Below the pieces are notes generated by a model. The model saw only the letters and a program-made list of their open reading frames with translations. It had not been told where the DNA came from and made no database searches. From the NCBI RefSeq assembly GCF_017982655.1, contig NZ_JABXYX010000067.1:1-41366 (forward strand): a stretch of DNA of 41,366 nt. Reading direction: 5' to 3'. This document shows, one piece after another, positions 1 through 41,366 of this stretch (position 1 is the stretch's first letter; every line of letters starts with the position of its first letter). The stretch is from Brasilonema sp. CT11 (GTDB taxonomy: Bacteria; Cyanobacteriota; Cyanobacteriia; Cyanobacteriales; Nostocaceae). The translations under genes were made by a program, and so were the position numbers.

Positions 1-107
1 GCAAAATTCTTGTCAAGAACTTTGAGAGAACTCTAGCTAATGCCACTGCAAAGGTTAATCTTTGTTTTATTCGGCTGATGGTTAAGAGGCTTGCAGCACC
101 TTTTTAG
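1..107 (+). mobile_element. 3' end of an IS5-like transposase (partial at window edge)
   Basis: The frame open from base 3 to the TAG at 105-107 encodes 34 residues with no start inside the window. They include NFERTLANATAK and LCFIRLMVKRLA, which resemble the basic C-terminal tail of cyanobacterial IS5-family DDE transposases (NFER.L..A..FI.L.FIRLMLKRL). The catalytic part lies outside the window. The family assignment rests on remembered C-terminal patterns, so IS4/IS5-like is as far as it goes. Confidence 0.55.
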
Positions 108-857
108 ATGTCAAATGGGTTCTATATGACGCAAATATTATAAAATAGTTCCTGAATGCTTTCACATGCTATATGTCCGACGAACTACAGCAGAATATGT
201 CTTGCGGACACGCTATGCGAACAGAAATCAGAAGTCGAAAGTCAGAAGTAAAAAAGGCTTATAGTCTGGCTTTTAGACCTCAGTATTGTATTTCAATTAC
301 TTGCAATGTGCTGTATGTTCAGCAATAGGCAACGGTATGCTGAATGGAATCTGTTCTTTCTATTGTATTCCTTCTTGATTAAAATGGTAAATTTTAAGAG
401 TCATACATCTGTGGTTTCTAAAACCATAAGCAATGAGCTTATTACTTTTGTGTAAAATTGCTACAGTTCATTCACTCAAAAATGGCAGATAAGTTTTATA
501 CACTGTCAGCGCACCATCTCTCAATACACCTGTTTTGTGTCAAGTTTTGTCATTTTGCATCATTTCTCGACTTTAAGTTCAGGGTAAAAGCAAGGGATAA
601 GTCTTGCAGATTATAAAGATTTATCATCTTCTTGAGCGTAGAAGCGGATTGGATTTAGCTCAAGTAAGACACCTGTTACACACTTGGAGAAACGAAGAAT
701 CTGTCTTCTAGCTTGAGCAGAATAACTGTAAATATTTGTAATAAAAAGCGTGGTTCTGCATAAAATCTGTAGCTGAGACGTGAGTTATAGAAGATTTGCT
801 ATCTGTTAGTAACAGAAGTGCATCGTCTTTTATCAGCTTGCTCTAACTTCAGCATTT
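108..857. other. Long leader upstream of the type I exporter; no gene seen
   Basis: This 750-base stretch has no credible open frame. It holds the end of the left-edge IS element and one copy of an 80-90 bp repeat (227-314). The rest is AT-rich DNA that presumably contains the promoter of the ABC exporter gene. I could not identify a convincing -35/-10 pair, and the spacer in front of the ATG at 858 has no strong Shine-Dalgarno sequence. Confidence 0.5.
227..314 (+). repeat. 80-bp repeat family, copy R1
   Basis: This segment starts with ATCAGAAG and ends with TTGCAATGTGCTGT. It matches the reverse complement of 8779-8858 (R2) with 7 mismatches over 73 aligned bases, plus one extra heptamer in R1. 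It also matches the reverse complement of 7817-7895 (R3) more loosely. The left end carries the heptamer-like AGAAGTC units common in these genomes; the right two-thirds is unique sequence conserved between copies. It lies about 540 bp upstream of the exporter gene. It could be a small non-autonomous mobile element or a shared regulatory element. Confidence 0.75.
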
Positions 858-3800
858 ATGACTTACACCAAAACTACTATTCACGATTTTTTGGCTGAAT
901 TATTCCCATTCGATCAATTGCCAACAGCAACCCTAACAAAATTAGGCGAAAAAGTACAGCTTTTGCGCTACAGCATGGGTCAGACAATTCTCCTGCGGGA
1001 ACACATGCCGGCTCAAATATCCATTCTCTACGAAGGGCAGGCACGCCTATTAAGTTACGATCCTCACACGCAGACACCTGTGACACTGCAATTACTTCAA
1101 AAAGGAGACATCCTAGGTTGGACTAGCTTGCTACGAGGGATTCCTTGTGAGACTGTCATTGCCTCTAGAGAAACAATTTGTTTAACTTTAGAAGCGACAG
1201 AGTTTTTAGACCTGCTAAAACATAACCCTACTTTTGCAAAAGGCTTTGAGAATCGCTGTAGTGTGAGCGAAGTTTTTGAGCTATTGGGTGCTGAACTGGC
1301 GCAGCAAGCTGATAGCAAAGTTATACTGCTTTCCTCTGGTGCATCCGATATTAAAGAACTGACTTTCAAAGTCTTAAAGGAAGCAGTTGTTTTCACCCTT
1401 CCACAGGGCAAAACTCTTCTAAAACAACTAGACTCCAATCTAGTCTGGTTTGTCAGTGGTGGAAAGCTGAAGAATCTTCCTGTGGGAAGTCGCTTACAAC
1501 TAAAGGATGGAGCAACCCAATTAAACGTCTCTGAGAAGAAGAGTGCGGTTCGCTTGGTGGGTATCCCAAAAGCAACTCTTTCTCCAAAAGCTTCTAGAAG
1601 CACAAAAGAATCAACACAGAGAAATTTAGAAAAAAATTTATCGCTGGAAGATATACCATTAGGACTGAAGCGTCCTCCTAAGCTGGTAGCAAAAATAGAT
1701 TCTGATGATGAGCGTTCCCACAAATATCCTTATATCCACGGCAGAGGTTCAGTAGAGGCAACTTTAGCTTGCTTCCAGATGCTGAGTCAATATTGGCACA
1801 TTCCCTTTCGCCAAGATGTGATTCGCAAAGTCGTCAACAATCAGATTCAGCGCACTCAAAGCCTTTCGTTACAACTATGCGGTGCTGTGGCTGAATTAAT
1901 GGGGTTAAATGCTCAATTAATCCATATTCCAGCATCAGCTGTGACAAGATTGCAAGCTCCAGCCATCATTCGCTGGCAGGATAGTTTCGCAATCCTTTAC
2001 GAAATCAGCGAACAAAAGCTGATACTTGCAATACCGGAAAGTGGCATTGTGCAGCAAAAGCCAGCCAAGTTTATCGAGAACTGGGGTGATGAAGGTCAAG
2101 TATTGCTGCTTAAACCTACCAAATCTACTCCTAAGCAGCGGTTTAGTTTACGTTGGTTTATCCCTTCTCTTTTTAAATACCGCAAAGTTCTTTTTGAAGT
2201 CCTGCTTGCTTCATTTTTTGTCCAAATCTTTACTTTAGCGAATCCTTTAATTATCCAGGTGATTATTGATAAAGTCATTATTCAAAACAGCTTTGATACT
2301 TTGCATGTTATGGGAATTTTGCTGTTAATTCTAGCTGTTTTTGAAGGGCTTTTAACGAGTCTCCGTACTTATTTATTTGTCGATACGACTAACCGGATTG
2401 ACCTGACTTTAGGCTCAGAAATTATTGACCATCTGTTGCGTCTACCCTTGCGCTATTTTGAAAGACGACCTGTAGGAGAACTCGCAACAAGAGCGAATGA
2501 ACTCGAAAATATTCGTTCATTCCTAACAGGAACTGCTTTAACTGTGGTGTTAGATGCGGTTTTTTCCCTCATCTACATTTTGGTGATGATGGTTTACAGT
2601 TGGCTGATGACTCTTGTGGCTTTGGCAACTGTTCCCTTGTTTGCACTGCTCACGGCGTTGGTTTCCCCGATTGTGCGACGACAACTGCGAGAGAAAGCTG
2701 TGCGTAATGCCCAAACTCAGTCCTATTTGGTGGAGGTGCTGTCAGGTATCCAAACCGTGAAAGCACAAAATATTGAGTTGCGATCGCGCTGGCAATGGCA
2801 AGAACACTACAGTCAGTATGTGACTGCTGGTTTTCAAACTGTGATCACTTCCACGACTGCCAGTGCCACTAGCCATTTTCTCAACCAAGTTTCTGGTTTA
2901 TTAATCCTGTGGATGGGATCTTACTTAGTACTTCAGGGACAACTAAGCCTAGGACAACTCATCGCCTTCCGCATTATTGCCAGCTATGTCACTGCTCCTT
3001 TACTACGATTAACCCAACTGTGGCAAAACTTCCAAGAAACCGCTCTATCTCTAGAACGCCTCGCCGATATTGTGGATACTCCCATCGAAGCTGAGGAAAC
3101 AGATCGCAATAACATTCCTATGCCTGCCATCAAAGGCGCTGTTACGTATGAAAATGTCTCGTTTCGTTTTAACCCCAGTGGTCCGCTTCAGCTTGTGAAT
3201 ATTAACCTGGATTTTACACCTGGACAGTTTGTTGGCATTGTTGGACAGAGTGGTTCTGGTAAAAGCACCTTGACAAAGCTTTTGCTTCGACTTTATGACG
3301 TTGATTCCGGCAGAATTCTCATTGATGACTATGACATTGCCAAGGTAGAACTCTATTCCCTGCGCCGTCAGATAGGAATGGTGCTTCAGGACTCACTCTT
3401 GTTTGATGGCACAGTGCAGGAGAATATAGCCCTGACAAATCCAGAAGCCACAACAGAAGAAATTATTGAGGCTGCTAAGATTGCCGCTGCCCATGATTTT
3501 ATTATGTCTTTGCCGAATGGGTATAACACCAGAGTTGGAGAGAGAGGTTCAGCGTTATCTGGAGGACAACGACAGCGAATTGCGATCGCCCGCACAGTTT
3601 TACAAAACCCCCATTTACTTGTTCTCGACGAAGCCACTAGTGCCCTAGATTACCATTCTGAACGGCAGGTATGCCTGAATTTAGCAGAGGCGTTCCGGGG
3701 GCGTACAGTCTTTTTCATTACCCATCGTTTGAGCACTGTTAAACATGCAGATGTCATTTTGCTACTCGATAAAGGAGCAGCTGTAGAACAAGGAACTCAC

Positions 3801-3866
3801 GCAGAATTAATGGCTCAAAGAGGTCGTTATTACTGCCTTTATCAGCAGCAAGAAACACAACTTTGA
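858..3866 (+). CDS. HlyB-like type I secretion ABC exporter with N-terminal CNB-like and C39-like domains
   Basis: This 1002-residue protein is the inner-membrane motor of a type I secretion system. A cyclic-nucleotide-binding-like fold spans roughly residues 20-125. A peptidase-C39-like domain (about 288-420), a six-helix ABC membrane domain (about 435-720) and an ATPase domain follow. The ATPase has Walker A GQSGSGKST at 796-804, signature LSGGQRQR from about 900, Walker B LLVLDEATSALD and switch His in ITHRL. The C39-like domain cannot cleave: the catalytic Cys position is Ala301 (VEATLACF) and the His region reads QDSFAIL, as in HlyB. The CNB-like domain lacks the phosphate-binding Glu and Arg (GWTSLL and PCETVIA where GE.. 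and R.A are expected), so nucleotide binding is doubtful. An HlyD partner follows 105 bp downstream. HetC of heterocystous cyanobacteria is an exporter of similar size; orthology cannot be judged here. Confidence 0.93.
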   Translation: MTYTKTTIHDFLAELFPFDQLPTATLTKLGEKVQLLRYSMGQTILLREHMPAQISILYEGQARLLSYDPHTQTPVTLQLLQKGDILGWTSLLRGIPCETVIASRETICLTLEATEFLDLLKHNPTFAKGFENRCSVSEVFELLGAELAQQADSKVILLSSGASDIKELTFKVLKEAVVFTLPQGKTLLKQLDSNLVWFVSGGKLKNLPVGSRLQLKDGATQLNVSEKKSAVRLVGIPKATLSPKASRSTKESTQRNLEKNLSLEDIPLGLKRPPKLVAKIDSDDERSHKYPYIHGRGSVEATLACFQMLSQYWHIPFRQDVIRKVVNNQIQRTQSLSLQLCGAVAELMGLNAQLIHIPASAVTRLQAPAIIRWQDSFAILYEISEQKLILAIPESGIVQQKPAKFIENWGDEGQVLLLKPTKSTPKQRFSLRWFIPSLFKYRKVLFEVLLASFFVQIFTLANPLIIQVIIDKVIIQNSFDTLHVMGILLLILAVFEGLLTSLRTYLFVDTTNRIDLTLGSEIIDHLLRLPLRYFERRPVGELATRANELENIRSFLTGTALTVVLDAVFSLIYILVMMVYSWLMTLVALATVPLFALLTALVSPIVRRQLREKAVRNAQTQSYLVEVLSGIQTVKAQNIELRSRWQWQEHYSQYVTAGFQTVITSTTASATSHFLNQVSGLLILWMGSYLVLQGQLSLGQLIAFRIIASYVTAPLLRLTQLWQNFQETALSLERLADIVDTPIEAEETDRNNIPMPAIKGAVTYENVSFRFNPSGPLQLVNINLDFTPGQFVGIVGQSGSGKSTLTKLLLRLYDVDSGRILIDDYDIAKVELYSLRRQIGMVLQDSLLFDGTVQENIALTNPEATTEEIIEAAKIAAAHDFIMSLPNGYNTRVGERGSALSGGQRQRIAIARTVLQNPHLLVLDEATSALDYHSERQVCLNLAEAFRGRTVFFITHRLSTVKHADVILLLDKGAAVEQGTHAELMAQRGRYYCLYQQQETQL

Positions 3867-3885
3867 CAGTTATCAGTTATCAGTT
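3867..3885. repeat. Heptamer tandem repeat (CAGTTAT), STRR type
   Basis: Two and a half units of CAGTTAT begin directly after the stop codon of the ABC exporter gene. Short tandem heptamers of this kind are a known feature of heterocystous cyanobacterial genomes. Confidence 0.85.
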
Positions 3886-3971
3886 CCATTTCTTGGGTTT
3901 CAGTTCCCCACCAAATCCCAACTCAAAATTAACGCATTCAAAAATGACTTATTTGAAACAAGAGGATAGCC

Positions 3972-5522
3972 ATGAGTGAATACAATGGGCGCAATCTTCA
4001 ACAAGCAACTATCTCTACACCGAGAGCGCTTCCAAATGAAGTTAAAGTACCTATAAAATTTTCTGTTGATAGTAGCAAATTTACTCCATCTGTTGTCTTA
4101 CAACAATCACCTTTTTGGTCACGAGCTATTGTCTGGGGATTGATAGCGGTGACAACCTCTGCACTCATTTGGGCAAATGTCGCGAAAATAGAGGAAGCAA
4201 TTCCTACCCAAGGCAAGCTAGAACCACAAGAAACTGTTAAGGAAGTACAGGCTCCTGTGAATGGGGTAGTCAAAACAGTCTATGTTAAAGATGGGCAAAG
4301 AGTCAGCCGTGGCGATTTGCTTTTGAGGCTAGATTCAACAGCGGCGCAAGCTCAACTGAAATCTCTCACAAAAATTCGGACTACATTGATCCAGGAAAAT
4401 CAATTTTACCGTAGCCAAATCAATGGGCAGAATGCTCCATCTGTCAACGAGCAATCAATCACCCAACTCAAACTACCCCCAGGATTAGAATCTCTTACCA
4501 AAAGCCGAGCGACACTTAACTCAGAAAATCGACTTTACCGACTTCAACTGAGTGGGAAATCTCAAAGCATGAACCTCACGCCAGAGGAACAGGCGCGCTT
4601 GCAATTTAGCCAAGCGGAACTCAACTCTCGGATTGCAGCTGACAAGTTAGCAATTGAACAATCAGAAAAACAACTAGGCGAAAATCAAGCTCAGCTATCT
4701 TCTGCTAGAGATATTCGATCTGTGAATCAAACTATTCTTAATAATCTTGAATCTGTTGTCAAAGAAGGCGCAATTAGCCGTGTGCAACTCCTTAAGCAAC
4801 AACAGGAAGTACGTACGCATCAAGCAGATGTGGAACGGTTGATGGAAGAACAAGCGCGTTTACAGTTTGCGATCGCACAATCAAAAGAAAAGCTACAAAA
4901 TACAATTGTCGCTGCTAAAAAAGATTTGTTAACTAAAATTGCTGACAATGAAAAACAAATTGCCCAAATCGATAGTGGGTTGAATAAGGCAATTCTAGAA
5001 AATAAAAATAAGATGGCAGAAATTGATAGTCAAATCAGTCAATCGCAGTTGACTTTACAATATCAAGAAATCCGCTCTCCTGCCGATGGAATTGTTTTTG
5101 ATTTACAAGCTCGTTTTCCGGGTTTTGTAGCTAATTCTAATCAACCAGTTCTCAAAATTGTGCCTAACGATGGTTTGATGGCGAAGGTATTTATTACCAA
5201 TAAAGATATCGGTTTTGTGAAAGAGGGAATGAAAGTGGATGTGAGAATTGATTCTTTTCCCTTTAGTGAATTTGGTGATATCAAAGGTGAATTAGTTTCG
5301 ATTGGTTCTGATGCACTACCACCAGACGAAATCCGTAAAGTTTATACTTTTCCTGCTAAGATTCGCTTAGATCGTCAATCTTTGATGATGAAGAATCGGG
5401 AATTACCTCTGCAATCAGGAATGTCAGTTAGTGCGAATATTAAGGTGCGATCGCGCACTGTTATTAGCATTTTTACTGATTTGTTTGCGAGAGAAATTGA
5501 TAATCTCAAGTCTGTAAGATAA
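3972..5522 (+). CDS. HlyD-family periplasmic adaptor (membrane fusion protein) of type I secretion
   Basis: This 516-residue adaptor should link the ABC exporter to an outer-membrane channel. A cytoplasmic N-terminus of about 45 residues precedes one membrane helix (about 48-68, IVWGLIAVTTSALIW). A lipoyl half-motif follows at about 90-125 (APVNGVVKTVYVKDGQRV), then a long Gln/Lys-rich alpha-helical hairpin (about 130-355). The second lipoyl half (RSPADGIVFDL) and a beta-barrel domain (VFITNKDIGFVKEGMKVDVRI) complete the order typical of HlyD. The ATG is preceded by AAGAGGAT at good spacing. It sits 105 bp after the ABC gene on the same strand, so the two are probably co-transcribed. No TolC-like gene is in the window; cyanobacteria usually have one encoded elsewhere. 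Confidence 0.93.
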   Translation: MSEYNGRNLQQATISTPRALPNEVKVPIKFSVDSSKFTPSVVLQQSPFWSRAIVWGLIAVTTSALIWANVAKIEEAIPTQGKLEPQETVKEVQAPVNGVVKTVYVKDGQRVSRGDLLLRLDSTAAQAQLKSLTKIRTTLIQENQFYRSQINGQNAPSVNEQSITQLKLPPGLESLTKSRATLNSENRLYRLQLSGKSQSMNLTPEEQARLQFSQAELNSRIAADKLAIEQSEKQLGENQAQLSSARDIRSVNQTILNNLESVVKEGAISRVQLLKQQQEVRTHQADVERLMEEQARLQFAIAQSKEKLQNTIVAAKKDLLTKIADNEKQIAQIDSGLNKAILENKNKMAEIDSQISQSQLTLQYQEIRSPADGIVFDLQARFPGFVANSNQPVLKIVPNDGLMAKVFITNKDIGFVKEGMKVDVRIDSFPFSEFGDIKGELVSIGSDALPPDEIRKVYTFPAKIRLDRQSLMMKNRELPLQSGMSVSANIKVRSRTVISIFTDLFAREIDNLKSVR

Positions 5523-6138
5523 TTCTTTTAGGTATTGTCAAAGGACAAGGCAGGTTATGAAAGATAAAAGATAATCATACTTTTGCGTTTTTATTTTTTT
5601 CTTTCGCCTTTCCTCATTCCCTAAACTAGATTTAGGAATGCTCTTCCTAATCCTACTTTGGGTATTCAGCTATCACAAACTAGAAGACCAGTGCCCTGTG
5701 AGGTGGGGTTGTATTTGGTGAACTGAGGGGCTTCGCTTTGAAAATTAGAAATCCCTGCTCATTACTCTGCCTAAACAGCCAGGAATTAGATATTTTGTTA
5801 CATAAATTAATTTTTGACATTTTGCATAAAACTCTGGCTGTTTGATCTGAGTTACATACACAAGGAGGATAAGGAAGCTTAACCCTCAGTTGAAATACTA
5901 ACCCAATCGCATTCGTGAGAGGTTAAGGTAACAGACATTTGTCAATAAGTAAGGAGACTTAAAATATGACCAAAATCGGGGGTAGAAAACACAATTTTTG
6001 AAAAGGCGATCGCAGCGAAAGAACTAATTCAAACCTAATAACGAATTAGTACAGATAACACCACAAAGGTTCGGCTAGAGCAAGCGCATTTCCAGTTAGA
6101 ACCTGAGTACCTTTAGTTTCAATTTGGAGTTTTAAATT
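5523..6138. other. Intergenic region between hlyD-like gene and the candidate cargo gene
   Basis: This 616-base stretch contains an imperfect inverted repeat at about 5614-5639 (TCCCTAAA then TTTAGGA) that could be a transcript-end hairpin, although no T-run follows. It also has purine-rich Shine-Dalgarno-like segments (AAGGAGGAT near 5862, AAGGAG at 5951) and an 11-codon open frame at 5966. The cargo gene probably has its own promoter here, but I could not mark it. Confidence 0.4.
5966..6001 (+). CDS. Possible 11-residue leader peptide
   Basis: An ATG preceded by AAGGAG at ideal distance opens an 11-codon frame (MTKIGGRKHNF) that ends in TGA. It lies 137 bp upstream of the 396-residue candidate cargo gene. 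The strong ribosome-binding site suggests real initiation, either as a regulatory upstream ORF or as the stub of a decayed gene. The peptide resembles nothing I recognise, and chance is a fair alternative. Confidence 0.25.
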   Translation: MTKIGGRKHNF

Positions 6139-7329
6139 ATGACATTAACCAATTACCAAATCAAATTTGCAACAGACGATCAGAGCATGTGGGGATCTGA
6201 CTCTAGCCTTAGGGATGAACGTTTTCTTGGAACAGATTGGAATACAAGTGGTTCAAAGACCATTCTTGATTTGCCTTTAAAGTTTGCTGATGTACGTGTA
6301 TACGGCTCTACAAGTGGTCGAATTGGTTTACAGTCCGATCTGCAATTAGATGGAAGAACCGTTGATGCTTCAGTGCCTGTTGATGTCTGGATGGAAATTC
6401 CTGATAAAGTACGCCCTGGTGAAACAATCACAATTAAATCAGGATTCTCCATAGAAGATAATGCAACGTTTTCCGCATCCACTACTGGGTCTTACGATCT
6501 TGATGTAATCTTTGGTGCGAAGGCTACAGCAGGTATCAAATTTGGTAGCCACACCTGGAAACCGCTTAACTTCAACATAGAAGAGCAAAGGAAGGATCTC
6601 CTTTACATTGATAGCAATAGCCCCGACAAGAATTTTCCGCTTAGTGACTTTGGCAACATTGATTTGCATTTTCCCAGCATCAGGACACAGGGATATCTAG
6701 CAGGTTCTAACACCTTGTCTGCGCAAGGGAGCGATCGCTTCTTCACCGGCAGGCTTGACTTAGATAAACTTGCTACCACTGGACTTCGATCTGCCGGAGT
6801 GCCAGTACCCGATCTTGAGGGGGATTGGTCAGGGGGGTTTTCAAAGTGGGGAGTAGGTGTGAGTGCGGGGGTTAAATATAACCTGTTAGATACAGAACTT
6901 GCACCTGCACTGAGTCTGCAGCAGAAATTTGACCTAGCGGTTGATGGCTTGACAGGTCAATTAATCTTAGAGAATGGGGACACGCTTGCTTTCAAGGTTG
7001 GGGAAGACATAACGTTCACCGTGCCTGAGGGTATAGGTGATTCCCTAGAGGCTAATGCCGTCCTTGACATGGATGCTTCCTTCAGGAACAAAACCAGTCT
7101 AGGGTATGACGTAGACCTCGATCTCAAAGCACTGGAGTTAGAGGGTTACGTTAAGGCAGACCTACCTTGGCCTTTTTCAGATAGAAGTGGTAGTTTCGGT
7201 ATAGGTCCTGTTTTTGATAAGCACTTCGACCTTGCTGAAGGAGAAATTGCTAGCATCTACGATCAGACTTTCGATCTGAATGGCTTTAACTCGCAATCTC
7301 TTAGCCTCAACATGCCAGTTGTTGCCTAA
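6139..7329 (+). CDS. Cysteine-free beta-rich protein, candidate type I secretion substrate
   Basis: This 396-residue protein has no N-terminal signal peptide and no cysteine. It is rich in Asp, Gly, Ser and Leu with alternating beta-strand patterns throughout (for example LDLPLKFADVRVYGS, ANAVLDMDASF). The C-terminus ends in DLNGFNSQSLSLNMPVVA, an uncleaved polar-then-hydrophobic tail like those of RTX-type cargo. No GGxGxDxxx repeats are visible, so it is not a classical RTX protein. The ATG has TTTGGAG upstream. The lack of Cys, the tail and the position just after the exporter/adaptor pair together support secretion by that system. I do not recognise a named domain, and its role is unknown. 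Confidence 0.7.
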   Translation: MTLTNYQIKFATDDQSMWGSDSSLRDERFLGTDWNTSGSKTILDLPLKFADVRVYGSTSGRIGLQSDLQLDGRTVDASVPVDVWMEIPDKVRPGETITIKSGFSIEDNATFSASTTGSYDLDVIFGAKATAGIKFGSHTWKPLNFNIEEQRKDLLYIDSNSPDKNFPLSDFGNIDLHFPSIRTQGYLAGSNTLSAQGSDRFFTGRLDLDKLATTGLRSAGVPVPDLEGDWSGGFSKWGVGVSAGVKYNLLDTELAPALSLQQKFDLAVDGLTGQLILENGDTLAFKVGEDITFTVPEGIGDSLEANAVLDMDASFRNKTSLGYDVDLDLKALELEGYVKADLPWPFSDRSGSFGIGPVFDKHFDLAEGEIASIYDQTFDLNGFNSQSLSLNMPVVA

Positions 7330-7599
7330 TTTTGCATAAATGACGTAGTTTTGGGGTCGGCAAACTTAATCCTTAAGTGGGATGATTGCTTGTGCTACCG
7401 TTTTAGGAAAATCTGGCTACAGATAAAGCATCCTGAATGTAATCCCATCATAGTGAGGAGCGGCACAGATTCAGTTTGCCACCCTATCGACTGGGTTAGC
7501 CATGACCGCTAATGACATCTTCGTAACGGCATAGAAACGAATTTAGCCTCTACAAGCCATAACAAATCAGGGCTATTTCATTCTAATTGAGTAACTGAT

Positions 7600-7743
7600 A
7601 TGGTACTAAGGACTAAAATTGAAGCTTTATCCCTTTCCATTGAAACTCTTAACCAGGGTTTGAAAGATTTACTTGAAGAAACCTCATGTACCCACAGGCT
7701 AAAGCCTGGGGCTACAAGAACAAAGCCTGCGGAGGCAGGCTAA
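7600..7743 (+). CDS. Small ORF of 47 residues, possibly a gene truncated by a repeat
   Basis: The first 30 residues look coding: an amphipathic helix, SLSIETLNQGLKDLLEE. The last third is simply the translation of the palindromic repeat at 7691-7743, whose TAA ends the frame. The repeat may therefore have truncated an older small gene. No clear ribosome-binding site is present. This is a weak call. Confidence 0.2.
   Translation: MVLRTKIEALSLSIETLNQGLKDLLEETSCTHRLKPGATRTKPAEAG
7691..7743. repeat. Palindromic intergenic repeat
   Basis: The segment contains GGCTAAAGCC and a 7-bp hairpin, AGCCTGC (7724-7730), GGAG loop, GCAGGCT (7735-7741). The wording AGGCTAAAGCCTGGGGCTAC is familiar as a dispersed intergenic repeat of filamentous cyanobacteria. 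Confidence 0.6.
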
Positions 7744-7816
7744 TTAATGCATCTTCATATGAAAACGGTATAATCTGGTTGTTTGGAAAATGAAAAACAA
7801 TCGTGATTCCTCACTT

Positions 7817-7895
7817 ACATACAGCAGATTGTTCGTGCGTGAAGTACAAAAAGTAAGCTCTAAAAGCCAGATATAAAGCTAATTTTACTTCTGAT
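7817..7895 (-). repeat. 80-bp repeat family, copy R3
   Basis: Read on the minus strand it begins ATCAGAAGTAAAA, continues with CTGGCTTTTAGA and ends CTGCTGTATGT, matching R1 (227-314) across its length with more mismatches than R2 has. It lies 30 bp beyond the 3' end of the isomerase gene, in the same orientation as R2 on the other side of that gene. Confidence 0.65.
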
Positions 7896-7925
7896 TTTTG
7901 AGTGCTGTATGACTGCTGTAATTAC

Positions 7926-8663
7926 TCAATTCAGCGATATCAATCCATCACTAACCAATTTAACGAGCTGCTCTTGCAGCCAGTTTTTAAAAAGTTCATT
8001 GAGCAGTTGCTGGCGCATGGCTTGGTTCAGCTGAGATGGGATCAGTTTTTCTAGTCGCACAATAACTACCCATTCCCCTAAGCGAGTAGGTGGCAAAACT
8101 TGACCAGGCTGGCTAACTAACAGTATCTGAGTCAAAGCCAAGGAAATTTTGCCCAGTTCAATTGGTCCGAGTAACCCGTTAGTTTGCGCCTCTAGACCTT
8201 GAGAATATTCTCGGGCTAGTTTACCAAAAGACTGCTCTGCTTCCTGAATGCGGAAATAAAGTTCATTGGCAACACCTATATCTTTTGTTCGGATTAAAGA
8301 ATAAATCACTTTGTCTAGCGAAGACTTGCGAGTGAGGAAATAAGATTCTAGTTTATGTCCCCAGGTAGCTCGTTTAAATTTCTCAATTCTCAGTTCTCGT
8401 ATAGTTAAATTTTCTAATTGCTCCGGAGTCATTTCATAAAGCTCTAGCCATTGCTGACGTTCTGACTCGCTAGTGAGCTGATATTTCTTATAAAACTGCT
8501 GGCAGGCACTTGCTTTTTCTTCAGACGTGCAGGTAAAGGAGGCAATAGCTTGGTCTACAATCACCTCATGTAAAAATTGCGGCAGCATCTGATAATTCGC
8601 CAGTAGAGTGATGATTGTTTCTGTAGAGATTGTTTGGTTCCTAACTTGTAAAACTTGAGCCAT
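7926..8663 (-). CDS. Parvulin-type peptidyl-prolyl cis-trans isomerase (PpiC/SurA-like), cytoplasmic
   Basis: This 245-residue protein has a helical N-terminal half (about 1-120) resembling SurA-type chaperone segments. A parvulin domain follows at about 125-215, with the motifs FGKLAREYSQG and TNGLLGPIELGKI. A helical tail ends the protein. No signal peptide is present (it starts MAQVLQVRN), so it should act in the cytoplasm. That fits a folding helper for type I substrates before export, and such isomerases are often found next to CNB-type exporters in cyanobacteria (recalled, not checked). It lies downstream of the small C2-like gene on the same strand, 343 bp apart, and is flanked by repeat copies R2 and R3. 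Isomerase activity itself is not proven by the motifs. Confidence 0.8.
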   Translation of the reverse strand: MAQVLQVRNQTISTETIITLLANYQMLPQFLHEVIVDQAIASFTCTSEEKASACQQFYKKYQLTSESERQQWLELYEMTPEQLENLTIRELRIEKFKRATWGHKLESYFLTRKSSLDKVIYSLIRTKDIGVANELYFRIQEAEQSFGKLAREYSQGLEAQTNGLLGPIELGKISLALTQILLVSQPGQVLPPTRLGEWVVIVRLEKLIPSQLNQAMRQQLLNELFKNWLQEQLVKLVSDGLISLN

Positions 8664-8778
8664 ATTTGAGAAAGTAAACTTTTTTATAGAACGTCTTTTT
8701 AGTAAAGAGAAAAGAACGGGTAATAGACAAAAGTTTCGCGACTATTATCAGTCAATCAAAGCTCATTATCAAGATTGA

Positions 8779-8858
8779 CAGCACATTGCAAGTAATTGAA
8801 GTACAATACTGAGGTTTAAAAGGCAGACTCTAAGTCATTTTCACTTCTGACTTCTGAT
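8779..8858 (-). repeat. 80-bp repeat family, copy R2
   Basis: On the minus strand this runs from ATCAGAAG to GCAATGTGCTGT and is about 90% identical to R1 by hand alignment. It lies 115 bp upstream of the isomerase start codon and so could carry its promoter. The similarity stops sharply after GTGCTGT. Confidence 0.75.
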
Positions 8859-8890
8859 TTTATTACTTTAGGAATTGTTGCTATAAGTAG

Positions 8891-8929
8891 AACCTCCCTT
8901 GAAGGACAATTGACTCTTAAAGGGAGGTT
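8891..8929. terminator. Perfect 10-bp hairpin downstream of the C2-like gene
   Basis: AACCTCCCTT (8891-8900) and AAGGGAGGTT (8920-8929) form a perfect 10-bp stem with a 19-base loop, 78 bp beyond the stop of the minus-strand gene ending at 9007. No T-run follows on the minus strand, so it may be an RNA-stabilising or factor-dependent site instead of an intrinsic terminator. Confidence 0.45.
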
Positions 8930-9006
8930 ATCCTGGTTAAGCTTGCTACTCTCAATTCAACTGAGCGAATGCATACACTTAGCCTATCAGAGTACTATTT
9001 GTTCCT

Positions 9007-9354
9007 TTAAGCTGTAACTTCGTATGCCAACTCATAGCTAGCCCCATCTAGATTGAAAAAGGCTGGTTGGTCGCCTCTCCCAATTTCTTGCTCTGTGACT
9101 TTCCAACTGCCGAGAAAATCATCACGATCATACCAATGGTTACCATCGCTGTCATATAAGCTGATAACAGCCTGCCCATTGAAAGCAATTTGCAGTGGAT
9201 TACCGTTCTTATCAAATAAATCGACGGTTTCTCCAGTATTTAAACTGTTGCTGCTCCATTTTGTTGAACCATTAACACGCAGGTAAGGTTCGTCAGCTCC
9301 AGTCGAATCCTCAGTCTCTTTGCATTGAAGATTTTTGAGTGTCAAGATAGCCAT
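9007..9354 (-). CDS. Small C2-like beta-sandwich protein (TEDxxGADEPYL family)
   Basis: This 115-residue protein starts MAILTLKNLQCKETEDS. The motifs TEDSTGADEPYLRVNG, ETVDLFDKNG and DSDGNHWYDRDDFLG match a small Ca2+-binding-like beta-sandwich seen in many bacterial extracellular proteins, in which the Asp clusters probably bind calcium. An earlier in-frame ATG at 9471 would add 39 unrelated residues. The start at 9354 is preferred because GGAGAAG lies about 8 bases upstream and the family begins there. No signal peptide is visible, so export, if any, would fit the neighbouring type I system. A single Cys is present. Confidence 0.72.
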   Translation of the reverse strand: MAILTLKNLQCKETEDSTGADEPYLRVNGSTKWSSNSLNTGETVDLFDKNGNPLQIAFNGQAVISLYDSDGNHWYDRDDFLGSWKVTEQEIGRGDQPAFFNLDGASYELAYEVTA

Positions 9355-9664
9355 AATATTTCTTCTCCAAAAATAGAATACTATGAGTAAGTTTTTGTTG
9401 GAACAGAGGGTTAAGTGTGCTTTCCCTCCTTCTGTCCATAACTCAACTGAAAAAGCTATAGTTTTCTGCAAAATTTCTATAAAATCTCAAATATTAATTT
9501 CTGTAACAAAAGCAGTAATTTCTGGTTGTCTAGCCAAAGTAACAATTGAGAGATGACTAATGCAAAGCGTAGTGAACAGTCACTCAGCACAACATCCTCG
9601 ATTCATTATATTGGAGCACCTAATCTGATGCTTCACTTGGTTGTTCAGAGAATGAAAAACAATC
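9355..9664. other. Divergent promoter region between the C2-like gene and the sigma-factor gene
   Basis: About 310 bases separate the two divergent starts. The segment 9638-9668, just before the sigma-factor gene, repeats 7776-7806 (27 of 31 bases identical, centred on ATGAAAAACAATC). No consensus promoter could be assigned. Confidence 0.4.
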
Positions 9665-9712
9665 ATGAACACTTTAGTAAAGAGTTGCACTCCTGGTAGT
9701 ACTTTCATGACT

Positions 9713-10609
9713 ATGGATGAGCAACTCAAACAGCTCGTCCAACAGGCGCAACGATACGCTTCTCAGTCTGAAGAACGAGAGTTGGCGTTAACTCGGCTAG
9801 TTGATGAAATATTGCGATCATGTAAAATTGCTCGTCCATCTATCGGCCAACCTCTATTTAGTATTTATAAGGAAATTTACGAACAATTACGAAAAAAACT
9901 TTTTTATAACATTGATGAGAAACTTGACAAATATAACCCAACATTTCTTCCTGTGAGGACATGGATCAACGATTTGCGGAATCGCACTTATCAAGAAGTC
10001 CTGAACGATGAACAACTCAAAAAACTGGCACTAGAAGCCCAACAACACCCACCACTAACTGAGTTACGGCAGTATGCTTTAGGGGAACTGGTTGAGGCAA
10101 TTCGTCTATCGGGCAAGCTTGCTCACCCGCATCGACAAAGATTCTCGCCTCAGTTTTATGACTTAATTTATGAAGAAGCTGTTAACAAAACACTAACTTA
10201 TGTTTGCCGAAAAATTAACACTTATGACCCTGATAGAGGTAACAAAAAGTTCATGAACTGGGTAAATTTCCGATTAGATCGATATATTATAGAATCCTAT
10301 CACGATCTCACAGATTCGAGGCTCAGCGAATTACCTTCACTTTCTGATTTAGAAATGATAGTACAGCAAGAAGAACCACCTTCATTATTTGAGATAATTC
10401 GTGAGATAATAGAAGAAGATAGTGAAAATCTTTTTAAGCAAGCTCATATCAAAAATCGACCAGATGCTAATTTTCAAGCTATAGCTTTAGCGAGATTTTC
10501 TGGAAAAAGCTGGGACGAAATTTCAGTAGAATTTGACATTTCAATATCAACTCTAAGCGTTTTCTATCAGCGTTGTTGTAATAAATTTCGCTCTCAATTT
10601 AGAGAATAG
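9713..10609 (+). CDS. Sigma-70-like transcription factor, copy 1 (heads the TpsA/CHAT module)
   Basis: This protein of about 298 residues is a clear paralogue of the product of 23056-23958. Shared blocks include the start MD(E/K).L.QLV, LTRLVDEILRS, LRQYALGEL(V/I)EAIRLSG, FSPQFY, EAVNKTLTYVC, KKFMNWVNFRLD and a C-terminal helix-turn-helix-like end (ALARFSGKSWDEIS, then STLSVFYQRCC.KFR). The FMNWVNFRLD block resembles sigma region 2 and the end resembles region 4. The start at 9713 is chosen because it aligns with the paralogue; an earlier in-frame ATG is at 9665. The tpsA-like gene follows after 141 bp, so this factor probably controls or is co-expressed with the module. It is a divergent sigma type found in cyanobacteria; promoter recognition is unknown. 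Confidence 0.75.
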   Translation: MDEQLKQLVQQAQRYASQSEERELALTRLVDEILRSCKIARPSIGQPLFSIYKEIYEQLRKKLFYNIDEKLDKYNPTFLPVRTWINDLRNRTYQEVLNDEQLKKLALEAQQHPPLTELRQYALGELVEAIRLSGKLAHPHRQRFSPQFYDLIYEEAVNKTLTYVCRKINTYDPDRGNKKFMNWVNFRLDRYIIESYHDLTDSRLSELPSLSDLEMIVQQEEPPSLFEIIREIIEEDSENLFKQAHIKNRPDANFQAIALARFSGKSWDEISVEFDISISTLSVFYQRCCNKFRSQFRE

Positions 10610-10750
10610 TGAATTCCTCAACAGAATTTTCAAACTGGATATTGCTGATGCCACCAAATGCGCCTTTGCGAACTGGAGTAAAAACCACACTTAACAAATG
10701 AAACTCGAACTTACCGCTACGCCAATGGAAACACATACTTTTTTGGCAGT

Positions 10751-13700
10751 ATGAAAGTAAACTACCCCAAAGTAAAAGCCCTCAAATTTATACAATGTCC
10801 CATCACATACTGGCTACTTAGTGCGGGCATTTTAGTTTATCTGTTAACTACTAAACCTTGTGCGGCACAGGTTGTCCCAGATGCTACTCTACCCAATAAC
10901 TCCATCGTTACACCCAATTGCACCAACTGTGAGATTACAGGCGGTACTACACTAGGCAACAATCTGTTTCATAGCTTTGAGCAATTTTCCATTCCCACAG
11001 GCGGCACTGCTTTTTTCAACAATCCTGGGACAATTGAGAATATTATTAGCCGTGTTACAGGTAAGTCCATTTCTAATATTGATGGGCTAATTCGCGCTAA
11101 CGGCACAGCCAACCTGTTTTTACTCAATCCCAATGGAATTATTTTTGGTCCTAATGCTTCACTGAATATCGGTGGTTCTTTTTTGGCAAGTACGGCGAGT
11201 AGCCTAAAATTTGCTGATGGCTCCCAGTTCAGTGCTACTAATCCCCAAGGATCACCCCTGCTGACTATCAGCGTTCCGATTGGCTTGCAATATGGGGGGA
11301 ATGCGGGAACCATCCTCAATCAATCCCAAGCAAAAAATAGCAGTGATCAAGTTGTTGGTTTACAGGTGCAGCCCGTTAAAACTTTAGCGCTCGTGGGCGG
11401 TAATGTGAGGTTAGATGGCGGCTCTTTCCAGGCTGCGAATGGTCGGGTTGAGTTGGGAGGATTGGCAGGAGCAGGAACAGTTGGGCTTCAGCTTAATGGC
11501 AACTATTTTTCCTTGAGTTATCCACTAGATGTAGAAAGAGCAGATGTATTGCTGACTAATGCAGCTAAGGTTGATGTAGCTGATAGAGGCAGCGGTAGTG
11601 TGGCAATTACCGCCCGGAACTTAAATATAGAAAGAGAAAGTAGCATTTCTGCTGGTATCAAGCCGAGCGTGATAACCATAGCCAACAGTTTTGTTCCTGG
11701 AGATATTACACTCAATGCTACTGGGCTAATGACAACTAATCAGAACAGCTTGGTAGAGAACGTCGTTGCGATTGGTGCTAGGGGTCATGGAGGTGATATT
11801 AACGTTTATGCAAATAAATTTGAATTAACTGGTGGGGGACGTCTTCGCACCCGTACCTTGGGCAGGACGAGGAGTGATGCTGGTGATATCAATATCAAGG
11901 CAGGAGATATTTACATCAGTAATCCAGCTTACAAGGTGCCATCTAAGGATCCGACTCTAGAAGATAAACCGGCACTGGATGCTAGTAATTATAAATACGA
12001 TGGTGGTGATAATGGTTTTGGTCAAGGACGTAGCGGCAATATATCACTAGAAGCTAATGGCTCTATCTCTTTAATTGGGCTAGGTGTAGTAGGGGAGGTA
12101 AACCCTGAGAATAAGGTGATCTCCACGTACAGTGGGCATAGGGGAATGGGTGGCGGAAATATCTCACTGAAAGCCAAAGGTTCTATCTCTTTATCAAATG
12201 CTAATCTTGTTACCACCAGCATTACCGGAAATGGTGGTGCCGGAGATATATTATTACAAGGCGATGCCTCTGTGTCTTTGGCTAACAATAGTCAACTCGC
12301 TGCCACAAGTTATGACAGACGGAATCCTGGAAACATCAGATTGCAATCCAATGGTCCAGTGTCATTGCAATTTAGCTTCGTCACAACTGACATCCGTAGC
12401 AAAGAGCCAAAATCTGATGTTGGAAATATCTCTATATTCGGGCGGTCAGTTTTTATCACTGATGGTTCAGAAATATCAGCTAAAACGTCCTCTGACCCTA
12501 ATGGTAAATTTGGTGGCAGTTTTGGCGGTAGCATTCAAATCAATGCCACAGATGTGGTTGAAATTTCCGGCATGAGTCCATTATTTTTTGATAGTCAACT
12601 ATTTAAGAACAGTTACTCAAAAGCAGTATACAGCACATTAGTGACGACTGCTGATGCAAAAGCCGAAGCTCCCGCTGGTAACATCGTTGTTAATACTGAT
12701 ATTTTGCGTGTAAAGGATGAAGGAAGTTTAAAGGCAGAAACTCAAGGAGCTTTTCCAGGAGGAAATATTACTGTCAATGCCCGTGTCGTTGAGTTGACTG
12801 GTGGCGGCAAAGTACTCACTAGTGCCTCAGACAAAGGTAATGCAGGTAATATTACCTTCAACGTCTCTGATAGCATCATCATTTCAGGCACTAACCCCAA
12901 TTTTGATGAAATATTTAACGAACTCGCAAGAAGGTTTTCTACTAGACAAGAGGTACAGGGAAAATTAGGTGCTGTTGGTGGTGATAGTGGAATCTATGTG
13001 AGCAGTCAAGGCTTAGGACGGGCAGGTAACCTAGAAATGACAGCTCGTTCTATCAGATTGGATGACAAAGGCAAGCTTGTTGGTCAAACTGCTTCGTCTG
13101 ATGGTGGCAATATCACCCTTAACCTGAAAGACTTACTGCTTCTGCGTCCCAACAGTCAGATTTCTACTTCGGCTGGCACTGCCGAAGGTAGCGGTAATGG
13201 CGGTAACATCACCATCAATACCCCCAATGGCTTCATCGTCGCTACCCCTGGTGGAAATAGCGATATCACTGCCAATGCATTCAGCGGTCAAGGTGGTAGG
13301 ATTACTATCAACGCTACTGGTATCTTTGGGATGGTGCAACGCACTCGAGAAGAACTTCAGCAGATATTAGGAACAACCAACGCAACTGAACTCAATCCCA
13401 GTCTGCTGCCAACTAATGATATCACTGCCATCTCGCAAACTAACCCTTCCTTGAATGGCATAGTAACTATTAACACACCAGATGTTGACTTCAGTCGGGG
13501 GTTAGTTCAATTATCAGCAGAACCAGTTAACGTGCAAGTAGCACAGGGTTGCCAAACAACTGGAACACAAACGGCTGGAAAACAATCATCGTTGGCTTCC
13601 ACTGGCAAAGGGGGATTAGCTATTAATCCTTACGAACCGCTCGGCAGCAGTAATATTTGGGAAGATGTGCCAGCATCAACACAAACAGGGACAATTAGAC

Positions 13701-13816
13701 AAAGAGAAAGCGTAGCAACTGTGCCTGACAAAATTGTAGAGGCGCAAGGGTGGGTGATAAATGAAAAAGGGGAAGTTTTTCTCGTGGCTGAAGATAGTCG
13801 CTGTAGTCTGCGGTGA
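10751..13816 (+). CDS. Filamentous haemagglutinin-like TpsA surface protein
   Basis: This 1021-residue protein has a signal peptide (hydrophobic YWLLSAGILVYLL, cleavage near AAQ at about 40). A two-partner-secretion domain follows (about 40-310) with NPNGIIFG and repeated GG.GNI.. beta-helix rungs. A long right-handed beta-helix body extends to about 930. The C-terminal region has two conserved-looking cysteines (AQGCQ and SRCSLR) and the EAQGWV.NEKGEV motif that I recall from cyanobacterial members. It should be exported by Sec and then through a TpsB pore, but no TpsB gene is in the window. Its last 56 bp overlap the CHAT protease gene, implying coupled translation. A role as surface adhesin, or as substrate or receptor linked to the protease, is inference. 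Confidence 0.9.
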   Translation: MKVNYPKVKALKFIQCPITYWLLSAGILVYLLTTKPCAAQVVPDATLPNNSIVTPNCTNCEITGGTTLGNNLFHSFEQFSIPTGGTAFFNNPGTIENIISRVTGKSISNIDGLIRANGTANLFLLNPNGIIFGPNASLNIGGSFLASTASSLKFADGSQFSATNPQGSPLLTISVPIGLQYGGNAGTILNQSQAKNSSDQVVGLQVQPVKTLALVGGNVRLDGGSFQAANGRVELGGLAGAGTVGLQLNGNYFSLSYPLDVERADVLLTNAAKVDVADRGSGSVAITARNLNIERESSISAGIKPSVITIANSFVPGDITLNATGLMTTNQNSLVENVVAIGARGHGGDINVYANKFELTGGGRLRTRTLGRTRSDAGDINIKAGDIYISNPAYKVPSKDPTLEDKPALDASNYKYDGGDNGFGQGRSGNISLEANGSISLIGLGVVGEVNPENKVISTYSGHRGMGGGNISLKAKGSISLSNANLVTTSITGNGGAGDILLQGDASVSLANNSQLAATSYDRRNPGNIRLQSNGPVSLQFSFVTTDIRSKEPKSDVGNISIFGRSVFITDGSEISAKTSSDPNGKFGGSFGGSIQINATDVVEISGMSPLFFDSQLFKNSYSKAVYSTLVTTADAKAEAPAGNIVVNTDILRVKDEGSLKAETQGAFPGGNITVNARVVELTGGGKVLTSASDKGNAGNITFNVSDSIIISGTNPNFDEIFNELARRFSTRQEVQGKLGAVGGDSGIYVSSQGLGRAGNLEMTARSIRLDDKGKLVGQTASSDGGNITLNLKDLLLLRPNSQISTSAGTAEGSGNGGNITINTPNGFIVATPGGNSDITANAFSGQGGRITINATGIFGMVQRTREELQQILGTTNATELNPSLLPTNDITAISQTNPSLNGIVTINTPDVDFSRGLVQLSAEPVNVQVAQGCQTTGTQTAGKQSSLASTGKGGLAINPYEPLGSSNIWEDVPASTQTGTIRQRESVATVPDKIVEAQGWVINEKGEVFLVAEDSRCSLR

Positions 13817-16712
13817 CATCCTCCCACACCATAATCTACTTAGGGTGTACCGCCGGATACTAAGATTAATCTTTTTAATAATTTTGGGATTAATTACGAC
13901 TTTATTTGTCACTGTTCTGCTAGTTCAAGGGGTTGCAGGAAATGTTGCAAAAAATAATTATGCGATACGCGTAGCATCAAGCCCCCGGCTTATCGCTCAT
14001 ATGCAAGCGATCGCCGCAACCTCCAACACCCAAACATTTCTACAACAAGGTATAGAACTTTACAATGCAGAACGATTTTCTGAAGCAATAGGAGTCTTTC
14101 AGCGGGCATTTGCCAACAGCCAAGGAGATAACCTCAACCAAGCCCTGGTGCTGCGCTATCTTTCCTTAGCTTATCAGCACCTGGGGCAGTGGGAGGAAGC
14201 AGAAAAAGCAATCTTCCAAAGTCGTCAGTTGCTGGAAAATCAGAAAAACACAACTAACACTCAGGCTTACTTAGACGTTCTGGCGAAAATTTGGAACACT
14301 CAAGGTCGTCTGCAATGGGCAAGAGGACATTGGTCTGTTGCTTTAGAAAGCTGGAAGCAAGCAGAGGCTACCTACGAAAAAAGTGGTAATCGTGCGGCTG
14401 TTGTTGGTAGCTTAATTAACGAAATAATAGCATTGCAATGGTTAGGTTTAAGCCGTCAGGCACTTGCAGGGTTGAGCCATCAGCCACTAGTGGAATTTCC
14501 AAACGTCGAGCAAGTGATAAAGCGGATAGAGCAAATTATACAACAGGAATCAGATCCCAACCTCAAAGCATCCCAATGGCAAAGTCTTGGTGAAGTTCTC
14601 AGACGCATTGGCAATCTTTCAATGTCTGAGACGTTTTTACAGAAGAGTTTGCAAGTGGCTCAAGAATTTCAATTGAATAAAGCTGCTAACTCTGTACTTT
14701 TGGAGTTGGGTAATACCAAACGCGCTTTAGCTAACAGAGCTATAGTCATTAATAAGCAAGAAGACGCTAAAAAAGATATTCGTGCTGCTATTGATAATTA
14801 TCAACAGGCTGCTGCATCTCCTGCTTTTCGACTCCAAGCTCAACTGAATCTATTTAGCCTCTGGGTGGAAACTGGGGAATGGTTAGAAGCTGCCAAACTG
14901 CAACCCCAAATTCAGCAGTCGTTAGCTAGCTTACCTGCCAGTACAACAAATGTCTATGCCAGACTCAACTTTGCCCGGAATCTAACTTGTCTTCTACCAA
15001 GTCTTGACAAAAATTCAGTTTTATGGTCAAGCTGCACTAGCTTAAAGCAGCTTAGAGAACGGCCCTCAAAGCCAAGCGAAGAAATCACATCTCCTCCCTC
15101 ATCGCAGGAAATCGAACAGATAATTGCCACTGGGATTGATGTGAGTCGTAGTTTGAAAGACAGCAAAGCGCAATCCTATGCTTTGGGACAACTGGGTGAA
15201 CTGTACGAGCTAACCGGAAAGTTTTCAAAAGCTCAAGATTTTACTCAGCAAGCTCTTTTGTTAGCCGAAGAGATTCAAGCTCCTGATGTGCGCTATCGTT
15301 GGGAATGGCAGTTGGGACGTTTATGGGAAAAACAAAAGAATAGACAAAGAGCGATCGCTTTTTATAAAAATGCGTTTAACTCCCTCAAGTTCGTTCGCAA
15401 TGATTTGCTCACCATCGATACAGATGTACAGTTCTCCTTTCGGGAAAACGTCGAACCTATTCACCGCCAGCTAGTTGATTTGCTATTACAGACTGAGGAT
15501 AACTCTCAACTAAACCCAAAACTAAACCAAGAAATTTTCAAAGATGCCATTTATGCGATCGACTCTCTCCAATTAGCTGAACTGGAAAATTTTCTAAATT
15601 GTAACCTGAGCCAAATAGTGCGGCTGAACCTGGACGATGACAAGTTAGACTTGAAAGCAAAATTGGACAAGTTAGATGCGAATACAGCATTTATTTATCC
15701 AATCATTCTAAAAGATAGATTAGAAATCATACTCTCGTTACCCAAGCAAAAGTGGATTAAATACACAACTTCTATAAGCAGGAATACGTTAGAATCTAAG
15801 CTCAATGAATTGCGGGGATATCTGACACGAAATGATTCTGGTCGCGACGAATATGAACCTTTATCTGGTCAGCTCTATGATTGGCTGATTCGACCAGCTG
15901 AGAAATACTTGAACTCAAACCAAATTAAAACCTTAGTGTTTATATTGGATGGTTCCTTACGAGATATTCCGATGGCTGCTTTGTGGGATGGTAAACAGTA
16001 TCTTGTGCAGAAGTACGCTGTCGCGATCGCTCCAGCACTGCAACTGTTAAGTCCCAAGCCTTCAGAAAAAAAACAGTTCAAAGCTCTCATTGCAGGTTTG
16101 ACCAAAGGTAGCACATTTTCTATTGAGGGAAGCACCTTTAATTTTGAGCCACTATCAAATGTCAAAAATGAAGTAGAGAAAATAAAACAAATTTTGCCTA
16201 TATCTGAAGAAATGCTCGACGAGCAGTTTCAAACCAAGAATTTACAAAGTAAGCTTTATTCATCTTCTTACCCCATTGTCCACCTTGCAACTCATGGTCA
16301 TTTCAGTTCTAATCCACAAGAGACATTTATTCTGAGTGCGCCAAATGTTCCTATCAATTTAAATAAGTTACAAGAATTACTTCAAACTAGGAAACAAAGT
16401 AGACCTGACGCGATTCAATTACTTGTCCTGAGTGCTTGTCAGACAGCCACAGGAGATAAACGGGCTGCTTTGGGACTGGCTGGTGTAGCAGTAAAAGCAG
16501 GCGCACTCAGTACACTCGCATCACTGTGGTCAGTTAACGATAAGTCCACTGCTTTGTTTATGGGTCAATTCTACGAGCATCTTGTAAAACAACAGATGAC
16601 AAAAGCTGCAGCACTCAGGCACACTCAACTTGACTTATTGCAGAATAGACAAGGTGAGTATAGACATCCATTTTATTGGTCACCTTTTGTGCTGGTGGGT
16701 GATTGGCTTTAA
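13761..16712 (+). CDS. TPR-CHAT protease with N-terminal signal/anchor
   Basis: This 983-residue protein is a TPR-CHAT cysteine protease, related to caspases and separase. A hydrophobic segment at about 34-58 (LIFLIILGLITTLFVTVLL) is a signal or membrane anchor. TPR helices fill about 85-560 (FSEAIGVFQRAF, ALVLRYLSLAYQHLGQWEEA, YALGQLGELYELTGKFSKAQ). The CHAT domain occupies about 640-983, with catalytic His845 in LATHGHF and Cys893 in LSACQTATGD. The ATG at 13761 lies inside the tpsA-like gene, after a purine-rich AAGGGTGGGTGATAA. A GTG at 13845 is an alternative that would remove the overlap. Export would put this protease in the same compartment as the TpsA-like protein. Substrates are unknown. 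Confidence 0.88.
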   Translation: MKKGKFFSWLKIVAVVCGDILPHHNLLRVYRRILRLIFLIILGLITTLFVTVLLVQGVAGNVAKNNYAIRVASSPRLIAHMQAIAATSNTQTFLQQGIELYNAERFSEAIGVFQRAFANSQGDNLNQALVLRYLSLAYQHLGQWEEAEKAIFQSRQLLENQKNTTNTQAYLDVLAKIWNTQGRLQWARGHWSVALESWKQAEATYEKSGNRAAVVGSLINEIIALQWLGLSRQALAGLSHQPLVEFPNVEQVIKRIEQIIQQESDPNLKASQWQSLGEVLRRIGNLSMSETFLQKSLQVAQEFQLNKAANSVLLELGNTKRALANRAIVINKQEDAKKDIRAAIDNYQQAAASPAFRLQAQLNLFSLWVETGEWLEAAKLQPQIQQSLASLPASTTNVYARLNFARNLTCLLPSLDKNSVLWSSCTSLKQLRERPSKPSEEITSPPSSQEIEQIIATGIDVSRSLKDSKAQSYALGQLGELYELTGKFSKAQDFTQQALLLAEEIQAPDVRYRWEWQLGRLWEKQKNRQRAIAFYKNAFNSLKFVRNDLLTIDTDVQFSFRENVEPIHRQLVDLLLQTEDNSQLNPKLNQEIFKDAIYAIDSLQLAELENFLNCNLSQIVRLNLDDDKLDLKAKLDKLDANTAFIYPIILKDRLEIILSLPKQKWIKYTTSISRNTLESKLNELRGYLTRNDSGRDEYEPLSGQLYDWLIRPAEKYLNSNQIKTLVFILDGSLRDIPMAALWDGKQYLVQKYAVAIAPALQLLSPKPSEKKQFKALIAGLTKGSTFSIEGSTFNFEPLSNVKNEVEKIKQILPISEEMLDEQFQTKNLQSKLYSSSYPIVHLATHGHFSSNPQETFILSAPNVPINLNKLQELLQTRKQSRPDAIQLLVLSACQTATGDKRAALGLAGVAVKAGALSTLASLWSVNDKSTALFMGQFYEHLVKQQMTKAAALRHTQLDLLQNRQGEYRHPFYWSPFVLVGDWL

Positions 16713-16772
16713 CATTTTCAACGCAATTTCCCACCTATAATTGAAAAACCAAACGCCACCGAGATAACGGCT

Positions 16773-17498
16773 ATGCCAACAGACCATCTCAAAATCGCGT
16801 TACCAACTACCGACGAACTACCTTGTTCAGACGATATACCTGTGGATAACGAAGACCAGAACTTTGTGCCCAACTTTTTACTATTCTTGTTGAACACAAT
16901 TTGGGCTGCGCGGATGGATTGGTTCTTTGGGGTAGATATGGCAGTGTATCACACCACAGGAGTGAATCCGAGAGTACCCGTAGTACCGGATGGCTTTTTA
17001 AGTTTGGGAGTAGAACGGAAAAAAGGCGGAAAATCTCGTAAAAGTTATGCTGTTTGGGAAGAAAACGAAGTCGTTCCCATCATGACATTGGAAATGGTTT
17101 CCCATAGCCCAGGAGGAGAATACGACGAGAAACTAGATATTTACGCCAAACTCGGTGTGCTGTACTATGTTATTTACAATCCTGAGTATTGGCGACGCGA
17201 CCAACATCAACCGTTTGAAGTCTATAAGTTGGTAGATCAGAACTATCAATTGCAAATCCGTGAACCCTATTGGATGCCAGAAGTCGGCTTAGGTATTGGA
17301 AGATACCAAGCTGTAGTTGGAGGGATTCAACAGGAGCTACTATCTTGGTATGACGAACAAGGAAACCGCTATTTAACAGCAGAAGAAATCGCACAGACAG
17401 AACGTCAACGGGCAGAACAGGAACAACAACGAGCAGAACAATTGGCGCAGTATTTGCGATCGCTTGGTATTGACCCTGATAATCTACCAAGTGAATGA
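16773..17498 (+). CDS. Uma2-family (DUF820) PD-(D/E)XK nuclease-like protein
   Basis: This 241-residue protein belongs to the Uma2 family, which is greatly expanded in cyanobacteria. The conserved parts are VPDGFLSLG, LEMVSHSPGGEYDEKLDIYAKLGV, YYVIYNPE and the Gln/Arg-rich C-terminal helix ERQRAEQEQQRAEQLAQYL followed by LGIDPDNLP. The Asp of VPDG and the Glu of LEMVS are the likely nuclease-fold acidic residues. It follows the CHAT gene by 60 bp on the same strand and may share its transcript. Members are abundant and often unlinked to function, so its link to the module is weak. Confidence 0.85.
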   Translation: MPTDHLKIALPTTDELPCSDDIPVDNEDQNFVPNFLLFLLNTIWAARMDWFFGVDMAVYHTTGVNPRVPVVPDGFLSLGVERKKGGKSRKSYAVWEENEVVPIMTLEMVSHSPGGEYDEKLDIYAKLGVLYYVIYNPEYWRRDQHQPFEVYKLVDQNYQLQIREPYWMPEVGLGIGRYQAVVGGIQQELLSWYDEQGNRYLTAEEIAQTERQRAEQEQQRAEQLAQYLRSLGIDPDNLPSE

Positions 17499-17793
17499 AA
17501 GTATCTGTAGGGTGGGTGTTTATGAATAAATTATTAAGTAGCCGTCATGAACTGCGTACACTAGAACACATGAAAATTGATTTTTTCTTCTGAGTTCTGA
17601 GTTCTGAGTTCTGAGTTCTATTTTCAAGCTAGGCGAGGCAAAAAGTGAGGACACTGCGTTGCAGAGCCAGTGTTGAAGACGGATTTCCCGTCGCAGGGAT
17701 CTGGCGTTGGGGTTCCCCCCGTTGTAGCAAGTGTCCGGGTGTGGATGTTGCTCCCACTTTATTGCCGTTGTGTTACAGTACAAGCATTTACAG
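17499..17793. other. Convergent intergenic region with repeats
   Basis: The two CHAT modules meet here. The segment contains a heptamer array (17588-17620) and a GC-rich stretch at about 17650-17720 (TGTTGAAGACGGATTTCCCG, then CTGGCGTTGGGG) of a type I recall as dispersed in filamentous cyanobacteria. I saw no intrinsic terminator and no gene. Confidence 0.5.
17588..17620. repeat. Heptamer array (TTCTGAG)x4.7, STRR type
   Basis: Four perfect TTCTGAG units and a partial fifth (TTCTA) lie in the convergent gap between the two CHAT modules. Confidence 0.95.
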
Positions 17794-18477
17794 CTATCGC
17801 TGTTGCACTTGTACTCTTCTTACCCGTCCTAAGTCAACTTGTTGGACAGTGCCATCATTCATTTCTATGCGAAGTGTTCCTTTATTTGGTACTGTCAGCA
17901 CTGAAGCACTACTTCCACCAGGAGATGATTGAGCACCTGATAAATTAACAGCACCACGAACTTGTACTTTGTAAGAACCTATTTCCTGTCTACTAACACT
18001 AACTATTTGCGGTTTGATTCGCATTATTACAGGTATTTGGCGTCTGAATTGCAGACGTTTAACTTCTCGCTCACTCTGTGCAAAACCAGGAACAGTAGCA
18101 CCTTTAGGGCTTAGGCTTCCAATTTTTTGAGCATCAGTGTCAAATAAGTCAACATGGGCTTCTACCATTCCTCCTTCTTGGCAAAAAGCATCTACGGTAA
18201 CTACAACTTCTCCCGGTCCTGCCATGAAGGTATAGAAGTGTTCGTTTAAACTATCTTTATCTATAGAACCTGTTATTTCATTTGAGGTTAGTGGCGTTGG
18301 TTTATCTCGATCTGTTGATTGAGCTTTAACTAAATTGACAGAAGTACTAAGAACTATTAATAAACAGGATGCTGTAGTTACAAGATATTTTTGAAACTGA
18401 TTTTTTTGATACTTTGGATGTGTTATTTTCACTACTTTTCGCCTCAACAAGAGTTTTAGTTTTGGTCTATTTAGCAA
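17794..18477 (-). CDS. Secreted beta-rich protein, PPC-like, last gene of the CHASE2-CHAT module
   Basis: This 227-residue protein has a basic N-terminus and a hydrophobic signal segment (about 30-52, LVTTASCLLIVLSTSVNLV) with likely cleavage at VKAQ. The mature part begins with PLTSNEITGSIDKDSLNEHF and FMAGPGEVVVTVDAF, a pattern like bacterial pre-peptidase C-terminal (PPC) beta-domains. Beta segments follow to a Gly/Ser-rich linker and a basic end (RVRRVQVQQR). It lies 87 bp downstream of the DUF928 gene on the same strand, probably in one operon. The PPC comparison is by eye. Function is unknown, and a periplasmic or surface partner of the sensor protease is possible. Confidence 0.65.
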   Translation of the reverse strand: MLNRPKLKLLLRRKVVKITHPKYQKNQFQKYLVTTASCLLIVLSTSVNLVKAQSTDRDKPTPLTSNEITGSIDKDSLNEHFYTFMAGPGEVVVTVDAFCQEGGMVEAHVDLFDTDAQKIGSLSPKGATVPGFAQSEREVKRLQFRRQIPVIMRIKPQIVSVSRQEIGSYKVQVRGAVNLSGAQSSPGGSSASVLTVPNKGTLRIEMNDGTVQQVDLGRVRRVQVQQR

Positions 18478-18564
18478 CTTGCATCAATCACTCATCGCAG
18501 GTTCTACACTTTTATGCATTGAGTAACAAAACTTCACAGCCAATTGCTAACTAAAACATCAAGT

Positions 18565-19266
18565 TTATTGTTTGAGAGTGCAGCATGGGACAATTTTCTC
18601 AGGAGCGATCGCTCTCAAATTCAGAGATTGCAACAAATTAGTCCAGCCAGTATCATTGGTATGGCGCATCTCCAACTGTAGCGCCAAAGCATCAACCCAA
18701 AACCCTTCTTTGATATATAACTCTGCACGTTCCTGTTGTGATTTTTTCTCTAATTGACGTACAAGAGTAGGACTTGGTTCTATTCGTCGTATCCATCCGT
18801 CAACACCAGCATTATTAGTTCCGTTTTTTGTGTCACAAATAATTGTAAAAAACCAGTGATACAACTTGTTTTTCTCCAATTGTTTTGGCAAGCGCAAGCT
18901 GACAATCCCCGGAATTTCTGACAGTGTTATCTGAACTGGCTTAATGACGCCATAGCCGTTTTCGTCCTGTAACGACAATCTCGCAGCGAGGGATGAATTA
19001 GATGCATAGGGTACATAAAACAAGATTGTGGGAGATTCAGCAGTACTCAAGGCTTCGCCAGTAGCAGGTACTAAAGCGATTAAATTTTTGTTTGCAGATG
19101 TTTTTGTTGCTGGACACCTACCGCGATCGCCTCCATCTAGACGGTTCGGAGGTCTTCCGCCTCCAGATGGATCAGAGTTTGTTTGAGTTTGAGCCTGGAT
19201 TGGTAAAAAGCCAGTTGCAAAACTCATCAGTATCCAACTTAAAGAAAGAAATATGTGCCGAAACAT
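18565..19266 (-). CDS. DUF928 family secreted protein
   Basis: This 233-residue protein begins with a signal peptide (MFRHIFLSLSWILMSFATGF, cleavage near IQAQ). The DUF928 hallmarks follow: GGRPPNRLDGGDRGRCP, NLIALVPATG, SPTILFYVPY, PGIVSLRLP, YHWFFTIICD and WIRRIEP. Family members are found mainly in cyanobacteria, often next to CHASE2 or CHAT genes (recalled), and no biochemical role is known to me. Two Cys (GRCP, IICD) may form a periplasmic disulfide. It follows the CHASE2-CHAT gene by 108 bp on the same strand, so both are likely co-expressed and share the periplasm with the CHASE2 domain. Confidence 0.85.
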   Translation of the reverse strand: MFRHIFLSLSWILMSFATGFLPIQAQTQTNSDPSGGGRPPNRLDGGDRGRCPATKTSANKNLIALVPATGEALSTAESPTILFYVPYASNSSLAARLSLQDENGYGVIKPVQITLSEIPGIVSLRLPKQLEKNKLYHWFFTIICDTKNGTNNAGVDGWIRRIEPSPTLVRQLEKKSQQERAELYIKEGFWVDALALQLEMRHTNDTGWTNLLQSLNLRAIAPEKIVPCCTLKQ

Positions 19267-19374
19267 AGTTAAAAGTAGGAAATTTTAACAGTTATCAGTT
19301 TTATCACTTGAATTACGATTGCTGAGTCTTTAGGGACATGCACTCGCGTTTGGTTCGGTCGCTGCGGACTATAG

Positions 19375-21687
19375 TTACGTTGTTTGTGCGTAAGTCTTGA
19401 CAATATAAGCCATCAAAGCACCTGTCATCACCAAAGTCAGTGCTGAAGGAATCAAAGGAACCCAAACAGCTTGGGTAAAAAAGCCAAAGCAAATGCAACT
19501 ATTAGCCAAAAGTGCGACTCCGATTGAGATTCCCTGATTCCGTGGTGAACGGAATGTAAGAGCGAGAACACCTCCAACCATTGACCAGCTCCAAACCCAC
19601 AATGTGTTCCCTAATGGTGACCAGGACGACAACAAAGGTCTACGATCTAAGACAGCGCTGAGAATTTGACTGACCATTTGGGTGTGAACAATCACTCCTG
19701 GCATTTTACCTAAAGGTGTCGGGTGGTTGTCCTTGGTACTTGCACCGACATAACCAATTAGGACAATTCGATCCTTAATCAATTTGAGCAAGTCCGAATT
19801 GTGATCATTGAGAACTTGTGTCAGCGAGACTTGGGAAAACCGATCCGTTGGACGGTAATCAATGAGTAATTGATAACCTAGCACATCATCGTTGGGTAGT
19901 TGGTATCCTCCAGAATTAGGTTTCAACACCTCAAAGACAACAGAATTAATTGATAGGTTTTTACCTCGGTTAAACTCATAGCGTGTATTGGCAGACAGGT
20001 AATGGCGTATTAGCTGAAAGCTGAAAGCGTATGGTGTCGTGCAGGGTGAGTTCGCTCGATTCATAGCTTCCATAGCTAAGGCATAGCGACGTATAGTTTC
20101 ATCTGGATCGGGTACAAACGCATCACTGAAGCCCAAGCGTTCTGGGGGAACTTGAGGAGGAGGGGCAATTGTAAGCGAACCATTGGACTCACCAACTTTA
20201 CATATGACAACAGTGCGATCGCTATGACGCAAACGTTCAACTAAGTTATCCCAGCCTTCTTTCTGACGACTATCTCGATAAATATCCAGACCGATGACTT
20301 TTGGTTGATATTTCTCTAGTTTCGTCAACAGCTGCTCTACTGTCCGGTCACTAAGTGGCTTGTCAAATTGTTTCACATCATCATCATTGACGGTGACAAC
20401 TAAAATGTGCTTGTCCTGTGTTCCTGAATTTGGTCGCAGCCGCATAACTGTATCATAAGTGTTTAACTCCCAACTTTGCAGTATCCCCTGCGAGCGTGTT
20501 CCCATCACCAAGCTGGTGACAACCAAACTTGTTGCCAAAATTGTTTGAGCGCGACGCCAGAAAAAGACTCTTGGGCGAGAAGGTTGTGTCAGGGGAACTG
20601 GTGTTCTAGATGCGCCTAACTCTGCCCATGTTAAAGGTACAGCACAGCGATGTTGGCAAATCACTGGTAACCAGCTCGCACAGGGAAATTCATTTTCTAG
20701 ACCTTGCAGTCGTTGTCGTGCTTCTTGTACCGCCCCATACAGAGGCTTACCACTAGCAAATGCTTGCAGAAAATACTTCAAAAATGTTTGTGCTACCTTG
20801 TCTGGTACTAGCTCCCGCATGACGATCATTTGTGGAATATGCAGATGTAGTAGCTCCCACGCTAATCCTAAACCATCACAGGAGTTGAAAATTGCCAATT
20901 GCAACCCACCTGCAACTGCTGTTTGTAAAGCATATCTGAGTTCCTCAAGAGATAAGCTATCAGTTTGGTTGAGATAAATTCGTCCCTTTTCACCCTCAGT
21001 CTGACTATGACCGGCAAAAAATAAAATATCCCAGTGTTTTTCCCAAAGCTGGTCGTTTAACTCTTGGCGTTGTGGTTCTACAAGAATTATGGTTTGTGCG
21101 TCAGGTAAATTCTCTAGCTGTTGCTTGTCTTCCTCAAGTTTAATGCCTTCGCTATTGCCCAGAATCGCGAGAATTTTCACTTTGTTTTCACGGATTGACT
21201 TCTGCTCCTGTCGTGCGTATTCTAGAGTAGCAAGTCCAATTTCCGCAAATTTGTAGCGCTCTAACAAATCCCAATGATGCCAAGGTAACTGCCATACTTG
21301 CTGGTTGTCGGTACAAATGAGCACCCGCACCTGGTCGGATATGCTGATTTTTTCTAGCCACTTCTCGCGAATAGAGCAAAAGGACTCTGTTTTGAGCCAA
21401 CTATTTAGGCGATCGCCCAACTCCTTATCTTGGGTACTGCACTCCTCCCTCAGCTTTCTGAGGGAACCATCAATTCTGAATCGTTTAACTTTAATCTCAC
21501 GAGTCACCTTTCCCAAGCTGCGATAAGTTTCCTGCCAACCACTATACTGTTTGACAAGTTCGGGTGCGCTTGGTAAGTTACCAGTAATTTCCGTTTCGGG
21601 ACGTTCACCTTCTGCGCCAATTTCTAGCGTGACTCGAAAGCCCTGTTGGAAATCACCATCTAATTTGAGGACAATTAATTTAGTCAT
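19375..21687 (-). CDS. CHAT protease fused to a CHASE2 membrane sensor
   Basis: This 770-residue membrane receptor-protease has an N-terminal CHAT domain (about 100-345) with His227 in FFAGHSQTEG and Cys270 in IFNSCDGLGLA, so the catalytic pair is intact. A first membrane helix (about 381-396, TILATSLVVTSLVM) leads to a CHASE2 domain (about 400-680: WELNTYDTVMRLRP, VIGLDIYRD, GVIVHTQMVSQIL). Three closing helices lie at about 690-765. By CHASE2 topology the sensor is periplasmic and the protease cytoplasmic, an input-output layout normally seen with kinases or cyclases. The start codon lies inside a heptamer repeat. DUF1822 is 52 bp upstream and DUF928 108 bp downstream, the gene company I recall for this type in cyanobacteria. 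Ligand and substrate are unknown. Confidence 0.88.
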   Translation of the reverse strand: MTKLIVLKLDGDFQQGFRVTLEIGAEGERPETEITGNLPSAPELVKQYSGWQETYRSLGKVTREIKVKRFRIDGSLRKLREECSTQDKELGDRLNSWLKTESFCSIREKWLEKISISDQVRVLICTDNQQVWQLPWHHWDLLERYKFAEIGLATLEYARQEQKSIRENKVKILAILGNSEGIKLEEDKQQLENLPDAQTIILVEPQRQELNDQLWEKHWDILFFAGHSQTEGEKGRIYLNQTDSLSLEELRYALQTAVAGGLQLAIFNSCDGLGLAWELLHLHIPQMIVMRELVPDKVAQTFLKYFLQAFASGKPLYGAVQEARQRLQGLENEFPCASWLPVICQHRCAVPLTWAELGASRTPVPLTQPSRPRVFFWRRAQTILATSLVVTSLVMGTRSQGILQSWELNTYDTVMRLRPNSGTQDKHILVVTVNDDDVKQFDKPLSDRTVEQLLTKLEKYQPKVIGLDIYRDSRQKEGWDNLVERLRHSDRTVVICKVGESNGSLTIAPPPQVPPERLGFSDAFVPDPDETIRRYALAMEAMNRANSPCTTPYAFSFQLIRHYLSANTRYEFNRGKNLSINSVVFEVLKPNSGGYQLPNDDVLGYQLLIDYRPTDRFSQVSLTQVLNDHNSDLLKLIKDRIVLIGYVGASTKDNHPTPLGKMPGVIVHTQMVSQILSAVLDRRPLLSSWSPLGNTLWVWSWSMVGGVLALTFRSPRNQGISIGVALLANSCICFGFFTQAVWVPLIPSALTLVMTGALMAYIVKTYAQTT

Positions 21688-21711
21688 TGATCATTAGTCA
21701 TTAGTCATTGG
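21684..21711. repeat. Heptamer array (TCATTAG-type) overlapping the CHASE2-CHAT start codon
   Basis: Four 7-base units, TCATTGA, TCATTAG, TCATTAG and TCATTGG, run from the start codon of the CHASE2-CHAT gene (21685-21687 is its ATG on the minus strand) into the 52-bp gap to DUF1822. Unit number would change the ribosome-binding region. Confidence 0.85.
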
Positions 21712-21739
21712 TGATTCTTTACAAAGAAGGAAAGGACAA

Positions 21740-22663
21740 CTAAATGACAAAATTTTCTGTGACGCTGACATCACCAAGAGCAACTTTAACGCTAAAACTG
21801 TCTCCTAGCTCCCCACTAAACTCTAATTGAATACTTTGATTGTCGCTTCCTGCATGGGTATTGATGACTGCTTCTCCATTTTCATCCAGCACCATGAGTT
21901 GCAAATTCGAGGGTAGATATGTATAACCTTGTGGGGGTTGCACTTCCACGCTGATGTCTATTTCCACCTCAGATGCTGGGCTAATTGCTACAATCATCGT
22001 GACTGCTTGATTCGGTGTTCCCAGTGCAATCAGCTTGCACCGCTTAACTTCCACAGCTTTTCTAAAGCTGAAGGCGAGCTGAGTTGCTTTTGGATCAAAA
22101 ATGGTATCCAAGGCTTGCCAACTTGTTTCAAAAATATTTTCAAACCATTTGCTTAGATTGATTGCGGGTCTAATTTGATTCAAGTGTCTGGGCAATTCTT
22201 CGAGCGATCGCAACTGGCTCAAAGGTAACTCAAACGATGTCACCTTTTCCACAAATCCCAGCAATGTTGCTTCTCGCAATGATTCAGAAAGCTGCACTGC
22301 AACGTAGCCAATCCGTTCTGACCAGACTTCTGCGGGAATACAGACAAATTCTGTATTAAATAACACTTGTCTGCACTCCAACTTACCGCGATTTTTCACC
22401 ACCAAATCGGCAACATCCATCAGCATCTGCATTGCAGGGTTGCAACTGTCGCTTGTCTCCCACTCCGTTTCAAATCCTCGGCACTGTAGATAAAAATTCA
22501 CTGCATACACTGCTAGAGTATTGAGATAAACTTGTTTGGCTTTTTGAGGATTGACTTGGTAACGTCGAAACTGTTCTGCTCGTGAATGGGCTGATAAAGC
22601 AAGCGGAACAGTGAAACTCCAGCACTCAATTTGATGGTTCATGGTTGATTGAGGGACGTTCAT
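21740..22663 (-). CDS. DUF1822 family protein
   Basis: This protein of about 307 residues shows the DUF1822 pattern: an early PL..HS.AE.FR segment (VPLALSAHSRAEQFRRYQ), KVYLNTLAVYAVNFYL-like text at about 43-58, VLFNTEFVCIPAEVW, IGYVAVQLSESLREATLLGF and a beta-rich C-terminus (about 225-307, PPQGYTYLPSNLQL). The start MNVPQSTMNHQIE at 22663 is preferred over an upstream ATG at 22810, whose extra 49 codons run through repeat DNA. The family is cyanobacterial and of unknown function; it is often found beside CHASE2 proteins (recalled). The soluble, cytoplasmic-looking protein sits between the sigma factor and the CHAT receptor, so it could be a substrate or regulator of the protease. That is inference. 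Confidence 0.85.
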   Translation of the reverse strand: MNVPQSTMNHQIECWSFTVPLALSAHSRAEQFRRYQVNPQKAKQVYLNTLAVYAVNFYLQCRGFETEWETSDSCNPAMQMLMDVADLVVKNRGKLECRQVLFNTEFVCIPAEVWSERIGYVAVQLSESLREATLLGFVEKVTSFELPLSQLRSLEELPRHLNQIRPAINLSKWFENIFETSWQALDTIFDPKATQLAFSFRKAVEVKRCKLIALGTPNQAVTMIVAISPASEVEIDISVEVQPPQGYTYLPSNLQLMVLDENGEAVINTHAGSDNQSIQLEFSGELGDSFSVKVALGDVSVTENFVI

Positions 22664-23055
22664 ATTATTGTCTCTAATGGATTGAACTTTCAAGAAATAC
22701 AGGGAACAGGGAACAAAACAATTCAAAGGAGGGCTACGCCCCGCTTCGCTAACAAAAAAATTCTTAATGAGCGAATTTTGAATTGATAATTTTGAATTTG
22801 AGCGCAGCAAGTGGGAACAGGGAACAGGGAACGCTTAACTTTCAAGAAACACAGGGGTGTAAGGGTGTAAGGGAAAAAGGTGAATATTCATTCGTAGCGG
22901 GTGGCGCGCCGCCCGTGGGGTGCTTTCAAGAAACACTCTTGAAGGAGGGAAAGAGGGAGAGAAAAGTTAATGCTCAATAATTCTTTTTCCAAACTTCCAC
23001 ACTCTTTCACTCTTTTTTTTCTTTTCTTCCCATCCGTCTTTCCTTCTTACCTGTT
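22664..23055. repeat. Repeat-rich gap between sigma factor copy 2 and DUF1822
   Basis: This 392-base region holds GGGAACA heptamers (22699-22713 and 22813-22832), two copies of CTTTCAAGAAA(C/T)ACAGGG (near 22689 and 22839), a third CTTTCAAGAAACAC near 22922, and GC-rich palindromic text (GGCTACGCCCCGCTTCGCTA; GTGGCGCGCCGCC). It looks like accumulated intergenic repeat DNA. No gene is supported, although a minus-strand frame crosses part of it. Confidence 0.75.
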
Positions 23056-23958
23056 CTATATATATTGTTTGAAGTTTGGACGAAACTTTTTGCAGCAACG
23101 TTGAAAAAAACTACTCAAAGTTGGCAGTGGAATTCCCAAACTTTTGGAAATATCTTGCCAATTATCTCCGGATAATCTTGCCAATGCTATTGTAGAAAAG
23201 TTTGCATCTGGTCTATTTTTTATATGTGCCTTTTTAAAAATATTTTCATAGTCTTTTTCTAGATAATTGCGAAGATTTTCATACAAAAAATGCGTTGTTT
23301 CTTCTGGCGGAGGAAAGACTTCTAAATCAAGAAAGGAAGGCAATGTAATGAGATTTTTTGGATCAGGCTTAGAGGTTTCTAATAGAGTTTTATCTAATCT
23401 AAAATTCACCCAATTCATAAATTTTTTCTCACCTCTTTCTGGGTCATAATAGTGAATGTTTTGACAGACATAGGTCAAAGTTTTATTAACTGCTTCGTCA
23501 TAAAGTAGTTCATAAAACTGAGGAGAAAATCTTTCTCTATGAGGATGACAAAGCCTACCGGAAAGCCGAATTGCTTCAATCAGTTCTCCTAAAGCATACT
23601 GACGCAACTCAGTTGATGGTAGGTGATGTTGAGCCTCTAGTGCTAAATGTTTCAGTTGAACATCATCCAGGATTTCCCTAAAAGCTTGATTCCGTAGGTT
23701 ATTAGTCCATACCCTCACATTTGTCCGTTTCGGATTGTATTGGTTGATTTGTTCATCAATGTCACACAACAGCTGCTGTCGGACTTGTTCGTAAATTTTT
23801 TGATAAACGCCAAATAGAGGTTGATTTCCTAGTGGACGGCAAATTTTGCGCGATCGCAGGATTTCATCAACCAACTGTGTCAAGACTAACTGTCGCCCCT
23901 CAGTGTGAGGAGCGTGCTGTTGCACCTCTGTTACTAGTTGTTCGAGTCGTTTATCCAT
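23056..23958 (-). CDS. Sigma-70-like transcription factor, copy 2 (heads the DUF1822/CHASE2-CHAT module)
   Basis: This 300-residue paralogue of the product of 9713-10609 is similar along its whole length. It starts MDKRLEQLVTEVQQH and shares LTQLVDEILRSRKICRP, TELRQYALGELIEAIRLSG, HPHRERFSPQFY, EAVNKTLTYVCQ, YDPERGEKKFMNWVNFRLD and a C-terminal helix-turn-helix-like segment (LARLSGDNWQDISKSLGIPL). The middle linker (about 215-245) differs most between the copies. It precedes DUF1822 on the same strand across a 392-bp repeat-rich gap. The duplication suggests that each module has its own sigma-like regulator. It is possibly an alternative sigma factor; anti-sigma control is not visible. Confidence 0.75.
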   Translation of the reverse strand: MDKRLEQLVTEVQQHAPHTEGRQLVLTQLVDEILRSRKICRPLGNQPLFGVYQKIYEQVRQQLLCDIDEQINQYNPKRTNVRVWTNNLRNQAFREILDDVQLKHLALEAQHHLPSTELRQYALGELIEAIRLSGRLCHPHRERFSPQFYELLYDEAVNKTLTYVCQNIHYYDPERGEKKFMNWVNFRLDKTLLETSKPDPKNLITLPSFLDLEVFPPPEETTHFLYENLRNYLEKDYENIFKKAHIKNRPDANFSTIALARLSGDNWQDISKSLGIPLPTLSSFFQRCCKKFRPNFKQYI

Positions 23959-24399
23959 AGTCTTGAAAGTAGCACTCTCGTTGCAACTCTTTAACTAGAG
24001 GTTGCTGCGGTTTAGAGGTTAGAAAACGTTGCTTCAACAACCCCATGCTCAGATAATCTGACTTTTCACGTCATATAGTTAAACGACAAAGGTTAAAGAG
24101 AAAAGGGCAGCCTTTACCGCTTGATCCTAAAGCCGCTTTTAAGACGAACCGTAAAAAGTAAGTTAGAGAATGGGTTCGTTAAACCTTCACTGTCTTTGCT
24201 GCGTGCGTCTTGTGTCTTACACACTTTCCTTATCCCCAGTCCTTTATCGGGTTTGGTGAACCAAGGTACGTTGTAAGCTCGAATCATAATCCTGTGATTG
24301 TAACTCCACGTATAGCGCCAGTAGTTATGTGTTTTTTTACAAAAATTAATATTTGAACTGATAAAGTTGCTTATTTTGCTTGTACAAGTCCCATATCTA
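23959..24399. other. Intergenic region without a supported gene
   Basis: About 440 bases upstream of sigma factor copy 2, which should include its promoter. A 105-codon minus-strand frame (24114-24431) crosses the region but overlaps the tyrosinase terminator, has an odd Lys/Arg/Asn composition and no ribosome-binding site. I do not accept it as a gene. Confidence 0.5.
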
Positions 24400-24435
24400 A
24401 AAAGAAAGGTGAAGACAGTTTTAGTCTCCACCTTT
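24400..24435 (-). terminator. Rho-independent terminator of the tyrosinase gene
   Basis: On the minus strand, AAAGGTGGAGAC, a 7-base loop and GTCTTCACCTTT pair with one mismatch, then CTTTTTAG follows at once. It begins 11 bp after the tyrosinase stop codon, as expected for an intrinsic terminator. Confidence 0.8.
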
Positions 24436-24445
24436 ACTCTTCAAG

Positions 24446-25870
24446 TTAGAAAGTATAAACAGAAATTTTCTGGAAGCGCACTTCGGAAAGTGGCTTGTCT
24501 TGATAGGTTGTCACTAGGCTGATCCGGAATTGACCAGACCATTTGCCTTGTTTTTGTAGAGCCTCCACAACCTTAGTTGCTTCCAAGACAACTGTCGGTT
24601 TTGGATGCTTCTCACCAGTGTCATGGTTGCCATGCTCGTGAGCCATGTGTTCGTCATGTCCAGAGTGCTCTTCAGCATGTGAGTGATTATGAGGTTCCAT
24701 TGCGAATAACCCTATGGTTCCAACATAATTCTCTTGTTTAGGTGCTGAGTTATCATCCGGCAGATTGAGGTATACTTCATAATTCACGCCAGGCGGCTTT
24801 TCATATTCAATGCCTTCAAATGCAAGCATAACTCTCTGGTTTTCCACCGGTAAGGCAGTGAATGCTGATCTTTGTGGGATGGGAGAAATTGAAAACTTAG
24901 CTGTACTTGCTGTGAGCTGAATAACTTTTCCTTGTGGCGTAGATCCAAGGAACTGAGGCTGAGTTGAGCGTGGTGCAACAAATGACACGGTAGGTGGTGG
25001 GGGAGTTGGAGTCATCGGCTTATCGTCGTAAATATAATTTAACTGTGAAGCTGTATCTAAGATATCTTTACCTGACATTTCCTGTTTTTGACCGTTTTCA
25101 TTAAAGAAGATAAACTTAGTATTCATCCATGCTGAATTATTGACTGGATTAGAACGACCCTGACCTTGGTTCAACCACTGCTGCCATAATCGATCAATAT
25201 TGGAGTGATGTAGCCAGAAAATTGGGTCACGAGCAGCTAACAAAGGATCGCTCATCCAACCTGCTCCTCCTCCTATATCCACATGAATGACATTGTGAGG
25301 CTGGTTTTCCAGTTGCCCTGTAACATTAGGATTCGCAAACTGCATTGGCTGAGGCACTACGCCTCCACCAAAGGAAGGAGCCAAAGAACCTATATCAGAA
25401 AAGAAATTTACGTAGCTTAATGTACGTCTATAGTCCACCGAGTTTGCTGATAGTGCTTGCCCTTGATTGATTTGGTTTCTGCGCTGACTCACATACAACG
25501 TATTTGAACTATTTGCAGGAATGCGAAACGGCTCTGGTAAAACACGCTGATTTGGCTCAGAATAATTCCAGTAGGGAAGTGAAAAGTTAGAATCTCCTGA
25601 GGCAGATCGCACAATTCGCTCGAAAAAGTAAATATACATTCGATGCCAAGACAAGAAGAAGAAGCTTCGGTGCTGACATTGATTCCAAAATTGATTAAAG
25701 GTAGGATTTCTCAGTGAAGTCCCGTGAATGTTTGCCTGAAATATCCATCCAGTTGGATCGTTTTGATTGGCATTGGAGCGAGCTTTCATCACCTCCACAC
25801 CCTTACGATATGCGGCAATTTCTGAGCCACCACTCTCTAATATCTTGTAAATGTTGCGACGAGTCTGCAT
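24446..25870 (-). CDS. Tyrosinase-family type 3 copper oxidase with a histidine-rich C-terminal segment
   Basis: This 474-residue protein has both copper sites. CuA is His49 (ANIHG), His67 (CQHRSF) and His76 (SWHRMYIYFFER). CuB is His192 and His196 (PHNVIH) and the His221-His222 pair (FWLHHSNIDRLW). Cys65 next to His67 could form the thioether link known in some family members. The C-terminal domain (about 285-474) resembles the lid of plant-type polyphenol oxidases (VMLAFEGIEYEK, YEVYLNLPDD, FRISLVTTYQ). It contains a His-rich stretch (about 393-425, HNHSHAEEHSGHDEH and on), which may bind copper. No signal peptide is seen. The likely reaction is oxidation of phenols to quinones; the natural substrate is unknown. 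It is a single-gene unit with its own terminator. Confidence 0.9.
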   Translation of the reverse strand: MQTRRNIYKILESGGSEIAAYRKGVEVMKARSNANQNDPTGWIFQANIHGTSLRNPTFNQFWNQCQHRSFFFLSWHRMYIYFFERIVRSASGDSNFSLPYWNYSEPNQRVLPEPFRIPANSSNTLYVSQRRNQINQGQALSANSVDYRRTLSYVNFFSDIGSLAPSFGGGVVPQPMQFANPNVTGQLENQPHNVIHVDIGGGAGWMSDPLLAARDPIFWLHHSNIDRLWQQWLNQGQGRSNPVNNSAWMNTKFIFFNENGQKQEMSGKDILDTASQLNYIYDDKPMTPTPPPPTVSFVAPRSTQPQFLGSTPQGKVIQLTASTAKFSISPIPQRSAFTALPVENQRVMLAFEGIEYEKPPGVNYEVYLNLPDDNSAPKQENYVGTIGLFAMEPHNHSHAEEHSGHDEHMAHEHGNHDTGEKHPKPTVVLEATKVVEALQKQGKWSGQFRISLVTTYQDKPLSEVRFQKISVYTF

Positions 25871-26529
25871 AAGTTACTTGCTAAGTCCTGTTTGCTAAGT
25901 GCAAAATCTCTAGTTTTGCGCTACTACTATTAGTACTCACAGTGACTTTTTGGTTTTACTGAAAAGGTCAACTTTCTGTAACAATTCTTTATTTTTCACT
26001 AAACATATTTTCTAATCTTTCTGCAGTAAGGCTTTTAGAGATTTCAACGAAATGTGTTTCTTAATTGGCATTGCTTGCGCCTAAAGCGAAGCGTGAGATG
26101 CTCACCGGAATGCACCTGAGCGAATAAACCCGTAAAAGGCAAATAAGAGGTAAGGGAAAATGGGGAAGATGGGTTGAGTCACAGAAGGGGTAAGCGAGAA
26201 ATTTCCCTGCCTGTGTCACTCTGTGTGTTTTGCTCGTCTTTCTCCTTATGCCCATGTCTTCTTTTTTGCCTGACATTATAAAGAGTTTAAAGCATCAAAC
26301 AAACTTATTGTTTATCACAAGGAAAGAGGAAAGAACCTGATGAAAGATTAAATTTTCCACGAAGACAGTAAAAGAAGTTTGCCTAATAAGAAAAATTTGC
26401 TGACTATATTGTTAACATTCGTAAAATTGGAGTGTTAAGGACTATAAACATGATAGGAACCTAGCTAAACTAGCAATAAGAGCATTTGTACTGTTACTTC
26501 TAAAAAAAAGGTGTGGTGCCTAATCCTCA
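25871..26529. other. Intergenic region between divergent tyrosinase and SbcC genes
   Basis: This 659-base region contains both promoters, which I could not locate, and a middle block (about 26065-26280) of repeat-like text (GCGCCTAAAGCGAAGCG, ATGCTCACCGGAATGCACC). A 71-codon minus-strand frame within the block is not a credible gene. GTAAGGCTTTTAG at about 26027 recurs at about 35193. Confidence 0.5.
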
Positions 26530-29500
26530 ATGATTCCAATCCAACTCACCCTCAAAAACTTCCTCAGTTACTGTGACACGACTTTAGATTTTCGTGGGTT
26601 ACATACGGCTTGTATTTGTGGTTCCAATGGCGCTGGAAAATCTTCGCTACTCGAAGCTATTACCTGGGCAATTTGGGGTGAAAGCAGAGCTCCTTCAGAA
26701 GATGACGTTATCCATACAGGTGCAAAAGAAGTTAGAGTTGATTTCATCTTTGAAGCAAACCAGCAAACATATAAGGTGATTCGCACGCGATCGCGTGGTG
26801 GAAATGGCGCTCTAGAATTTCAGATACAAACGCCTACAGGTTTCCGCGCACTGACTGGCAAGGGCATAAGGGTAACGCAAGATTTGATTTTAGAACATAT
26901 TAAGCTGGATTACGACACTTTCATTAATTCAGCATACCTGCGTCAAGGTCGTGCTGATGAATTTATGCTTAAGCGACCAACTGAGCGTAAGGAAATATTA
27001 GCAGAATTATTAAAACTTAATCAGTATGATGAATTAGAAGAACGGGCAAAAGAACTCTCACGTCAGTTTAAAGCAAGAGCGGAAGAGTTAGAGCGCCTTT
27101 TGGATTCGTTAAAATCTCAACTGCAACAGCGTGAAGCAACTGCCCAAAAACAAGCCGAGTTAGAAGGGCAAATCAATCAACTGCAACAAGTACAAGCTTT
27201 TGAGAATATTCAATTACAAAGTTTGCAAGTTGTCCAGCACCAGCGACAAAACTGGGAGCAACAACTGAACTTTGTCAGGCAGCAGTATCAAAATCTGACT
27301 CAAGACTGCGATCGCCTTCAACAAGAACACTCAGCAATTGACAGCCAGCTATCTTCTTTAGAAGAACTTTTAACTCAAGAAGCTGAAATTAAAGCCGGGT
27401 ACAATCAATACCAAATTCTCCAATCTCAAGAAGAAGCAATGGGTGCTAAATTTGAAGTGCACACTCGCGCCCAACAAGCACAGCAACAAAAGCAACAGCA
27501 GCTTACTAAACAAATTAACGAAATTGAACGACAACTACAACACGCTGAAGCACAACTAGCGGCTTTACAGCAACAACTGCAAGAACTCCAGCAAACTCTC
27601 AGCAAGTCAGATGAAGTGGAAGCTGCCCTGGCACAACTTGCGGCTGCACGCAACCGTCTTGCTCAAATGGATCAGTTGCAACTACAAGTAGCTCCTGTTT
27701 TGCAACAACGAGTCACATTACAAAGTCAACTGAATCGTGCTCATGCTGGTTTAATGGCTCGATTTGAACAACTCCAAGCAACAGAGAACCAACTCCAACG
27801 TCAGCACAGACGCCAACCGCAACTGCAACAAGCAGTGATCGAAGTGGCAATGCAGATTTCGGAACTGGAAAAGAAGCGAGTTTATCTGCAACGAGTGCAG
27901 GAAAAAGGACAGGAAAGACGTCACCTGATCGAACGTTTGCAAGCGCATCAACGGGACTTTGAAAAACTACTGGGAGAATTACAGCAAAAGCTGCAAATGC
28001 TTCAGAACCCTAATGCTATCTGTCCTTTGTGCGAACGTTCTCTAGACGAACACCACTGGAACCGTGTGGTGGACAAAACAAAAGTAGAGTACAAAGATGC
28101 AGAGGACGAGTTGTGGATAGTTCGAGAGCGAATGGCTGTTTCCGACAGAGAAATTCAGGTTCTCAGGCAAGAATATCGAGAAATATCGCAACAATTGTCT
28201 CCTTACGATACCTTACGCGAACAAAGAGGACAATTGGCAGCACAATTGGAGGTGACAAGTGATGTTGAGCAACAGCTACAACAGATTGTTGGTGAAAAGC
28301 AGCATTTGGAGCGATCGCTCCAAATCGGTGACTACGCCCACGACACACACAAAGAACTCCAGCAACTCGAACAATATCTACAACAACTCAACTACAATGA
28401 ACAAGATCACGCTCTTGCTCGTAATGAAGTTGAGCGGTGGCGATGGGCAGAGATTAAGCTTAGCCAGATAAAAGACGCAGTAAAGCGTCAAGCACAATTA
28501 GCCGCGCGAAAACCAGAAATTGAGGCACAAATCACCCAATTACAAACCAGAATCCAGCAAGAAGCCACTGAATCTGAATGTGCCAGACAAATCGCCGCCC
28601 TTGAGCGCCAGATTGCTGAAATTGGCTACGTGTCAGAACAACATAACAATCTTCGGATAGCTGTACGCAAAACTCAAGCTTGGGAATTACGCTATCAACA
28701 GCTTGTCGGAACCCAGCAGCAGTATCCCCAACTCAAAACAAGATTGCAAGAGTTAGAGGTTTCTTTGCAGGCGAGATTGACAGAACGGCAAAGATATGGT
28801 TCACAAATTGAAAGCATCGTCCAACAGCTAGAAGAATCAGCAAACCCATCTGCTCAAATTCAAACATTAGAGCAGCAGATAACATCACGTAGACGGCAAC
28901 TTGATGAACAAATTGCCCAGTTAGGACGCTTGCAGCAGCAGTCTCACCAACTGGAAACATTGCAAATTCAGTACGATCAACAGCAGCAGCAACTCCAAGA
29001 AGTAAGGCGACAATACCGTATATATCAGGAGTTATCACAAGCTTTTGGTAAAAATGGTATCCAAGCATTGATGATTGAGAACGTCTTGCCGCAATTGGAA
29101 GCTGAGACAAATCAACTGCTTTCGCGATTGAGTGCCAATCAATTACACGTTCAATTTGTGACACAAAGAGCCGGAAAGAGTGGTAAGGCAAGCAAGAAAA
29201 ATGCCAAGCTGATAGATACGTTGGACATTTTGATTGCAGACGCCAGAGGGACGCGGGCTTATGAGACTTATTCTGGTGGGGAAGCGTTTAGAATTAACTT
29301 TGCAATCCGTTTAGCCTTGGCGAAATTATTAGCACAGCGGGCGGGGGCGGCGTTGCAATTGTTGATTGTGGATGAAGGATTTGGGACACAAGATGCAGAA
29401 GGATGCGATCGCCTGATTGCAGCGATTAATGCGATCGCCTCTGATTTTGCCTGCATCCTTACAGTAACTCATATGCCCCATCTCAAAGAAGCTTTTCAAG

Positions 29501-29556
29501 CCCGAATCGAAGTGAATAAAACACAGAGTGGTTCGCAGGTGCGATTGTTGATTTAA
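26530..29556 (+). CDS. sbcC: SbcC/Rad50-like SMC-family ATPase
   Basis: This 1008-residue protein is the ATPase and coiled-coil subunit of the SbcCD (Mre11-Rad50-like) nuclease that processes DNA ends and hairpins. The N-terminal ATPase half has the P-loop GSNGAGKSSLLEAI at about 31-44. Very long Gln-rich coiled coils flank a zinc hook at Cys498 and Cys501 (CPLC). The C-terminal half has the signature YSGGEAFRINFAIRLAL, Walker B LLIVDEGFGTQD and the His switch in TVTHM. Length and order match SbcC. SbcD is not in the window, as is common in cyanobacteria, where the two genes are often unlinked. The last 150 bp are partly duplicated at 33209-33391, beyond the NACHT/toxin-antitoxin island. Confidence 0.92.
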   Translation: MIPIQLTLKNFLSYCDTTLDFRGLHTACICGSNGAGKSSLLEAITWAIWGESRAPSEDDVIHTGAKEVRVDFIFEANQQTYKVIRTRSRGGNGALEFQIQTPTGFRALTGKGIRVTQDLILEHIKLDYDTFINSAYLRQGRADEFMLKRPTERKEILAELLKLNQYDELEERAKELSRQFKARAEELERLLDSLKSQLQQREATAQKQAELEGQINQLQQVQAFENIQLQSLQVVQHQRQNWEQQLNFVRQQYQNLTQDCDRLQQEHSAIDSQLSSLEELLTQEAEIKAGYNQYQILQSQEEAMGAKFEVHTRAQQAQQQKQQQLTKQINEIERQLQHAEAQLAALQQQLQELQQTLSKSDEVEAALAQLAAARNRLAQMDQLQLQVAPVLQQRVTLQSQLNRAHAGLMARFEQLQATENQLQRQHRRQPQLQQAVIEVAMQISELEKKRVYLQRVQEKGQERRHLIERLQAHQRDFEKLLGELQQKLQMLQNPNAICPLCERSLDEHHWNRVVDKTKVEYKDAEDELWIVRERMAVSDREIQVLRQEYREISQQLSPYDTLREQRGQLAAQLEVTSDVEQQLQQIVGEKQHLERSLQIGDYAHDTHKELQQLEQYLQQLNYNEQDHALARNEVERWRWAEIKLSQIKDAVKRQAQLAARKPEIEAQITQLQTRIQQEATESECARQIAALERQIAEIGYVSEQHNNLRIAVRKTQAWELRYQQLVGTQQQYPQLKTRLQELEVSLQARLTERQRYGSQIESIVQQLEESANPSAQIQTLEQQITSRRRQLDEQIAQLGRLQQQSHQLETLQIQYDQQQQQLQEVRRQYRIYQELSQAFGKNGIQALMIENVLPQLEAETNQLLSRLSANQLHVQFVTQRAGKSGKASKKNAKLIDTLDILIADARGTRAYETYSGGEAFRINFAIRLALAKLLAQRAGAALQLLIVDEGFGTQDAEGCDRLIAAINAIASDFACILTVTHMPHLKEAFQARIEVNKTQSGSQVRLLI

Positions 29557-29673
29557 GGTAGTTGTAGGAGCTTCCGAACACTTGCAAAAAACAATAGGGT
29601 ATTATCAAAACATAGAAATCGTGAAAGATTTTATACCCTATCTATTGGATATGAAAGAGCATTTATCTGATGA

Positions 29674-29784
29674 ATTAAAAAAATGCATTTTCGATATGAG
29701 TATATTTATGAGGTTATTTGGCATTGCTCTCAAAATATGAGTTATCCAGATTTTTATGATGCTTGGAATAATAAATTACATTAG
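29674..29784 (+). pseudogene. Remnant of a gene, possibly of a NACHT-family protein
   Basis: The plus frame ending at TAG 29782-29784 encodes YEYIYEVIWHCSQNMSYPDF and then YDAWNNKLH, which reads like real protein. Text of the type W.CAQNM.YP.FY.AWH is one I recall from C-terminal parts of cyanobacterial NACHT proteins. No start or upstream body remains in frame. A second minus-strand fragment (29781-29852, AHPEKIAAEIRANNQ) resembling a DUF433-type C-terminus overlaps it. Both are too short for a firm call, but they suggest gene turnover at this spot. Confidence 0.25.
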
Positions 29785-29853
29785 TAAATGCAATTGCTGT
29801 TTTCTACCTGGTTATTGGCACGAATTTCTGCGGCAATTTTTTCGGGATGAGCA

Positions 29854-32394
29854 TCAGTATAAGCTCACACAGTCTTCACGTTTGCGTTTTTCGATTTCGG
29901 CGATCGGTAATAGCAAAGATTCTTCTATTTCTTTACGTGCTGTATCGCTTATAGTGCAACTACTTTGAAGGCAATTTAAAAGTAATTGATTGACATTGTA
30001 ATATTGTTCGAGCATTTTTTTCTGTTGCTTGGTAAAGTGCCAATCACGTCCAATGTTACGATGTTCTAGCATAATATTTCTCAGTTTTTTAGTCCATGCT
30101 TTACCTTGTATTTGCCACCATATTTTGAAACCTTCGTGAGAAGTTATAGGTAGCTCTTTTCTGATTTCTTCTAATTTTTGCTTTAACTCAGCATCTATAT
30201 TTAAGATGTGGGGGTTGTTAAAGTCAAAGTTTAGGTCTTGGACACTGATCAAATTGTTACAATAGGCTTGGTCATGAGCATGAGCAAGAGCTAAGTCAAC
30301 ATTAAAAGCAGGGATGTCTATAAGATGTACTGATGAATCTATGCTACTAGCAAAGGAAAGCGCTAGTTCACAAGTCATAGTATAAGCACAAGCACTCGCA
30401 TAAATTAGGGCACGAGCTAATACAAAATAAAATCCTCTCACCGCAGCAAGTTTATAAGGGACATTAACTGATTTAGCCTTTTTATCAAGCCAATGAAGAA
30501 AGTGCTGTAGCTTTTTATCCTCTACAAGAAAGTCATAAATCCTCTGATTCATCAAGTAAAGTAATTCATCTGCTACACCCATCTTTAAAACAGCTAGTAT
30601 AAATACTTCACGCCAATGTGGTTGTAAAATATAATTTACCAAACTTTGATAATCTGTATTCTCAACAAACCATTTTGCTACCAAATACTCTTGAAACGTT
30701 AGGTGCGAAAACGACCAAACCTTCTGCGCTCTCTCAATCAATAACCCATGCTGCGACTCGATCGCCCGCAAAACCCCTCGACTATCCCGTTGTTCAATTC
30801 CCAAAAACTCCCCAATATACCCCTGCAACTCCTCTTGCTCAAACAACACATACTGCTCCTGCTCGAACTTTTTCACCGCCACATAACTTAATAGCTCCAA
30901 CTTTCGCTCCACCGACAAATCCCGATAAACCTCATCCCGCTCAACTGAACGCGATTTGTCCCACTGTACCAACAATAACTCCAATCCCTCCTCATATAAC
31001 TTGGAACGCTTCGAGTAAAATTTTCCCGTTTGCTGGAACACCGCACAAGTCAAACTCAGTAAAATTGGCGTAATCGCTAGTTCTCGAATCGCCTTGTTTT
31101 CCTCTCGAAACAACTGTTTGAAAAATTCCCGCGCCTTCGTCTCCCCTTTCCCTGCATCCGCACACACCGTCCCAAACCAATGCGCTGTAAACGCCCTCAC
31201 CTGTTCCTCATTAAAATCTGCCACTTCCACATAATCAAACCGCTCAAACCGCGATTCCTGGCTTTGCGTCCGACAAGTCACCACCACCTGCACTTGAGGA
31301 TAAATACGGGCAAACCGCTTGATTTCCTTGGCGATTTGCTTAAGCGCTTCCCCCGTTACTTCATCCAAGCCATCTAGCAACACCAATGCTCGTCCCTGAC
31401 TTAGCACCAATTCTATATCTGTATTCCTCAGCTGCCACAGTTGTCCCAAAAACTGCTCCAAGTTATATTCATACTTGTGTCCATCGTCCACAAAATAGCG
31501 CAGCTTTATCAAAACAGGAATTCGCTGTGCTTGTAATTTTCCAGCATTGCACTCAGTTACAATTCTTTGGAGATATGTCGTTTTCCCCGAACCAGGTTTA
31601 CCTACCACCATCAGGTTAGTATTCCGCTCCACCACAGTCAAACCTGACACGCGTTCTCGTTCCTTACCCAAACCAATTCGATCCAAACTGCGGTAGTCGG
31701 AATTACCCGTTATAAAATCCTGCCACAAATCATCTCGTTCCGACCTGCGGCTACTGCTAAGTGACTCCAGGATATTTACATCTACAAACAATTCTCCCAA
31801 AGACACGCAATGGTCTATTCCCCATAACGGCATCGTACCGTGTAAGCTTTGGATGTTGTCGTGGATATGCGATCGCACTTGTTGCACCAAGTCATCAACC
31901 GAGTTTCCTGTATTCGTCAAAGGCGAATCTTCAGATGTATTGACGGGTTGAATAACCTCTCCAGCACCGTAAATTTGTGTAATATGACCGATAGATAAGT
32001 GACCGCCAACCCGTACATTATTTAAAATACTTTGCAAATTTTCTTCAGGAGTACGAGAATTACCCGAACTACTTTGAGGATTTTCTCGTTGAGCCAAGTT
32101 CGGAAATTCCTCTTTCAAGATAGAGCGAACAATTTCTCGAATATCTGCGGCGTTAGAACCCTGAAGGACAGAACGAGCAACTTCTCGAATCGCTTCGGCA
32201 TCAAGCCCTTGATAAGTGCGATCGCCAATATGAATATCTTGTCCCTGTCCGATATTGACGTTGTACTTCCCTACCTGTAGATTTTGAATACCACCAGTAT
32301 TTAACCACTGACGCAAAGCTTCAACATCGGCATCGCTTTGATTTCCGTTGAGGATGCGTTGAATAATGTCGTTGAGGTTACTGGGGTTCGCCAT
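29854..32394 (-). CDS. NACHT-domain STAND ATPase (bacterial NLR-like), probable antiphage or signalling protein
   Basis: This 846-residue protein begins with a short helical region and a QVGKYNVNIGQGQDIHIGDR segment (about 40-59) typical of cyanobacterial effector-associated adaptor regions. A second VGGHLSIGHITQIYG motif lies at about 129-143. An NNH-like linker (HGTMPLWGIDHCVSLGELFV) leads to the NACHT ATPase, with Walker A GKPGSGKT at 265-272, Walker B ALVLLDGLDEV at about 336-346 and VVVTCRTQ. A winged-helix/helical region follows (WSFSHLTFQEYLVAKWF). The C-terminus (about 775-846, FTKQQKKMLEQYYNVNQLLL, ISDTARKEIEESLLLP) matches my recollection of the NCH2 helical domain. No enzymatic effector is fused, so it probably acts through a partner or through its N-terminal adaptor. 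It is divergent from the DUF433 gene and lies inside a region bounded by sbcC 3' copies. Confidence 0.88.
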   Translation of the reverse strand: MANPSNLNDIIQRILNGNQSDADVEALRQWLNTGGIQNLQVGKYNVNIGQGQDIHIGDRTYQGLDAEAIREVARSVLQGSNAADIREIVRSILKEEFPNLAQRENPQSSSGNSRTPEENLQSILNNVRVGGHLSIGHITQIYGAGEVIQPVNTSEDSPLTNTGNSVDDLVQQVRSHIHDNIQSLHGTMPLWGIDHCVSLGELFVDVNILESLSSSRRSERDDLWQDFITGNSDYRSLDRIGLGKERERVSGLTVVERNTNLMVVGKPGSGKTTYLQRIVTECNAGKLQAQRIPVLIKLRYFVDDGHKYEYNLEQFLGQLWQLRNTDIELVLSQGRALVLLDGLDEVTGEALKQIAKEIKRFARIYPQVQVVVTCRTQSQESRFERFDYVEVADFNEEQVRAFTAHWFGTVCADAGKGETKAREFFKQLFREENKAIRELAITPILLSLTCAVFQQTGKFYSKRSKLYEEGLELLLVQWDKSRSVERDEVYRDLSVERKLELLSYVAVKKFEQEQYVLFEQEELQGYIGEFLGIEQRDSRGVLRAIESQHGLLIERAQKVWSFSHLTFQEYLVAKWFVENTDYQSLVNYILQPHWREVFILAVLKMGVADELLYLMNQRIYDFLVEDKKLQHFLHWLDKKAKSVNVPYKLAAVRGFYFVLARALIYASACAYTMTCELALSFASSIDSSVHLIDIPAFNVDLALAHAHDQAYCNNLISVQDLNFDFNNPHILNIDAELKQKLEEIRKELPITSHEGFKIWWQIQGKAWTKKLRNIMLEHRNIGRDWHFTKQQKKMLEQYYNVNQLLLNCLQSSCTISDTARKEIEESLLLPIAEIEKRKREDCVSLY

Positions 32395-32542
32395 TTATCG
32401 GAGTTTTTTAGTTTTATTTTAGATGATAAAACAGTGAATTCACTTATCTCTACTCGTATTCTTCAATTTTTGTTTTGTTTTTATCATATTGAGCATGGGT
32501 TAAAATATTCAGATATAGTCTTTTTAGGTTCGTAGTAATGCT

Positions 32543-32866
32543 ATGACGCTACAAAAGTTGGAACCAGAACTACTTGCCTTAACACCAAATGAAAAAGCAC
32601 AGGCGATTCAGATATTAGCCCAAAGTTTAGGAAATCCTTGGCGTGGAATCGAGAAAACCCCAGGTGTATGTGGTGGAGATGCTTGTATTAGTGGAACTCG
32701 CATTCCTGTTTGGGTGTTAGTTAATGCTCGTAATTTAGGTGTTAGCGAAGCTCAACTTTTGAAAGACTATCCAACTTTATCTGCGACAGATTTAGCCAAC
32801 GCTTGGGTTTATGCCACAGTATATCCAGAGGAAATAACAACAGCCATTCGGGAGAATGAAGAATAA
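32543..32866 (+). CDS. DUF433-family antitoxin
   Basis: This 107-residue protein has the DUF433 core: GVCGGDACISGTRIPVWVLV, LGVSEAQLLKDYPTLSATDL and YPEEITTAIREN, a winged helix-turn-helix-like fold. DUF433 genes typically precede DUF5615 PIN-like toxins, and here the toxin frame begins inside the TAA stop (TAATG). The toxin gene is broken, so this antitoxin is now an orphan. Its start at 32543 lies 148 bp from the divergent NACHT start, so they share a promoter region. Confidence 0.85.
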   Translation: MTLQKLEPELLALTPNEKAQAIQILAQSLGNPWRGIEKTPGVCGGDACISGTRIPVWVLVNARNLGVSEAQLLKDYPTLSATDLANAWVYATVYPEEITTAIRENEE

Positions 32867-33207
32867 TGGCTCGTTTGTATGCAGATGAATAGTTTCCCTA
32901 TGAGGTTGTGGAGCATTTACGCGATTTGGGGCATGATGTTGTTACCGTCCAAGAAGCAGGAAAGGCTAATTTAAAAATACCTGATGATTAAGTTCTCGCA
33001 TTTGCAAGTAGTAACGAGCGTGTTGTTTTAACGCTAAACCGCAGAGACTTCAAACGTTTGCATCGCTATGTACCCAGTCATGCTGGTATTATTATTTGTA
33101 CGGATGATGTAGATAGAAGTGGATTAGCAAAGCGAATTAATGCAGCTATTTTGGCAGGGGAACCTTTGGCTGGTAAGTTGGTTAGTGTGGTGCGTCCTGC
33201 GAGATGA
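32866..33207 (+). pseudogene. DUF5615 PIN-like toxin, broken by two in-frame stop codons
   Basis: The 114-codon frame reads MARLYADE, stop (TAG 32890-32892), FPYEVVEHLRDLGHDVVTVQ, then IPDD, stop (TAA 32989-32991), VLAFASSNERVVLTLNRRDF and on to SVVRPAR at a normal TGA. Text and length match DUF5615 toxins, including the acidic pair at the start (ADE) and LTLNRRDF. Apart from the two stops the frame is complete with no indels, so inactivation looks recent. The stops stand where family members have sense codons (ADE.FP and PDDE.VL). Without the stops it would be translationally coupled to DUF433. Confidence 0.85.
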
Positions 33208-33208
33208 A

Positions 33209-33391
33209 CAAGATTGTGTGTAGACGATGCACTAGGATGCGATCGCCCAAAGCAAGAGATGCCAAGGGCGTATCGCAGATTATGCCTGCATCTTAACCGT
33301 AACTCATATGCCTCACCTCAAAGAAGCCTTTCAAGCCCGAATTGAAGTGAATAAAACTCAGCACAGTTCGCAGGTGCGATTGTTAATTTAG
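33209..33391 (+). pseudogene. Second, diverged copy of the sbcC 3' end
   Basis: From about 33288 to the TAG at 33389-33391 the sequence encodes CILTVTHMPHLKEAFQARIE and the following VNKTQ.SSQVRLLI, the exact end of SbcC (29448-29556) with one or two residue changes. Nearly all base differences are at third codon positions. Upstream, pieces of the preceding SbcC segment (GATTGTG, GATGCA, GGATGCGATCGCC) remain in deleted and scrambled form. It has no start and cannot be expressed as a protein. It marks the far boundary of the NACHT/DUF433 insertion. Confidence 0.88.
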
Positions 33392-33434
33392 CAAGATTCG
33401 GCAATGCGTCTAATAATAGACAAATCCTTTGAGG

Positions 33435-34838
33435 TTATGTTTCTGTTGCGATCTGCTGATGATGAGTATCGTGGTTGTGAAACGTTCTTGGCAGCTGTAT
33501 CACAAGTATCACCATGCTGGTTATCATATACAAACAAAGAGCTAACCACAAAATATGGTTACTATGAAAATACCAAGCAACAAAAGCTAAGGGTATAAAT
33601 CCAACCCCAAGAGCAGTTAAGGAAGAGTTACGTAGAATCGAACCTTCTGCCAAACCAATAAAATATCCCTCTAACATGAAAGCGATCGCAGCAAATGCTA
33701 ACACAGGTAGTAACCAAATAGTGTACCTATCAATGTCATTGGTGAGTTCAGCATGATTAGTTAATAATCCAAATATCGTTTTTGGAAAGACGATAGATAC
33801 TATTGCCCAGGGAAGTGCACACAACAAACTAGTGAGCGTAGCAACTATAACAAGTGGCAGTAACTTTTTGGAATTACCTTTACCTTTAAATTTACCCGTC
33901 AGGCTTTGGGTGGCGTGTCCGACTCCCTGAATGACGAAAACGCTTAAAGTCACAACTTGTAATAGCAAACCGTTTTCAGCCAATATTGTTGTCCCCATTA
34001 ACGAACTCAAATTGGTGAACACGGCTAAAGCTGTAATAAAAGTTAAATACCTGATAAGTATATTTCCATTCAAGGCAAAGGAGGCTTTTAAGGCTTGCCA
34101 ATCCAAAACCTTTTGCAGGACGGCGGGGAAATCGTGCCATTTGATATTAAAGCACGCAAACATCAGACCTACCAATAGCGTCAAATACTGGCTAATAGCT
34201 GTTGCTAGTCCAGCCCCAGCAGTTTCCCAACCCCAATTGATAATCATTACGTAGTCCAGCACAACGTTTGCTGCGTTACCAATCATGGACATTAGCAATA
34301 CGAAGCTATTCATCTCTCGCCCAAAAAACCAACCAATTAGGACATAGTTTAGCAAAACTGCAGGTGCACCCCAGATTCGAGCATTGAAATAAGCAACACC
34401 TGCATCTTTTACCTCTGAATTAGCACTTAATAGGGTAAATCCCAGTTCTCTTATGGGGTACTGGAAAATCAGAATTAGTGCGGCTATTCCCAAAGCGATT
34501 AAGCTATTTCGCAGTCCCACTAGCATCATTGCGTTGAAATCCTCTCGTCCAACAGCTTGCGCTGTCATACTGTTGGTTGAAGACCGTATGAATTTCAAAA
34601 CGCGGTAGAGGTAGTCAAACAAGATTGTAGCCAGGATAACTCCTGCTAAGTGACGGATTTCAGACAAGTGTCCCAAGAACGCCACATCAACTAACCCTGC
34701 TAGCGGTACCATGATACCTGAGAGAATATTGACAATTGCTAATCGGCAAAAGCGATTTAAGAAATCATACTTAGCATCATGTTCACTCGTAAGGTTAACA
34801 AAAGCCATAAATTTTCCGCGCTTGCTGCTTGCATTCAA
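33435..34838 (-). CDS. MATE-family efflux transporter
   Basis: This 467-residue inner-membrane protein has about twelve hydrophobic helices and MATE/DinF-type motifs (VPLAGLVDVAFLGHL near the N-terminus, MTAQAVGRED after helix 2, GWETAGAGLATAISQY in the middle). It should export drugs or metabolites against Na+ or H+. Cyanobacterial proteins of this type are sometimes labelled GntT after the guanitoxin cluster exporter; no other guanitoxin genes are here, so that name should not be used. The in-frame ATG at 34808 (MAFVNLTSEH) is an alternative start. The gene lies just beyond the sbcC fragment and is convergent with it. Confidence 0.88.
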   Translation of the reverse strand: MNASSKRGKFMAFVNLTSEHDAKYDFLNRFCRLAIVNILSGIMVPLAGLVDVAFLGHLSEIRHLAGVILATILFDYLYRVLKFIRSSTNSMTAQAVGREDFNAMMLVGLRNSLIALGIAALILIFQYPIRELGFTLLSANSEVKDAGVAYFNARIWGAPAVLLNYVLIGWFFGREMNSFVLLMSMIGNAANVVLDYVMIINWGWETAGAGLATAISQYLTLLVGLMFACFNIKWHDFPAVLQKVLDWQALKASFALNGNILIRYLTFITALAVFTNLSSLMGTTILAENGLLLQVVTLSVFVIQGVGHATQSLTGKFKGKGNSKKLLPLVIVATLTSLLCALPWAIVSIVFPKTIFGLLTNHAELTNDIDRYTIWLLPVLAFAAIAFMLEGYFIGLAEGSILRNSSLTALGVGFIPLAFVAWYFHSNHILWLALCLYMITSMVILVIQLPRTFHNHDTHHQQIATET

Positions 34839-34864
34839 TAAAAAATTATTCCTATCTTTAAACC

Positions 34865-35136
34865 ACCATTATCTTGAGAACTCAACTCAATAGAACAATT
34901 TTGGGAACATCTTAAAGCTGAGTTACAGTGGCAAAACTGTTCAACCCTCAATCAGTTATACGATCAGTCTTTATCCTTTAAGCTATGCTGATCGTCACAG
35001 AAAATCATAGAACAGATAACTCCTGAGTTGATTATCTGGCTAACTGGCTGGGACTTTATCATCTCTGCTATATTAAGCTCATCTTTACATAAAAAAAGTT
35101 ATCCATTGACAACAGTGTTACTGATCAAGCTCTTTT
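34865..35136 (+). mobile_element. Decayed IS630-like transposase C-terminus
   Basis: Starting near 34881 the plus strand encodes LNSIEQFWEHLKAELQWQN, close to the LNPIE.FW..LK segment that carries the last catalytic Glu of IS630-family DDE transposases. It continues in frame to a TGA, after which ELIIWLTGWDFIISAIL matches the family's usual ending (LTGW.FI..AL). The N-terminal two-thirds is missing. It lies directly upstream of the MATE gene and is clearly non-functional. Confidence 0.65.
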
Positions 35137-35352
35137 AGGGGCGATCATTGCGACCGAAATTCTTACGAAGTGAGCAACTTAAACGCTTTTATAGTAAGGC
35201 TTTTAGCTTCTGCGTGGCGGTAAATGGCGCATCTTGTCATGCCCAGTACTAAAAATGCAACTTTTCATCCAATACGAATAAATAAAAAAATGGCATTGCT
35301 TCCTTTGCCAGATGAATTAGGTAGGAACAAGTACAAAACCTTGAGTACTTTG
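35137..35352. other. Intergenic region without a supported gene
   Basis: The region contains the shared motif GTAAGGCTTTTAG (about 35193; also at about 26027) and AT-rich DNA. A weak 6-bp inverted repeat (AAGTAC, GTACTT on the minus strand, about 35323-35344) follows the glycosyltransferase stop codon. Nothing else was recognised. Confidence 0.4.
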
Positions 35353-36963
35353 TCAAGAACGATTTAGGACTGCCATATATTTTGAACTCACATACATACC
35401 GAAGTCTTGATAGAAATATGGTTTACCCAATTTTGATTCTGAAGCTACTATAAACTTATCTACAGATTCAAATTGATTTGAAAAATATGAGTCATGACCT
35501 TTAATTAAAAACAAGTGAAATCTTGTTTTCTTGATCATTTTATATTTAAGAACATTAAGTACATTATATAATAATTCGTTATACCCTTCAATGTTTCCAT
35601 CCATCGCAACAAAAAATATGTCTTTAATTTCTCTTTCTCTAAAAAAACTTGATAACTTCGTATTAATATTATTATTAATTTTGTTAAAATTATTGGTTTG
35701 CAATACGACAATTTGTTTGTCCAATGGTATATTTTTAAAGTAATAATTTACGGTTCCCTGAATAAAATCAGGATAAAATATAATGAAGTCATTTTTTTGC
35801 CACTCCAACTCCACTAATCGAGCCACTTCTCGGTTTTCTTCCACAGGTTTATAGGCTTGATGAGTTACCCAGTTCGCTGTATAGCTTAGGCTTAATATGA
35901 TTAAGCATACAATAGATGCTATTTTGATTTTCTGAATTGGTATAGTTGCTATTTGTAATGCCACAAAAGCAACAAACGGCACTAGACTAGGCAAAATAAT
36001 TCGATAATAAAATATTGGACTATCTATCAGAGAATAAACTAAAATTACTACCCAAAAAATTATTGTAGCAGCCAGAAAAGGAAAGCTAATTTTCCAGTCA
36101 CCAAAAAAAACTGAACCAGCAAATATACCTAAAACTAAAAACGCAAAATAAGGAATAATAGTAATCGGTAAATATAAAGAGGATAAACCGAATACATATT
36201 TAGCCGTGGATGATATTAAATCTAAGTTAATATCAGGCATCCACCACCAAGTATCTTGAATTTCTTGTACTTGTTTTAGCCAGAAAAACTTAAGATAAAG
36301 AAAGGTAATGGTAGGTATTATTATTGCTACAGCCAGTTTTAAGTATTGTATCTTTTTTTTAAGTAATAAAGCTTGAATATAAATAAAACAGACAATACTA
36401 GGTATAAGCATTATCCCAACTAAATGCGTACATACCGCTACAAACAAGCTCCAACATAAACCAATATATCCTAAAAATTTTTCTGGTTTAGCTATGATAT
36501 GGGAGGCAAAAAGAAACGCCAGTGATGTTGCAAAAACTAGTAAAGGGTAAGCTTTTAACTCTTGTGAATATCTTAGCATTATTGGTGTTGTTGCTAAGTA
36601 AACTCCTGCAAGCAGACTAGCTAGATGGGAGTATTGTTTAATCCAGTTCATTACAATAGCTAAAGTTCCTAGACTCAACAAAACTGAAAAAACTCGGAGA
36701 AATTCCTCTTTTTTGCTGATTTGAGCCCAGAAATAAAGCAATATATAATATAAAGGTGGATGAACATCTGTTCTTAACTCCCTAAACATTTCAACAATGT
36801 TGGGATGTGAAATCTTGTGAATGGTAAAATACTCATCGTTCCAGAGTCCTTTATTTAAGCCTATTAGACCTAAAACCCCTGCTAATAAAAGAATTCCGAG
36901 GAAAGCATAAGGGTAAATATTATTAATGCTTAGCAAATGAGCAGTACCTGTTTTTTTACTCAT
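35353..36963 (-). CDS. GT39/PMT-like polyprenyl-phosphate-sugar glycosyltransferase (GT-C fold)
   Basis: This 536-residue integral membrane protein has about ten to twelve helices. The first periplasmic loop carries the acidic pair Asp43-Glu44 (LWNDEYFTI) and a later Asp66/His68 motif (RTDVHPPLYYILL), both typical of GT39 and ArnT-like enzymes that transfer sugars from lipid-phosphate donors. Helices end near residue 350 and a soluble C-terminal domain follows (about 355-536, REVARLVELEWQKNDFIIFY). The likely role is glycosylation of envelope lipids, polysaccharides or proteins; acceptor and donor are unknown. It stands alone, with AT-rich codon use. Confidence 0.85.
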   Translation of the reverse strand: MSKKTGTAHLLSINNIYPYAFLGILLLAGVLGLIGLNKGLWNDEYFTIHKISHPNIVEMFRELRTDVHPPLYYILLYFWAQISKKEEFLRVFSVLLSLGTLAIVMNWIKQYSHLASLLAGVYLATTPIMLRYSQELKAYPLLVFATSLAFLFASHIIAKPEKFLGYIGLCWSLFVAVCTHLVGIMLIPSIVCFIYIQALLLKKKIQYLKLAVAIIIPTITFLYLKFFWLKQVQEIQDTWWWMPDINLDLISSTAKYVFGLSSLYLPITIIPYFAFLVLGIFAGSVFFGDWKISFPFLAATIIFWVVILVYSLIDSPIFYYRIILPSLVPFVAFVALQIATIPIQKIKIASIVCLIILSLSYTANWVTHQAYKPVEENREVARLVELEWQKNDFIIFYPDFIQGTVNYYFKNIPLDKQIVVLQTNNFNKINNNINTKLSSFFREREIKDIFFVAMDGNIEGYNELLYNVLNVLKYKMIKKTRFHLFLIKGHDSYFSNQFESVDKFIVASESKLGKPYFYQDFGMYVSSKYMAVLNRS

Positions 36964-37416
36964 TTTATTTCATTCTTAATTTTGAAATATTTTAACTTAT
37001 TTATTTTGGATTTTTGTTTAGAAGAGAAAAAACAGGTACTGAACAACTCTATTTTCGGTGTTATACAAAATGGGGATGAATAGCGAACCGCCAAGACAAG
37101 GCAGCGCGTTGCGGTGATAAGTCTGTTGTTGAGGTTTCCTCCGATAGGCGTAAGGCGTGGCCATTCCCACTAGCGCGTAAGCCCATTAACGTTTCGTATA
37201 AGCCCGCTGCATGAGAATATAATTGTCTTTATACACCTCTAAAGTTCCAGGCTGAGGAAAAGTCAAGTCTGCTATATCTGTGGTAGATGAATGTAGTCAA
37301 CAATGAATGGGAATTGATTGGTTGAAAGTGCGAACTGCAGCAAAGCAGCAGCGCTAGCCCCTCGGGAGAGTGCCGTGCCGCAGCCATAGGGGGCGCACCC
37401 AAAGGACGCTATCGCA
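36964..37416. other. Repeat-rich intergenic region with an unidentified coding remnant
   Basis: Two GC-rich dispersed-repeat blocks (about 37085-37190, CGTAAGGCGTGGCCATTCCC; and about 37340-37410, AGTGCCGTGCCGCAGCC) surround an AT-rich segment. In that segment the minus strand (about 37195-37285) encodes DIADLTFPQPGTLEVYKDN and YILMQRAYTKR before a stop, which reads like the end of a real protein that I cannot name. No start remains. Confidence 0.4.
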
Positions 37417-38123
37417 CTAAAACTGCTGATTCATTTGCTCGTAGTGCTGGCAGAGATTTGCTCGTTGGAGAAGATAGTCAACAATTGGGCTACTATAGGG
37501 CGGCTTAATGAAATTACCAATGTAGGCATAAGCCGTTGCATCTAACGTCGTGGGTTGGTCGCCCATAAAAAATGGTTTGTCAGCCAGAAAATCTGAGAGA
37601 GCTTGAAAATCACCACAGATAATCTGAGCGATTTCCGACTGACTGTGACGACCGATTCCATGAGGTGCATCTGTTGGAGCACCGTTTTACGAAACTCTTC
37701 AGCCAACGGTTCTGATACTTCCGGTGGAGTTTTAGGGAAAAGCGCACGCGCTACCAATGCTCCAAAGTGTTGCCAGTTTTGTTTGTCGTAGCGAATGTAT
37801 GCTACTCCCCATACAGTGTTCTCTTTGAGCATGCGGCGGAACGCCAAGGAGATTGCTCGTTCTGTAGCAGTTAAGCTGGCATCGAGATCAATCCGTTCTG
37901 TTTGCTTGAGCATCTCAATGATCAAGAAGGCATCACCTACCAATTTTCCCTGATAGTCGATGAAAGGAATTTTACCCTTGGGGGCAAGCTCAAAACTTTG
38001 TGCTGTCACGATAACCTTGTTGTAGGGCAGTTTTACCATACGCAGCCAAGTTTCAAGCTCTAGACAGGCTGGGCTGATACTAGGTAATTCCTCAAAGGAT
38101 GGGGCAGTGTATAAGGTAATCAT
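37417..38123 (-). pseudogene. Glutathione S-transferase-like protein, frameshifted
   Basis: The first 152 codons or so encode an intact thioredoxin-like N-terminal domain of the metaxin/FAX-type GST group (MITLYTAPSF, SPACLELETWLRMVKLPYN, GKIPFIDYQGKLVGDAFLI) and the start of the helical domain. Near 37661-37668 the frame shifts by a single missing base. The other frame then continues with HGIGRHSQSEIAQIICGDFQ, FLADKPFFMGDQPTTLDATA and YAYIGNFIKPPYSSPIVDYL to a TAG at 37417-37419, giving a total of about 235 residues, normal for the family. Without the shift the frame ends at 37542 with a nonsense tail. It is either a recent pseudogene or a sequencing error. Confidence 0.82.
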
Positions 38124-38221
38124 TTTCTCAAACTCCCTTATGCGGCTAAAACAGTTTTACAACCTTAATGGTGTTTGTTAAAACGACTTGTTAGGCTTAT
38201 ATCAGTGCGGCATTCATTGCA

Positions 38222-38665
38222 TTAGTGTCGATATACACTGGTGTATATGTCATTTTCTCTGTTCATGAAGACAACAGATAATGCCTGATAAGCTTCTGTC
38301 CAAGCTGCGATCACCTCTTCTGTCGCTGCTTGATCCAATACATCTTTCATCGCTTGCAGTAAGCACTCTCCTACAATCGGATATTGTTCTGGTAAAACAT
38401 GGGTCTGAACATGGCGATGGGCAATCTTTTCTACCATTGCCTTAAGAGCAGGTAGATTGTCAATTTGACTGGCATAGCTATAAACTGCTGTAGCCAACCT
38501 TGCAGGCTGAGAACCATTTGCTTGAGCAGACATATCAAACTGTTCTTTAATCTCTGGATGCTTAGAGAACATAATTTCATACATTCGAGATGTGATTTTA
38601 GACCCGTGCTTTTTCAACATAGGGACTGTAGACTTAACAATGTCTATCGTTTGTTGGCTAACCAT
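38222..38665 (-). CDS. Single-domain haemoglobin (Vitreoscilla/flavohaemoglobin type)
   Basis: This 147-residue globin aligns end to end with Vitreoscilla haemoglobin (opening MVSQQTIDIVKSTVPMLKKH). Tyr29 (B10), Phe43 (CD1), Gln53 (E7) and proximal His85 (KIAHRHVQ) are in place, with YPIVGECLL after it. The reductase part of flavohaemoglobins is absent. It binds oxygen or NO and probably detoxifies NO or buffers oxygen with a separate reductase. It lies 98 bp upstream of the GST pseudogene on the same strand. The Tyr/Gln distal pair predicts high ligand affinity. Confidence 0.93.
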   Translation of the reverse strand: MVSQQTIDIVKSTVPMLKKHGSKITSRMYEIMFSKHPEIKEQFDMSAQANGSQPARLATAVYSYASQIDNLPALKAMVEKIAHRHVQTHVLPEQYPIVGECLLQAMKDVLDQAATEEVIAAWTEAYQALSVVFMNRENDIYTSVYRH

Positions 38666-38849
38666 AATCTCTTTAACCGAAATGATTTTTGACTAATACC
38701 AATTTAATGGGTTTGAAAATTAGTTACTATGAGCAAGCTCATACTTGGAGAGCAATTTTCAGGTAAATCGACTAAACCGTAGGGGCGTATTGCAGTAGCC
38801 GAAATCTCTAATAATTCTATCTAATGAATATGCTCTTCTAATCCTTAGT

Positions 38850-39018
38850 TGTAGCGAACTGCTGATTTCACCCAAAAAGCTAAAAATAACTCTGGCTACG
38901 GGTTTTAGACTATTTGCAAGCTCCTGTGGTTTTGAAACCTCTTTTATTTGCAGTTAACGTGGTTTCGCTCATTGCTATGGAAAGCTGTTTTGAGGATTTA
39001 TGTTTGCAGTTCGCTACA
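38850..39018. mobile_element. MITE-like element with perfect 13-bp terminal inverted repeats
   Basis: TGTAGCGAACTGC (38850-38862) and its exact reverse complement GCAGTTCGCTACA (39006-39018) bound a 169-bp non-coding segment. It ends 11 bp past the SDR stop codon. No transposase frame is inside. Target-site duplications are not obvious. Size and perfect ends fit a miniature inverted-repeat element. Confidence 0.55.
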
Positions 39019-39028
39019 TCTACGGTAG

Positions 39029-39772
39029 TTAGGCGCTGAATCCTCCGTCAATCATCAGGTTTGCGCCGGTGATGTAACCAGCCTCAGAACCAACCAGATA
39101 AGCGACCATCCCCGCAACCTCCTCGACAGTCCCATAGCGGGGCACCGCCAACTGCTTTTTGAGCATCTCAGCAAACTCACCCTCCGGGGGATTCATATCC
39201 GTAGCGATCGGTCCTGGCTGCACGTTGTTGATCGTAATCCCGCGCGAACCGAGATCACGCGCCAGGCCTTGCACCAGCCCTTGCAGAGCAGATTTGCTCA
39301 TGGCATAAATACCGGCGCCAGCAAATGGCACGCGTTCGGCGTTGGTGCTGCCGATGTTGATGATGCGTCCGCCCTCTTTCATGTGCTTGAGTGCGGCTTG
39401 CGTCGCAACAAACACGGCACGCACGTTAATGGCGAGGATTCGATCAAAGTCTGCGAGCGTGAAATCGTCGATAGGGGCCATCACCGCCACGCCTGCATTA
39501 TTGACGAGAATATCAATACCGCCCAATTTGTCCACTGTGTGCTCAACAGCGGCGACTACCGCGCTGGCTTCGGTGCTGTCGGCTTGGATGGCCAAAGCCT
39601 GAACGCCTAACGCCTGTGCCGCCTGCACAATCTTGTTGGCCTGATCGGGAGAACTGGTATAGGTGAGGGCAACATCAGCACCTTCACTGGCTAAACGCTT
39701 GACGATGGCGGCCCCGATGCCGCGACTGCCTCCGGTGATGAGTGCGCGTTTATTCTTGAGTGTGTGGTTCAT
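39029..39772 (-). CDS. SDR-family NAD(P)-dependent oxidoreductase (FabG-like), probably acquired
   Basis: This 247-residue classical short-chain dehydrogenase has the cofactor motif TGGSRGIG (13-20), NNAG (91-94), Asn115, and the catalytic residues Ser142, Tyr156 and Lys160 (YAMSK). The C-terminal G(Y/W)ITG..L.IDGG pattern is present. It resembles 3-oxoacyl-ACP reductase-like enzymes of unassigned substrate. Base composition sets it apart: two 60-base lines counted by hand (39241-39300 and 39541-39600) are 63% and 65% GC, against roughly 40-45% nearby, and codons such as GCG, GGC and CGC dominate. Transfer from a high-GC bacterium is likely. A NADPH-linked reductase next to stress genes may reduce reactive carbonyls, which is inference. 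Confidence 0.93.
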   Translation of the reverse strand: MNHTLKNKRALITGGSRGIGAAIVKRLASEGADVALTYTSSPDQANKIVQAAQALGVQALAIQADSTEASAVVAAVEHTVDKLGGIDILVNNAGVAVMAPIDDFTLADFDRILAINVRAVFVATQAALKHMKEGGRIINIGSTNAERVPFAGAGIYAMSKSALQGLVQGLARDLGSRGITINNVQPGPIATDMNPPEGEFAEMLKKQLAVPRYGTVEEVAGMVAYLVGSEAGYITGANLMIDGGFSA

Positions 39773-40054
39773 ATTTAATACCGTGTGATGATAAATTGGA
39801 TAATTCGCTATGTGTCTAATACTTGAAAACTGTTGTAAATTGGTAGCAAGCAGGTATTTATGGACAATCCTACTAGACTACCGCAAAGCTGGTGATAAGT
39901 GAAAAATCTATCTTGAGAACTCATAACACCTTCTCTGGTTGCTGAATCGTTCTCAAAGCTCATCTGCTAATCCAACATCCCAACCCATCCACAATTAATA
40001 TCAGGATAGCTGTGACTTGGAAAAGCAGATCGAAGCCAAAGCCGAAAAGAGAGA
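39773..40054. other. Short intergenic region, nothing recognised
   Basis: These 282 bases separate the catalase-family gene from the SDR gene on the same strand. No repeats, hairpins or open frames worth reporting were seen. Confidence 0.4.
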
Positions 40055-41071
40055 TTATTCAGGATCGTCCAAAACCGAACTGTGTGCTTGCGGCTCTTCG
40101 ATGCGGTATTGTGCGTATTTTCGTCGAGCCTTGACGATCTCCTGATAAACTTTTTTGCGAGCTAAGTTGACGCTACCCAGAGGTTCGTGTTCGGGCAGGG
40201 TGTGCCAAGCCATGAACGATAGCCCCTCATCCAGTCGCTTCCGCTCCTCGAAGTCAAATTTCTGAGCGGGAACTGTAATGGTTGCAAGCTTAATAAACGG
40301 TGAGTCTTCCTCCTTCCACTCTTGCATGGGATTTTCAATGGGAGTTTTCTCATCGTCAACGTAGAGCTGCGCCAAAAATTCAAAGGTGGCATGGTTGCCC
40401 TCTTCTGTGAGGTATTTGACAACTGCCTCACGTAAATAAGTCTCCGAAGTAGGGGTTGCACCGGGAGTATCTGAGGAGTGAGGTTTGACCGAAAATTTGA
40501 TTGTCTGAGAGCCGAGCCGATAGGGAGTCGTGCTCCAATATTGGATTAGCAGCGGATTTGCAACTTGTTTGCTCGTAACCGCTTTGAGGACTTCAAAAGT
40601 GGGTGCTAGCGATCGCAACTCTTCTTCATTTGCCTGACCGACGCTTGCTTTGGTCAGGTTGGCAAACCCTTGGGCATCGCGGACAAAGAACACCGGATGA
40701 TTAATCAGCAAAAAGTCTTGGGTTTCCTGCTCATCATCCAGCACTTTTTCACCTTCCACCTGTAAAAGTTTAATAGCAAGCGCCCGAACATCGGGATCGA
40801 GGTCTGACGCGAGTTTACCGCGCTTTTGTGCGGGGGAAGCATTGGAGAGCCTCATCCAAAGCGGGTAGGTTTTGGGTTGGGCAAAGATACCCACTTTCAA
40901 CGATTCCGGAATATCTTCCTCAACTTTGAACTCTCCCCAAACTAAGGCATGACTTTTAGGATGGTCTTTTCGCAGGTCTGGGCCTTTCTCGGCTTGAACT
41001 TTGAGATCGATATTCACGATAGTATCAGTAGCCGCTTCTTGGACAGTAGTAGATAGATTAGATTGGCTCAT
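40055..41071 (-). CDS. Catalase-family haem protein (small, divergent)
   Basis: This 338-residue protein belongs to the small catalase-related group. The likely distal His41 lies in SHALVWGEFKV. The catalase-like blocks PLWMRLSNASP, DPDVRALAIKLLQVEGEK, LLINHPVFFVRDAQGFANL and FMAWHTLPEHEPLGSVN follow. The usual proximal haem Tyr motif (R...Y.D) is not obvious; RRKYAQYRI near the C-terminus is the only candidate. Members may be peroxidases, or hydroperoxide-converting enzymes related to allene oxide synthase, instead of true catalases. It starts just after an AGAAAG-type ribosome-binding site. It fits the stress-gene group GST, globin and SDR on this strand. Confidence 0.82.
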   Translation of the reverse strand: MSQSNLSTTVQEAATDTIVNIDLKVQAEKGPDLRKDHPKSHALVWGEFKVEEDIPESLKVGIFAQPKTYPLWMRLSNASPAQKRGKLASDLDPDVRALAIKLLQVEGEKVLDDEQETQDFLLINHPVFFVRDAQGFANLTKASVGQANEEELRSLAPTFEVLKAVTSKQVANPLLIQYWSTTPYRLGSQTIKFSVKPHSSDTPGATPTSETYLREAVVKYLTEEGNHATFEFLAQLYVDDEKTPIENPMQEWKEEDSPFIKLATITVPAQKFDFEERKRLDEGLSFMAWHTLPEHEPLGSVNLARKKVYQEIVKARRKYAQYRIEEPQAHSSVLDDPE

Positions 41072-41241
41072 GGTTCTTTCTCCTTATTGTGAGGTGCTTC
41101 CTAGTGTTTCAAGACTGAGAAAATGAGGGTTGCAGATGGGACTTTATAAACTTTAACTGGAATGTCACTAAGAAAAGCTGGGGAAGCTGGGGAAGCTGGG
41201 GGAGTAAAGAGCCATGTTTTATAATTTTTAATACTTTTTTA
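41072..41241. other. Short intergenic region with a 9-bp tandem repeat
   Basis: Three perfect AAGCTGGGG units (41175-41201) lie between the catalase-family gene and the transposase end. Upstream promoter elements of the catalase-family gene should be here but were not resolved. Confidence 0.6.
41175..41201. repeat. Nonamer tandem repeat (AAGCTGGGG)x3
   Basis: Three perfect consecutive 9-base units, followed by G and AGT. The unit length of nine differs from the heptamers elsewhere in the window. Confidence 0.92.
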
Positions 41242-41366
41242 CTAGTAGTCTATCAAGTCAACTTTGCAGGGTGAAGCAGTCGGGTATAACCGCTCCATTT
41301 TTTTCCGTGCATCAGTAGTTTTAAAGCGCCAATTTACACTCGCATAAGCAGTATTCCGTTGTTGTT
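41242..41366 (-). mobile_element. 3' end of an IS630-like transposase (partial at window edge)
   Basis: The minus-strand frame entering from the right edge encodes NTAYASVNWRFKTTDARKKM and ERLYPTASP before TAG at 41242-41244. The text WRFTT.DAR.KL.RLYP is the usual C-terminus of a cyanobacterial IS630-type transposase. The catalytic part lies outside the window. The extra residues after RLYP (ASPCKVDLIDY) are unusual and could reflect a lost stop. Confidence 0.65.

Follow-up and report, generated by a model that had tools for sequence, protein, structure and literature searches.

The locus described here reads as one bipartite system, in which a core of sigma factor, DUF1822 protein, CHAT-CHASE2 receptor protease and DUF928 protein often lies opposite an arm encoding an exported TpsA-like protein and a TPR-CHAT protease. 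The window, the whole 41,366-nt stretch of Brasilonema sp. CT11 DNA analysed, carries two paralogous sigma genes, each opening a same-strand run that includes a CHAT protease with His and Cys intact, and the two runs meet head-on at 17.5-17.8 kb; in these respects the first-pass annotation was confirmed, and all genes were found where it had placed them. On the plus strand, sigma-1 (9713..10609; open reading frame from 9665) is followed by the TpsA-like exported protein (10751..13816; PF05860, TPS domain, E=5e-69, 233 bits), which has an N-terminal hydrophobic segment at residues 14-32, by the TPR-CHAT protease (13761..16712; PF12770, E=1e-62, 213 bits) and, last in the run, by a Uma2-family protein (16773..17498; PF05685, E=9e-11), whose counterpart was found in genome G003 only, among 20 loci of the genus. 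On the minus strand, sigma-2 (23056..23958) precedes DUF1822 (21740..22663; PF08852, E=3e-65, 221 bits; the frame is open to 22810, with the ATG likely at 22663), the CHAT-CHASE2 receptor protease (19375..21687; CHASE2 E=5e-62, CHAT E=6e-14), the DUF928 exported protein (18565..19266; PF06051, E=1e-47) and a final exported protein with an N-terminal hydrophobic segment (17794..18477). The family of this last protein is unassigned: it was matched at the G003 locus only among 100 loci compared, and its earlier label "PPC-like" was not borne out, as Pfam gave no PPC match and no family above cut-off. A NACHT/EAD10 protein is encoded elsewhere in the same window (29854-32394).

CHAT genes are numerous, with 67 matches in the own genome (65 of them above cut-off) and 46 to 67 per genome in seven genomes of the genus, the own included. 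Their linkage to the sigma family was measured against other sigma genes. At most 12.5% of the own genome lies within 10 kb of any of the 65 CHATs, and within this distance fall 5/7 sigma-family loci versus 1/11 other sigma genes (11 of 13 Sigma70_r2 rows, the two weakest left out). In seven genomes, DUF1822 lies directly downstream of 29/41 sigma-family loci versus 0/75 other sigma genes, the 75 controls being what remained of 85 sigma rows after removal of the 10 weakest, 5 of which are members of the studied family. The enrichment near CHAT genes supposed by the first-pass annotation is thus supported on both counts. The gene order itself was followed in 80 DUF1822-seeded loci, the best 80 of 391. 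In this sample, a sigma gene stands immediately 5' of DUF1822 in 67/69 loci with enough flank, a receptor CHAT 3' of it in 67/73, and DUF928 after the receptor CHAT in 48/62. A TPR-CHAT is present in 28 of the 47 loci with more than 6 kb past the receptor CHAT, and 25 of these 28 are convergent. Eight arm-bearing contigs from other genomes have one family sigma each, in a view bounded by contig ends. Four loci (L039, L043, L071 and L116) retain sigma-DUF1822 with no CHAT found, suggesting that these two are the closest partners.

The assignment of the family as sigma factors is based on weak ECF profile matches (best E 0.004 against solved ECF sigmas) together with an AlphaFold model (pLDDT 90.3), for which all 50 structural matches listed have titles naming a sigma factor or a transcription complex. 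Both window copies fall below every Pfam and NCBIfam cut-off, and sigma-1 scores 23.1 bits with the curated ECF model TIGR02937 (cut-off 42.9), so that we call them ECF-type while regarding them as divergent members of the ECF group (group IV) at best. Sigma-1 and sigma-2, 60% identical, both have tandem sigma-2 domains, which is a new observation; a single such domain is the state of most family members. In sigma-2, the two copies of region 2 are 30% identical over 84 residues (E=7e-13 in a single comparison), and the additional N-terminal copy (23662..23958, minus strand) also hits the sigma-family profile (E=1e-26). In the tree, the tandem sigmas form one clade, within which sigma-1 pairs with the G003 copy only, separate from sigma-2, with moderate support. 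Sigma-1 is an extra paralogue standing as first gene of the TpsA/TPR-CHAT arm, and G003 is the sole genome besides that of the window where a second sigma was found at the locus.

A rare promoter motif common to the sigma genes and some TpsA arms is also new here. It is present in 54/72 non-redundant sigma upstreams versus 1/1440 shuffles, an in-sample count, the motif having been derived from these sequences. In the window, tandem-type promoter-like sites lie 5' of sigma-1 (9490..9510, plus strand, 23.0 bits, extended footprint to ~9560) and 5' of sigma-2 (24333..24353, minus strand, 24.7 bits, extended footprint to ~24275); because the second sigma stands ahead of the TpsA/TPR-CHAT arm, both facing runs begin at the same promoter class. 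In the interval that separates the sigma-2 site from the tyrosinase gene, a terminator-like hairpin (24405..24435, minus strand, 12-pair stem and T run) is a weak candidate, considering that the scan gave 13 such sites versus 13.0 expected. A single-type site (736..765, plus strand), also present in G003, precedes an ABC exporter in which a C39 peptidase and a cNMP-binding domain were matched (858..3866, plus strand), its box 1 (725-745) stopping 113 bp before the gene, and this exporter is a predicted member of the regulon. A further tandem-type site with full footprint (5794..5814, minus strand, 22.0 bits) is an orphan, with no gene seen downstream; Rfam gave no match anywhere in the window. 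Promoter type tracks sigma type in 10/10 tandem and 26/27 single cases among typed motifs (35/72 were untyped), with L106 and L120 as exceptions, a correspondence that counts as one event since the tandem sigmas are one clade. The motif differs from the J-Box (GGGaAtacT) of SigJ of Nostoc punctiforme, which, in the available part of PMC6495340, is likewise an alternative sigma of a filamentous cyanobacterium with a defined promoter and regulon.

Beyond the sigma genes, a matrix built from 23 sigma upstreams matched 7/28 TpsA genes versus 5/396 other genes (p=1.6e-6, which is overstated because 5 of the 7 matches are from Nostoc and 2 from a single Scytonema locus). No motif was found directly upstream of the other 21/28 TpsA genes or of any of the 24/24 TPR-CHAT genes tested. 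Seven genomes contain 29 sites, compared with 1 for the reversed pattern; 12 lie ahead of TpsA genes (immediately so in 11 cases, with TpsA second in line in the other), 2 ahead of an exported protein and CHAT, and 4 ahead of sigma genes. As far as predicted targets can indicate, the promoter they have in common suggests a programme concerned with the envelope and the cell surface.

The first box of the motif fits the HLR1 consensus (taken from PMC11633204) in 42/72 sigma upstreams at no more than 2 mismatches, with ~1 expected. HLR1 being the box of RpaB, a global regulator, the studied sigma may not be what reads the motif: the second box, TGCATAAAA(T), could serve as the -10 element of a housekeeping promoter, and the sigma system would then be a light/redox target in parallel with the TpsA arms. 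We consider this explanation possible, although rather unlikely. RpaB is known from nearly all cyanobacteria, whereas an excess of the two-box pattern over chance is seen only together with the core sigma. In a sample of 156 genomes, the 25 with core sigma (E up to 1e-50, a threshold fixed post hoc) have 23 sites versus 2 control, whereas the 131 without it have 13 versus 14. With any sigma-family match (E up to 1e-10), a split tallied by hand, 62 genomes have 26 sites versus 8 control, and the 94 genomes lacking one have 10 versus 8. The same contrast holds inside the order of the window, with 21 sites in 7 core-sigma genomes and 3 in 8 genomes without; beyond this order, 18 core-sigma genomes have only 2 sites, which counts against such a tie. 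A third box at near-fixed spacing, outside the search pattern, follows the motif in 8/17 sites of core genomes and 0/13 elsewhere (30 of 36 sites, the own genome set aside). The confinement of this excess to genomes with the core family suggests that the motif is tied to the sigma.

DUF1822, presumed to be an anti-sigma or adaptor and a candidate protease substrate, was modelled with a pLDDT of 88.6 as two domains, an alpha/beta domain and an Ig-like sandwich, joined by a flexible stretch; in the available text of PMC8195603 it is instead a TPR protein. The structural matches listed for the model are filled by the Ig-like domain. Mean pLDDT is 52 at residues 191-200 and 79 at 201-210, with a strand starting at 206. 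Next to this linker lies a near-invariant arginine, a further new observation: Arg201 (codon 22061..22063, minus strand) is Arg in 62/63 sequences and Lys in 1/63. By conservation and model, Arg201 is a candidate cleavage site, although its conservation could instead be structural.

Taken together, these data lead us to propose, with about even confidence, a receptor-protease/sigma signalling pathway. DUF1822 would keep the ECF-type sigma inactive until CHASE2, detecting an extracytoplasmic signal, turns on the cytoplasmic CHAT; this would cut DUF1822, perhaps after Arg201 by the flexible linker, and the released sigma would activate the operon to which it belongs, along with a set of genes for surface and exported proteins, predicted to comprise TpsA, TPR-CHAT, trypsin-like proteases and exporters.

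The linkage of sigma, DUF1822 and CHAT is not new in principle, since systems of ECF sigma, DUF1822 and EACC2-caspase have been published as a prediction (Kaur et al., eLife 2021, PMC8195603, in the text available). These are described with a constant N-terminus, a caspase-like domain, a variable C-terminal receptor such as CHASE2 and linked ECF sigma and DUF1822 genes. The receptor protease has the same order, an N-terminal (EACC2-like) region, CHAT and a membrane-anchored CHASE2 sensor. In 100 loci, a profile of its residues 1-340 matched 85 ORFs and a CHASE2 profile 69, the remaining receptor CHATs having different long C-termini, so that a constant N-terminal region, a caspase-like domain and a variable C-terminus were all found, as were sigma and DUF1822 genes adjoining the caspase-like gene. 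Pfam has no match to an EACC2 model in the receptor CHAT, and the name is borrowed from PMC8195603. DUF928 is absent from the text of that paper, which, as available, also has no mention of tandem sigma-2 domains, of a promoter in common or of a TpsA/TPR-CHAT arm. HetF likewise has a CHAT domain and belongs to filamentous cyanobacteria; as an identity it was rejected, the NCBIfam HetF model giving 35.2 bits versus a cut-off of 1200.

For the EACC2-caspase systems, the accessible part of PMC8195603 proposes from domain context a role in immunity. By this account, which we find improbable here, CHAT would self-activate on an invader signal and kill the cell or signal via sigma, and the NACHT/EAD10 protein of the window would fit such surroundings. 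Against it, PADLOC, run on ten window proteins, gave only partial domain-level matches, none of them to sigma, DUF1822, CHAT-CHASE2 or DUF928, and exported and surface proteins abound in the predicted regulon.

Somewhat more doubtful still is that CHAT cleaves or activates the sigma directly with DUF1822 as a mere scaffold. A review (PMC8999054, in its available part) reports CHAT genes adjoining ECF54 sigmas and proposes proteolytic control with no anti-sigma, and the extra sigma-2 domain of the tandem sigmas could be an inhibitory piece that is cleaved off. The present locus resembles ECF54 in its genomic link between sigma and CHAT and in the proteolytic control proposed; it differs, going by the description in that review, in having DUF1822 as near-constant partner. 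DUF1822 persists at the loci with no CHAT found, and the single sigma-2 domain of most family members also argues against this possibility.

The two CHATs appear to work in different compartments. His and Cys are invariant in both alignments (receptor type 71/71, TPR type 28/28), and a hydrophobic segment begins within residues 1-75 in 21/28 TPR-CHATs, including the window copy (residues 27-45, with conserved His and Cys), which suggests that TPR-CHAT is probably exported or membrane-anchored, thus extracytoplasmic, and could not act on sigma-1 directly. The two equal modules of the first-pass annotation, with one CHAT per sigma, are therefore unsupported, the widespread unit being one sigma core, and two independent circuits facing each other by chance are very improbable: each window run does have its own sigma and CHAT, but this two-sigma layout was seen in 2 genomes only, the single-sigma convergent layout being commoner.

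The association of sigma and CHAT nevertheless stands as strong, and it can sensibly be read as the logic of Craspase operating without CRISPR. In the accessible text of PMC10028731, the TPR-CHAT Csx29 cleaves Csx30, an inhibitor of an ECF sigma; Craspase and our locus have in common a CHAT, an ECF sigma (CASP-sigma in Craspase), a two-domain partner whose loop is cut in Craspase and would be cut in our locus, and autoregulation, which for our locus is predicted. They differ in that no Cas7-11 was found beside the TPR-CHAT and no Cas protein at all among the window proteins scanned (18 by Pfam, up to 34.8 kb; 10 by PADLOC), in the presumed trigger, here a membrane CHASE2 sensor, and in the cytoplasmic CHAT, which here is distinct from TPR-CHAT. 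The DUF1822 profile gave no significant sequence match among PDB chains, which include Csx30 (entry 8EEY according to the same text). A full CRISPR-free counterpart of Craspase is a tentative proposal, less probable than not: a CHASE2-gated CHAT would cut DUF1822 after Arg, and the sigma, whose tandem sigma-2 members form one clade, would read a new three-box promoter, controlling its own operon and a wide exported regulon and activating the opposite arm of two-partner secretion and exported TPR-CHAT. If so, cytoplasmic and extracytoplasmic caspase-like proteases would share one circuit.

To our knowledge, the cleavage targets of the many CHAT proteases of this genus are mostly unknown. The locus supplies DUF1822 as a candidate substrate, with a residue after which it may be cut, the sigma as an output and a predicted promoter with targets, which makes CHAT control of transcription outside CRISPR testable by reporter, and the common promoter on TpsA arms would link secreted adhesin-like proteins to the circuit.

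Re-examination of the window, a complete contig of 41,366 bases from an 8.8 Mb genome, confirmed the gene places and order given by the first-pass annotation. On the minus strand, sigma-2 is followed by DUF1822, the receptor CHAT (CHAT-CHASE2), DUF928 and an exported ORF, and on the plus strand sigma-1 is followed by TpsA, TPR-CHAT and Uma2; the two runs indeed face each other, meeting at 17.5-17.8 kb. Near this locus, and outside it, lies a minus-strand gene (29854-32394) for a NACHT protein that also carries EAD10 and NCH2 domains, an architecture of the conflict-system type.

The sigma-DUF1822-CHAT locus is real and conserved, and is probably regulated as one unit. Genome contigs searched with DUF1822 gave 391 loci, the best 80 of which were annotated by profiles made from the window proteins. 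Among these best 80, a sigma gene stands immediately upstream of DUF1822 in 67/69 loci, a receptor-type CHAT is found downstream in 67/73, and DUF928 lies behind the receptor CHAT in 48/62. Where more than 6 kb extend past the receptor CHAT (47 loci), TPR-CHAT is present in 28 (25 convergent, 3 on the same strand) and TpsA-like genes in 29; by receptor type, TPR-CHAT occurs in 28/40 CHASE2-type loci versus 0/7 of the other type (p=8e-4). Since the 80 loci were picked via DUF1822, a sigma-seeded count was needed as a counterpart: in seven genomes of the genus, DUF1822 is directly downstream in 29 of 41 sigma loci versus 0 of 75 other Sigma70_r2 genes. The remaining 12 comprise two sigma-1 copies, two loci that are broken or at contig ends, seven similar lone genes and one more. 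These lone genes, one in each of the seven genomes (L051, L164-L167, L176, L179), have by profile annotation neither DUF1822 nor CHAT nearby and apparently form a conserved separate branch. In some loci holding sigma and DUF1822, a CHAT was looked for and none was found.

A motif search of the regions upstream of the sigma genes returned a strong motif: 54 of the 72 non-redundant upstream sequences score 14 bits or more, versus 1 of 1440 shuffles (in-sample). At loci whose sigma has a single sigma-2 domain it consists of three boxes, AAATGTAAAGTTTTGTAACAA, TTTGCATAAAA and GAGA..ATAGA in that order, and at tandem loci it reads TTAA-TT-TGTAACAAAA..TAA..CTGG, with GAGTAACAAT farther along. The tandem form matches before both sigma-1 (9490-9510) and sigma-2 (24333-24353), so that the same class of site starts both facing runs. 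Another full tandem-type, promoter-like site is on the minus strand at 5794-5814, flanked by the HlyD gene and an ORF of 396 aa; no minus-strand gene was seen downstream of it in the window, and its product might be a small RNA or peptide encoded next to the C39 exporter. That exporter, an ABC protein with C39 peptidase and cNMP-binding domains, and its HlyD protein (858-5522) are preceded by a single-type site at 736-765, an arrangement repeated in the relative sharing the two sigmas (L259 in G003). A tyrosinase/polyphenol oxidase gene has a weaker match to box 1 (18.4 bits; 25975-25995, minus) ~105 bp ahead of it, with the second box absent. Elsewhere, what looks like a degenerated copy of the system (L045, G000:C97) has a sigma ORF (387-1349) that runs on into a piece of receptor CHAT and has kept its single-type promoter. 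Two contigs (G012:C576, G160:C98) carry family sigmas, ~410 aa long, in which sigma-2 matches in tandem and a long insert precedes sigma-4.

The motif is also found ahead of some TpsA arms. A box 1 plus box 2 matrix trained on 23 sigma upstreams and scanned over the 80 loci matched 43/68 sigma upstreams, a figure not independent of the training, and 7/28 TpsA versus 5/396 other upstreams (Fisher p=1.6e-6); two of the seven share a single Scytonema locus and the other five are Nostoc genes, which leaves less independent evidence than this p value implies. In the seven genus genomes a strict pattern occurred 29 times, versus once for the reversed pattern. Twelve of these sites precede TpsA genes (11 directly, one with TpsA as second gene), and TPR-CHAT follows on the same strand at seven of them, in six with an intervening TpsB-like gene (Pfam-confirmed on one). 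The others stand ahead of sigma genes (four), an exported protein plus CHAT (two), the ABC exporter (two), a PEP-CTERM-like exported protein (three, labelled from sequence inspection, the third via an identical site only), a 772-795-aa gene (three; a MauG-type peroxidase by Pfam in the single one tested), a trypsin-like gene (one, by inspection) and a PhyH/NRPS run (one), while one looks like a chance occurrence. The promoter of the sigma genes also precedes exported trypsin-like protease genes at L288, L298 and L254 (Pfam on L288 only), the one at L288 adjoining a COP23-type exported protein.

Box 1 resembles HLR1, the box bound by RpaB (consensus from PMC11633204): 42 of 72 sigma upstreams lie within two mismatches of the consensus, with about one expected. 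Two observations, the motif's restriction to genomes that carry the sigma and the near-fixed spacing of the third box, favour a model in which boxes 2 and 3 are the -35 and -10 of the family sigma and box 1 is an activator site. In the alternative that remains, a -35 overlapped by box 1 would pair with box 2 as a housekeeping -10. A sample of 156 genomes of the class gave 36 occurrences of the pattern and 16 of the control; in the 25 with a core sigma (E of 1e-50 or better, a threshold set afterwards) the counts were 23 sites versus 2 control, and in the remaining 131 they were 13 versus 14 (p=8e-4; 0.005 minus the window's own genome). Split by any family match and counted by hand, the figures are 26 versus 8 control (62 genomes) and 10 versus 8 (the other 94). 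Inside the order, seven core genomes hold 21 sites and eight others three; beyond it, however, just two sites occur in 18 core genomes, which speaks against a link between motif and sigma. At six of the 36 sites a family sigma follows downstream within about 230 bases. The third box, absent from the search pattern, stands behind 8/17 core-genome sites versus 0/13 others (30 of the 36 sites), and behind 20/29 sites in the genus set (background 7.6%).

The two CHATs probably sit on opposite sides of the membrane. CHASE2 is an extracytoplasmic sensor domain, and CHAT-CHASE2 has clear membrane segments C-terminal to it (719-737 and 741-759), which places the receptor CHAT in the cytoplasm; an early hydrophobic segment is present in 21/28 TPR-CHATs and likewise in the DUF928, TpsA and last ORF of the window. 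Such a topology argues against each CHAT acting on the sigma of its own run. A putative CHAT substrate is DUF1822, whose predicted structure (pLDDT 88.6) joins an alpha/beta domain to an Ig-like sandwich by a flexible stretch. Position 201 is Arg in 62 of 63 proteins and Lys in one, within a segment of variable length (13 to 38 residues). It sits between the least certain part of the model (191-200, mean pLDDT 52) and the first sandwich strand (206). Together with the precedent of Craspase, where a CHAT protease cleaves Csx30, an inhibitor of an ECF sigma (PMC10028731), this conservation and position make DUF1822 the likeliest candidate.

In the literature on DUF1822, DUF928, EACC2 or filamentous hemagglutinin with CHAT and ECF, covered as titles and abstract starts and with most subscription journals outside coverage, we found no description of the secretion arm or the promoter, nor, within the same journal coverage, anything on tandem sigma-2 domains. 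A CHAT beside ECF54 is mentioned in PMC8999054, and systems of ECF sigma, DUF1822 and EACC2-caspase with CHASE2 were already proposed in PMC8195603. In conclusion, the locus belongs to this published, predicted kind of system. The present analysis extends that kind by an arm of exported proteins, a promoter and regulon that can be tested, a clade of sigmas with tandem sigma-2 domains and a putative cleavage site.
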